DNA from: Saururus chinensis
Lineage: Eukaryota > Streptophyta > Magnoliopsida > Piperales > Saururaceae
Assembly (NCBI GenBank): GCA_035235625.1
Contig: CP141141.1
Coordinates: 12,645,968 to 12,709,967, forward strand
DNA length: 64,000 nucleotides
Reading direction: 5' to 3'
The notes below the pieces were generated by a model. That model had not been told where the DNA came from. It made no database searches and was given only the letters and a program-made list of their open reading frames with translations. Shown here piece after piece: positions 1-64,000 of this stretch. The position numbers and the translations under genes are program-made. Position 1 is the stretch's first letter. Every line of letters starts with the position of its first letter.

Positions 1-9
1 TCGCATGCA

Positions 10-384
10 TCAACGGTGGCGGTGAACCGCTGAGCTCTTCGCGTTTGCTGGCAGTGAGCATACCCCAACATTCTTCCGTTTGCCTTGGTTTGTGCTTTGG
101 AAACAAGCTGGAGCAGGAGCATCCACAAGAGACTCTAACTTGTGACGGGGAACAGAGTTGGCAGCGGAATGCCTCTCATCATGAGGCGGCGCCGGGCAGC
201 TGCCACCATTTCGATTGTTGTTCGAATTTGAGCACTGTGGGGGAGATGGCATGGTGCCCTTGGCTAGACTCTCATCATATTCATGCCCCAGAACTCGTGC
301 GGCCTCAGTGGCTTCTTGGCACAAAACCAAGATTATGAGCAAGAACCACGTCAAGGAGAGGAGATTGCTGTTGGAAAAAGCCAT
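10..384 (-). CDS. small secreted protein, function unknown
   Basis: A 124-residue reading frame starts at the ATG at 384-382 and ends at TGA (12-10). The open frame continues ten codons upstream without another ATG, so this ATG is the natural start. Residues 1-28 form a clear signal peptide: a polar start (MAFSNSN), a hydrophobic core (SLTWFLLIILVLC), and likely cleavage after the Ala of EATEA. The mature part is about 95 residues, hydrophilic, rich in Asn, Ser, Pro and basic residues, with four cysteines (PQC, SCP, ACF, VCS) and a His/Arg-rich C-terminus. This is the profile of a plant apoplastic peptide precursor or small cysteine-containing secreted protein. I do not recognise the family. 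A TATA-like CTATTTAA lies about 100 bp upstream, supporting a real gene. No introns are needed. Confidence 0.55.
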   Translation of the reverse strand: MAFSNSNLLSLTWFLLIILVLCQEATEAARVLGHEYDESLAKGTMPSPPQCSNSNNNRNGGSCPAPPHDERHSAANSVPRHKLESLVDAPAPACFQSTNQGKRKNVGVCSLPANAKSSAVHRHR

Positions 385-483
385 TGATTTTCTGATTTTA
401 CTAGCTCGAACCAATGTGACTAATTCGCACGTTTCCCTTCCTTGGTAACTAGTGGTGAGATAATGGAAGAGAGGGTGCGGGTT

Positions 484-501
484 AAATAGGCATGCCTATT
501 T
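484..501 (-). promoter_or_regulatory. TATA-like element inside an 18-bp palindrome upstream of the secreted-protein gene
   Basis: AAATAGGCATGCCTATTT is a perfect 18-bp palindrome. Read on the minus strand it contains CTATTTAA when extended to 482, a TATA-like box about 100 bp before the ATG at 384. The core CATGCC resembles an RY-type element. Function is inferred from position only. Confidence 0.3.
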
Positions 502-1152
502 CAACTATTGAAGGAACGTACACGTTGTCGCGAGGGATATTTGAATTGGGTTGTTTTGGTCCTCTTGGTCGACGTTGAAACCCAAATTAAGGTTCAGACT
601 TCAGAAGAAATATGTAAGAAATTTCTTGAGAAAATATGGATTGTGCTGAGTGTGGCTTTGTTAATTACTAGAGAAGAAATGGACAGAATAGGTAATTATA
701 TTAATACTGCAGTGATATCCTTCATATAACGAAATTTGGAAGAATGGTCAGGATGGTAGACGGGATTCGCAGATCAACAGTCCAGTCCTGGCCTTGAACA
801 AGAACTTGCCTTGAACAAGAACTTGACCGGATTAACTGACGGGGCTAAGAGAGATACTTGACTGGGCTTGTGGTTTTACGTCCAGTATACAACACGTTTC
901 AAAAGGTTAAGAAATTAAGTCCCACTTCCTGACATTATGAGTCTGAGCTCCAGCTGAGGATACGTAGGTGCTATACCAAAATTCCTCAGTTAATTTTCCT
1001 TCCCGGAGCTACAAACACAAAAGAAAGAATCATATTGGAGGGGAACTTAATGTCAAAAGCTGGACAAATTAGGTGCGCATTTCTCCCCACTTATTAGAGA
1101 TCAAAATGATATAAGTTGGTAGATTCTTTTATGTTAATACGATTTTAACTAG
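502..1152. other. non-coding flank
   Basis: Upstream flank of the secreted-protein gene. It has stop codons in all frames at short spacing. A short direct repeat (ccttgaacaagaacttg) occurs twice at about 793-828. No gene or RNA recognised. Confidence 0.4.
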
Positions 1153-1253
1153 TACTTCCTCCGTCTTACAATAATAGCTCCATTTAATTTTTTAAAATTA
1201 ATTCATTTTAAAAAATTAAGTAGAACTATTAATATAGAATAAAGGGAGAATTA
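1153..1253. mobile_element. Stowaway-like MITE
   Basis: An approximately 100-bp AT-rich element with inverted ends. The left end reads TACTTCCTCCGTCTTACAAT and the right end, reverse complemented, begins TAATTCTCCCTTTATTCTAT. The arms continue through AATAGctCcAttTAATTTTTTAAAAT on both sides, so the unit could fold into one hairpin. A TA dinucleotide at each end fits the Stowaway TA target duplication. A related unit occurs at 54745-54838. Confidence 0.6.
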
Positions 1254-3523
1254 TTTCTATGCCTTCGTGTGATTTTACTAAAAGCCTTATATTTGTTCTA
1301 CCAGGAAACCGAGGAGGGTGAGTATTTAGGTCTACATATAGCTGAATTCACTGAAGATATATGCAATTCAAGAAAGATCCCATGGTACATATATAGTGCA
1401 CCACAAAGTGAAAAGTTTTTGCCTTCGTGAAGTTTTGCGACAGTAAAAGTATTGTGTTATAGAGATGAAATGCTTTGAAACTATATGTAATCCTCGATCA
1501 TCCATTTTACCAATGTCCAATCCCATTCTTCACGAATGGAATAAATTAGTGAAACTCTTCTTAGGATATTTACAGGTTGTCAGATTCTAGACTAGAATGA
1601 ATATAAATAATCTTTGCAAGCTAAATAACACATATAATACATGCAATAGTATAGCTAAATGCTAGTGATGTAAATCAGCTAGTTTAAATTATATTGAGAA
1701 TAGGATTGTAAGAAGAAAATATACAGTTATCTATTGAGCAATCGATCGGCAGCTACGGGCAATTAAGCAATTGTGCGATCTATCGGACTATTAGAGTGAT
1801 CAATCAGCACATTAAATGACCCCGTGTAAAATTAAGCGAGAACTAAAGTGATTGATTAGCCTTTACAGCAATTAATTGCTACTTCAGCGGTATGACTTTC
1901 AATTCTATTTTAGCTAAGAATTTAATTTTAGATTGATTATTTTTAGTTTTTTACTTTCTTAGGAGTCTTTATTTCATGTTACCTTATTTATTTAGGAATT
2001 TTGTTGGTTTATTTTCTTTAATTTTTATTGATTAGTCTTAAAATAGTTAGAGGTTGGATTTTTTTATTTATAATTATAATATTAGGATTTGTATCGCTTA
2101 GCTCTTTTATGGAAGCCATGGCTATAAACTTCTCCATTGTTTTCTTTCTATTCTTTGTAAATATTTTATGGAAGGTTGTGAGAGAATGGTTCTATGAGCC
2201 TCTAGAGAGGAGATGAGAGGCATTTTCTTCTTCCACTACTTCTTTTTCACTCTAGTAAACTCATTAATTTTCAACGTGAAGGAATTAGGCGCAAAAGGCA
2301 ATGGCACTACTGATAGTTTCAAATGTCAGTCATTACATCATGATTTGTTACAATGTCAATGTTAATTATCGGTTCATGGTGAAAGTGTCGAATGCATTAA
2401 TTTCAAGTGACCAATCATCACATTACAAGGTTTCATGCACATGCATTAGGGTTTACTAACCCTTATATAATACATGCTTATTCACTATCTAATCATGCAT
2501 TCAAAATTCTTCGGAAATCATGTAATTATACAATTGCCATATAGCATAATCATTGCTATAAATCATAACAAAAATATGTTATCTTAAGGCACCATTACTA
2601 ACCTCACTGACATGTCTGTTTGGACAATGTTTACCATTGCTAATCCCATTGACATGTCAAACCTACATTGACAGTGTGTTAGCTAGGGTAGCCTACCTGA
2701 TCAATGCCACACCAACACATTAGTCTCATTACTGATGCCAGTTTGTATGTACGGTGTTGCATCTATGCAAAATGGGTATTGTTCATCTTCCTCCTTTCAT
2801 CTGTGCATACACCAACGTGACGGTGACATTACCATTGATCGGAAGAGAAATGATAAGAGACCCCACAACCTTTCCAAACACTTTTACTCATGGAAATCTT
2901 TTCAAATCAAAGTGATAAATCATTTGTGTCATAAATCGAGCATTGAAACTATTCCAATTCGAAATAACCATTATAGCACATTCATGCATGACATAACTTA
3001 AAAATCACACGCACACATCCAATTTCATCAAGAACTTGAAAAAAATCACACTTCTACATATTTTTTTCTTTATTCCAAAGAGAAGATGGCAATCTTATTT
3101 GAACAGAAGTGAGGTTTCTCCTCTCTTATGCATGTTTTCCCCGGAACTACTCTTGGACTCTCTATCTAACGCTAGGACTCCTGGGGACTTCCCTTCTCCC
3201 TCTAATCTCAAGTTTCACTCCCTTTTATACTGAGGTAACTACTCAAAACCATCAAATTGACTAATTTTATGAAATAATCAATGCATACAGTTATCATTAG
3301 TAGGTCGTTGATTCATCGATGCTTACCAATAGTAGCATTAGATTGTTTCATTGGTAGGGCACCGACATGTCAATAGCTTGCCAATGAACAAAAATAAATT
3401 TTTCCCAAAAATAAAAAATAATAATTTTCTTTTTGGAAACACTTCGTGTCACACTTCTAGCTTCTATTTGTCCCACATTTTCTAGGTGCTTTTATGGGAG
3501 GCTGGAACTCTATCCTCTTTTTG
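1254..3523. other. AT-rich intergenic DNA, probable unresolved LTR remnant
   Basis: No supportable gene; open frames here are short and lack codon structure. At 1739-1860 there is a cluster of ATCGATCG-type motifs like those inside the LTRs at 10910, 21404 and 51731, suggesting part of this stretch is an unrecognised retrotransposon LTR. I could not find paired termini. Confidence 0.35.
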
Positions 3524-4149
3524 CTTGGTGTAACGCCCGAGATTTTTCATCCATTTTTCTCAAAACTCATAGAAATTTTTTTTTTCCATAAATCGGAGTC
3601 AAAACGATAAAATCAAAACCTGTTTATAATTTAAAACATCATACGGTTAAACATCGTACTGTCAAATCAAATATCCTCAGGCGCTACCCGAAAACACACG
3701 TACGAATAAATTTGCTATGATCATAGACTTTTAAATACAAATCACTCTCCCAGGCATCCCTGAGTACAAGTCCCATAACAGTCCACTGACTGATCCAAAT
3801 TCAAAGTCCAGAATAAAACATCTTAAAGTCTCATCTCACTCAATACAGGAGATCGTGGCACAAATAAACTCACAGAGAGTCAAGCAGATACCTGAGTCAA
3901 CGGGAATCGATCCACCGCTGAAACGAGCGTCCATCTCCAGGAGCTCTTCGCACAACCTGCAAAACCTCCCGTACAACGGGGCTAAAAATAGTAGGGTGAG
4001 TATTTTCATACTCAGTAGGAAAATACCCAGTAGGGGAAACCCCAAACGGTGAACTCACAAGTTCAAAAATGCATGCATCATGCAACTCAAACATGAAGCA
4101 GTCAACATAATATAATCATATCGTGCACATACGCATACGATCATACTAA

Positions 4150-4292
4150 ATGCACTATCGTGCCAAAGACATACCAAATGCACCACCGTGCCAAAATCAT
4201 ATCAAGGCATCATCGTGCCAGAATCATACCGAAGGCACCATCGTGCCAGAATCATACCAAAGGCACCATCGTGCCAAAATCATACTATCCAA
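4150..4292. repeat. minisatellite, about 24-bp unit
   Basis: Five or six imperfect copies of a unit like GCACCATCGTGCCAGAATCA inside element A. They create an apparent His/Thr-rich open frame that is not a gene. Confidence 0.7.
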
Positions 4293-4324
4293 ACAACTTA
4301 CACAAACACCCTTATCCAGGGTCA

Positions 4325-4715
4325 TACAATTTACTCGTACCACCGTACGCATACTCATACAACATACGCATACTTGTACGATTTTACTCGTACAATCGTA
4401 TGCTCACTCATACAGCTTACCCATACATGTACGACCTTACTCGTACAATCAGACTCGTACGACCTTACTCGTACGACGCACAAAATCATACTTACTGTCT
4501 TACTCAGAACCATATTCTCACAATCGTACTCATACTCTTACAGTCGTGCTCATACTCATACGCTTACAGTCTTACTCATACTCATACACTTACAGTCCTG
4601 CTCATACTCATACACTTACAGTCCTGCTCATACTCATACACTTACAGTCCTGCTCATACACATACAGTCGTACTCACACTCATACAGTCGTACTCATAAT
4701 CGTACACATATCAAC
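4325..4715. repeat. minisatellite of CTCATACACTTACAGTC type
   Basis: Directly repeated CTCATAC/CTTACAGTCCTG modules; at 4560-4650 the unit is about 31 bp and nearly perfect. Long low-complexity frames in all three forward frames result from this repeat and are not genes. Confidence 0.75.
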
Positions 4716-4924
4716 GACCACTGAAGCTCATTACAACTAATAAGCTCCAGCGTCGAAATGGAAAAGAATGCCACTGGGGCAACACCTTAACCTCCGGGGA
4801 GTGACTAGACGCCATGGACTTTTCCGAAGGTAAGGCACACCAATGCTCATGGGGCACTGGATCAAACAGGTAAGAGTAGATCCATGATACTACTTACCTG
4901 AGCGCGCAAACATAAACACCCACA

Positions 4925-5120
4925 CATAAGGGGTCATACAGTTGCCCACCATAATGGGTCTTATAGTGCCATAGAATCGCCCACCATAATGGGTCTTATA
5001 GTGCCAGAGAATTGCCCACCATAATGGGTCTTATAGTGCCATTGCCACTCTTGGGCAGAAAACATACAGTGCCACTTGGGCAGAAACATACAGTGCCACT
5101 CTTGGGCAGAATCATACAAC
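4925..5120. repeat. two short minisatellites in element A
   Basis: First array: three copies of a unit containing CCACCATAATGGGTCTTATA, period about 39-45 bp (4945-5045). Second array: three copies containing CATACAGTGCCACTTGGGCA, period about 25-29 bp (5046-5118). Confidence 0.65.
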
Positions 5121-5904
5121 GCTCTCAACAGAGCATCAAACGTCTGGGCTTACACAGCACACAGACAACATCCCGCAGGATAAACACCATGGCAAGACAT
5201 GATAAACGCTCGGCCAACTCATCAGCGGCCAGCTCAAACACAGAACTCAATCCGTCGAACCCTCAGGTCTCAAACTCACAACGCTATCATTAGCTGTGCT
5301 TATAATTCAAGTTTGAATTAAGTATATTATGCGGTATAATTATGCCACACAAACTCACAGTCCTCGACTGGTCAAACTGAAGCTGAGCCCGATCCGAAAC
5401 CCAAGTTCGTCAGGGCAGCAGACTTCACTTACCCGTCCACATCATGGACAAAACTCATCGTACAACAAACCCTTACAGTCTTACACTTTGCCATCCATCT
5501 TATGGCCAAATCCTCTTACACTGACATCTTCAAATAACGCTCCTCAGAGCCAACCTAGTTGTCGCCCTCTTACTTATATCTCACTTATTATACTTATTTT
5601 TCACTTCATAATCTGTACGTTATGCTTGTACAATTATGAACACTCTTACTGTCTGACAAATGCCCAACATACAATTCACCCCAAACTGATCCATTCTAAT
5701 CCTTGCCCGTCATACTCATATCCTCTGTCATACGCTTACACAACCGCATCCAAATTTAGACAGAGCTTCTGTCACCTCTTACTGTTCATCGCCCATACCT
5801 CTGCCCACATACACTTACACACATCCAAAGCATAGGCAAAAAGCCATCATACATACGTATGTCTCACACATACGTATAACATACACATACGGTCATACAT
5901 ACAT

Positions 5905-6130
5905 AACTTACAAACATGCACGCTAGCCATCACTAGCACATGCATACATTCATACATACGTCAAACATGCACGCTAGCCATCACTAGCACATGCATACAT
6001 CAAACGTACACGCTAGTCATCTCTAGCACGTGCACACACACATTCTTACATACTTCAAACATGCACGCTAGCCATCACTAGCACATGCATAACCCATACA
6101 TAGCATACTGACATATTTGCTAGCCATCGC
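5905..6130. repeat. minisatellite with GCACGCTAGCCATCACTAGC unit
   Basis: Four to five copies of a unit of about 55-60 bp containing CACGCTAGCCATCACTAGCA and ATGCATACAT, each half being partly palindromic (GCTAGCCATCACTAGC). Confidence 0.65.
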
Positions 6131-8024
6131 CAGCGCATACATAATCTACATCCATAAAACATGCATACATCTCATGCATATCAATCATACCATACAATCA
6201 TGCTTACACGCACCTCATGCAATCGGATCGTTACTTAACATCCAAGCATGGAATCATACAATCCTAGCATGCTGCTACTCATTCAAAGCATGCTTCATGA
6301 ATTTACGAGTTCAAAGCTCCCCTACCTCGTAATCATGGCGTTCGATGGCGAGCACACGACGGTGGCGGAGTTGGCAGTCAAAACCATTGCCTGGCTGAGA
6401 GAGCTGCTGTCCCGAGGATTTTAGGATGCGCCGGAACTATCACGGCCAAGCAGAGTGTCAGAAATCAATGCGGTAAAACCCGCGATCCACGGTGGCATAC
6501 TAGGGCGGCCGGGAGAAATATCGTGCCAACCTAAGTGGCGGTGCAACCCGAAGTCAAGGGTGTACACTCTAAAGATCAGCCGGTGGCTAAGACGTGCACA
6601 GCTGGCCACAAGACGTCGAAATCGGCCGTGGACAGCACCCAACGGCAACGATTCCGGTCAACAAAGGCCCACATAAGGGCGGAGAGCGTGGGGCAACGCT
6701 CGAGAACCAAAGGAGAGGTGGAGGACAGCTCTAGTGATCAACTCCACTCGGTGGCAAAGCCAACCGATGGTTAGGCGGCACGAATGTGGCGCCTAAACCC
6801 AGAAGTGCACGCGTGGCTACATGCGCACGCGGCCCAAAGGGCGGGGGAGATGGCTGAAATGAGGCGACTCAAGGCCCACAAAAGCCAACAGGGCTAAGGC
6901 CCTAGTGGTGGCCAATCAAAGCAGCGACATCGCCGATCGCCACCCACAACCAATACCCATGGTGCGGCGGCTGTGCATCTCGCACGGTATAGGGCAAATG
7001 ACAAGCCGCCCATTCCGAGCGGTAATATAATTAGGCCAAGTGGGGCTGACCCTCACTGTCGCCGAGCCGGGGCAGAGCCCATAATGGCCAAATAGCATAC
7101 GGCTCGCCGATGACCACGGCCCAAGACGCACCCAAAGCGTCTAATCGGGCGGAGCAAGGCAATAGGGGCGAGGTGGGGTCGGAAACGGCAAACCCCTACC
7201 GACATCGGGTCGAGGTAGGCTGGACGGAGTCCTACCGGTGTCCGGACGGCAACCGGAAACCCACCGGCGTCCAAAAACTCCCACGGACAGTGAGATGGAA
7301 TAGTAACAAAAACCCGACCAAAAGATCGGTAGCTCACCACGGAGCGAAGAAAGCATGGCGGCGGCTCTAGCCGGCGCCTATGGGTTCCTGGCGGCCAACT
7401 AAACATAAGTCTAGTTGAGAGCGGCCGCAAACGATGTCAAAATCGTACACCCATAGTGCAAAAACGGGATTGAAGGAGAGAAAAACCCGAAAAAAGGTTC
7501 GGTACCTCGTGGAGGAGCGAAGAGGCCGTGGCGGCGGTCATGGCCAGTACCTACGGACTCGTGGCGGTGAGGCAAAGCGGATCCTGACAAGAATCAACGG
7601 AATCCGACGACGGAGGAGGGAGAACGGAGCGACCGGATATGCCCTCGGGTTTTCTCTTCTCCTTACATAACGCCATTTTTTTCTTCTGTAAGTTTCTGGA
7701 ACGAAACTTACTGTGGTCGGCTTAAAAGCCATGATTTTACTATTCACTTTTTTTATTTTTACATCCATATCCCCAATACGCGTTAACCCACTGGTTACGC
7801 GTTAACCCACTGGTTACGCGTCAAACCTCCAAAATTCGCGCCGTAAGCGCGCAGCGAGGCCCGTGGCCCACGACTAAGCCCCACACCCGACTCTACGGGT
7901 ATAAATATGGGGAAAAGACACAAATACCCATACGCTGAAACGTCACATTTTTCTGCCGAAAATGACCAGAAAAATGGCAGAAAAATCCCAAAAATCGTAG
8001 AAAAATCAGGGACCTTACACTTGG

Positions 8025-8837
8025 TCTTCCTCATTATTTAAGAGGTATGAGGAGTAGAACAATTTAACTAACAACCTCCACTCCCCATGGTCCATAACCA
8101 AGTATTTTCTGCACTTGATCCAAAAAATGTGAACAATTAATTTTCCTATCAACCTTCATTAGTTTCATTTTCCCTCCAACACACTGCCTTCAATCGGAGT
8201 TGAATACATTGTCATAATGTACACTAATCAGCACAATCTCATTCTCAATCATTTCTTATCTACAAAAAAAATTACTGAAAACAACAACAAGGCTATATGA
8301 ATATAGTATGTTTTATCTATACATCAATATAATTCAAATAATATTTGTATAAATTTCGTTAAATCAATACAACAATAACACTAAAACACTATATCAATAA
8401 ATTAGTCATTGAATGCTAAACACATGCTAAAATGTTTCATCCATAATGCTAAAATGTTTCAATAATAATGCTAAAATATTTTAGAAATAATGGTAAAATG
8501 ATTCAATAATATTGCCGAAATGTTTCAGCATTATTGCTAAAGTCAGACAATAGTAATCAACTTGAAATTTCTTTGTGTTAACACAATACAACAATATTGT
8601 TGAAATAATACAACAATATATATTGTCGAAACAATACACAAATATTTTTTAAATAATACTCCAATAAATATTGTTAAAACAATACAATAATAACATTGAA
8701 ACATTACAACAATATCATTTACTCTAGAAAAAAATAAGGTACCTCTTTCTTCTCCACAATTCAGTGAGTAAAACAAACCAAAAATGTGATTAGATTAAGT
8801 CTAGGGTCTTGCTTAAGCTTCTTTTGATTGAACAACA
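8025..8837. other. AT-rich spacer with degenerate tandem repeats
   Basis: Spacer between elements A and B. At about 8425-8545 there are four or five degenerate copies of AATAATGCTAAAATGTTTCA, and at about 8580-8720 of ACAATATTGTTGAAACAATA. No coding sequence seen. Confidence 0.5.
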
Positions 8838-8842
8838 CCTTG

Positions 8843-11800
8843 TGTCACGCCCCGACACTGTTCGTCCCGTGCCGAACCCAGTCCAGCGCACGAGGGCGAC
8901 AATATTAAAAACGGTTAAAGAAATTACGAAAAACGTGTGCCCTATTTATGGGCGGTTTAATTAACAGAGTTACAAGCTACTTTGAGGAAGAGTAAATAAG
9001 TAGAACAAAAGAGGAGTTTAACTCTAAATTAAACCACAAGTCTTAAGCCTACATACTAATAATCTAGAGCCAACACACTTAACTCAAACAGGGTCTCAAA
9101 TAAATCTAAAGACATAATATATCACAAGTCTGAAACGAGGATCACTCCACAAGGTATTCTAACATCATAACAAAATAATCAAAAAAATATGCAAAGTCTA
9201 TACGCCTCCACGCCTAGTCCCAAGCTCTCCCGGTCTGTTCCTCATATAGAGGATCCTGTACAACTGCATGTCACACCATGCAGCCCCAAAACAAAAAACA
9301 CAAAAAACGTAGGGTGAGTATAAAAACTCAATAATGGTTTGAATACAACTATAAAAATCAGAAAACACGACGACATGACAATGTAGCAATTCAGATCCAA
9401 AATTTACATGCTATACCACTTTTTGATTATGTATTCATATTACATAAACCTCTATAATAGTGTCTCAACCACACAATTTTTGATTATGCATTCATATCAC
9501 ATAAACTTGCATAATAGTGTCTCAACTACACAATTTCTGATTATGCATTCATATCACATACTCATCCATCCTGCATGACAAACGTGTCAAACACATAATA
9601 CACAATTATACATAGCATTCATAATACATATGCATCAATACAAATGGTGAATGCCTCCATCAAGGAGAAAACACAAGTATTACCACAAAGGCAGGACATG
9701 GTCAAGGCCATGAAGGCGAGATGTGGTCAAATTTCCAAACAGAAAATGTAAGAGGGTCAGGATTGTCAACCCCTAAAGCTGCTCGCCCTGGACGATCCTG
9801 GCCAAGGATGTCCGATTCTCACACAAAGAACCTAGAGCAGGTGTGTTCGCCCAAGGACATCTCTTGCGGTGGGGAGAACCTGAATTCCCACACAGGGAAC
9901 CCTAAAAAACGTGGTAGCTGGTGCACAAAGCGTACCACTCTGGATTCTTAGGGTCCAGATAACAATCTAAATAATCTCATCGGCAAAACAAGTACACAAC
10001 TCGTCCCCACATATCTCAATTTAACTAGACTCAACCCGAGGAGTGTACATTTTCCACACAGGAACTTAAATCGAAAACATGTCATTTTGGACCAACAAAG
10101 TTTCGATTAATTCACCGAGTGATTTATCCGACACACAATCATAATCATTGCATACAATCGATCAATTCTCGTTAAACATCGGTAAAACTTCGTTCATGAA
10201 TACTGATCCATAATGCATGATATCATGAAACATCCGTGAGCAAGACCTACATCGGTTCCAACACATGGAATGTGCTCCCAATCAATCCCCTCATGCATCA
10301 TAATCAAGCATAATTAACTACAATTTCATAGTAGATTCCCCATGCATGTGTGTATTCATGCATGTTCTAAGCACATGGCCAATGCTTTGACATAAACTCA
10401 TAATGCAATATACGCATACTTAAACACATTCAAAACAATGATTCCTAACTGAAATCAAAGCCAAAATCTACCATAAAGCTTAAATTCATCCATGTGAAAT
10501 CGTACGCTCACTCCTACAATCATAATATTTCTCCACATTAAGCCATAGCATGATTACATTAATTACACATAAACCATTCTCATTATAAGAGAACACAGCT
10601 TATCATTTTTCATATAATATCCCTGCAGGAAATATACTCTAATCACAAGAGTTCCAACATTCAAAGGTTTAAGGTAATTCAATATCAACATGCACAATTA
10701 TCAACATATAATATAATACCACATAACAACACTTAAACGTAATCCATAAACCTCCATCATCAATTCCACACCTCCAATAGCCTAATTTTAATATAACACA
10801 CCTCTCATAACCATTATAACCATTAAATGGAGTAAGAACATTGAAATGAGCATAAATTTTCCAAAATAGCCAAACTGCTATATAGCTAATTGATCGGCTT
10901 GGCAGGCCGTTCGATCGGCCCGATCAATCGCCAACAAGGCATATTCGAGACCTTCCCCATTTCAAAATTCAAAACTGAGGCTTCCTCGAAGCAACTTAAA
11001 ACCTTCATCTATATTCTCAAACACCATCAAAATCTCATTAAATATTCCAGAACATTAATTTAACTCATTCTAAGATAAAACCCTAAGAAATCGAAACAAG
11101 ATATTAACATTTATTAAACCCACCATTAGAGCTCAAATCAAGCAAACCTATTCCAAATAAAACCATACAAATTAAAATTTTTACCACAATAAAACTGAGA
11201 TTTGAAGACTCATTACCTTCCTTCTTGGTTTGGTTTGGATTAAACCTACAATCTCTCACACCTTCCACAAACACGATTTTTAAGTTAACGCACATCTAAA
11301 CTCTTTAAGCTTTGAAAAATAAAAAATAAACCCTAGATCTAGAGCTTTGAAAGCATAAAAATGAGATTTTGAAGATTAGGGCTTGGAAAAGAAGAGAAAA
11401 ACAGTGATTTAATACTTTCGAAATGGATTGAAATAATGGGAAAAGACAAGACTAAGAACATTTTAAGAAAACCCCAAAGATTAAGCAAAGATTAAGCTAA
11501 ACTTACCTCTAATCGTTTCCCTTTTCAATCTAATCGGGGATTAGGCTCCAATCTCCTATCTAAGCTTATTCCCAATTTAGGAATGGCTTAGCTCATTCCC
11601 TTTTATAGTAAGGGTTGGGCTACACCTAATAGAAATGTGGGGTAGAAATAGAGTTTTTAACTAAAATTAGAAATTTTGGCAATCTAACCTAAAATTAAGT
11701 CCAAAAAAATTCTAAATTTTTTAAAGTGTCTTCCAATGATGTCGGGGCATTTTTGTCCAAAAAACTTAATTTGGTTGATGGGGCCCACAAGGGGGTCCCG

Positions 11801-12027
11801 CCAAACCCTAATTTTTAAAAAATTGGTAAAAAATCAAAAAATCCCAAAAATTTATATTTGACCCAAAATTACTTAAAACTCATAAATGTGAAGTTAGTTT
11901 TCATTAAAGCCTTTAGAAACTCCATTTATTTTTGAAAACTACCGAATTTAATTAGAAAACGCTTAAACCACATGATGACTGATAAATAACATTAAAAATA
12001 AACCGGTTCAAGATGAGAGTCCTTACA
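8843..12027 (-). mobile_element. solo-LTR-like element B (giant gypsy LTR), 3.2 kb
   Basis: It begins TGTCACGCCCCGACACTG and ends GAGAGTCCTTACA, with a perfect 5-bp target duplication CCTTG at 8838-8842 and 12028-12032. On the minus strand it starts TGTAAGGACTC and ends GTCGGGGCGTGACA, an ending typical of plant Ty3/gypsy LTRs that are followed by a Met-tRNA primer site; here no such site or internal domain follows, so it is a solo LTR. It shares GTAGGGTGAGTA (about 9310) with element A and the same terminal style. Two near-identical blocks at about 9424-9480 and 9481-9560 (ACACAATTTYTGATTATGCA) form a local duplication. A GATCG-rich cluster sits at 10890-10935. No genuine protein is encoded. 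Confidence 0.75.
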
Positions 12028-12032
12028 CCTTG

Positions 12033-13880
12033 TGCCTCGTCAGAAATAGATAAGAGAGGAGGAAGCTCCATGAGAACTCCTAAAGTTCAACCCTTTAGGG
12101 TTTAGGAGTTGCTAAAGCTTAGGTTGGGAGATTGAGAGATTTGTCTGCCTCGGTGGGTTTTGGTGTCTCGTTCCTTGATGCTTGCCGGATGCAGGCAGTG
12201 ATCAAGTTGCTAGACGTAGGTAGTGATTAGTGCTAGACACAGGAGGAAGGAGGACGTAGGTAATGATAAGTGCAAGAAGAGGGAAGGACACAAGTGGTGA
12301 TCAGGTTATTAGACACATGCGGTGATTAGCATTAGGTGGAGGAGGAAGGAGGAGGGAGGCAGTGAAGATGGGGGCTTTTTGTTTTAGTAAATGTGTAGGC
12401 AATGTATAATATTTTGAGCAAATCTAGGTGATCAGAAAATAGTCAATCTCTATCTAGGTAATATGTAAATAACCCTTAGGTAAAATCCTGATAAAGTTCA
12501 AAATTTTATTGCCCTACATTGAGCTCTCTATTCTCCATCAATTTTAACTATTTACAATGAATCCAATGAAACACCTAAAGAACTTAATCCTAAATATCCA
12601 TTTAAGATAAAAAAACAAAAAATATTAAAAGAAATGCACATTCCAAATGAGAACTAATTCTTGAGTCATTTTTCTTCTAGTTTTTAGTGTTTGAAAAAAT
12701 GGACAAGGGTCAAATTAATTTTCTAAAGCTTTTGTAACTAAATAAAAAAAAAGCCAAAACAAATGAGTAAAAATTGCACTTTCCAAACTATACAGAAACA
12801 CTTTAAAGAATTCCTCCATCCATCTCTTGTCATTGGACTATTTGAGACACCATAAAGACCAAATTTACTACAAAGGAAAAAGAGGATTGATTCCATCATG
12901 TACTCCGATCACAAACAATTAATCTTCTACTATAAAGGCAAAGAAGGGTTATTGGTTTAAGTTAAGTGAATGAGAATAGATGGGTAATTGGGTATCTTAT
13001 ATGAACCGGTAACAAGTATGGAGGAAGGGGTACCCATACTTGTAGGTAACTGGGTACCCGTTGACAACCCTCATCTTTTAACCATTACCTCTTTCTAAAG
13101 TATTCACCCATAAACTTTGGTCGGGTGGTTAGGTGAGCCGAGTAACTGGGTACATGTTAACAACCCTACAAGCATCCATATACCTTCATTGTGGCACATA
13201 GGTGGGTCCATCATGGCACATGGTGCAAACTTAAAAAATCACATTTTCCCCCTTTTTCACCAGAGGCAACCTCCCCTGTCTTTTGTACAATACAACCACA
13301 AAATTTGCTTGACAATCCCCTGTCTAGAGTCCCATTCAAGAGGAGAACATGAAATTTAAGAAAAAAATCAAAAGAAACATGGAAGAGATTACATTATTAT
13401 ACTTTTGATTAAGTTTTTTTCATTTTTGAGATTAGGGTAGAGCTCTCCAAAATTTTTCAAATCTCAGCCCGCTCCAAATGGAGAAATGACTAATATTTTT
13501 ATTTATAAGTAAGTCAAGTAAATAGGTCTAGAATGGGCTCAACAATAAAATAAGTCAACCCACTTAAATGACACAGACTCAAAAACGAATTTGACCAGGC
13601 CCAATCCCATTTAAAATGTTAAGTGAGGGTCTACAACCCAAGAAATTGACACACTGCCCAAGATAGTCATGGGTCCTAGGGTGGGGCCCACTTAATAAAA
13701 AAATTACATGGTAAATAACAATACTTACTATAAGTACCTGGTTTATTGTGCTAGACACTAATATTTTCCACTAAAAATCAAAATAAATCCAAAAATATTC
13801 ATAATTAAACTAAGCTATGACATAAAATATTAAAATTTTACAGTAAACAAAAAATAGTAAAATTTTACAAATCTTATACC
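12033..13880. other. intergenic DNA with two hAT-like ends
   Basis: No supportable gene. TGGGTACCCGTTGACAACCC at 13051-13070 and TGGGTACATGTTAACAACCC at 13148-13167 look like two related transposon ends in the same orientation (reverse complement GGGTTGTCAACGGGTACCCA, a hAT-like start). Opposite ends were not found. Confidence 0.35.
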
Positions 13881-13899
13881 ACCCTGATCACCCCCTCTC

Positions 13900-14336
13900 C
13901 CCTCCTTTGTCGGAGGTGGTATTATTTAAAAAAATTTTATTAGCGAAGCTTTATAAAGTGTTGCTAATAGAATATTATTAGAGACTATTTTACACAAGCA
14001 CAACTAATATTTTATTATAAGTGATGTTTATCTACTTTTTTTTATAAAATGTTCCTAAATACTATTATTTTAGCAACGTTAAAAATGACATATTGCTATA
14101 AATTAAGCCTTTAGTGACATATTAAACATCGCTAAAGCGCTATTGGCGAATCAAATATAAAACGTCACAATTGCTTATTTGCGATGCAAAAAAACATCAT
14201 AACCATTATTAGTGACTTTTTTTAACTAATAGCCATTATTGGGAATACTTTTTTATAAGCATCATAAATTTGCAGTTATGACAGGATCTTTTTCATCTCT
14301 TTTTAAGCTTGACTAATAATTTTTTTTGTTGTAGTG
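13900..14336. mobile_element. CACTA (En/Spm-like) element, right terminus
   Basis: The stretch ends in TTTTTTTGTTGTAGTG (14321-14336), the reverse complement of CACTACAACAAAAAAA, which is a classic plant CACTA terminus. The preceding 400 bp contain repeated short modules of the TTAGCGATGTTT / GCTAAAGCGCT type, like CACTA subterminal repeats. A matching left end was not located, so the left limit is approximate and the element may be truncated. Confidence 0.5.
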
Positions 14337-14428
14337 AAAAAAGAGCATGAAAAACTCTTCCTTTACCTTCCCACTTACCCTTAAATAAAAGGTGCCACAA
14401 GATTGTGTGATGAGCCCGTTGCTCGCGC

Positions 14429-14757
14429 GAGAGGCATCAAAGGGCCAGGCCTGGCCAGTCTAGGCCCAAAATAGGTCCATTACGTGGGTTAAGCTGGGCA
14501 CAGCCTGGCCCGTACCTTTTATCACTAGGCCCAACCCGGCCCCTCATGCCCTGTTTGCCAAGCCTAATAAAAAATACTTTTTAAAAAAATATTACCTTTA
14601 TAAAGCCTTATTGGCCAGAAAGCCATATGGGCATGACCTACAAGGCCCATCGGCTTCAATCCGGCTTGGCCCGCCTTGACCGGGCTGGGCTGCCAGGCCT
14701 GATAAGGCCCATGGACTTCGAATCAAGGCCCGGGCGTGGCCCTTTGACACCTTTATG
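14429..14757. mobile_element. GC-rich hAT-like MITE
   Basis: The left arm reads AGGCATCAAAGGGCCAGGCC and the right arm, reverse complemented, reads AAGGTGTCAAAGGGCCACGC. The arms match for about 26 bp, including TCAAAGGGCCA and a GGCC-rich tract. Such GGTGTCAA...GGGCC ends are typical of hAT-superfamily elements. The interior is rich in AGGCCC/GGGCCT. No 8-bp target duplication is clear and no transposase is encoded. Confidence 0.55.
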
Positions 14758-15823
14758 CACACCCTCCTATATATACTCGCAAGACTAGTGATGTTTCGAC
14801 CTCCGAAAGGCACATACCTAGTACCTGGTTCCGAGCTAATATAGATGGGTCCTCTGCATTAAAAAAAAAACGGCCAGCTCATTTATACCGAAAGCGGCCG
14901 CCGACCTGTGCCTTCTCGTACTGGACCACAGACTCACATGAAACCTACTCTTTGCCTTGGGTACGAACAGTAAACCCACTCAACAAAGTAGTAAAGAGTA
15001 AGCCACTAATATGTTTGGATGATCTACAAAGCCATCCCTAATGTTCTCAGATTGTATGTTCCTTCAAGACGGTCTGGTCTGGCTGTTTTATTGAAGACAT
15101 CTTATTCCTAATATGTTTGGCTTGGTGTCAGTCTAAAGAAACCAACGTATCTTCCAAGAAAAATTTACCCACCAAGTCATCATATTCAAGCACCGCAAAG
15201 CAGGCTGGAGTATGCACTTATGTCATCTTAGTCCCTCAAATTGCCAAATGTTTAGATGATCAATTTCTCTTTTTGTGTCTCATAGTTGAAGGTTATAATT
15301 TTCTTTACTGACTCTTGGTACTTCTCCTTTGTGCTTAATAGAATTTTTATTGATAAAAAAAATCTTGACAATGATCAAAAAGTCTCCCTCAAGATCGATA
15401 AGTACACTTGATACGCAGAATTAGATTGATGTGAGGGATCATTACCGTTAAATGACATGTCCTGAAGGATCTGAGGGATCATGTCTGATACTGTAGATTG
15501 TTTTTTTGCAATTAAATGTAAAGTGGCTTAATGACGTTGACATAGATCACACAATTTTTATTTTTTTTCTAAATCAAGCATCACACAAAATAATGCACCT
15601 AGTAATCCCCATCGATCCACATTGTATCTTAGAAGAAATTGGGCTTTATTAATGACTTTCATGTCCATATGACATTCTCAACAAAGAAAAGAAGCTGACT
15701 TTCATTAAACAAATCATATGACTAAGAATACTAGATATATTATTATTATAAACAAAAGGAGAAGGATTGACCCCAAAAAGACAAAAGATTTTCACACATC
15801 AGATGGTAGACTAGAAAAACGAC
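14758..15823. other. non-coding, 3' flank of DCR-like gene
   Basis: No gene recognised. The last few hundred bases are the likely 3' UTR and downstream region of the minus-strand acyltransferase gene. Confidence 0.4.
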
Positions 15824-17897
15824 TTAGGCAATTGTAAACTCATGATCCTTCTCCAGAATTTCCAAGGCCTTGGGATCCAGGCTAATCTCCACATCCACAC
15901 TCTTTCCCCCATCCTTGCCGGGGTACAAGAACACCATCCCATCAAACTTGTTGTTGCTGCCACTCCTCACTCTCTCCGGCTGGCCCCAACCGAAGTCCAC
16001 TTCGTAGACCCGGAATCTTGGCGAGCTCCCCACGGCCACGCAGTTGAGCCCGGCATCCTTGTATTGGTACAACTTGGGTGCTGCTTCCCACTCCTCCGAC
16101 CGGCGGGTGATTGCCTTTGCATCATGGGAATCAATTACTTGTTGGACGAGGTTGGCCCCAAACTCCGGCGGGTGGGCCAGCAGCATCCCGGTGGCCGTCC
16201 CCGTGAACACTGCCTGAATGAGGTTGCCGAAGTAGTTGTCCGGCATCGGCGGCTCCACCCGCTTCCGGCAGTCCATGAAGACGGTGAACACCGTAATATC
16301 CTCGGGCTTAAGGCCCCGGGCACGGGTGACGGCCCGCCAGAGGTGGACCCCTAGTGACTGGAATGCTGAAAAGGGCTTGCACCCTTCCGGCCTGCTGGCG
16401 TTAGCAGCTGCTTTGATTTTGTGCATTGCCTCCTCGGAGAACCGGAAGACCCTCTGTGGGAGGAGCGGCTCCGGCGGGACCTCCACCACCTCGCCGTTGA
16501 CGGCGGAAGCGGGGAGGTCCAACTTCAAACGTATGGCACGTGCTTGGGTCCGGTCGTGGAACGGAACCATGGAGATGGAGTGGCTGCCTCGGCAGAGCTC
16601 GGCCCAGGCACTCATGAAGTGCCATGTTGAATAGCCGTCCAGGATCACATGGTTGAATGCACACCCAACAGCCAATCCGTCCTTCAGCTTCGTGAACTGT
16701 TTCAATCAGCAAGAATGCAATTAGCTCATCCAAAACTCAAAGAAAGTGTGGGGACCAGCATCCAGTTGTACTTCAAAAGGATTTTGGGATCCACTGCAAA
16801 ACGGTCGGATTGACATGGGATAAATCTCCCTGTGCCAAACCTTCCATTGGTACTTGGTGCAGCAATAGAAAATTAAGTGGGTCCCATTGAACATTCTTAC
16901 CATGTCCAAAAGTGCCTAGACAGCGGGCCCCAGTTCAGAGGTTACTTGTAAGTTGTAATGCAAAGTCGAGCATGTGGAGAAAGAGCCTTGGTTAAGGAAC
17001 TTCCTTCAGTTTACACGAAGTAAAAGGACATGGCAATAGGCAACATTGCAAGATGTATTCGACTGATTCACAAGAGCAAGTAACATTTGACAATCACATG
17101 ACACAGAGGAAGTGGGACCTCGATTTAGATACATAGCCACATTTCAATTGGAGCAATGCCGTATCAACATTCGCCATACATATACACTATGTTAGCCATG
17201 TATTTCACCGCTTACCAAACTTGATAGGTTGTTTGGGTAAGTGTTAAATTACACTACCAATATAGTGTACTACAGACCCCAATGCTGACATGCAGACACC
17301 GGCTTTTGCAGGCCAAGAGCAATCCAAGATGAAATTAAACAGTTAAATTGGGAAGAATATGAAATCTCACTCCCCCCACACAGGAGGATATCTTTGATGC
17401 GTATTGGAAAAGTAGTAGTAAAAATAAGAACAAGGAGGAGTGACCTGCACAGAGAGAAGTGGCCGGTGGAACCCTTCAAGATTGAGCACTCCGGTGAAGG
17501 GAACAATTTCCTGCAGTATGTTGGACACTTTGTCCTGCGACAGCTCCTCCACACCAACCCCTTCTGCTACGGCCTCAATGACTTCCACTCCGGCGCCGTT
17601 GTCGCCGCACTTCTCCACCCGGAGCACCCCCTCATCATCCATCCCAAGTCTGCCAGACAGGGGGTAGAAGTGCTCCAACACAGCCCCCAGCCCCTCCTTC
17701 AGCTTCGCCACTCTTCCCTCAAAGTCATCCCCCTTGTAGAGCAACACCTTCTGATTGTAATAGAAAGTCACATAGGGCAAATCAAATGTGACCAATGGGC
17801 ACTCTTGTTTCGCCACAGTTTTGCTAGGGAAAACCTTGGTTTTGCTCACCACCTTCACCAATCCGACCTCCTCCTCCTTCCCATTCTCTATGGCCAT
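15824..17897 (-). CDS. DCR: BAHD acyltransferase, DCR-like (two exons)
   Basis: Complete gene: exon 1 is 17897-17445 (151 codons) and exon 2 is 16696-15824 (290 codons plus stop), together 441 residues, normal for BAHD enzymes. The intron (17444-16697, 748 bp) starts GTCACT and ends AACAG, in phase 0 after ...HRPLLSVQ. The catalytic motif HxxxD is HVILD (residues 167-171) and the structural motif DFGWG is at residues 385-389. The adjoining stretches STWHFMSAWAELCRG, YFGNLIQAVFTGTA and NCVAVGSSPRFRVYEVDFG resemble Arabidopsis DCR (DEFECTIVE IN CUTICULAR RIDGES), which acts in the cytosol and is needed for incorporating hydroxy-fatty acids into cutin. Like other BAHD enzymes it should transfer acyl groups from CoA thioesters. 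Start: first ATG of MAIENG with no upstream in-frame candidate. I see no lesions, so it should be functional. Orthology to DCR rather than a close paralogue is inferred. Confidence 0.9.
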
Positions 17898-17994
17898 CTC
17901 AGCTTTTGATCAACTTTTCAAACAAGGGATGGAGGAAAATCAGGTTGCTGGAGGGAGGTGGATTTTGAGGCCGTTTGGCTGGCAATACGATGGA

Positions 17995-18048
17995 GTTATA
18001 AAGAGACCAGTTCAACTCGGTAGGGACGCAGTTGGGTTTGTATTTATG
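17995..18048 (-). promoter_or_regulatory. candidate TATA boxes of the DCR-like gene
   Basis: On the minus strand CTTTATAACT (about 18004-17995) and CCCATAAATA (18050-18041) lie about 100 and 145 bp upstream of the DCR-like ATG, within the usual distance for a plant core promoter with a short 5' UTR. Choice between them is open. Confidence 0.35.
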
Positions 18049-18523
18049 GGATTCACAGACGGTAGGTGTGGCAAATTCAATGTCATTGGGGTGGGGGATC
18101 CTTAAATTCCACCAATCTGATGGCCACAAGGGGTAATGGCTATTAGGTGGTGCATGTGACGATAAATGAAAATTTTCACTGGAAGTAGCCTCAATTCAAT
18201 TCCTCATTAACTTGCCATCCAAAGAGGTTGAGTTGAACTGTTGAAGACTTTAGAAAGTTGCTTTCCAACCACTGAGCATGACCACTTCTTGATGACGTGG
18301 TCGTTTCCTTTTGTTAGTCATAAGGACCTGATCATGAAATCTCAATCACCCTCCATGGGTTTAAGACCTTACATGCATTCCTAGTAGTGGGCAGTCATGT
18401 AAATGAAAATTACTCACCGTAGTGGACTCCGCTGTGATGGGCGGCCAAGAAAGGATAAGCCAGCATTCCCTCTTTTAGCCAGCTGCCAGCACCCCTAACA
18501 CGGCCACCGTCTTTCGGCCACCG

Positions 18524-18668
18524 TCTTTTTGACATTGAGAAATCAAAAAGCTACTTCTTCTTCTTAAAGTTGTTGATGAGTGGGGCTCATTTTTATAGGT
18601 ATCACTCATCAAAAGTTTTGAAAAGATGAAGTATCTTTTTGACGTTGTTTTTTCAATGTCACAAAAGT
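18524..18668. mobile_element. small MITE-like inverted-repeat unit
   Basis: The left arm CTTTTTGACATTGAGAAATC, then CAAAAAGCTACTTCTTC, is matched in reverse by the right arm (reverse complement TTTTGTGACATTGAAAAAAC, then GTCAAAAAGATACTTC). The pair frames about 50 bp containing a second inner hairpin (GATGAGTGgggct...atcACTCATC). About 145 bp in all, in the DCR upstream region. No clear target duplication. Confidence 0.45.
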
Positions 18669-21093
18669 ATTTTTCTATCTATAATCCCTCCTTTCTATAC
18701 AAAATAGTTATATTTAAAAAAAATAATAATTTTTGTTTAATAGTGAATTTTTTTTTATAAGAAGAGAAAATAAATTTACAATACTCTTTTTTAAGTGCCA
18801 AACTCCTTAAATTAAACAAAATAAAACTATTAAAATAGATTAAACTTTTTTTGCCAAATAGGGGGACTAAAAAAGTATATAGCAGGGTAAGCTGACTACA
18901 TAGGTGAAACGAATAACTCATCCAATGACAAATGTTGAACACTGGCAATAAAACCTGGTGGGCTCTTCCAAGTAGGTCAAGTTCATCATATTTGTGAAGG
19001 CTAGAAATCAATAGCATTTCTAGTTGCATATGGTTGTTGGTTAATGCAGATTATCATACGCTGCCACCGACAGATAAAGGTTGATATTCAACACTTGAAA
19101 TTGTATGAACCTAAGATGAGAGGAATCCATTCTGATGATAGTTCTGATGCCTAGGAAAGAAGCTGATACTCTATAATCATTTGCCAGAGCTTGCTCTGCC
19201 GTCAGGATGCTTTTCTGGCAGTAACTGCCTCTCCGAGTGATATTGGTCTAACTGATATTCTATTTGGAGGCCTCAAGTTCAACTTCTAGTTGGCAACCAT
19301 GGCCCTCCATATTTGCAGTGAGAAAATCCTGTCTGAAGTTACAATTGGTGAGCTGGTGGCACATTTATATTCATCTTCTTGCTTTGTCCGTCATGGGTCC
19401 CAAACTCCAAAAGCAGAGAGTTATATGGCAAGTTGCAGCGTGGACGATGTTGTTTGTATTAACTAGCTTACTAAAAATCCGGGGAAACTAGCTGTCGAAT
19501 GTGTGTCCTCAAGAGATTCCTCTCTGTAAACTTTTGTACTTTGGAAACTTGTGTAAATATTCACTTGGTTGTTGCCTCTATTAAAAGGGATAGTAACTTC
19601 ATCACGATCATGATTTTTTCTGTCATGCAGTGTACTTACACTTGACAATTTCAATACAAATTTCCTTTGTTTCAAGGTGTGATTATGGCAAGTTATCTTT
19701 TCAAACCACAACAAGGAAATAATTCGTGACACATGAAACACATTAGACAGAAGAAATTAATATACATATAGAATGTGTGAATTGGATAAGGGAAATTAAT
19801 AGGTCTAGTTCGTCAAAATATATATTTTTTTTATGTTAATAAGGGTCTCCGGTTATTAGGAACCGACTAAAAGGATAGGGCAACTAGCATCTCAGAGCAC
19901 CGTATCTCACTGCCTGTAAAATGGAGTGGTTATTTAAACTCAAGACCTTGTCTCCTCGACATGTGGTCCTGACCAACCCACCAACTGTAAAGTGTATCTT
20001 AGCGTTCTAAAGTAGATCTGAAAGACACACCTGACTGCTGAGGCTCCAACTTTCCAATGCTACATGTCCATTGTGGGGCCTAACTTTTGACCTCGACTTG
20101 TCTAAACAAGTATCTTTTATAAAACTAACCTGAATCTGATCCAAAATGAACCAAACTAGAATAATGTAGGTGAGTATGGCCACAAAGTCGTTATTAGGGA
20201 AAATTGCAATTCCTTTTGCTGGCATATGCTTCTGCATGTTTGGAAGTTTAAAATGTCATTAGCAATTTCTAATGAAGGAGGCGTGAGGAATATGTCTTTG
20301 TTCAAAAACAGTATGCGTGAAGACCAAGTCTTTTTAACATGCTATCATTAAAAGTAATTGTGTGCCTAATTGACTATGATCCTTAAATTGGTTAGTGGTT
20401 GGTTGTTTCGTGAACATGTTGAAACAGTTTTTTCCAATTTCTAATGAAGATGACGTGAACAATGTGGTTTTGTTTAAAATTAATTTGTGTGAACACCTTC
20501 AAATCTATGGCCCTCCATATGTTAAAGGTGAAATAACAAACTTGAGGGAAGAAATAACTAATAGATAGCTTGAAAAGAATTGCATTTATTGATGTGGAGA
20601 AAATTGGAATTGGTTGTCTTGATTAATCTTAACTCATTTTATTTGAACATTTATTACTTTTAGACAATATTTTGTAGGAATGTTCTTATTTAGTGATGTA
20701 CAAGTTGATTATAAGTTGAAGACAACATCGCTTAGGTTTGGTATGTCATATATTAATGGGAAAAGTTATTGTTAAGTTGGATAATCAGTCTCTGTCTAAT
20801 TATGTAATATTGAGCTGCAATTTTCTTTTTCCAAATTGATGGGTTGTAGTGTTTTGTAACAAAATATCAAAATTGGAAGATTGTAAGAATATGTGGTTAT
20901 ATATATTGTATTGACTTATTTTGATTATTAAAATAATGTCTAATATGTGCAAATTTTGAGTTTGGGTATTGCTAAATACCATATGTTGAAGCTGAAATAG
21001 AGAAGCAAACTCAATCAGTATTTCAATAGGTAAAAATGCACACACACATATCACACTAATACACTTCAGGGTTAAAAGAACTTTATTTTGGAG
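18669..21093. other. intergenic DNA with a local imperfect duplication
   Basis: No supportable gene; a 3'-UTR-like stretch at about 19050-19600 could be a decayed gene end, but no protein is recognisable. Two imperfect copies of a block containing CAATTTCTAATGAAG...GCGTGAAGACC lie at about 20260-20330 and 20438-20500. Confidence 0.35.
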
Positions 21094-22344
21094 TGTTGTA
21101 GAGAGTTAGAGACATTTTGAATGAAAACTGAGTTTTTGTTTATAAGTGATTGGTTTCTAGTGATTGAACTATCAATCGGCCTTAAATGTTATTCGATTGG
21201 TGTGCAAATCAAGTGATTACAGTAGGTTAAAAAATCAATCATTTGCTAAATTGATCAATTGCACTTAGATCAAATTGATTTTAGTTACCTAAACAAAAGA
21301 TTGCTTTAGTAAACAATCAATCATACTGTTGCTTTTATCGATCTAGTGTTTTGGTAGAAGGATTGATAAATTGGGCAATTGTGTTTAAATATAACAGGGA
21401 ACAATCGATCGCCCTATAGAATAATCGATCATTCTGAAGCACAATTATTTGAAATAGGCTATTTCAGTTTGGTTTAGATTCCTATTTGAGTTAAACTTCC
21501 TTAGCCAATGTGGGGACCTATAAAAGAGGTCTACAACATAGGAGAGAGAGAGGGATAGAGAGAGAAAAAGAATTAGAAAAAGGCTTGAAAAGCTTAGAGA
21601 AAAAGGGTGTAACTTCTCTAATGTGTTTGAGTGAGAATTAGTTTTCTTCTCCGTATCCATATCAACCATAATAAAAAAGAGTGATTAGAGTTGAGTGGAG
21701 AGCACAAAATGTTTGCTAAAGAAAGTTGCTAAGAAAATAAAAAAGAAAGGAGATTCATACTAAAGGGACTTGCTATGAATAACTAGATCTGTCAGAAGCA
21801 CAACAATAGTTAAAGATCAAGTTGATGTAAGTAAACAACTTAAGAGTGGTTGATTCAGAGCTAGATGAGAAGTCTCCCACCCCCCACTTTATCCAGCCTA
21901 CCCCCTTAACACAGTTGGTAGATATCCACCGTCTGTGTATATTGGGCCAATGGATATCTACTGACTGTATAGAAATGGGGTGGATTGGATAAAGTGGGGG
22001 ATGACAGACTTCTCATCCTTAGGAGTTTAGAGTGGTGTGAAGAGTCAGCCGAGTAAAAGAAAAAAGAAGGGTCTTTTGTCTTTTAAAACCAGTTAGTTTA
22101 CTTAATGCATACTTGATCTAAACAGAGTGTCATATCATTTTCAAATTAATTCTTATGTATTAATTAGTGTAATTGATTTGCATAATTTTATATGAACACA
22201 TAGGAATTTGAAGCACTAGCTTATCAAAATTTGAATTTTGATTTTAGTTTGGAAGGGAAGGATATATCTTATAACTTAATTGCAAGTTGAAGGCAATTAA
22301 TCTTTCTCGATTTGTGTATCATGCTTCCCTCCTACAAACCAACA
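21094..22344 (+). mobile_element. probable LTR of decayed Ty1/copia element
   Basis: Begins TGTTGTAGAG and ends ACCAACA, immediately before TGGTAGCTAAGG (22347-22358), a degenerate form of the copia Met-tRNA primer site TGGTATCAGAGC. A good TATA box, CTATAAAAGAGG, sits at about 21517-21528, as expected of an LTR promoter. It contains a GATCG-rich cluster (about 21170-21435) and a purine tract of GAGA repeats at 21543. The left boundary is uncertain; no partner LTR was found. Confidence 0.4.
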
Positions 22345-22988
22345 AGTGGTAGCTAAGGATATTTAGATTTTTTTGTAGTTTGATTTTACTTTTGTTGCCA
22401 TGGAATTAAAAAAGATGTTTAGTTTGTCCTCCTTGTTTCAATTTTTGTTGTTGCTAGAAATAATCATGTTTTTTATGAGTCAAAGATGCTTAGATCTATA
22501 TTTTGTGCTATAGGACATGAAAAATATGAAATTTTGCATGCTAAATCTTTGTGTGATGATAAGAATAATGAATTGCTTTTGAAGATTGAGAAATTAGAGG
22601 ATGAATTAAAATTTTTGGGTGCAAAATTGAAGTAATTGTTTTAATGACAAAGAAAAATTAGATAAAATTCTCTTAATTGGTCAACTTGGGAATAATTAGA
22701 GTGGATTGGGATACGTAAATCATAAAAACTCAAATCTCAAAGTAGCAATAAATTTGTTAGGGCTAGTAGGGTGAATAAAAATGGTGTTATTTCTTCTAAT
22801 TCTAAATATTTAGTTAAACCTCAACCTTCTAAGAAAGAACTAGTGACTAAATTTAAACCTATAAAAAATAAGTTAGTGAAAAAGACACCCTATGTGAGAG
22901 ATAATGTTCAAATTAATTTGCTGAAACAAATGAATTAGATAAAAAGCTAAAAAAGTTTAGTGAGAAGGTTTAGAACCTAAAACATATG
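22345..22988 (+). pseudogene. copia gag remnant, interrupted by later insertions
   Basis: Translation with frameshifts gives KIEKLEDELKFLGAKLK, then KLDKILLIGQ and SGLGYV, motifs seen in gag of some plant copia-like elements. Numerous stops and shifts make it dead. It is followed at once by a solo LTR (22989) and the 22-kb Tat element; the rest of the copia element resumes at 46435, where a protease-like motif is seen. Confidence 0.4.
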
Positions 22989-23816
22989 TGATCGTTTATA
23001 ATTTAACCATTTGCAAGTGTACAAGGTAATTGTACTAGGATAAGTATTTAAGGGTTGTCAAACTTTAGGGATTGATGAATTATTACTAAATCTAAGGGAG
23101 GAATTTGTTTATTAGTAACTAAAACAACTTAAACTTTAATTAAGTAAAGGAAGTAATCACTAAATTAAAAGGAAGAGATCAACATAATGAAAATTACCTA
23201 GGAAATCGAATCCACTATATAATTATAACGATCTCTTAATATTTAATTTAAATCTAGTCTAAATATGAACAAGTATTCTCAACTACAAGTTACAATTACT
23301 TCAAAAAGAATCATTAATCAAATCCATAGCATGAACTATCTTTGACAATAGCACGAATCAACTATAGTAAAGTAAACTAAACTATAAGTATGACTCGTCA
23401 AATCTTAGTATAACTCATCCAATTCATTAATTATATGAACATTAAAACAATTGCATGGTCATCTCATCTAAATCACAGAAATTAGAATCAATATAAATAT
23501 CAAAACAACATCAATCTATCATCTACAAGACAATAAATCAACATAGATTTGAATAAACATGAAAAATTCTTCCATTAAAAAGAAAATTTTTATCATACAA
23601 TTGTCATTATTCACAACTAATATCTAAATTAAAAATAAAAAAAATTCATTTTATAAGAAAGCTCTTGAATCTCCATTGAAAGCTTTGAATTATCTTCCAT
23701 CTTCTCTTTAGAAAATCTACCCAAAAACCTTCAATTTCAAGAAAAATATGTCTTTATATAAACATAGGAATCATAGGAGGAAGTCTAACATGAAACTCAA
23801 AATTGGATAAAAATAG
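22989..23816 (-). mobile_element. Athila-like solo LTR, left segment
   Basis: Starts TGATCGTTTATAATTT and is collinear with the LTR at 50767-51933 over its whole length. It breaks at 23816, exactly at the AATAG target site of the Tat element, and resumes at 46147. The left flanking bases ATATG (22984-22988) match ATATT (46435-46439) after the other end, a 4/5 target duplication. No gag or pol is attached, so it is a solo LTR of about 1.1 kb. Confidence 0.65.
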
Positions 23817-25215
23817 TGTTGGTGGATTTCGGTAGTTCTCTATGCACAAGACAAGGAAATGGATCGGATGATCCTCCTTGCAAGGGATAGAGAAGAACCT
23901 TTTTTTTTTACGTGGGACGACCTTCTCTTGATTAATCAAGACTACTCTTTATACTTTGAAGTGAGTAGTAGTGATTAATCAATTTTCAAAACCCTTCAAT
24001 TAGTTGGCAAAAATGAAAGAAACAACTGAAATTTTATTAAAATAAGAAAAGAGAATTGCCAGGAGAAGTGGCTACAACTTTCAAGTTAAAAAAAATAAAA
24101 GAAAATAAGAAAATAAGGAAAATTCTTCTTGAAGATGAGAGCTCCCCTTGCACAAATTCTTCTTCCTTCTTGGTTGCTTCTGCTTGTCTTCCGATTCCTC
24201 GATCTTCTTCGACTTTTTGAAGGTCAAGGCTTTTTAGGAATTTGGTGTATGATGGACTTCTGGATTTCTCTTTGGAGGTTCCCTAGACTTGAATGCCAAA
24301 AGCCCCTTCTTATGGAAATGAAGGGGTATTTATAGGATGAGAGTTGCATGGTTAAGCAAAGTAATGTGGTGAGTTAGAAAGGTAGTTTATGAGAAGTAGA
24401 GAATGGATTAATGGGAGTGTTGGTGAGAACCACTTGATTAATGGAGGAAGTAGGAAGTGTGAAAGAAGACCGGGCATTATACCTTTGACTTGGTCATCTC
24501 CACTTTTTTTTATTATTATATTTTTTTTATTTTATCATCCTTTTTTTTATAGTAGGGGATCACGAGCATCAAGGCTTTGATTTAATCTTCTCATTCCTTA
24601 TGTGGGGCCCATGAAATTTTCCACACAACTTCTTTTTAAAAAAAAAAAAACTAAATAATAGTGTAGGACCCACGAGTCTTACCTAGCCTCTTTCATTTAT
24701 TTCTGTTTTATGACTATTTTGTTGTGAGACTTATGAGGTCCTACATAGTCCTTTACAAATTTTTATTATGTGGCCATGTGAGGCTTACAAAGCTTCCCTC
24801 AGTGTTTAACTTTGAATGTAAAGAGGCCCCCATAATGTCCTCTCACAATAAATTTTTTGTTGGAAGCCTTAGTCCATTCCTACATGTGTAGGATTTAGAT
24901 CTTACCTCTTCACTAATTTTTTTTGTTAAAAGCCTTAGTCTATTCCTACGTGTGTAGGATTAGATTTTGCTTCCTTACTTTTTTTTTTTCTTTTTAGACT
25001 TTTTCCACTTCAAAGACTTTGTCTATTTAAAAATTTGGTCTCACTCAGAGCTAGTCAAGCTCCGAAATCTTGGCCTTTGGATTTTGATAAAATTTTTCTT
25101 TGTTTGGATTTTATCCGAATTTGAGACTTTATCCATTTTGAAAACTTAGAGTTATCTAAAACTAGTCAAGCTCCGAGATCTTTGCAATTGAATTTTGATT
25201 TTTTTTATGTCAACA
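23817..25215 (-). repeat. 3' LTR of the Tat element
   Basis: Direct copy of 44729-46141. It contains the same LTR promoter box (CCTATAAATACCCC on the minus strand, about 24336-24323). Slightly shorter than the 5' LTR because of small indels in poly-T tracts. Confidence 0.9.
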
Positions 25216-25219
25216 GACA

Positions 25220-25270
25220 ACCCCTTCGAGGGGTGACAGTGGAATGACATTATAAATGGAGCTGTCACCC
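25220..25270. other. hairpins and candidate polypurine tract next to the 3' LTR
   Basis: CCCCTTCGAGGGG is a tight hairpin. GGGTGACAG (25231-25239) and CTGTCACCC (25262-25270) form a perfect 9-bp inverted repeat around a loop holding TATAAATG. On the minus strand GAAGGGG at about 25227-25221 is the best polypurine-tract candidate before the 3' LTR, though it lies 5-6 bp from the LTR edge. Confidence 0.4.
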
Positions 25271-25293
25271 ATTGAAAAAAAATTGTGAGAACT

Positions 25294-25584
25294 ATGCCTG
25301 GTTTTCCATTAACTACTTCTTCTGGGTTGCCTGCAATTCAAATTGCTTTGTATGGAACCCCTTTAAATTTTGATGGGAATTCCGAAGTTATTATGGATAG
25401 AGCTGTGGAGATAATAACGAGAGCACACAGAGATGTCACTGAAGCTCGTCAAATGGATGGACCCCTTCCAAGCTTTATCCTTGCACAAGGATATCTCTTC
25501 TGCACCGAAGATTTAGACAATGGACGTATCATTTTTCTTGAAGATGTCAAGGAAGAATTAATTAGAGAGGGAATTTTACACTAA
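25294..25584 (+). CDS. 96-residue ORF inside the Tat element, unknown
   Basis: ATG at 25294, preceded by a TATAAATG about 45 bp upstream and located just inside the 3' LTR on the strand opposite to gag-pol. The 96-residue product has ordinary amino-acid composition (for example MDRAVEIITRAHRDVTEARQ, then an acidic C-terminus ending KEELIREGILH), no signal peptide and no membrane segment. I do not recognise it. It may be a second antisense cargo gene or the terminal exon of one. The intact frame in otherwise broken surroundings argues weakly for it being real. Confidence 0.35.
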   Translation: MPGFPLTTSSGLPAIQIALYGTPLNFDGNSEVIMDRAVEIITRAHRDVTEARQMDGPLPSFILAQGYLFCTEDLDNGRIIFLEDVKEELIREGILH

Positions 25585-26903
25585 TAGATTTCCTTCTCAT
25601 CATCATTATTATTATTTTCTTTTAATGTAATCTTCTAATAGGAGAGATTTTTTTTTAGGAGATTTTATCTCCCACTCTATTTCCTTTTTTTTTATTGCAA
25701 AATTCACACGTGCCCTAGCCTCTTCCAATCCATCGATCGTCAATTTTTTTTTATATAAGAGTGGATCTTTATGCTGGATGCACAACTCACCAACATATTC
25801 AAATTACAAATTTGAGTTAAGCCTTGCCAAACATGTAGGTACTTTAACTAATCAAACGGGCTGCAAATTTACAAATATTGCAACAATCCTCTTTTGAACT
25901 AATTTAATTGTTTTGGTTTGTTAGCGTTGCAAAAATCCACAAACAGTCAAAGTTACATAATAACTTAGTTTCAAAGGTCTTACAAGAATTTATTTGAATC
26001 TCGTCAAATCCTACTTTGAGAAGTTAGAAAGAACTGACTTACCCCCCCGAGGATTTTTTTTTTTTTTTTTTTGACTTGTGAGAATATCCAATGCTTTGTC
26101 ATTTTCTCTGCTATTGGATCAAGAATATAAACAATTGGTCTGTGTTTTCGTTGTCTCTGTCCAATTCTTCTTTTCTTTTCTTTTTTCAATCAAAAATGTT
26201 TTCTTAAAAAAAATTCTTCATCAACTGTTAAGCTTAGTTCAATCACTAAACCGTAGGGTTTTTTTTTAAGAAATAGAATTCTCATTGCCAATAAGATCTT
26301 CATCAATCGTAAAATATTGAAGGATTATATTTTGCTGAAAAATAAAATCCTAATCAGGAGATCTTCAACGAATTTCTATCTAATGCGAGAAATTCGATCC
26401 AAATCCATAGAAATAGCTGGATCTGCTTCTTCATTTGTATAACAACTTAACTTCGTTGAGTCAAGATAAAATAAAATCTTAACTGAACAAATCTTCCTAA
26501 GATAGCATCGTAATAATGAACTCTGTTTCTTTCCTCGTTAGAATTCTGCTTCTATTACGGCTCAGCTTCTTCAATCTCCCTTCTATTCTCATGATAACTA
26601 CAAATAGAATCCCAAATCTCCCTTCCCTTCTCATGATAATTACAAATAGAATCCCAGTTTGATTTGGAATCCTTTTGCTATTAAAGAAGTCCGTCCTCTA
26701 GCTTTTCTGCACTGCTTTGAAAATCTTTTTCTATCTGCTTTTCTGCACTGCTTTGAAAATCTTCCTGCGTAATTTGGTGAAGACTCTTCTTTCTCTATTG
26801 ACGAAGGTCGTCTTCTTCCTATGAATTGCTGCTCTATCTCTGTTGATTTGTGAGGACACGCTCTTTGGAAATTGTTCACGGTTCCCTTTCTCTCCTTTTT
26901 TTT

Positions 26904-26909
<6 letters not shown>
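25585..26909. other. AT-rich cargo-region DNA with short duplications
   Basis: No protein seen. Two short tandem duplications: about 26574-26660 (unit about 43 bp, containing CTCATGATAACTACAAATAG) and 26701-26765 (unit 36 bp, containing TTTTCTGCACTGCTTTGAAA). Confidence 0.45.
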
Positions 26910-26993
<84 letters not shown>

Positions 26994-27018
26994 TTATTTA
27001 TTTATTTATTTATTTATT
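26910..27018. repeat. compound (TA)n / (TTTA)n microsatellite
   Basis: About 78 bp of TA repeat with one interruption, followed by about 30 bp of TTTA repeat. The Tyr/Ile-rich open frame across it is an artefact. Confidence 0.95.
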
Positions 27019-27299
27019 ATGGTTGAGGAGAGGATTGAGCCGCGATGGTCGGGGATAGAAAGCAGTGAGGGAAGAGAGTGGGCCATGGAGATGATGAGTC
27101 GGCTGCTGAACTTAAATGGGAACCGGGGAGGACAGTGTTGAAAATTAATGACTGGGACAAGGCCGAATATGACTGAGAGACGGAGCCGGCAAGACAGACC
27201 AAGGATTCGACGGTAAGGGAGGAAACATTGGAGCATATGGGGCTGGCCAGAGGCGGAGAGAATGGTGCAGTTTGGTGGTGGAAAATCGTGGTGATAGGG

Positions 27300-27720
27300 C
27301 GGGCGGTAGGGAAGGAATAGCAGTGGCCGATTCCTTGCTTCCCGATTTGTCAATTTTCTTAAGAAGTAGCATGTTAGGGAGAATGCCCCCATGGGGGATG
27401 GTCACACCACTCAAAAGCCTCCCAAGCTCCTCATCGTTCCAAATCGCTAGAAGCACATGCATAAGGATGATCCGATTCTTCTTGTTATCCCGGGCAGCAT
27501 TTCCAGCCAACTCGAGCACCTCACCAGCCGAATACTTCAGAATCAGCGGCAAGGTAGACAGGGGCGTCGGTGCCTACACGCTGGGTGCTGCGGCCTCTCT
27601 TCATATAGCGGCCAATCCTTCCGACGGGGAACTGCAGGCCTGGGACACCGGCTTCTTCTTCGGGCGGCCAAGCTTCCGGCCAGAAGCTCCTTTCTTCACC
27701 CTGGTTCCAACGGCGTCCAT
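27300..27720 (-). pseudogene. histone H2A pseudogene
   Basis: On the minus strand an ATG at 27720 opens [18 protein letters not shown], a plant H2A N-terminus. A frameshift leads to [20 protein letters not shown], then a second shift to [21 protein letters not shown] and [12 protein letters not shown], covering nearly the whole histone fold with recognisable H2A order. At least two frameshifts and several substitutions at normally invariant sites (for example RHxxLAVRNDEEL has become [13 protein letters not shown]) show it is dead. Downstream there is no clear H2A tail or poly-A tract. It lies inside the Tat element, in the same strand sense as gag-pol, with a GC-rich block upstream. Whether it arrived by retroposition or by capture of genomic DNA cannot be settled here. 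Confidence 0.85.
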
Positions 27721-28690
27721 CGTCTTGTGTTTGGGCTTGGAGGGAAAGAGCGACAAGAGCAAGATGGCCTAAAACACAACGTTTTTTTTTTTACCACAGA
27801 TAACATGAAATTGAAAAGCCAAAATGTTTGTTGCTCCGATTGATTTGAATTTGTCTTCTGCGCAATGTAAAGTAGGAGATTTTTTCTGTCTAAATGGAAA
27901 AATGGGGAAATTTCGGGGGAGAAGATATGCTGAGGAAGGGAATGGGAAGGTGGTGCAGCAGAGGTGATCGGAGAGGAAGAGGAGCGCGGCGGCGCGAGGG
28001 AGAATGTGGTGGAAGAATATCGAGACTGAGGGTGAGGGTGGTGGATTGGAAGAAAGGGAAGGCAGAAAGTGGGAGAGGCGATGGCGGCCGATGGAGAAAA
28101 GGGTTGATGGTCGAAGGAGAGGGAAAAGGGGCGGTGACTGGTCATTGTGAGGCGCAGCGGAGGAAGAAGAGATGGCGATCTGGCGAGAGGGGCGGAAGCG
28201 GCTGGGTGAGGTCCGGCAGCGAGTAGAGGTAACTGGAGAAGAACAGCAACGATGGAGTCACGGCAGTGCGAGGGAAGACCATCGGCCGGTGGCGGTCGGG
28301 AGAATGGTGGAATGGGAACTGGACCGGGAAGAGGAGAAGGGGCAGTTGGAGGTGATCGGAAAGGAATTGGATGGAGGAAGGAGAGGAAGGGGTGTTAGGG
28401 ATTTGAGGTCAACGGCCATGATTTGTCCATGGCGATCAATGGCTGTGATAATTATTTTTTTTTATGAATTGTCCTGATTTAGTCAGGAAAATTAATGGCT
28501 GCAATTCGATTTGTTTTTTTTGTTTTAAATGCGGCTTGCCATAAGGTTGTGCTCAAGTTTGGCTTAGCTTGGCTTACGTAGAGCCGCCACCTCTTTTCTT
28601 TTTTTTTTTTTAATGAAGTTAATTTTTTTTATTTATTTATTTTGCAGATTGAAGACTACGTTGGGATTGGAGCAAGTCTTCTTCTTTTTG
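27721..28690. other. GC- and purine-rich block upstream of the H2A pseudogene
   Basis: 27890-28420 is strikingly G/A-rich on the plus strand, unlike its AT-rich surroundings. It could be captured promoter/5' UTR sequence travelling with the H2A pseudogene (pyrimidine-rich leader on the minus strand) or other captured genic DNA. No conserved protein recognised. Confidence 0.35.
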
Positions 28691-28696
28691 CCAGTT

Positions 28697-28800
28697 ACAG
28701 GCGTGTAATTTACAGACATCCAAGAACTTTACAGGCGTGTAATTTATAGACATCCAAGAACTTTACAAGCGTGTAATTTATGGTCATCCAAGAACTTAAA
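28697..28800. repeat. three copies of a 34-bp tandem repeat
   Basis: Unit containing GCGTGTAATTTACAGACATC and CAAGAACTTT, starting at 28697, 28731 and 28765. Confidence 0.85.
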
Positions 28801-28914
28801 TAACTTTATAACTTATATAACGACGTATAAAAATTTGTTGCAATTCTAATTCTCTTTCTAAGAAGATTGAGAATCTCAATAATTTTATGTCATTTTGCAA
28901 GTTTTATTACGTTT

Positions 28915-30610
28915 CTTTCCTAGGGGATTGAGCACTTTAGGTCTGCACTCTTTGATTTTGATTAATTAATTCTTTTTTTTTAGAAATTTGTCAAAAGGGA
29001 TGTAGTCTAATTATGTCTCCTTCGGGATTGAAAACTTTAGACTTGCTTACTTTTAATTGATTTTATTTTTTATATTATTTTTTAAAAGAAAGATGCAAGT
29101 CTCATTATGTCTCTTTTTGAGGGGGATTGAGAACTTTAGGCTTGCTTTCTTTGATTTTGATTTATTGATGATTTTTTTTGTTGAAATTTGTCAAAAGGGA
29201 TGCAGTCTAATAATGTCTCCTTCGGGATTGAGAATTTTAGACTTACTTACTTTTGATGATTTTTGTTATCATTTTTTTTTTAAAAAAAAGAGAAATGCAA
29301 GTCTCATTATGTCTCTTTCTGAGGGGATTGAGAACTTTAGGCTTGCTCTCTTTGATTTTGATTGATTTTTTTTGTTGAAATTTGTCAAAAGGGATGCAGT
29401 TTAATTATGTCTCCTTCGGGATTGAGAACTTTAGACTTGCTTACTTTTGATGATTTTTTTTATGTTTTTTCAAAAGAGAGATGCAAGTCTCATTATGTCT
29501 CTTTCTAAGGGGATTGAGAACTTTAGGCTTGCTCTATTTGATTTTGATTGATTAATTTTTTTTTTAAATTTGTCAAAAAGGATGCAGTCTAATTATGTCT
29601 CATTCGGGATTGAAAACTTTAGACTTGCTTACTTTTGATAATTTTTTTTATCGTTTTTCAAAAGAGAGATGCAAGTCTCATTATGTCTCTTTCTAAGGGG
29701 ATTGAGAACTTTAGGCTTGCTCTCTTTGATTTTTGATTGATTAATTTTTTTTTGTTGAAATTTATTAAAAGAAATGTAGTCTAATTATGTCTCCTTCAGG
29801 ATTGAGAACTTTAGACTTGTTTACTTTTGATGATTTTTTTTAATCATTTTTCAAAAGAGAGATGCAAGTCTCATTATGTCTCTTTCTAAGGGGATTGAGA
29901 ACTTTAGGCTTACTCTCTTTGATTTTTGATTGATTGATTTTTTTTGTTGGAATTTATCAAAAGGGATGCAGTCTAATAATGTCTCCTTTGGGATTGAGAA
30001 CTTTAGAGTTGCTTACTTTTGATAAATTTTTTTTATCATTTTTAAAAAGAGAGATGCAAGTCTCATTATGTCTCTTTCTAAGGGGATTGAGAACTTTAGG
30101 CTTACTCTCTTTGATTTTTGATTGATTGATTTTTTTTGTTGAAATTTATCAAAAGGGATGCAGTGTAATAATGTTTCCTTTGGGATTGAGAACTTTAGAC
30201 TTGCTTACTTTTGATGATTTTTTTTAATCATTTTTCAAAAGAGAGATGCAAGTCTCATTATGTCTCTTTCTGAGGGGATTGAGAACTTTGGGCTTGCTCT
30301 CTTTGATTTTTGAATTATTGATTTTTTTTGTTGAAATTTATCAAAAGAGATGCAGTCTAATTATGTCTCCTTCAGGATTGAGAACTTTAGACTTGCTTAC
30401 TTTTGATAATTTTTTTTATCGTTTTTCAAAAGAAAGATGCAAGTCTCATTATGTCTCTTTTTGAGGGGATTGAGAACTTTAGGCTTACTCTCTTTGATTT
30501 TTGATTGATTGATTTTTTTTGTTGAAATTTATCAAAAGGGATGCAGTCTAATTATGTCTCCTTCGGGATTAAGAACTTTAGACTTGCTTACTTTTGATGA
30601 TTTTTTTTAA
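28915..30610. repeat. tandem array of about 188-bp units (about 9 copies)
   Basis: The landmark GATGCAAGTCTCATTATGTC recurs at about 29092, 29295, 29480, 29668, 29860, 30053, 30246 and 30438, a period of about 185-203 bp. Each unit is itself a degenerate dimer: GGGATTGAGAACTTTAG occurs twice per unit, once with GGCTTGCTCTCTTTGATT and once with ACTTGCTTACTTTTGAT. The array lies between the PMD pseudogene and the 3' LTR. Tat/Ogre elements are known to carry variable tandem repeats in this 3' region that can seed satellite DNA. The small open frames within it are repeat artefacts. Confidence 0.9.
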
Positions 30611-30714
30611 TTTTATTTGATGATTTTTTTTTATTTTTGTTTTTTTTTTTACTAACTTCTCTCTCTCTCTCTTTTTAGGTTTATTTTTCTCTTCTGAAAG
30701 ACTCCTCTCCCAGA

Positions 30715-32954
30715 ATGGCTTCTTCTTCTCATGCAAGTGTCCAAAGCCAAGAAAAAGAGACGTCAAGCGGTTCAAGGTTCCCAGTTTTTCGTTTGGACGG
30801 ACAAATCATCTCTAGAACCATAAAAGATTTAGGCGCTGATAACCACCACAAGCGGACTTCTATTTTAAAGAAAATGGTTCCTGATCTTGAAAGAACTCTA
30901 ATAACTAATAGAGAGTGGATATTTCCAAAACCTGCCTACATATGTGGAGATGGCGGCGAAGGCGGTTTCTTTTCTTACGGATTTCCACGAAAGCAAATCG
31001 GTATTTTTAGATATATGGGGAACTTATTTTCCACCAACATGTCTTTTGATCGTGATCTATCCATTAGATCTTATAATTTTGTAGTTTATTCCAAAGGTTC
31101 CCTTCAAAAGGAATTCCGTCAAAGGAGTTATTTTTAGAACGCTCTTCAGAATTGACTCACCGTTCTAGTGGTGTCAAATTTGTGGTATTTACAAAAGGGG
31201 GTAGAGATTTCAACAAGCGAGGATATGGAGGCATTGAACGTCGAGTTTTATATCCAAGTACCCTTACATCTTCAAATAATAGAGAAGAGAACGTTCAGTT
31301 GGAAACACTTTTGACTCAATCCATGGTGAAAGGGTCTTCATATAATGACTTCGACCACATAAGCGGATGGGCCTATGACTCAAAGCGTTGGTCTATTCTC
31401 ACTGGGAAAATTGTAGGTTCATATGCATCCAGATTGGAGAGAAGTGGTTTGTTGGAAGCAGTATTGGCCACACAGAGAGGAATAACATTGAATAAGCAAA
31501 TTTATATTGCTATGTTGGAGTCTTTTTGTCCTGCAACCAATACTTGTCTTTCTCCAAACGGTGAGTATGGGTTTTCTTTAAGTGAGATGACACATATCTC
31601 AGCTCTTCCAGGCTTTGGGGAGATTTATGAAGAGTATATTCCCTGCAATGAAGAATTAGAGTTGATTCGAGAAGCAGAGCTTGACTTATACATGATTGTA
31701 GCTGAACTGTTTCTTCACTTTACCATTATTGCAAAAGAGAAACCATTTCATGCCAAAGGTGTTCTCATTCAACAGTGGACAAGCCAATTCTTTAACATTA
31801 TTGAATTTAGCCAAACACAGGCCGAGATTGAGAGTAGTGAGAAATCATTGAGATATAAGACTCGGACTCCTCTTACCAAGGCAGATATTGAAGCATAGGT
31901 AAGAAAAGATTCCATTAGCTTGGAAGATTTACTAGTGCCTGAAAGTGAAGAACCAGGGCTTCTAGCATTACGAGTTGATGGTCATGCCATGCTCAGAGAA
32001 ACTTTTCTTGCTGCATACCTTGTTGCATGGCTTTGCCGTTGTATATTTCTGAGCAAGAATCCTCAACTACTCGATCCTTCATTATTCTTAGTTGCAGCCC
32101 GCATGGCATTGGGCACACGTTTCCCCTTTGCCCTGCCATGGTGGCTCGATTATGCACTGGTTTACGTGATCATGTAAAGCATCTTGGTTCGGAGAAGTAC
32201 AAATTGAAGGCTTATCCTGCCCATTTCTTCTACAGCTGGTATGTCATGCATTGTCCCTCTCTACACCCTCCACCTGCTCCTCCAGCTCATAGGGGTGAAG
32301 CCTTCTTGGGGAGATTAGCAGTATGTTCTTTTAAAAACTTATCTTTGAAAGAAGCACGAGAGAAAATCCGTTTTCATGGAAACTGGCATCTTGGAAGTCT
32401 CCCACATTTTAATGATGAAGGAATGATGACAGACGATTCTTCCCTTGCTGGTGTAAAAAAAATGGATGATGCTGCATTTATCTGGCATATTAACATCCGC
32501 CCAAGTACTTTAGTTTACCGAAGTGTACTTCAAGTAGAACTTGAACCGTACACTCCAAGCAGATTTGCTGTACAATTTGGATATTCTCAAGGTATGGTGG
32601 GAAATCCTAACCTTCAATGGAAACGACATGGAGAAATTTGTGATGCTGCTTGTGCTTGGTATCACTTCATAAAATGTGATACTGAAACAAAATTCATTTA
32701 TCCCGATGAAAGCACCGTTTACACTGAATGTTTTGCTAATTGGTGGGTAAGGGCAGCTGAGAACTACCTAAATGCAAATATATCAAAGGCACCTTCATTC
32801 CGCTCTGTCATTGTTGATTCAAACAAAAGGCCACTTTCACCTAAATCAGATGATCTTGGTAAGGGAACCAGGATAAAGTCAAAAGCCCTTCGTCTTCGGA
32901 AGAAGAAGAAAAGTGATCAAATTACTATTCAAGGTTTAAATATCTTGGCTTTTT

Positions 32955-33008
<54 letters not shown>

Positions 33009-34508
33009 TCATTGTTCTCCTTGTATGTAGAAGTTTCATCTTTCTCTTGTCACGCAAGTGATGTGGATTCCCAAAGCTTGGTGAACTTTGTGGATGAAAT
33101 TGATGACGATATAAATACAAAAGACATTATTACTTTTGAAGGTATGCTAAACACACATCATCTTCTCTCTTTTTCTTTTTTTTTTAACGAAAAGAAAACT
33201 TATTTTCCTTTCTCCCTCTTTTTTTTTAGGTACCCTTGATAATTTGGGTTCATCAAGAATTCAAGAACGGACTCATGAACCTAATGAGACTGAAGTTGTC
33301 CCTTCTTTATCAAGTATATATATATTTTTTAAAAGGTTGCATAGCTCACTCTTTTCATTTTGTTTTTAGGTCACATACGTAGAAACTCAAGGGAAGTGAA
33401 TCCAATAGAGTCTCAAGGGTTAAACCTAATACCTGAAACCTCAAGTGGTATAAACCAAACAAAAGCCCAAGGCATGACAACCAGAGTTGAGATTAACCAA
33501 GAATTGGGGTTTGCTCGGTTTGCTCAGGTATATCTTCTGGTTCTTCTTTTTAATTCCATTTCTTCTTCTTCTTTTTTAATTTGTGTGAATTTTGACTTGT
33601 AGGTTCCCACCACACGTACTTCAACATCCTTAGAAACAGGTATTTCATCCAGGGTGGAAAGAATTGAGGCCTTAAAAGATATTTCAGCAGCTAACAGTTT
33701 GAGTTCTAACTCTTCTTCAAGTAAAAATTCTTCTTATAGTGAAGGCCTAACCTTGAGCAAAGGTGCTTCAAATCAACATGTCAATGTGACTTCTTCCACC
33801 CATGAACAAAATGATGCAGAAAATGTATGTGTTCAAACAATGATTGTATCTTCTCTCCTTAGAACATTTAAAGAGACACTGGAGATTCTGATTAAGATGA
33901 CCCTAACCATGATAGCCGTAAGAAAAGCTGAATTAGAAAGCTTATTAAGCCTTCTAGATTATCAAGAAATTGACACAAGTCCTTATCGTTCTGCATTGGA
34001 TAAGATAATCACAATTTCCAATGAAATAAAGAGAGCATGTGGACCAAATCTCATATCTATGAAATTGGAGGAGAAGAGAAAGGTAGAGTCTCAATTGTTA
34101 AATGAGCTTGAAAAACTTAAATCAGAGGGTAAAGATATTGAAGTACAATCTTCTTTGAAACATGCCTATCTCAATAAACTCATGGATTCTCAAATTTCTC
34201 TAAAGCAAGCACATACTGAGGTGAAGTGTCAAATAGAGGCTTTTCTTAAAAAGAAGGAAGAACTTGAGAACTAGATTCATGGGGTTTCAGCGGAACAATC
34301 AATTGTTGAGGTGGAGCTTAGATATTCATCCCTTAGGCTTAAATAATTGAATGCAAAGATCAGTGTCAAAGCTGGGGAAGTAAGCAAGCTGTATCAAGAA
34401 ATTGAAGACATGGAGCGATCCTTTTCTTCTAGTGAAGAAGCAAGAATAGCTACGAAGCATAGAGCAACACAAGCTATGGATGAAGTTTTTAATAGCCTCC
34501 AATTTTAG
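30715..34508 (+). pseudogene. plant mobile domain (PMD) pseudogene, five exons, antisense in the Tat element
   Basis: Five exons can be read: 30715-32933, 33031-33141, 33230-33313, 33370-33527 and 33603-34508. All four introns have GT-AG ends, and the phases (1,1,1,0) join correctly. The first exon encodes an aminotransferase-like plant mobile domain: GLLEAVLATQRGITLNKQ, SLSEMTHISALPGFGEIYEE, then PAMVARLCTGL and AHFFYSWYVMHCP, with the PMD C-terminal part up to about 32800. After a basic stretch (RLRKKKK) the later exons give a Ser-rich linker and a coiled-coil C-terminus (KLEEKRKVESQLLNELEKLK). Lesions: frameshifts near 31125 and 32130, TAG at 31896-31898, TAG at 34272-34274 and TAA at 34344-34346. 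A TA microsatellite fills intron 1. The gene is antisense to gag-pol, which explains how its introns could survive retrotransposition. PMD proteins of the MAIN/MAIL type act in silencing and genome stability; PMDs are also known in transposons. Confidence 0.85.
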
Positions 34509-34890
34509 TTTTTTTTTAGGGTAATATATTTTTAGAAATTTCTCTGTATCATATGATTACATTTGATTACATTTTTAGAAATTTCCTTCCCTTATTTCTC
34601 TGTATCATATGATTACATTTCTAAGGGTAATATTTTTAAAAAAATATTCCATTGATCGGTAGTAAACACTGATCACCTTCTTGTGTCAAGAGTCGGTAAG
34701 CTCCATTTGAATAAACCGTCTCAACAACGTATGGCCCTTCCCACTTAGGTTCAAACTTGCCCTTTGACTTATGTGTAAAAACCATAGGTCATTTGACAAC
34801 AAGCACCAAATCACCCTTCTTGAAAGATCTTTATTTAACTTTTTTATTAAAAGCCCCAATCATCCTTGCTTGATACAACTCTATAGTTTG
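34509..34890. other. spacer between PMD and integrase 3' ends
   Basis: Convergent ends: PMD terminates from the left and integrase from the right. The part next to integrase (34680-34890) still encodes, on the minus strand with stops, the usual integrase C-terminal end (for example GDLVLVVK-like near 34800). ATTTCTCTGTATCATATGAT is repeated at about 34538 and 34594. Confidence 0.4.
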
Positions 34891-35660
34891 CTAGGCTTGT
34901 AGCCTTTTTTCGTCACGAGTTTCTAGTTCTTGTAGGCGTAGCTTGATATTCTTATCATTTGTTAATTGATTTGCCAAAGCCACTCTCAATGATGGAATTT
35001 GAATTTCTAAGGGTAAAACCGCTTCACATCCATAAAAAAGGGAGAAAGGTGTCGCTTGGGTTGCATTTCGAACTGTGGTGCGATAAGCCCACAATACTTC
35101 TAGCAACTTTTCATGCCAATCCCTTTTTTTCTTTGAAATGACTTTCTTTAAGAGTTTACATATAGTCTTGTTGAAAGCTTCAGCAAGCCCATTGGCGGCA
35201 GGATTGTATGTTGTTGAGGCTACACTCTCAATGCCATACTTTGCACAGAATTGATAAAATTTATAGTTTGCAAATTGAGGTCCATTGTCATGCACAAACC
35301 TTCTCGGGACTCCAAACCTATAAATAATATGAGTCTTCAAGAATTTTAATACATCTTTCGTTTTTGTTTCACGAAGTGCTATAGCTTCTGCCCATTTTGA
35401 AAAATAGTCAGTGACCGTGATTATAAACCTATGACCTTTAGATGAACTAGGGGTAATTGGACCTATAATATCCATTCCCCACGTTTCAAAAGGCCAAGAA
35501 GTTGTTGTAGGGTGCAAGAATTCAGGTGCTTGGTGTATAAAGTTTGCATGATATTGGCATGCTTGACATTTCTTAGCATATTCCATACAATCTTTTATCA
35601 TGGTAGGCCAATAATATCCCAACCTTTTTATTCTATCTTGCAATTTTGGACTAGGCTGGT
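34891..35660 (-). pseudogene. Tat element integrase
   Basis: A long open segment encodes zinc-binding CQAC, the core WGMDIIGP, VHDNGPQF and NGLAEAFNK. The catalytic residues are Asp at about 35472, Asp at 35289 and Glu at 35181, with exactly 35 residues between the second Asp and Glu, the canonical D,D(35)E arrangement. The core alone looks intact. The upstream join to RNase H is broken by stops, so the polyprotein is not continuous. In life this enzyme would insert the cDNA with the 5-bp duplication seen around the element. Confidence 0.9.
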
Positions 35661-35688
35661 GAGCTCCACAAACGCCATCATGGGTTTC

Positions 35689-36393
35689 TTAGATCACTTT
35701 TTGGGCTTCTTTTTGTGACAAACACCTTCGTAAAATCCCATCATAAGACTTTCGATACAACATTTTCATTTTTGCATCATAATAAAACCTTGGGGTTCGC
35801 CGTCTTATGCTTGCGGCCTTTGATGGGTCTTGGGGTAAGATGTCATGTAAGGCAAAATCAATCAGAGGGGAACGCCAATCATCAGACTCAAAGTCAAATG
35901 AAATTTGCTCTATGCTGTTACATTCACTTAGTAGTTCAAATTCACTGGGTAGTAATCTTTTCTCACATATAGAAATCCCAATATTTTGTCCTTCTAATAT
36001 TGTCATAGACGTGGCTAGTGCTACAAGAGCATCTGCTTTAGCATTCTTTGACCTCACTATGTGTTGTATGTCAAAATCATCAAATAATTTTGCTAATTTC
36101 TTAGCCATTGAGTGATAAGGTAAAAGCTCATATTTTCTTACTTCAAAAACCCCTTTCATCTAATTGATGACTAATTGGGAATCCCCAAAGGCTAAGAGAG
36201 ATTTTATTTGTAATTCATGTGGCAATTGCATTCCAATAATTAGAGCCATGTATTCAGCCATGTTGTTGGAGCATGGTTGTGTTAGCACAAAAGCATGTGG
36301 TATCATGTGTTTTTCTGGTGTGATAAAGATAATATCCACTCCCGATACACTTTGTCCTTGATCATTTGTTCTTGATGCACCATCAAAGTACAT
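35689..36393 (-). pseudogene. second, archaeal-type RNase H and integrase N-terminal region
   Basis: MYFDGASRTNDQG, NNMAEYMALIIGMQ and FGDSQLVIN are the signature blocks of the archaeal-type RNase H found between RNase H and integrase in Tat-lineage elements. The domain continues as YELLPYHSMAKKLAKLF and NAKADALVALAT after an in-frame TAG at 36160-36162. The downstream part leads toward the integrase zinc-binding region. This extra domain is the main evidence for Tat lineage. Confidence 0.85.
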
Positions 36394-36531
36394 CTGTCAT
36401 ATTCTTTCTTGAACTTTTGTGGGGCTTGCAAAGAAGACAGCTTCATTAGGTAAATCTTCTTGTAACTTTGAACCTTCTTTCAAAGGATGCTCAGCAAGAA
36501 AATCTGCTAATACTTGACCTTTTATTACTTT

Positions 36532-36830
36532 TTATGGAATATAAACTAGATCATAGGGTGACAATAAAAGTGACCATTTTGCCAATCGAGAATTAAGAGA
36601 TCCTGCCTTCGTCATTAAAATTTTGAGTGGATTGACTCGAGATACCACGAATGTCGTCTGACCCAACAAATAGTGTCTTAGCTTCTCAACTGCAAACATG
36701 AGTGCTAGACATTCTTTTTCAATAGGGGGATATCTATGCTCAGCCCCTACCACCATTTGACTCAAGTAATATAGAGTTTGTTCGCGACCTTCATCATTTT
36801 TCTGTGCAAGCATTGCTCTAAGTGAATGAT
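36532..36830 (-). pseudogene. Ty3-type RNase H
   Basis: The segment encodes TLYYLSQMVVGAEHRYPPIE and KECLALMFAVEKLRHYLLG, the core of gypsy RNase H that follows RT. It ends at a stop after DLVYIP. The N-terminal catalytic part lies beyond a frameshift near 36815-36890. Confidence 0.8.
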
Positions 36831-36891
36831 CAAGAGCTTTTGTATATAGGATGAAGGGTCGACCTTGGATTGGTGCCGATAAAACCGGTGG

Positions 36892-37707
36892 CTAGGTGAG
36901 ATAATGTTTGATCTCGTTGAAGGCATTATCACATGCTTTGTCCCAGACAAAGTTTGCTCCTTTCTTCATCAACCGAGAGAATAGTTGACATCTTCCAGAT
37001 AAGTTTGAAATAAATCTTCTTATATAAGCTAATCTCCCTTGCAGCCCTTTTAACTCTCGCAAGTTTCTTGGTGGCCTCATTTCTATTATTGCTTTTGTTT
37101 TTGCAGGATCCACCATGATTCCATCTTTAGTTACAATAAATCCTAAAAATTTACCAGAAGACACTCCTAGAAAGCATTTGAGAGGATTCATCCTCATTTG
37201 GTGTTTTCTTAAAATTTCAAAGATCATACGAAGGTCTGCTATGTGATCACTTGCATGTTTGCTTTTGACAGCAAGATCATCAACATAACACTCCACTCTT
37301 TTATGTAAATGTTATTTAAATATTTTTGTCATAGCTCTTTGATATGTTGCTCCAGCATTCTTTAAGCCAAATGGCATAACAGTGTAACAATAAATACCAA
37401 AAGGAGTCCTGAATGTTGTATGTTTTTCATCTTTAGGGTTTATTTTTATTTGATTGTACCCAGAATATCCATCCATAAATGACATACAGTCATAACCAGT
37501 TGTGTTATCAACTAAGATTTCTGTGATTGGTAAGGGGAATTCATCTTTTGGACATGCATCATTTAAGTCTCTAAAATCGATGCACACACGAATTTTTCCA
37601 TTCTTTTTCATAACTGGTACAACATTGGCAAGCCAATCAGGGTGTTGCTCTTCCCTAATGAAACCAACTTCCTTTAGCTTTTGAACTTCTTTTTCAATTT
37701 CCTGCAT
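36892..37707 (-). pseudogene. Tat element reverse transcriptase
   Basis: Two open segments, 37707-37312 and 37296-36892, separated by a stop. The first has KIRVCIDFRDLNDACPKDEF, SFMDGYSGYNQI and MPFGLKNAGATYQRAM. The second opens with the catalytic YVDD (37287-37276), then SGKFLGFIVTKDGI and LKGLQGRLAYIRRFISNL. These are the standard RT fingers, palm and thumb motifs of plant Ty3/gypsy elements. The stop just before YVDD disables a single product. Confidence 0.9.
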
Positions 37708-37717
37708 TATTGAAGGT

Positions 37718-38913
37718 TTAAACCTCAGACCTAATGTTCAAATGATAAACAGCAATTTTCGGACTTAGTCCTAGCATTTCAGTATAATTCCAAGCAAACA
37801 CATCTTTAAATTCCTTAAGCAGACTTATCAAAAATTCTGCCTCGTTCGTAGTAAGACTAGTGCTAAGGAAGATAGGCAATGGGTGTTCTTCTGTACCCAA
37901 ATTTACTTCTCTTACCTCATCTTGTGTAGGAGGAAGAATTTTTACTTCTTCTTCAATTTCATATTCTTGGAATTCTTCAACATCACTAGCTTTGTTATTT
38001 TCATCATTATCAGTCTCATTATTTTTATGGTATTCTATTGAGACCATATTTACAGACTTTGTGTCAAGGTTGGATATTTCAAGTGATTCAAAGAAATCAC
38101 AAGTATCCACATCTGAGTCCCAACATGAAGTTTTATATGATTCATTGTCACTTTCATTCCGTTGAGATAAGTTAATAAAGTCTGGTTTAAATCCCAGGCC
38201 ATGTAAAGAGGATTTTTTTCGTTTTGACATTATAGATGGTTGTAATGGGGTTTTTCTCCCACACCATTATTGAGACGACCCGGAGAATCAAAGTTGTAGC
38301 CCATATTTTTCATAATGTCTTTTAAAATTGAACTATAGTTTTCTAATTCAACTTCATCTTTTTCTGAGTCTGATTCCTCTTTTGAAAATTGATCAATAGT
38401 GGAAGTTAGGTGAAATATGATTTCCTTTGAACTATCATTTTTTGGTACAAGGAAAGTAGATCCCTCAGGATTTTCTATATATGAAAAGGCATGTAAACGA
38501 GTCAAAGGCAACTCAAAACAAGTGGCCAATTCTAAAAAATCATCATTTTTCAAAGTTTTAAACAGTTGATCTTCAAACATTTTTGTTTCAAAAGAAGATG
38601 CAATATATCTCAAAAATAAATTTTTATTCATGCATACACGAGATACATCATCTTTAGAAGCGGTTTTCTTTACATCATTTACAACGTATTTGCAATACGG
38701 CTTTTCATTTACATGTACAATGTACTTTCCTTTAGCATTCGCAAACCGTGCATTGATTCCTTGTGGATCTATTGTTGTTGAGCCTTCAAATTCTTCAATT
38801 TCATTATCTTCATACATTGCAGAGTCAGCAAAATAGGCTTCAACACCTTTGAACGATTTTTTGTCAGCAAAGACTCGATGAATTTTTCCATCATCTCCAA
38901 TATACTTAAGCAT
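37718..38913 (-). pseudogene. linker region between protease and RT
   Basis: Two minus-strand open segments (38913-38230 and 38230-37718) with acidic composition connect protease and RT. The second ends FAWNYTEMLGLSPKIAVYHL, the conserved lead-in to gypsy RT. In Ogre elements an intron lies between protease and RT; a spliced boundary somewhere here is possible but I could not fix one. Confidence 0.6.
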
Positions 38914-39266
38914 TGGTGAGGGGTTGAGGGGATTACTAAGTTTTCATGTATCCAAGTTCGACCTAACAAAAGGCTGTAGGAAGTTTGGTTACTGATTACA
39001 TAGCATGTCACTTCAAACTTTAAAGTTCCAATTCGACATTTTAGGCGGATCTTTCCTTTAGCTTTTTGTGAATTTGCATCATATCCTTCAATACTTGTCA
39101 TTGTAGGAGTAAGCTTCTTCATAGGGATCCCTAAGTATTCCAAGGTACGAACTGGGAGAATATTGATTCCAGAGCCTAGGTCTATTTGAATTTGACGCAG
39201 TTCCACGTGACCAATATACCCTGTATGATACAATGGCCTTGTATGTTTCATGTCTCCAAGTAGCAT
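38769..39266 (-). pseudogene. Tat element aspartic protease
   Basis: The segment encodes IDLGSGINILP (retropepsin-like active site, with DLGSG in place of the usual D-S/T-G), then GTLKFEVTCYVI and SYSLLLGRTWIHE, the flap and second conserved loop typical of plant gypsy proteases. Confidence 0.8.
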
Positions 39267-40844
39267 ATCATCCTTGGAGAATGTGATTGCTGTTTGAAGA
39301 TTTTCAAGTTTAACTTCATGACACTTTTCACATATTTCTTTCTCCCCTTTGATTTTAACACGGTTGACATGAGGTGCATATTTTCAGCTTCCATTAACAC
39401 ATTGACAACTGTCTTCCTAATCTCTGGAAACAATCGAAGCAAGTCATACATAGTCAACCGGGCAGGCACATTTGCTAGTTAAGCGATCAAGTCATAATTT
39501 AGAGGCTTACTTATATCTGGAAGAGGTGAATTTCTTTTAACTGGCTCTTAAAACCGAACAACTTTTTGTTGTTCTGTTTTTTCTTTTTCCTTCCAATAGT
39601 CAGAATAATCTTTGTGATAATCTCGCCCTGACCTTGTTCCAGGATTTGATTCTTCAGTGTTGTGGATTTGCTCCATGCTTCCCTCAGAATCAGATGCAGA
39701 ATCATCATAAATTTCACGAACAACTTCTTCATTTGCTAACTTGGTCATGTTACAAAAGTCTTTAATCAAGCATCCTCTTTAATTGTTGGAGCAAACTTAT
39801 AATGAAGAGAAATCATGTTACACATGAATGTCTTCTCATTGTCTTCGTCTTTTTCCTTCAAAGGAGCGATCATTGATTCATCATCACTTCCCCATCCACT
39901 AGGAATAATTTTTTTATCACTTGCCCATGGAGAGACTTTGGGGAGTCTTATCTTGTACCTTTTTCGTCCCATATGCTTAACCTAATGTTCTTCGTAATCT
40001 TTTGAAATTTGAGGTTGAACATTAGGCACTTGATTTGAGTGTTTGAGGTCATGACTTAGTTTCTAGAATATTTAATGTGAGACTTAGCCCCTCTAGACCT
40101 CGATCTAGTATTTCTTCTTGATAACGAATCTTTTCCCATAAAAGAAGTCACCCTGGGAGGCTGAGGCAAGCGAGAGGGTTTCTTTGTTACCATGTCTAGA
40201 GTTTTGGCTTTCAAGCACTTTTTTTCTTCTTTCGGTGAGATTTCTAAATTCTTTTTTGAAGATAACCCAATCCAAGAAGGGCAAAAACTTATTTTCATTT
40301 CTTGAAAGTCTCTTGTCATAGACTCTATTTGGTTAGATAACTCAACTAAGTCCACTTCTAGCTTTGAGTCTTTGACTGAAACCATATGGCACTCATGAAT
40401 TATTTCTTCATCCTCTTCATCTTCTTCAATTAGGACAATTATCTCATCATTCTCTTGGTTTACAAGAGATTGAGTTAGAGGGTTGCCTTCTTTTGATTGT
40501 GGCAGTCCCTCAATGCTTTCTACTTCTCGTTTAATCTTTTTTCTTTGTGGGTCGTCCTCTGTTTCTTCCCAAGAGTTATCTATTTTGATTTTTGTGTCTT
40601 TGTTCTCCCAAATGATAGCTCTTTCTTCATCTTCTGGCCATGCTCTCCATCCATTAGGTAAAAGTTTCTCATTTTGGTTTTCAAACACCAGCCAAGGTTT
40701 ATCTGCTTTAATTTCTGTGTCTGTGTTCTCCCAAAGGATGGTTCTCTCTTCATCTTCTGGCCAAGCCCTCCATCTATTTGGTAGGAAGTGTTCTCCATAT
40801 TCAAAAGTTGACCATGGTTCATTGTTGTTTATTTCAATAATCAA
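39248..40844 (-). pseudogene. gag-protease spacer, broken reading frames
   Basis: Several overlapping short minus-strand segments with acidic, low-complexity composition. At 40600-40844 a tandem protein repeat is visible: PNRWRAWPEDEERTILWENT and PNGWRAWPEDEERAIIWENK, about 38 residues apart, with a further decayed copy (GWGSDDE) near 39890. Frameshifts and stops are frequent. No enzyme domain identified. Confidence 0.6.
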
Positions 40845-40898
40845 CTCTTGGCTTAAAACATTTTGTTGGATTTCAATTGAGTCATCCGACTCATAATC

Positions 40899-41750
40899 TT
40901 ACACAATGACCAAATTATCTTCAACTTCTGAATGGTTTTCACTTTCTGAGTCCCAGATTTTACTAACATTATTACATTCCCAAAATTCTTCAATCACTTC
41001 TTTTTCTTCGAGAATTAGGACCACCATGTCATTTAACCTCTCCTCCTTTTTCCAAGGTTCCGGTGGCATAAACTCTGCCAAAGTACATGGAACTCTTGGC
41101 TCTTGTTTAAGCAATTCTATTGGCAAAACCTCACTTTTCCTCATTGCTCTTTTTTTCTTTTTGCTCTTATTTTTTGACTTAGTTACACCACATAACTTTG
41201 GTAGGGGAAGGAATGCTCCCGTTCTAGTAATATCATACACTTTGGATGTACGAGATTTTTTCTTAACAATCTCCCACTTTTCGTCCTTTATGAGATCTGG
41301 ATGCACCCACATGAAGGTGCCATCTGATATTTGAAGAGGAATAAGTGACTCGTAATATTTTAGGAAAACTTCTGCATATTTGAATTCCACATCCTCTTCT
41401 TCGTGAGGAACTCTTACTTGAATTAGCTCAAAAGCCCCAAATTGGACTGAAATTAAATTTGCAGAAACTTTCTTTTCTTCTCGAGTCAACCTAATGATTC
41501 CTTTATTAATTAGAGCCTGCACTTGATCCTTAAAGATATAACATTGTTTGATATTATGGCCTACGATTCGATGGAGCAAACAAAATGATGGATCATTCGT
41601 TTGTTCTTCCTCATTCGGTCTCTTGCACTTCGGAAGCTTGATCTTCCCCTTCTTCATCAACTCGTGAAAGAGGTTTTCAGTTTCATTTATATCAAAAGAA
41701 TATTCTCTATTCATTCTTTCTTTTAATGTTCTCTTCTTTATTTCAGTCAT
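40899..41750 (-). pseudogene. gag C-terminal region with zinc-knuckle-like motif
   Basis: Contains CLLHRIVGHNIKQCYIFKDQ followed by VQALINKGIIRL, the nucleocapsid-like Cys/His block typical of Tat/Athila gag, and a basic stretch KSKNKSKKKKRAMRK. It continues the gag segment at 41811-42725 after a stop. Confidence 0.75.
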
Positions 41751-41810
41751 CTTGTCTTTCTTCTCTTGAGATGTTGCTTCAGAAGTTTGAACAGAAAACG
41801 CTTCTTTCTT

Positions 41811-42725
41811 CTAAGTGGGCTTAACATACTCTTTCTTATCACCACATTTTTCAGCTTCACATTCAAACACTAAATGTTCTGCCTCAATAGCACTTTTCAT
41901 GAGATCGTTAAAAGTCTCTGGCTTTATAGATCCCATCTTTGATTGAATCTTTACACGAAGATTTAAACGACATACTTCGGTAAGGTTCTTTTGAGTTGTT
42001 CCATCTGGACACTTTAATGCAAGAGCCCTCCACCTTTTTATGAAGTTACATACTGTCTCTTTTGGCCTTTGCTTTGTTGAATAAAGTTGGGCCATAGAAG
42101 TGGCAGCTTCTTCATCAAAGAAATGACTCAAAAATTTAGCTTCCAAGTCTGCCCATGTTTGTACCGATTCTTCTGGCAAAGTCATATACCAGTCAAATGC
42201 AGTTCCCTTCAAAGTGCTGATAAATAATCTAATAAGTACAGCATCATTGCCAACAAGGTTCCCAGTTAAAGCCTTGAAGTGGCAAAGATGTTGTTTTGGA
42301 GAAGCTTGACCATTATAGGTTTGCAAGTTTGGCTGCTTGAATTTGGGTGGGAAAGGTATTTTATCCATCCAAGCTGGGTAAGGGGAATTTACTCCCACTT
42401 TTCTCAACTTAGACTCTTCTTGGATGTGTTGAAGAGCTTCTTGCATCTCTTTTCTTGATACAAGTGCTTGAGGACTTTCCCTATTCATTCCTTCATTTTC
42501 TTGAGAATTAACTTCATGGAAGTCACCTTGATGATTAGAAGTGACTTGTTGTTGACTTTGAGTTCTTGTGGCTAATGCTCCAATCATGGCTTTCAATTCT
42601 TCTATTTGCTTCTCTTGATCTGCCATAAATTTAATAAAATGAGTAGGGACTTGCCCTATCTCTATGTCATCTTTTTCTCCTGTTGCCATGTGTACTCCAA
42701 CTCTTCTAGATTCCAAAGAAGACAA
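41811..42725 (-). pseudogene. Tat element gag (capsid)
   Basis: About 300 codons with the retrotransposon gag domain: PFPPKFKQPNLQTYNGQASP, GTAFDWYMTLPEESVQTW, LEAKFLSHFF and NFIKRWRALALKCPD, in the usual order. This open segment is one of the better preserved parts of the element. It would form the virus-like particle in the cytoplasm. Confidence 0.85.
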
Positions 42726-43049
42726 AGTTACGGGATGGTGTTGGAGGAAGTAGAACTATCCTCCACTTGAACCTCCTCTTCGCCATCGTCTTCTTCTCCA
42801 TGAGTGATTGAAAGGAATTTATTTGTTGCAAAAATAAATTTAAATAAATTTAGGAAACCCTGATGAAGTCCCTGCACCCCCATCTTTCAAAGAATTTTTC
42901 TTTTTGCTTCTTGTGTAGTATTGAGTTGTTTTCATAGTTTGCTCTTCTTCACTTTTTGAGCCAACCATATTTACAATTGCAACATGAGGCTCCTTCTCCT
43001 TAGGCCTCCACCTTTAGGTTGTTTTCAAGGTTTTGGGAGAACTTGAGCT

Positions 43050-43761
43050 CTAATTCTCAATTTCATCACTTAAAGATAATTTTTTCCAAATACTATTAGT
43101 CATTTGACTTAATTTTCTAAAATTCTTTTTCCTTCTTGGGGCGAACTCTATTGAAGAATCAGACTCGCTAGGAGAAAGTAGTATTTTAGGACTGCCTTGC
43201 ATCATACCCTCCTCAAGAGTTGGGTGTTCCTTTTCCCCGAGTTGTGAAGACTTGTTAATGCTATCATTCTTAAAATCTTCTCTCTGCCAACGAAACTTTG
43301 ATCTATCAATGGTAGGAAATAGAGTGAACTTGTATGACCTCCTTCCTCCTAAGTATGGTTTTCCAAAGTCATTCCCTCGATAGTCATTCTTTTCTTGGAA
43401 GTAAGGTACCATCTTGCCATTGCCACACGTAGGGCATGAAAGTAACACACTTTGCTGAGTCGTTTTTGAAAAAAAATTCAGGACGGGTGAAATCCTCAAC
43501 TTCTCTTTTCGGGGAAGAGTTTCTCCATCTCATACTTTTTTGTCCTCTTCTTTTCATAGGCTTCCACCCCTTGGGATTGGAATTATTACCCAAAGTGGGA
43601 TAACCATTTTGTGAAAGTTCATTCTTCATTACAAGTGAATCATGTTTAGTAACATGCCTTTTCGAGATGTGGTTTTCTTTTTGCCCAATCTTTTTGTCAT
43701 ATGGGGTTTCCACCATCATGCAAGAAATTTCCTTTGACTTTGCCTTGAAAGCCGACGGCAT
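43050..43761 (-). pseudogene. ORF1, distal part
   Basis: Two overlapping minus-strand open segments upstream of gag, rich in Lys, Ser and Asn. They include CPTCGNGKMVPYFQE, a possible zinc-binding pair, and IDRSKFRWQREDF. An extra ORF before gag is a feature of Ogre elements. Function unknown. Frames are broken between 43384 and 43499. Confidence 0.5.
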
Positions 43762-44089
43762 TTTCTTCTTTCCAGGCTGAAAAAATTATCCATTCATGGG
43801 GAATGTCACAATCATAGGTCCATTTTTCTTTTTAGGCCTTTGAGATCTCAAGAACAAACTTGTTGTCATTTCTCCATTTATATCCTCTAATGGCTTAAAC
43901 TGATTGTCTTGTCATAGCTCTTTGAAAGAGGTTGGAAAATGATCTATTGGATCCCATATACCAACATCAATGAGGCTATCATCCACATTTCTTTTAGCCC
44001 CTTGAACTATAGCTTTTTTTCTTTTTCATACGTCTTGAAACATTCATAGCCTTTTTCGATTTTCCACCAAGAACTTTGTTCCCTAGTCT

Positions 44090-44510
44090 TGAGAACACAC
44101 TTTCACCACTTGATTTTATGCCAAAAGCAAAGTGAGGGGAGTGAGTGGTCTAAGGCTTCGGGTGAACTTGGTTCAATAGTTTTCCATGAGTATTGTAACA
44201 TAGCCTTGAAAATACACTATCACCGCTCAAAACTTTGCCATGGGCAAAGTGAGGGAGGGGGGTGAGTGGTCTTAGGCTCCTCATGATCTTGGTTCACAAA
44301 GTCTTTAGGAACATTATGCCTTAGCCTTGAAAACACACTATCACCGCTCAAAACTTTACCATCGGCAAAGTGAGGGGAGTGAGTGGTCTTAGGCTTTTCA
44401 TGATCTTGGTTCACAAAGTCTTCAGAAGCATTATGCCTTAGCCATGAAAACACACTGTCACCTCTCAAAACTTTACCATAGGCAAAGTGAAGGGAGTGAG
44501 TGGTCTTAGG
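44090..44510. repeat. 117-bp tandem repeat in ORF1, about 3.5 copies
   Basis: The landmark CAAAGTGAGGGGAGTGAGTG (with variants) recurs at about 44131, 44248, 44367 and 44483. The period of about 117 bp equals 39 codons, so the array keeps frame except where indels occurred. The leftmost copy is most diverged. Confidence 0.85.
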
Positions 44511-44675
44511 CAATGAAATATTCACTTTAGTCCTTTTCTTGGAACTACACGTAGCATCCATGCTAACATCCAATGGAACCGCCATTTTTTCTTCATGTTT
44601 CTGTTTTGACAAAAAGGCTTGAAACTTAGCCTCATCAAAATTAATGACGAGCTTGAAATTTCTAGTAGCCTCCAT
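44220..44675 (-). pseudogene. ORF1, proximal part with internal protein repeats
   Basis: The first ATG inside the 5' LTR and leader is at 44675-44673 (MEATRNFKLVINFDEAKFQA). About 50 residues on, a 39-residue unit repeats: KTTHSLHFAYGKVLRGDSVF, then SWLRHNASEDFVNQDHEK. A second copy and a partial third follow; the frame is lost in the third copy and stops at 44220. Unknown function; probably the first protein of the Ogre-like ORF1. Confidence 0.55.
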
Positions 44676-44704
44676 TTTTGCCAAAAAGATAGAAGGAGGA
44701 GAAG

Positions 44705-44722
44705 GTCCCACCGGGTGTGCCA
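44705..44722 (-). promoter_or_regulatory. primer-binding site of the Tat element
   Basis: On the minus strand TGGCACACCCGGTGGGAC starts 6 nt after the 5' LTR. It begins with TGG, complementary to a tRNA CCA end, and is 18 nt long as expected. I do not assign the tRNA species. Confidence 0.7.
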
Positions 44723-44728
44723 GAAATC

Positions 44729-46141
44729 TGTTGGTGGATTTTGGTAGTTCTCTATGCACAAGACAAGGGAATGGATCGGATGATCCTCCTTGCAAGGGAT
44801 AGAGAAGAACCTTTTTTTTTTACGTGGGACGACCTTCTCTTGATTAATCAAAACTACTCTTTATACTTTGAAGCGAGTAGTAGTGATTAATCAATTTTTA
44901 AAACCCTTCGATTAGTTGGCAAAAATGAAAGAAACAACTGGAATTTTATTAAAATAAGAAAAGAGAATTACCAGGAGAAGTGGCTACAACTTTCAAGTTA
45001 AAAAAAATAAAAGAAAAGAAGAAAACAAGGAAAATTCTTCTTGAAGATGAGAGCTCCCCTTGCACAAATTCTTCTTCCTTCTTGGTTGCTTCTGCTTGTC
45101 TTCCGATTCTTCGATCTTCTTCGACTTTTTGAAGGTCAAGGCTTTTTAGGAATTTGGTGTATGATGGACTTCTGGATTTCTCTTTGGAGGTTCCCTAGAC
45201 TTGAAAGCCAAAAGCCCCTTCTTATGAAAATGAAGGGGTATTTATAGGATGAGAGTTGCATGGTTAAGCAAAGTAGTGTGGTGAGTTAGAAAGGTAGTTT
45301 ATGAGAAGTAGAGAATGGATTAATGGGAGTGTTGGTGAGAACCACTTGATTAATGGAGGAAGTAGGAAGTGTGAGAGAAGACCGGGCATTATACCTTTGA
45401 CTTGGTCATCTCCACTTTTTTTTTTTATTATTATATTTTTTTATTTTATCATCCTTTTTTTTATAGTAGGGGATCACGAGCATCAAGGCTTTGATTTAAT
45501 CTTCCCATTCCTTATGTAGGGCCCATGAAATTTTCCACACAACTTCTTTTTTAAAAAAAATAAAAATAAACAATAGTGTAGGACCCACGAGTCTTACCTA
45601 GCCTCTTTCATTTATTTCTGTTTTATGACTATTTTGTTGTGAGACTTATGAGGTCCCACATAGTCCTTTACAAATAGGAAATTACGTGGCCATGTGAGGC
45701 TTACAAAGCCTCCCTCAGCCGTTTAACTTTGAATGGAAAGAGGCCCCCATAATGTCCTCTCACAATAAATTTTTTGTTGGAAGCCTTAGTCCATTCCTAC
45801 GTGTGTAAGATTTAGATCTTGCCTCTTCACTAAATTTTTTGTTAAAAGCCTTAGTCTATTTCTACATGTGTAGGATTAGATTTTGCTTCCTTACTTTTTT
45901 TTTCTTTTTAGACTTTTTCCACTTCAGAGACTTTGTCTATTTAAAAATTTGGTCTCACTCAGAGCTAGTCAAGCTCCGAAATCTTGGCCTTTGGATTTTG
46001 ATAAAAAAAAATTTTGTTTGGACTTTATCCGAATTTGAGACTTTGTCCATTTTGAAAACTTAGAGTTATTTGAAGCTAGTCAAGCTCCGAGATCTTTGCA
46101 ATTGAATTTTGATTTAATTTTGATTTTTTTTTATGTCAACA
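44729..46141 (-). repeat. 5' LTR of the Tat element
   Basis: 1413 bp, TGTTGG...CAACA in plus-strand terms, pairing with 23817-25215. On the minus strand a strong TATA box CCTATAAATACCCC lies at about 45249-45236 and an AATAAA at 44950-44945, placing U3, R and U5 in a plausible order. Confidence 0.9.
45236..45249 (-). promoter_or_regulatory. TATA box of the Tat 5' LTR
   Basis: CCTATAAATACCCC on the minus strand is a near-ideal plant TATA box; transcription would start about 30 bp downstream (near 45210) and run toward gag. Confidence 0.65.
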
Positions 46142-46146
46142 AATAG

Positions 46147-46434
46147 GAAATTGCGCGTTATCCCATTCGATGGCCCTGCATTCCCATTTGAATAGCTATA
46201 TTTTTTTTTTCAAAACCATATTTCACCGATCGAATGCCATTATGCCACGTTCGAACTGCTATAAAGAAATTGCACAAAATTAATATAAGAAACCCAATTT
46301 ACTTCAAAACATCTTACAAGTTTTTTCCAACTTAATTAAATTTAATTTTTAATTATTTAAACTATATTAACTCTTAAATAAGATTAAACAATAGAATAAT
46401 TAAGGGTAAAATAACGTACAAATTATACTTATCC
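46147..46434 (-). mobile_element. Athila-like solo LTR, right segment
   Basis: Continues the LTR broken at 23816. GAAATTGCGCGTTATCCCAT aligns with GAAACTGCACATTAAGTCAT at about 51648 in the intact copy, directly after the shared AATAG/ACTAG. Ends TTATC, with last base changed from A to C. Confidence 0.65.
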
Positions 46435-46960
46435 ATATTTCATGCACTTAAAGGCCACTACGATCACCTCATAGGCTAATTGCTCATAATGTTCATTACA
46501 AGAAGAAACATAATCTGAGTGCAAAAACTCTTAGGAAAATGATAATGTCGAAGTCACAAAGACTCATTTTGAATTTGTGAAATCTAAACTAATTGAGTTA
46601 TTAAAGTAGATATGAACTGTAGTGTTGTTCACATTATTTTAAAAACCAACACTCTAATATGTGCTACTTAGATTGTAGATGTTGAAAGCACATGAATCAT
46701 TACAAGACTAGGTTCACACACTTAGTAGTAAAACATGAAAAGAGACTTAATTTAATTATGGGAGCACAATTAAAACTTATGGGAGTGACACTCTTCGTGT
46801 CTCTGGTTTGCCTAACTTTGATAATACTTTGTATTGGCTTGAAAGTTAATTTTTTGAGCATTAGTTAAATTTGATATTCGGGATTTGTTGTTAATTTATT
46901 AGGAAATTTTCTTACATCATGGATAAATTTGGAATGACATGTGTAAATCTGGTTGTCACA
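46435..46960 (+). pseudogene. copia remnant resuming after the nest (protease motif)
   Basis: At 46665-46709 translation gives YLDCRC*KHMNHYKT, a decayed form of the copia protease block YLDSGCSRHMTG. It lies in the same orientation as the gag remnant at 22345-22988 and is the expected next domain, so the two pieces are probably one element split by the nested insertions. No longer reading frame survives. Confidence 0.45.
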
Positions 46961-47810
46961 ACAGTGGAAAGTCCTCATGCGTCTAGAAACATATCATTTC
47001 ATTGAGAGACTCTATAATCAAGCTCATACTTATAAAAGTAATGATGATAAAAGTGCTTTCTTCTAGTTGGATCCTAGGGCAGACCCTTTTTCTCTAATGA
47101 ACAAATTTGGATGAAGGCTAGTGACCCAAATTTGTAGTGATATTAATGCTTCCATTTTAGATTGTGTAGCTGATGGGAATTAGATTTTTGCTCATTATTA
47201 TCATCAATTTGATAATTTTTGGGTTTTATTGATAATTTACTTCCCATTTTATTTTATGAAGAGGATGTTATTTTTTGAAACCCTTCTTTGCATGGGCATT
47301 TCTCCTCTAAAACGACTTATATGTCACTTGTCAGGACCCATGAAATAGAGTCCACTTGACTCCTATGGTCTGGTTCAAGAACAATATATCCCATCATTCT
47401 TTTATCACATATATGATGTTTTATGATAGGCTTCTTACTTTAAATAACTTGCAGAAGAGAGGATTTCATATTGTTAATTGGTGTATCCATTGCAAATTTG
47501 ATGAGGAATCAATCATTCACCCATTTTTCAAGTATAGTTATTCAAAATGTATCATCCTCTCTCTATTTTTAGTATTATGAGGTGTGATTCCCCTCCTCAA
47601 GATCCTAATCTCTTAATTACTCTTGTCTTATGTATATTTGAGAAAAATACCAAGATTGGATATATCCTTAAGATCTTTCTCAATGCAGCCTTATATCATG
47701 TTTGGTGTGTAATTTCAAAATCTTTGAGGGGTCTTCTATGTACAAAGTCAAGTTTCTTTAGTGCTATGAACATGAAGTCTGAAAGTACATTTTGTTATAG
47801 CCAAAATTGA
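46961..47810 (+). pseudogene. LINE (L1-type) 3' remnant, zf-RVT domain
   Basis: Translation of 47356-47580 gives VWFKNNISHHSFITYMM, DRLLTLNNLQKRG and WCIHCKFDEESIIHPFF: the zinc-binding domain (CxxC...H) at the C-terminus of plant L1 reverse transcriptases. Upstream, in another frame, GHFSSKTTYMSLVRT fits the segment that normally precedes it; downstream ALYHVWCVISKSLRG fits the end of the protein. Frameshifts and stops make it dead; the RT core is missing. Confidence 0.65.
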
Positions 47811-48500
47811 TTTTCTTTCTTAATAAATTTTCTTTTCTTTTATGAAGATGGCATTGTAACCCCTAAATGGGGCAACTCTCTTGTATTTCTTCCCTAGTTT
47901 GGGTCTTTGCTTAATGCTATCTCACTTATCCAAAAACAACATTGCTCATTATTTATCCAATGACTATATTACCATGTTTATAGTATGTAATTTAACACAA
48001 GGCTTCTTATGTATTTTCTACATGGTTGGTTAGGTTAATGTTATAAAGGAATTTATGGAGTCAAAAGAGGAGAGGGACATGAATGTTCCTAAGTTCACTA
48101 AAAATAAGGCCACAAAAATATTTTATTAATTCCTAAGTCTCCCTTGAAATTTCCCCATTGCGTAGCATCCATGCAACTATCGACAGATTCATTGCATATA
48201 TCATCCTCATTATTGAGCACAAATAGTTCATCTTATACGAAGGTGTGGGATACCCCAAAATGCTTTTACAACCCAATAAGAAAAGTAAAATACCAAGAAC
48301 ATCGCCACAATAGTTTCACCTCTTAAAGCAAAAATGTGACATTCACAATATTTAGGTAATTGTTAATATTAATATTTAGGTTTATATTAGAATTTATTTT
48401 TGGTTGGGAAGGACTGTTGATGCCATCACCAACATGTTGGTGAGGAAGAGTCTAAAGTTGCTTTGTCAGTGAACAAGAGTCTAAAACTGCTTTGTAGAGT
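47811..48500. other. non-coding, with a 16-bp perfect palindrome
   Basis: Probably the 3' tail of the LINE and flank. CACCAACATGTTGGTG (48427-48442) is a perfect palindrome. The motif AAGAGTCTAAARYTGCTTTG occurs twice (about 48447 and 48476). No gene seen. Confidence 0.4.
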
Positions 48501-50049
48501 GGTATTGTAACACCTTAAAATTTTAGAAGATTTTTTTTATAATCAAATTTTGGGAGAGGAATTAGAATCATTAAGTTAAACCAAACCACGGTGAAAGCTT
48601 GAAATTGACCCCATGACCATTAGAGGCAAGGGGTGGGAACTTTCTTAATTTATGTTGGGAATACAAGGTTACATAGTCAATCAAGTCAAGTTGGCTATTT
48701 GAAACCTTAAAACCCTAACTGGTGATTTAGGAAGGGAAAAATACATCATTATGACAAAATAGTCTATTTTTTGTAAGTAAGAGGACCTGCCTACATGACT
48801 TGACCCAAGTAACCCGAGTATAAGTGTACCTACTGACATATGAGATTCGCCAAAAACTTGACCAACAAACCCTAGTTAAAGAGTAGGTGCTACGGGTGTA
48901 ATGAAAGTATGATGGGGACACGAGTTCTTAATTGAAGGAAAAGGGGTTGAACGGGAAAGAGTGTAAATGGGTATGCATAACCTAGCTAGGTAAAGTGCAC
49001 GTCGGCCAAGCCCGCTAGCCCATCCGCCAAGGTCTGCTCAGGCACCAAGTTGAGGAACATCCTTCTTTTAGATTCATTTTATTTGATTCGGATTTTTATT
49101 TGATTCAGATTCAGATTTGATTCAATTTGGTAAACATAGAAAAAAGTCCAAGAGGGGAAAAGAAGTGACCCGAGATAGAAGATTCTCATATTGCACTTAG
49201 CAGCCCCATGCCATCTCTCCACTCTTTATTTGGCTTGACCCTCAACTCTCCCCCGTTGCTTTCTCTATCCACTTGACACCATCTCTCTTCTCTTTTCTCT
49301 CTCTCTCTAGCCATCCACTCCTCATTATCCTAACTAGTAAAAGAGGAGGGCCCCAGAGAGGAGTGAATGCATTTAGCTTGTTCATGCATGTATCAATCAT
49401 TTTTTGTCTGATAGATTTACATTGGTAGTCTCATTTGTAATACTTCACCACAATTTTTTTCATTACAAGTTCTTCTTGTCTCTCTCTGTGCCTATTTATC
49501 AAAGTGGGCTTAAGGCATCACTTTATGCATTTGATTCATAATTACCTTGACTTAGAAGCTTTTGGTAAGGTATTTACTTAGATTAGATATAGAGATGATC
49601 GTTTCTAATCAAACCCTTTACAAGTGTATAAGGCAATTGTACTATGATAAGTATTAAGGGTTGTCAAACTTCATGGATGAATTAAATTATTACTAAATCT
49701 AAGAAGAGGGTTTGTTGATGATTGAAACTTTAAAGAACATAACCTAAAATTAAACAAAAGTAGTCAACCAAACAAAACAAAAGAGCAATATAATGACAAT
49801 TACTTAGGAAATCGAATTCACTAATAGAATCATAACAATCTCATAATCTTTAATCTAAATCAAGTGTAAATCAAGTAGTTATGGCCTTGTGCATTTGGTT
49901 GGTCTTGCCTATGGCTAAATACTTTTTGAGAAACTTTTGTTGCATCTACTCCCATGTTGCGATTGTGTCTGGTTCTAATAAGAAGAGCCATTATTTACCC
50001 TTATTTTTCAATGTGAAAGATTAAAAACAAAGTATGACAGCCTCAGCGA

Positions 50050-50448
50050 TCAAATTAGAGAGTTGAAGGTCATATAAAGTTTCAAGAAGTCTTCTAGGTG
50101 CTTATACAAGTTTTCATTATTAAGCCCATAAAAAGATGAGAACATCGAAATGACATTAGGCTTAATTTCATAGTTTTGAGCTACGACCACTAGCAACCTA
50201 ATGCACAAAGGAGATGTGGACTCATTGGGAGTGTAATACTCCCTTAGGGCTTTGAAAGGTGTATTTACTAATTGATTGTGTTCAACCATGGTGATGGTAG
50301 GAGTGGTGGTAGAAGTAGTGGAAGAATGAGTGTAGGGCAAACTCGAGGGAAACTTAGGTCTCCTAGTTGTACACTTAGGCTCAAGGTTTGGTGGTGTTAA
50401 TCGGGGGAGCAAGGAGTGACAACCACACATACACCAACAACACCACAC
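50050..50448 (-). pseudogene. Athila-like gag N-terminal remnant
   Basis: Encodes MFSSFYGLNNENLYKHLEDF, resembling the conserved start of the gag domain of plant Ty3/gypsy elements (F.GL..ENP..HL..F). It ends after about 130 codons where the internal deletion begins. Confidence 0.5.
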
Positions 50449-50742
50449 AATTTAAAGGGTAAAAAGTAAGAAGAGAAAGTAAAACTTCAAGCAAAAAATA
50501 ACTAAAGAGAAAAAGAATCTAAAATGAAGGAAAGAAGAAAGATCTTGCAACTTGAAGGAAGAAAGATGGTTGCTAATGTTGCCTTCCAGCCCCAAGAGAA
50601 CATTGCATGGTCTTCAACTCAATCTGTGAGAAATCAATAAAAAGGAATAAGTAATTAAGAATTAACTTAGAAAGTAAAGTAGACTAGAAACTATACTAAC
50701 TATTACTATCCTAGCTATGAATTAAGTAATAAGCAGACACTA

Positions 50743-50760
50743 TCCCTGGCAACGACACTA
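50743..50760 (-). promoter_or_regulatory. primer-binding site of the Athila-like element
   Basis: TAGTGTCGTTGCCAGGGA on the minus strand, 6 nt after the LTR, matches the Athila-type site TGGCGCCGTTGCCGGGGA at 14 of 18 positions. Confidence 0.55.
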
Positions 50761-50766
50761 AAAACT

Positions 50767-51933
50767 TGATTGTTTATAATTAAATCCTTTATAAGTATAC
50801 AAGGCAATTGCATTAAGATAAGTATTAAGGGTCATTGAACCTCATGGATGGATTAAATTATTACTAAATCTAAGAAAAGAGTTTGTTGATGATTGAATTT
50901 TAAAAGAACTTAAACTAAAATTAAACAGAGGAAGTAATCAACCAATCTAAACGAAAGTGCAATATAATGGCAATCACTTAGGAAATTAAATCCACTAATA
51001 AAATTATAACAATCCATTAATCTTTAATCTAAATCGTGTGAATGTGAACAAGTATTCTCAGCTAATATCTAAAATTACTTTACAAAAAATCATTAATTAA
51101 CTTTATGGCATGAATTATCTTCAACCAATTGCATTAATCTAAACTATAGACATAACTTGTCTAATCTTAGCATAAACCATCCAATTCATTAATCACATGA
51201 ACATTAAAACCTATTGCATGACCATCTCATATAAATTACAAAATTATAATTAATATGAATATCAAAACCATATAGATCTATCATCTACAAGACAAATAAA
51301 TCAACATAGAATTAAATAAACATGAAAAACCTTTCCATTAAAAAAGAACTCTTATCATACAATTGTCATTCTTCATAATTAAGATCTAAATTAAAATAAA
51401 AAAGAACTAAAACTCATATATAGCTTCATCAACTCCTAAGTAAAAGAAATCTAGCCTTGCATGATTGAAAAACGCTCTTGAATCTCCATTAAAGTTGTTG
51501 AACACTCATCTATCTTCTTATCCCTTTTGTTGTTCAAAAAAATAGCTAGAATCCTCTAATTTTGAGCCCCATAGGTCTTTATATATGCATAAAGGTCATT
51601 GGAAGAGTTCTAATTGAAAAAAGACTCAAAATCAACTTAAACTAGGAAACTGCACATTAAGTCATTCGATCCCCCTACCTGGCCGATTGATCAAGCATAT
51701 TGATTATGATTTTCAAAGTCCTTCATAGACGATCGATCGCCCAGGGGGTGTTTGATCGCTTACATTATTCCTTGATTTAAATTGTCAATGTTAGCCAATT
51801 TGATTCAAAACTTCATACAAGTGTTTCTTAACCTAATTAACTTTGATTTCTAATTATCTAAACTATATTAAGTTTAAAAAGACTAAAAAATAATGTAAAT
51901 AGGGATAAAATAACATATAAATTATATTTATCA
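50767..51933 (-). repeat. Athila-like LTR, intact copy
   Basis: TGATTGTTTATAATT...TTTATCA, 1167 bp. Reference copy for the solo LTR at 22989-23816 plus 46147-46434 and the fragment at 49596-49880. Has a GATCGATCGCCC module at 51731-51742. Confidence 0.7.
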
Positions 51934-54152
51934 AGGGACTACCTTCATTCCCTATAGTTTGTAATGTATGATTCCAATCTATGTTTTGGGCATGATTTTG
52001 TAATGATTGAATTGAATATGGTTGAAAGATTAGGAAGCACATTCTAGGAATTCATGCTAGTGTAAAAAGCTAAGATTTTGATATGTATATGCATGTGTTT
52101 CATGATGCAAGGGTTGGTTTATATTTTAATATAGTGATCAATATTGCCATAATCTCATGTTTTATAGAAAATTTATGGATTTCAAGAGGTATTGGTAATG
52201 GAGGAGGACATTAAACATTAAAGTAAGAAGTTTAACCTTAATTGTTTAGCCTTGGGTAATTCTATGCACTCTAAAAAGACTTGGGACCTTTTAGTGCTCA
52301 AATGAATCTTCTCTCAAACTTCAAAGACAACCTATGTCTTGTTTGGGTAAAGTTTGAGAGTTTTCTATTAGATTTAATAGGTCAACCATCATTGTCTTTT
52401 TTACCTTAGTTTTCTATTTGATTTCAAAACCCAAAATTTAACTTAGGTTTCGGGAGCTTTATACCATAGAATGACTCTAGAAAATTTTTCATAGACACTT
52501 GAATGAGTCTATTTTCATTGGTTAATTTTTTTGGGACTTTTCTTGTTTATGATCTATTTATTAGATTTTTTGAAATAAAAAAGGCCCAAAATTCTAGTCT
52601 CTATAGATGGTAGTATAATACGTTTTTTGAAGTTTAAACAATGTCAGACCACCTTCAAAATTTATGGAGATATCTTGAATCCTATCAAAAACAAAAATCT
52701 AGTCAAGTTGGATATGTTTTTGTTAAGTTGTGACTTTTGGAGTCCATACTCTATAGGAAATTTTGCATTGTTCAATAATCCTAGAATCCAAAAAAAATTA
52801 GATTTTATGGTTAAATCAAACCCTAGACAATGTAGATGAGGACGAAGGTACCGATGAACTCAAAGCTGAGTGTGGTGCCCTTGTTATAATGTTATGGGTC
52901 ATGTTTTATTATGGCATATGTGGTGAAGACGTCAAATGCAGGCTGCTGGAGTGTAGGTGGTACTCACCTGTGTACATGGTAAAATATATATGTAAATATT
53001 TATTTAAAAAACTATTGGGGCCAATGGTATGGAATGTAAGTACTGGTGGGAAACACAAGGTTGATGTTTCCTCTATATATCAATTAGGTTCATTATTTGG
53101 CAAGATTAGATTAACCAAGTCAGTCACGGTGTGATGTTGGCTCTATTAAGTCAATACAAGTAAATGTAGTTATTGAGACTTACACGATGAATATGTTGGG
53201 CATGGATGAAATCCTAACATGTAAACAAGATAACAAGCATGAATGAAATGACAGTTATAAATGGGATGCGATGACATCTCAAGATTTTGGTTAAATAATT
53301 TTGTGTTGAGTTCCCAAACAAAAATTTAAGAAATTAGTATAAATGGGATCCCAATGACTTTTTAGCTAAGAGGGAATTGCCTTTGAGATTGTTGCTAGAT
53401 ACATATGGGGTAGCCCATGGTTTTAGGCCCTTGGTTCAAGGCTGTTGGGGAAAGTAAAAAGATCAATATTTATTTTCTTGTAAATCTGGGTGTGTTACCT
53501 GAAAAGGATAGGAAATTTAAAGTTTTCACGTTGGTTTTTATAATTCTGTCTAATTATGGCGTGTGAGTAGTCTTGATTGTTAAATCGACAATCATTCGTT
53601 TATCTTGGAATGATAAATTATGTTAATTGATAGAAAATATAAAAAAGATATTTTATATAGTATACATGGAACATTTCTATAATTATATATTATGATGATA
53701 AGATACAATATATGCATAGCATGACATGACATGACATATTATATGATTACTTAAACTAAGGATGTAAATGGATAACATTCATATTGGTATATCACATGCA
53801 GTTGCATGGGTATGATTTAATATACACATAGGGTGCGTGCATATCATAATATAGTGTAGATGTATGGCAAACCTACTGAGCTTATTTAACTTATAAGTGA
53901 TTCTCCACTAGGCTTATTTTGTATACAAAAGTATGCAAAGACTCGATAGAAGATGGATGCAAAGATTTCTCACTGCTTAAGTGATCATGTACCTTCAATT
54001 CACTGTTGCAGTTCCTTGGAAATCATAATTTTATTTGTAATAAATTTTTTTAAAATTATTTTGATGTAATTTTTGAAAATCCGGGGGGTTGGGTTATTAT
54101 AGGTATACATTTCAAAGAGTCGGAGGAACCTCCTTGGTGTTGATGATTTTAG

Positions 54153-54667
54153 TGTTACATCCCACCTTAAAGATGAGGGTTAGGAAATTAGTAAAAATTT
54201 ACATTTTGTATTTTATAATTATAATAATACATGTAGTTTCTTGTTTAGCCTTCCCACTGGGTATACTATCTACTCACATCCTTATGGTGCAGGTACTTAA
54301 GAGGAGTAAGCTTACTTGGGAGATTGGTATGTGTGGTGAGGATGTCAGTTACATGCTACTTACCATGTAGGATTCTCTTTTATTATGATGTTATTAGACT
54401 TATATATAAATAATTACAAGCACGTGAGCATGCGTTTATTTTACATTAGTTGCATTATGATATTTAGACATGTACTTGGGTAAGACCCTATTGGTTTGTA
54501 ATATGAATTTATAACAATTTCTATTGTACTCTAATTTTTCTTAAGTATGTTAAAAAAGAAGTAGATTATACCCCTCAGATATCTTGAATGATGTTTTGCT
54601 ATAAAACATTAAGTCTTTTTGTTGTGATATTTTCAAAAAGAAATTTAGAAAATCTTGGGATGTAACA
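54153..54667. mobile_element. 515-bp unit with 12-bp inverted ends, possible solo LTR
   Basis: Left end TGTTACATCCCACC and right end, reverse complemented, TGTTACATCCCAAG: a perfect 12-bp inverted match. The inside (ATGGTGCAGGTACTTAAG, TGGTGAGGATGTCAGTTAC) resembles the 3' half of gypsy LTRs such as element C. No target duplication is evident (TTTAG versus ATAGG). Confidence 0.4.
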
Positions 54668-54744
54668 ATAGGTTAATCAATTGTTTTGCCAATCACTACT
54701 ATAGCATGAGAAACATTATACACACACATATATTCATATAATCC

Positions 54745-54838
54745 AACATTAGTAGCTCCATATTATTTTTTAAAATAAACTAAAATTTGTTTATTTTGAA
54801 AAAACTAGACAAAACTATTAATATGAGATGGAGGAAAT
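54745..54838. mobile_element. Stowaway-like MITE, second copy
   Basis: AGTAGCTCCATATTATTTTT on the left and, in reverse complement, TTTCCTCCATCTCATATTAA on the right, with AT-rich arms like the element at 1153-1253 (AATAGTTxTACxTAxTTTTTT). Confidence 0.45.
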
Positions 54839-56786
54839 ATATATCAAGGATGAAGCCATGAAAATATCATAAATTTTAAGCAGATTGATTCTAGCTTAAC
54901 ATATCACTAGAATTCATTGTTTCATCAAAACATTTTTCGCTTAGCATTATTGATCACCATGGAACTCTCCATATATTAAATAATTTAATTCAACCGTTAC
55001 ATGATGACCAATCATAATAACAATTGAAACTCATTACAACTTTTTCTCAAAATATCATTACTTTTAATACATGATATTTATATTTTGCAATAGCCTATTC
55101 CAATTCACCGCAATTATTAATTATTAACCTCAATGCCTAAGGCCACTTTATTACATGCCTCTTACAATGTGACAATTAAAAACCAAACACACAAAATAGG
55201 CGTGGTATCTCACTATTCTAGTAACCATCCAAACATATATATTCATGAACTATGTCACCTAGAACATGATGTATCAATACTACATGCCTATTCTACAATG
55301 AATCAGTATTAACATGCTTTTCCACTAAATATGCAAATGAAATAAATGTATCATGTGTCAAAAAACTATATATGTAAATATGCACATTTGTGTACAATAA
55401 TAAATTATACATCATGACTTAATTTTACAACAAAGTTATCATGCCCTAGGATTTTAGAAATCCATTTAATATAAAATCGTGCAGTGACAAGACAAGATTA
55501 TTTTGTCAAATAACGAAACAATGATAAAATTAATTCCAATGTATAAACAGTTGCGTTTTGAACATAAGAATATATCAAACCAGAATATCTATGGTAATTA
55601 ATCATCCAAAAACTAGTAAACTGGAATCAAGTCATCTACCAAGTACATGTCCAATAATTATAAATGTAAACATCGGCATAAAATAAACTAGCAGTCCATG
55701 TGCTAACAGCCATATGAATAAAGACATCAAATTAACCTACTGTCTAATAGTAGCAATGCACTCGTCCTCCCCTTAGAACCTCTCAGTAGCAAGTTCCCAT
55801 TTGTATAGAAATGATGGACCTACACTATGAAGAAGCCTAAGTATATCTGCATATACATAATAATAATAATAAAGCTTAACAATAAGTTAAATGTGTTTAT
55901 TTATGGTTTTTGACATCCCAACCTTCATTAACCGGTACATTTTAGTAAAGACACATACTATATGTAAGTGGACATGAAGATATTGCATAATAGCATTGAT
56001 CCAAACTTGCAGTAAACTACAAAGAAAACCCACCCTAGGAAAACTCTTTAAACCTGACTCCAATACATAAAGATAAAACCCTAGTTGTAAACCCTAATAG
56101 AAATTCACCTACCAGACGTAGACCTGCCCTATCCATGAAAAATGGTGAAGGCCCCACAAGAGTTAAAGATTGACTCCTGAGAAATCCAATATCGCAATAC
56201 AGTATGAAGTTGTGTAAACCAACAACTTCCAAGTCCACATCTTGCAGTATGAAGTTGTGTAAACCAACAACTTCCAAGTCCACATCTAAGAGGCAAAGAC
56301 AATGACCCTGTGTAGGCCAAATATTCCCTCATCATGGTAGACCCTAACTCCTAAGTAATCCACTCCATCTCTAAGGAGCATGCAACTAAGAGACTGACTA
56401 CTCCTTGGCATCCAACCCATCCATTGCTACTAAACATTTGACCCATCTCTCGTCCTTTCTCTTTCGGTGCAAACGTCTAAACTATGATTCACATTTAATT
56501 CCCAAGAGTTTGTCATGGATTCCACTTTTAAACATTAATTTTTAAAATGTAGCTATTTGCATCCTATTAAACTCTTATATCCCTCATTTCTTTTTACCGA
56601 TCTCCCATATCCCAAAAATAGTTTTTAATATCTTTACCCCATGCCTTCTCTCTCTCTTTCTTCTCCCGTACCGATACTAGCACAGCCGCGGGCTTCGGTT
56701 CTTCTTCTTCTTTGCTCTACACTACCGCTGCCCACAAAAAGTAGGCAGCCAGAATTATTAAATTGAATTGTATTTATTGGTTGTAA
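54839..56786. other. AT-rich intergenic DNA with a 45-bp duplication
   Basis: No gene recognised. CAGTATGAAGTTGTGTAAAC starts at 56200 and again at 56245, giving two near-perfect 45-bp copies that contain an inner inverted repeat (GAAGTTGT/ACAACTTC). The last 150 bp are pyrimidine-rich and could be a promoter/leader for the following ORF. Confidence 0.4.
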
Positions 56787-57044
56787 ATGTCAAATGAGAA
56801 AGAAGGAAAAGGGACTGGTAAGGATTCTAGGGAGAAAGGATCCTTGAAGCTGATATCCCATACAATCACGCGACTAGCCTTGACTGTACGTGAAGGTAGC
56901 AGAATCGGTGTTACTTATGGAGCTCTCATTCCTCGCCATGCAAGTTTTCCCCTTACCATTCCCTCTCGAAAAAAATGTGAATGGCTTGTTCCGTGGTACC
57001 TGAACCTTTTCTCTTTCAACGTTCTAAGAAAACAATCAAGTTAA
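56787..57044 (+). CDS. hypothetical ORF, possibly a first exon
   Basis: ATG at 56787 follows a CT-rich leader of the type common in plant 5' UTRs. The N-terminus is hydrophilic (MSNEKEGKGTGKDSREKGSL), followed by ITRLALTVREGSRIGVTYGA. Frame is open for 85 codons. Possible splice donors occur near 56942 and 56996. I do not recognise the protein. Could be a genuine gene start, a captured fragment or chance. Confidence 0.25.
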   Translation: MSNEKEGKGTGKDSREKGSLKLISHTITRLALTVREGSRIGVTYGALIPRHASFPLTIPSRKKCEWLVPWYLNLFSFNVLRKQSS

Positions 57045-57162
57045 AATTAGAACAAATCGATCTCTTTGTCAAAATTAATGGGTATGTTCAAATTTGATAA
57101 GTGGTCTAAGCAATTCATATTATTTGTAGGCGAAAGATTTTACGTTTTAAATTCTTTGGTAC

Positions 57163-57465
57163 ATGTTATTTGTACACTCCGGCGCTGATGTGGATGACAA
57201 CTCCGTCAGAGTTTCCCTCAGGCAAAGAATCCATGGCGGCTTGAACCAAGGTGAACTCTTCATTGCCCGAGGTATCAACCAAAACGCCCGATTGGTCTCT
57301 ACTTCAAATGGTCTCAGTTGGAATTTACCACAGGCCAGATGTGGCAGGGATGGTCTGGCCCAGGCCAAAGCTTGCCACAGTCAGACCGCCGCTAGTGCGG
57401 CTTCCCCCCTTTTAGCCGATGGTGTGGTAAGGAAGAAGGGCAAAAAGAGGAGGGGGAGGAGGTAG
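57163..57465 (+). CDS. hypothetical ORF of 100 residues
   Basis: ATG at 57163, product with a basic C-terminal tail (KKGKKRRGRR). Lies 120 bp after the previous ORF, with an acceptor-like TTATTTGTAG just before (57129). The locally higher GC content suggests genic origin, but no family is recognised and the two ORFs do not join in frame through obvious splice sites. Confidence 0.2.
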   Translation: MLFVHSGADVDDNSVRVSLRQRIHGGLNQGELFIARGINQNARLVSTSNGLSWNLPQARCGRDGLAQAKACHSQTAASAASPLLADGVVRKKGKKRRGRR

Positions 57466-57469
57466 GGCC

Positions 57470-59375
57470 GCTGCTGGATATGGAGTGTTGCCGCTGCTTT
57501 TACTGGGGTTGGAGAAGGAGACGTAAGTCACTAGAATCGGATACTCGAATTCTTACCAAGCCCGTTGGTTATCTGATTCAATGGAGATTAGCAAAGAGGC
57601 AAGGAAGATGAAATAACCCCACTTAACTGTTGTGGTGAATGAAAATTTTGATATAGTGTGACACTGTGACAGTAGTTGTAGACTCTAGTGCAAAACATAT
57701 TTCTTATTTCCTTAAAAGTAAGCTTTCAACTAGGGATTATAGGTTAACTAACAACTAACTGCTTTTAACTATTCTAAGACGTAATTTGTTAAGATATAAA
57801 GGTTGATTGTGCTTAGACACAATTTGTAAAGATGGAAAGTTCCAACTCAATTGACACCTTTAATATGTTTGGAAATGAAGGAAACATGAGAGGTAAGGTC
57901 GTGCTTCCAAATGTCTCAAATAAATTAAGCCTAGACATATTCCTTCTGGAAACATGATCACTTATATAGATGGAAATAGGCCTATGGCATATTCCTTCTG
58001 GTTGGCTCATCCTATCCTAGGTTAGGGAGGACGTCCAACCTACGAATCCCCCCACCCAATCCCCCATCCTACGTTTTTTTTTTTGAAGAAGAAGAAATTA
58101 GTGCTTGTGGTTCTACATGAACGCGTCTATTTTCCCCCAATATATGCTCAGTACCCCCATAAAGTCTCCCACTATTTTACTACTATTCACCCCAAGACCT
58201 CAAAGTTTTCTCCTCTCTTTCATCTCCGGCACCGGTGCCGGCAGCCAGTCGAAACAGACAACCAGAGACGGAGCCCTTAGCTATGCTTTGTTTTCTTTGT
58301 CTCCTCTCCCGTCACCAACCCTTAGCTAGGGTTTTTGGCCAACCTTTCCCTCAACCTGCACACTTTATTGCATTTCTCCAATTGGTTAGTCTAGTCTCAG
58401 TCTACACCATCCACCAAGTCCCAACCACCAGGTCTATTTTGTCTTCATTCATTTGCTTCTCTGTTTTGGGTGGTTTGCATGCTACCAGTAATTTGATGAA
58501 CCGGTGGTAATTTGGGGAGCAATTATGATTTGAGGAGTCTTCTATTGAGAAGTTCAGAATTCCATATTTGGTTTCAGATGAAGAGAGACGATTGAACTGA
58601 GTTGACGCTAATTGTTACAGAGCAAAACATTTGAAATGCCGAAAGGTGTGGAGATTTGGTGGGTTCTATTCTATATGGTAGGCTGTTTTTTGGAGGGGCT
58701 TTTGGACTGACTTCTTTGTTTTGGGGTTTATTAGAAGTTTGGTCTGCAAAGTAATTAAGCTAGGTCTACAGGAAATGACTGCCTTTTCATTGAGCCTCAT
58801 CGGCATTGACAACTGAGAATGAACAATTTTTTTATTAAAAAACATTTTAGGAAAATTATGACCATAGGCTCTAAGTAGATATTGGGGGGAAATAGACTTG
58901 TTCCATTCTAAAAAGTTAGAAAATAAAAGATGAAATTGATCGGTGTCATTGCTAATACTCCTTATGTCCTACATTAATAGTCCTATTTGGTTTTTAAAGT
59001 TGAAGTGATAATTGGATTGTTCCCTCTCCATCCACCATTAATAGCTTTATTTAGATAACAAGTTTATCCCATATTAATGGCTTCATTTGGCTTAATTTTA
59101 GAGTGTGGGTACTAAAAAAAGAGCTCTAGAAGCTATTTTATATTTTAAATTATTTATATCCTATTTGCATTTAATATAAATTACAATTTTTTAAAATAAA
59201 ATTATGATTCCATCCACCCCAAAACAAATGTAGAATTAATTCATTTTGAAAACTTAAATAGGGCACTTATTTTAAAAGAGAGGTAGTAATATGGAATAAA
59301 AAGAAATATTTTAACTTTAAATTTAGGGAAAATTATTATAATAATAATATAAAAAAAAAATAATTACCAAAATAT
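57470..59375. other. intergenic DNA with Stowaway-type debris
   Basis: No gene recognised; short frames at 58083-58510 lack conserved content. At 58960-59100 and about 59210-59290 there are fragments like CTCCATCCACCATTAATAGC, similar to the Stowaway-like elements above. Confidence 0.35.
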
Positions 59376-59724
59376 ACCACTTTGGGAAATATTTCCCAAA
59401 GTGGTGTTCATTTTTGCCACGCAGGCGCCAGCCAAGCAGCTGGCGCCAGCGTGACTTTTTTTTTTAAGTTGATTTCGTCGTTTAGAACGACAAAATTGGC
59501 TTTAATACGATTTCGTCGTTCTAAACGACAAAACCTTTTATTACTTTGACCCGGTTTCGTCGTTCAGAACGACGAAATCAACTTAAGCTGATTTCGTCGT
59601 TCTGAACGAAGAAACTGCCACACTTAGCTAATTTCGGCTTCTGATGGCCGAACAACACTGATTTCGTCGTTCTAAATTACGAAATCAACTTAAGTTGATT
59701 TCGTCATTCTGAACGACGAAATCA
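59376..59724. repeat. array of palindromes upstream of the MULE
   Basis: Four layers: (1) a perfect 30-bp palindrome, 59376-59405, half-arm ACCACTTTGGGAAAT; (2) a hairpin, 59418-59453, arm CACGCAGGCGCCAGC with 6-nt loop and one mismatch; (3) six copies of TTTCGTCGTTCWGAACGACG-type palindromes at about 59472, 59510, 59554, 59591, 59661 and 59699; (4) joining spacers such as GAAATCAACTTAAG that are themselves palindromic with the next unit. No coding potential. Probably the subterminal or terminal region of the following Mutator-like element. Confidence 0.8.
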
Positions 59725-59739
59725 TCGAGCTTTTATTTC

Positions 59740-60020
59740 CCGTTCCGCTCCACCTACAGTCGCCTCAGTGAACTGCTCTCCGCTCCGCCTCTGTCGAGCG
59801 ATCCACCGCCCACCTCTGCCAACATCCGGCCCATCACCGATGCCCAGCCCACCGTCTAGCCCGCCGTCGCCACCGTCCAGCCACCGCCGCCCACGTCTAG
59901 CCCATCCGCTGCCCGCGTCCAGCCCGCTCCAATGCATTTTTCCAAGTGTAATCTTTTGCTTTCTCTTTTTTATTTTTTTTATCTCTTTTTTCAATCATTA
60001 TAATGGATCTTTTGTATGTT
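59740..60020 (+). other. GC-rich Pro/Ser-coding stretch, possible leader
   Basis: A GC-rich, CC-repeat block (CCGCCGTCGCCACCGTCCAG) could be a MULE-carried gene fragment or first non-coding exon. The open frame is low complexity and not assigned. Confidence 0.25.
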
Positions 60021-60488
60021 AAATTGAAGTAATTTATCTTTTGTATGCTATATTGAATAAATTTGAAGTTTTAATTGTACCATCATTGTGCCCTAGTTTT
60101 AAAAGTATTGTTCTCAGTCATTTTGTGTGTTTTTTTGTTTAAGATTATTGAATTGAGATGGATTTTTAATTAATGAGTTTTTATTTTTTAAGATGCCAAG
60201 TCTCTCAAATTTTGGAAAATGAGGAGGATTTGAGTTTTTGAAAATGCTTTTTTTACAGCTTATATAATTTGTGACATTGCATGCGTTATTGCATCAATTG
60301 TGTAATTTTATTAATTAGAAAATTTACTCATTAATATAAAGTATTAATGATATGCTTATATACTTGGTAAAGTTATTAGTTTCTATGCGTATATATTTTG
60401 AAAATATATTTGTTAGGGTAGATATTAGTATTAGTTTGCTTAATCTAATATTAATTTAATTTATTATTTATGAATTAATTGAATAGAA
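60021..60488. other. AT-rich leader or intron before the MULE transposase
   Basis: Very AT-rich, no coding potential; compatible with an intron or promoter for the transposase starting at 60489. Confidence 0.4.
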
Positions 60489-63337
60489 ATGGCAGAAGAA
60501 ATGGTTAGTTTTTTTATTAACTACGACCGACGCATAGAAGGATTATTAATGAAGAAACCGTCTACATTTGATGAATTTGAGATGCACGTAGCAAATAAGG
60601 TTGGGTTGGATCGAAGAAGATGGAAAATTACTATCAAATGTAATCTTCCGTCATATAGATCGAGGATGAACTAATGTGCATATATGATGATGCATCAATG
60701 GGTTTTATGTTTCACCACTCGCGCCATATAATTTCTTTCGAGTTATTTTTCGAAAAAGAGGCCCGAGTGACTAGTGAAAGGCGAAGTAGTTCACATCGGA
60801 GCTCTCACAGAAGCTCACAAAGGAGCTCGGATAAAAATGTGAACAATGAAAGTCATATGCAAGTGCCGGTGGCCGATGAAGAAGAGGGAAATTTATCTAT
60901 GACAGTAGCTTCAAATGAACGTCATAGGTCGTCTGCCCCTATTTACGATAGAAGTGGACCTACTTGGAGGTAAGGGTTGATTTAGTTGTGAATCCATTTC
61001 AATCTTATTATCCTTTAATGAAAATACATTTAGCTAAATTTTGAGATTTTGTGTCTAATATGGAAGGTCCACGACGCATGCACACGAGCCATTTAGCATT
61101 CAAATGTCTCAAGGCGGTGCATGGTATGAAACTCAAAGTTCGATGGGCCTTCATTACCCCTACACATATGTTGGTCATACCGATATTGGACCATCTAATC
61201 AGAGGTAAAATATATATTTATAAATGAATTCAACTTTTTTAGGCTTACAAAATTTAATACATATGCGATGTTTATATGTAGGGGGGGATATGTCTACGGT
61301 GAAGATATTGATAAAAATGAGGATAATGAAGGTGAAGATAATATTGACGAAGTAAGTGCAGAAGATTCTGATATGAATGTAGAAGGGGTTAGAGGTGAAG
61401 AAAGTACTCAACAGATGGTTGACGGCGAGGGGGATGATGTGGTAGACAATGCCATTGCTGGGAATAATATGAATGTAGATGATGAAGAGCCGTCGTACTG
61501 TGAAGTGGAGCCACTTTATGCACACATCACAGATGAGGAGAAAGATGCAGCAGTGAATTCTACAATGGATTTGGACCAACAAAATGAAGATGAGTTATCT
61601 GTTGGCCGCATCTTTGAGAATAAAGAAGCATTCGTTACCGCCTTGCAGGAGTTTTCCATTCAAAATCATGTCGAATACAAGGTTGTACGAACAAATCCGG
61701 CGGAGTATACAGTGAAGTGCATTAATAGCACTTGCCCTTGGAGAGTGCATGGCTCAATCAAAAGGGGTGGTGGGTCCTTTAAATTGAAGACGTACAAAGG
61801 TGACCACACATGTCGGAATGCCCAGCTTAGCACAGATCATAGGCAGTGCAGTGCCTCCTTTATTTTGAAGGTCATAATGCCCGCTATCCAAGCCGAATTA
61901 ATTCTCACACCAGGGGATATTATTCAAAGAATGAAAGAGAAGTATCATGTTGACATATCATATAAGAAAGCATGGGCAGCAAGGAATATGACGATCAAGG
62001 CCATTTATGGAGATTGGGTAGAATCGTATAAATTGTTGCCAATGTACCTAAGGGCGGTGCAAGAAGTCAATCCTGACACCTACTACCGCTTAGAGGATGA
62101 TGTAGTACCTCGTGTAGATGGTAGCACTTGTAGGAGATTTAGACGGTTGTTTTGGGCGTTTGGGCCGTCTATAGCTGGGTTTCGATATTGCATCCCTGTG
62201 ATTGGCGTTGATGTCACTCACTTGTATAGCAGATATCCTGGTGCTCTTATGGCTGCAACGGCTATAGTTAGAAATAATGGGTTATTTCCTCTTGCATTCG
62301 GGCTTGTCGGGAAGGAAGACGGAGATAATTGGAAATGGTTTCTAATGGAATTGAGGGATCACGTACTGATGGGCATGACGAACATCCTCATTATTTCAGA
62401 TCGACATAAGGGGCTTCAGAAGGCAGTGCCTGAGGTTCTTCCAGAGCCGGATTACCACCATCGTTATTGCATCCGTCACATAAAAGCAAATTTTAAGAAG
62501 GAGTTCAAAAATGATACATTAACGGACTTAATTGGGGCAGCAGCTTGTGCACTCACAGTAGAAAAGTTTGATGCTAAAATGGACTTGATTGGTCAAGAGA
62601 GTTCTAGGGCAAAACATCTCCTCTTAGGAGGAGAATTGCATCCTGCATAGTGGTCCCTTGCACACGGTGGTTTTATGACATTTGGCATGACGACTACAAA
62701 TATGGCTGAAAGTTTAAATAGAATCTTGAAGGGGGCACGAGGGTTACCTATGTAGGCTTTAGTGTCAGCTATCTTTTATCGGCTCATAAAATTTTTTGTT
62801 AAACAATCTTCTGCCGCCTCTACCATGGCCACCACATATACTCCTAGAGTGGAAGCCATATTGAGAGAGCAAACAAGAAAAATTGGGGATTATATAGTTA
62901 ATAGGATTAACAGGAGTCAGTACGAAGTGACATCAATTCGTGCCCGCAAGGTTATGGTAAATACTGCAATGCATACTTGTACATGCAACATCCCTCAGGT
63001 TTATGGTTATCCTTGCTCGCACCTTATCGCCGTGTGGGCAAAGCGGCGGGAACCAATCCATGCATCACTGTTTTACACATCTTCTACTTATAGAAATGTG
63101 TACTCCGCAGAATTTTATTCTCCTCGTGGTCGGGAGTATTGGGAGAGGGATATACCGTTTGTGTTATACCCATCGATAGCAACAAGGCAACCCGGTCACC
63201 CACGATCTGTTCGCATTAGGAATACTATGGACCGCAGAACAATGGAAAGAGATGGTAGAGGAGGATATAAATGCGGGAGGTGTAAACGAAGTGGGCATAA
63301 TAGTAAATCATGTAGAAACCCTCCTGTTGATTGGTAA
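60489..63337 (+). pseudogene. Mutator-like (MULE) transposase, three exons, disabled
   Basis: Exons 60489-60969, 61067-61204 and 61282-63337 join in frame through GT-AG introns. The N-terminus from MAEEMVSFFINYDRRIEG to about 60760 resembles the PB1-like region of these transposases. An acidic linker follows, then the MuDR DNA-binding domain (61598-61815: CPWRVHGS, DHTC) and the MULE catalytic domain with GVDVTHL (Asp at 62210), SDRHKG (Asp at 62399) and TNMAESLNR. Then come a SWIM zinc finger (CTCNIPQVYGYPCSH, 62978-63021) and a zinc knuckle CGRCKRSGHNSKSC (63272-63313). Lesions: a frameshift near 60665, TAG at 62648-62650 and TAG at 62753-62755. Long frames otherwise remain, so inactivation is recent. 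It would cut and paste elements with matching ends in the nucleus. A PMD gene follows directly. Confidence 0.9.
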
Positions 63338-63433
63338 ATATATAATTAACCTCTGTATTTATTATATTTTTTTAGTTACGTACACATGTATTCCTTACAA
63401 TTAATGATATGATCTTCATCTTCCACAGATCAT

Positions 63434-64000
63434 ATGGATCATGCAAAGCCTTGTTACGGGCCAGGCCCGAGTGATGCTTCTTTACTCGTAGAGCAGGAGT
63501 CACATAGGTCTGTTGCTATTTGGAGAGGAGAGGTATGATAACTTTTTTTAAAATTTGTTTTATTTTTTTGGTTGATATAGTACGACATGTTATAATTTTA
63601 AAATTTATTATAGGACCCCGGGTGCCTTGAGTGCACCGAACATTTTAAATATCTCCGCCATTGGCCTATAGATGAGCGTATATTACCTTATATCGAGCAA
63701 GCGGGATTTGGCCATTTCATTCATCTACAGTATGTTCGTCTCGATCGGCCTCTATTGACAGCTCTTGTTGAGAGATGGAGGAGGGAGACACAGACGTTTC
63801 ATTTGTCATATGGAGAGATGTCCATCACGCTCATGGATGTGGCAGTTCTATTAGGACTCCATATTGATGGACGTCCGGTGACAGGCACGACAGGAGGAGC
63901 TCATATGGATATATTAGTTAGACTTCTTGGTAGAGCTCCTCCTACAGTGATGCGTGGTAGCCGAGTGAGCCTACGATGGCTCTTACAGGAGTTTCGTGAG
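63434..64000 (+). CDS. plant mobile domain (MAIN-like) protein, 5' part
   Basis: Exon 1 is 63434-63532 (33 codons, MDHAKPCYGPGPSDASLL...) and exon 2 starts at 63614. The intron is GTATGA...TTATAG, phase 0, and exon 2 is open to the window end (129 codons). The sequence carries SHRSVAIWRGE, LPYIEQAGFGHFIHL, ALVERWRRETQTFHLSYGE and ITLMDVAVLLGLHIDGRPVTG: the N-terminal half of a PMD protein of the MAIN-like group (often annotated as serine/threonine phosphatase 7 long-form homologue, after proteins where PMD is fused to a phosphatase). It begins 97 bp after the MULE stop. An acceptor AG at 63427-63428 suggests it may be joined to upstream exons, although direct splicing from GGTAAA at the end of the MULE frame would create a stop. 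No lesion in the visible part. MAIN-like proteins act in the nucleus in transposon silencing. Confidence 0.8.

Follow-up and report, generated by a model that had tools for sequence, protein, structure and literature searches.

A predicted intron-containing PMD gene antisense to gag-pol in a Tat/Ogre-type retrotransposon family of Saururus chinensis

The retrotransposon and its antisense gene

The window, that is, the whole 64-kb stretch of DNA that was analysed, holds a complete LTR retrotransposon of 22,325 bp on the minus strand (Table 1). Its 5-bp target duplication, AATAG, was found at 23812–23816 and 46142–46146. The two LTRs diverge by a K2P distance of 0.0368 (3.7%), giving an age of about 1.4 My at 1.3e-8 substitutions per site per year, a rate that we assume here. 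The stretch adjoining the 5′ LTR resembles what we take to be the 3′ end of tRNA-Arg and is a candidate PBS; Rfam and tRNA scans of the 64-kb window gave no matches. In element sense the domains follow the order gag, protease, reverse transcriptase (RT), RNase H (RH), second RNase H (aRH) and integrase (INT), with six stops in the pol frame between RT and INT. The aRH, which has a weak continuation at 35692–36159 (E = 0.0087, below cut-off), lies between RH and INT, the placement described for Ogre and Retand elements in the cited passages of PMC6317226. Taken with the LTR pair, the 5-bp duplication and a gag-pol order in which INT follows RT–RH, this domain layout points to a Tat/Ogre-type element.

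Table 1. Positions of the predicted features in the window and, in the last line, of related elements elsewhere in the genome
Feature	Position	Strand	Remarks
LTR retrotransposon, Tat (Ogre/Retand) type	23817..46141	-	LTR pair, TG..CA ends, AATAG duplication
3′ LTR (element sense)	23817..25215	-	Pairs with 44729-46141; TG..CA ends
Second antisense ORF, 96 aa	25294..25584	+	Starts 79 bp from 3′ LTR edge
Decayed captured histone H2A	27148..27790	- (sense to gag-pol)	PF16211 E=2e-7
192-bp tandem array, 8.9 copies	28896..30611		Ends about 100 bp before PMD start codon
PMD gene, exon 1	30715..32933	+	Broken here: at least two frameshifts, one stop
Intron A, TA microsatellite inside	32934..33030	+	GT-AG in 27/30 aligned copies
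Exon 2	33031..33141	+	111 nt in 28/30 copies
Intron B	33142..33229	+	GT-AG in 27/30 aligned copies
Exon 3	33230..33313	+	84 nt in 28/30 copies
Intron C	33314..33369	+	56 nt here; GT-AG in 27/30 aligned copies
Exon 4	33370..33527	+	158 nt in 15/30 copies
Intron D	33528..33602	+	GT-AG in 22/30 aligned copies, 6 more gap-ambiguous
Exon 5, predicted helical tail	33603..34508	+	Two internal stops here
Integrase	34894..35688	-	PF00665 E=3.2e-17, PF17921 E=5.7e-8
Second RNase H (aRH position)	35692..36396	-	PF13456 E=1.6e-6 at 36163-36396
RNase H	36535..36891	-	PF17917 E=5.2e-28
Reverse transcriptase, two pieces, stop between	36895..37737	-	PF00078 E=1.6e-15 and 3.6e-9
Aspartic protease	38772..39383	-	PF13650 E=4.5e-4, weak, below cut-off
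gag	41814..42755	-	PF03732 E=1.5e-13
5′ LTR	44729..46141	-	Pairs with 23817-25215; TG..CA ends
Divergent-PMD elements	C2:22.79, C5:21.50, C5:40.66, C6:3.79, C8:17.93 Mb

Between integrase and the 3′ LTR, antisense to gag-pol, lies a PMD gene (30715–34508), placed and oriented as the initial annotation had proposed for an intron-containing gene inside an element of about 22 kb. Three plus-strand pieces matched PF10536 in profile order (1–57, 105–150 and 272–346; E = 0.0016, 0.056 and 0.001), with scores of 18.1, 13.0 and 18.8 bits against a gathering score of 34.9, the pieces being scored unjoined. No Pfam match was obtained for the first 140 codons. A PDB sequence search with the piece 32144–32932 returned chance-level matches alone and no PMD relative, and AlphaFold modelling of the PMD piece was uninformative (pLDDT 32). 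Exon 1 ends in a basic run, RLRKKKK. For exon 5 (33603–34271) the model was mostly helix with a mean pLDDT of 61, and what had been called a coiled-coil tail is supported as a predicted helical tail; HECT and DUF matches of this tail fell below cut-off and were treated as chance.

All four introns are GT-AG, with phases 1, 1, 1 and 0 for A to D, and their T content is 49–59% versus 21–34% in the exons, where exon 1 was counted from 32144 onwards. For a splice-chain simulation, 32934–33602 was dinucleotide-shuffled 1000 times and searched for an open chain of GT-AG introns whose exons total 353 nt or more, any relaxation of the acceptor rule being applied to real and shuffled sequence alike. 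No shuffle contained such a chain when acceptors had at least 7 pyrimidines in 12, and 2 of the 1000 did at a minimum of 6. When introns shorter than 60 nt were barred the real chain failed too, because intron C measures 56 nt. The decisive support for the predicted intron–exon structure is its conservation across 29 other copies, described below.

Nine exon pieces were scored with a codon model that had been trained on coding sequence from elsewhere in the window. The claimed frame had the top plus-strand score in eight; the exception was exon 4, where another frame, interrupted by six stops, scored 0.2 above it. In the four introns, all plus-strand scores were negative. The claimed frame was itself negative in three of the nine pieces, so the support that it receives from the codon model is weak.

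The copy in the window is broken. Exon 1 carries at least two frameshifts, at about 31116–31137 and 32144–32176, and is further interrupted by a stop at 31896; two more stops, at 34272 and 34344, lie in exon 5. These three stops compare with 2.3 expected from LTR divergence, a number consistent with neutral decay since insertion; at the LTR gap rate 8.3 indels would be expected. The initial annotation, whose interpretation is supported in part, had omitted these breaks.

Copies of the gene, their exons and selection

The host genome (516 Mb, 11 contigs) was searched for further copies. At least 109 match rows were obtained for an exon 1 piece, at least 68 for the LTR and at least 145 for the integrase, some rows in each case being pieces of one copy. 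PMD copies, at 84–97% identity, are spread over many contigs. For 43 of the 109 PMD rows (small fragments excluded, window counted), a neighbouring integrase was looked for among 60 of the 145 integrase rows. An opposite-strand integrase lay downstream of 42 of them, mostly at 1.8–2.4 kb and in three cases at 3.8, 6.6 and 8.6 kb; for the copy at C4:6088028, no integrase was found among those 60 rows. Counted from the integrase side (identity of at least 86%, partial matches excluded, with 73 of the 109 PMD rows as the comparison set), 34 of 48 copies had an opposite-strand PMD within 12 kb and 14 did not. The PMD gene is not, then, in every integrase copy. LTR pairs flank the PMD at nine loci, the window included (coordinates matched by eye), and seven family LTR pairs gave K2P values of 0.011–0.037. 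The gene in the window is a member of a multi-copy family of antisense PMD genes; being antisense, situated between pol and the 3′ LTR, conserved and present in most copies examined, it has the properties of an antisense accessory gene of the Tat type (aORF-3R).

For splice-site and exon-length comparison, the window copy was aligned with the 29 copies that ranked next in score (L010–L038). As proposed initially for the window alone, a structure of five exons and four GT-AG introns was recovered, its predicted splice sites being kept in most of the 30 copies (Table 1). A 9-nt gap was seen at the end of exon 4 in six copies, and in six intron D is gap-ambiguous: five of these show GT after a 9-nt gap, and the sixth (L031) reads GGTTATAT. 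Homology is lost after intron A in L016 and L034, which were excluded from length, gap and selection comparisons, leaving 28 copies.

In all 28 alignable copies exons 2 and 3 have the same lengths, while the introns vary; intron C, for example, is 69–81 nt long in L012 and L025–L028. The commonest length of exon 1 is 2221 nt (7 of 30 copies), and this exon is stop-free in some aligned copies. In 17 of 30 copies exon 5 is 750 nt long, counted to 34352. Over 378 pairs, gaps per 100 nt numbered 0.31 in exons 2–4 versus 3.55 in introns B–D, and identity was higher in exons than in introns in 324 pairs (means 0.899 versus 0.874). A spliced transcript is predicted from the DNA.

The dN/dS comparison that had been suggested for the exons was carried out between two subfamilies, A (16 copies) and B (12 copies), with 192 pairs per region. 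Mean dN/dS was 0.222 for exon 1 and 0.407 for exon 5, but 0.985 for exons 2–4. Variants were also divided into singletons (in one copy) and shared variants (in at least two). Nonsynonymous to synonymous counts were 72/87 for shared variants versus 134/39 for singletons (odds ratio 4.15, p = 1.5e-9), and stop variants numbered 3 shared versus 15 singleton. As controls over all exons, the other two sense frames showed no effect (odds ratios 0.93 and 0.78). A reverse frame sharing wobble positions gave a weaker effect in the same direction (2.02, p = 0.0028), another reverse frame a slight opposite effect (0.59, p = 0.046), and the remaining one none (0.94). By region, the odds ratio was 5.44 for exon 1 (p = 3.7e-9) and 7.04 for exon 5 (p = 0.0007); exons 2–4 were without effect in this test on the 28 copies (0.50, p = 0.49). 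The poverty of shared variants in amino-acid changes relative to singletons shows that exons 1 and 5 were under codon-level purifying selection during transposition, in the transposing lineages, with decay following insertion. The predicted linker, exons 2–4, shows no amino-acid constraint and could for that reason be read differently.

Further modules of the 3′ region

Four other 3′ regions of the family were fetched. Similar tandem arrays were present in three of them (L069, L071 and L072), in line with the adjoining repeat that had been noted for the window, and about one to two units in L070. A second antisense ORF, of 96 aa, with TATAAAT about 43 bp upstream, was present in all four; it is whole in L070 and L072, frameshifted in L069 and interrupted by a stop in L071. 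Among the window, L070, L071 and L072 (L069 excluded), mean pN/pS was 0.074/0.231 in frame, and the other two frames of the region gave ratios of about 0.9 and 0.6. This pattern is that of a second predicted antisense ORF under selection.

Between this ORF and the array, in the sense of gag-pol, lies a decayed histone H2A. Against H2A chains of the PDB its C-terminal piece gave a best E of 2.4e-25 and its N-terminal piece 3.2e-9. Of 34 H2A rows, 20 were compared (the strongest 21 minus the second piece of one locus); for 12 of these, a family integrase lies on the same strand, upstream at a distance of at most 20 kb. In five other copies that were read, the in-frame stretch opens with RVRTGAP or RVRTDAP directly behind a stop, and the N-terminal half is missing in frame, on which ground a functional histone H2A was rejected. 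For this reason the remnant is taken as a probable passenger, separate from the antisense gene. Literature searches on the H2A remnant met no description of it.

At least five elements have an integrase 89–92% identical to that of the window and a PMD only 53–58% identical (Table 1, last line). For one element, L073, compared with the window, integrase dS was 0.69, whereas synonymous sites of the PMD were saturated (pS 0.744, 573 codons). The layout of L073 is similar, with a long PMD exon, T-rich intron-like linker stretches and a last exon matching that of the window; exons 2–4 gave no tblastn match to it. Exchange of a 3′ cassette between element lineages would explain these differences most simply, the codon-level basis being one pair.

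Proposed role and related systems

Introns that are complementary to the transcribed strand stay unspliced, and an antisense gene therefore keeps its introns through reverse transcription. The initial annotation had reasoned in the same way, and this established biology fits the gene described here. Genomic RNA made from the 5′ LTR would hold the introns as their complement, which the spliceosome would leave alone, and reverse transcription would copy them intact into new insertions. After insertion the opposite strand would be transcribed as well, starting at a separate promoter that is predicted upstream of the PMD and may lie within the tandem array or ahead of it. Splicing of this antisense transcript would yield an mRNA encoding a PMD protein that has both a basic run and a helical tail. 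Such a protein would most likely act as a nuclear trans-acting accessory factor for the element, and candidate steps that it may serve are chromatin or silencing, nuclear import, integration and expression. Nuclear location is suggested by the basic run and by the maize Grande antisense gene, which has its own promoter and encodes a nuclear protein (as told in passages of PMC7264820). Single copies would decay after insertion, as the window copy did. We consider it very likely that this Tat/Ogre-type family carries a true spliced antisense accessory gene, probably for a nuclear trans-acting factor, of which the window holds a broken copy.

Interference of the PMD protein with host silencing, which the initial annotation had raised, is a possible conjecture and a special case of the accessory-gene reading. 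In its specific form the protein would compete with or poison the host MAIN/MAIL1–PP7L module, an idea in print as speculation for MULE-borne PMDs. The host PMD-C proteins MAIN and MAIL1 do act in silencing (passages of PMC5418596 and PMC7156037), and the purifying selection described above is in keeping with such a role; the PMDs of Gypsy elements, however, fall into clades (PMD-A) distinct from PMD-C, the clade with the silencing proteins, and the cited literature passages give no role for PMD-A. We judge this form rather unlikely. Its extension is less likely still, and we hold it improbable: the two selected antisense genes, the 96-aa ORF and the spliced PMD-coil gene, would make up an exchangeable 3′ module that recombination passes from one pol lineage to another and that provides a nuclear shield against host PMD-based silencing.

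The product could instead be the antisense transcript itself, which might, for example, regulate the element as dsRNA, as has been suggested for antisense ORFs in general (passages of PMC7264820). Codon-level selection in the predicted frame and exon lengths that stay constant while introns vary both speak against such an RNA product, for which we see very little likelihood; an RNA role in parallel with the protein is conceivable. An old, functionless insertion that hitchhikes with the element, like the H2A remnant, would be compatible with the broken window copy, with the 14 integrase copies that have no PMD nearby and with the unconstrained exons 2–4, but over all exons together amino-acid changes and stops are under-represented among the shared variants, and the gene differs in this from the H2A with its missing N-terminal half, so that a passenger is scarcely credible. 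A single event in which the window copy captured a host PMD gene, or received one by nested insertion, would be compatible with the introns and the weak Pfam match, but can practically be dismissed given the antisense arrangement common to 42 of 43 copies examined and the spread of those copies over many contigs, the search for other copies having excluded a one-off insertion.

With the accessory-gene reading preferred, the family offers a within-genome test of whether selection preserves an antisense accessory gene with introns over repeated cycles of retrotransposition. The selection result agrees with the view that a spliced gene can travel in a retroelement because it lies antisense. With many datable copies in one genome, the role of the PMD proteins borne by Gypsy elements, which are related to silencing factors of the host, becomes approachable.

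The kind of gene is not new. Neumann et al. 2019 (PMC6317226) reported PMD (pfam10536) genes for 57% of Ogre elements, Ikeda et al. 2017 (PMC5418596) described clades PMD-A1/A2 as exclusively Gypsy-borne, and PMD genes in Ogre and Gypsy elements are in print in PMC9289625 as well. The remark in the initial annotation that PMD domains in transposons are known is borne out as far as the cited passages of PMC6317226 and PMC5418596 extend. Ogre elements with PMD extra ORFs share with the window element its large size, a second RNase H between RH and INT, a 5-bp duplication and a PMD gene outside gag-pol. The survey of these elements used getorf with ORFs of at least 250 codons and introns unmodelled, and the cited passages of PMC6317226, unlike the present analysis, describe no spliced antisense structure. 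The protein predicted here is Gypsy-borne, like PMD-A1/A2 (PMC5418596, in the passages cited).

Antisense accessory genes between pol and the 3′ LTR are shared with Grande gene23, RIRE2 and Retand ORF4, and about half of Retand elements have tandem arrays in the same region, as does the window element (cited passages of Vicient and Casacuberta 2020, PMC7264820, and Vicient 2025, PMC11963269). The Retand antisense ORFs are mostly Transposase_28, whereas the window gene is a PMD (same passages); the study PMC11963269 makes no mention of "intron", while the window gene has four. Narrow literature searches met no spliced, selected antisense PMD gene, although the gene finder of Ikeda et al., going by the cited passages, could show introns. 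The PMD piece gave no relatives in viral_contigs, genome_contigs or plasmids, nor did the integrase in viral_contigs, these collections being viral, prokaryotic or plasmid. The present analysis adds the evidence for splicing and selection, the 96-aa ORF, the sign of cassette exchange and the decayed H2A.

The same Pfam domain is found in MAIN and MAIL1 (genic PMD-C), in MULE-borne PMD-C and in the window gene. MAIN and MAIL1 are host silencing genes, MULE-borne PMD-C domains are fused to MULE transposases, and the PMD described here is element-borne. A MULE-linked PMD family was also observed in the same genome.

PMD and integrase compared between element copies

When the element was compared with one other copy in the same genome (L073, contig C5, 40656300-40661700), which carries a divergent PMD, the integrases were found to be 91% identical, whereas identity between the PMDs was 55%, with synonymous sites saturated in the latter. 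This contrast in sequence divergence is a sign that the 3' cassette may have been exchanged.

Further sequences within the element

The interval 30640-30678, upstream of the PMD gene, contains the motif TACTAAC together with a run of pyrimidines and an AG that lies 37 nt 5' of the start codon. This arrangement resembles the acceptor site of an intron in the leader and is considered a candidate; its AG is conserved in 24 of 30 aligned PMD copies (that of the window and the next 29 by score). The second antisense ORF was present in all four other element copies read, being intact in two, and comparison across element copies revealed codon-level constraint. For the histone H2A remnant, the top plant matches were HTA6 and rice H2A.7, which we take to be of the H2A.W type. 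Other elements carry the remnant too, including at least four that lack a PMD within 12 kb of the integrase.

Neighbouring features

At the edge of the window, the PMD downstream of the MULE transposase and the SWIM-domain ORF is cut off by the right end. The same transposase adjoins the PMD at 7 of 8 loci retrieved as best matches, so the window holds two PMDs borne by transposable elements of different kinds. The acyltransferase-type gene is presumably a BAHD member.

Additional features and their window coordinates
Feature	Position	Strand	Remark
Acyltransferase-type gene, two pieces	15827-17897	-	PF02458
Second antisense ORF, 96 aa	25294-25584	+	adjoins 3' LTR
Captured, decayed histone H2A	27148-27790	-	within GC-rich island, ~27018-28440
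MULE transposase + SWIM-domain ORF, then PMD	61268-63337 and 63704-64000	+
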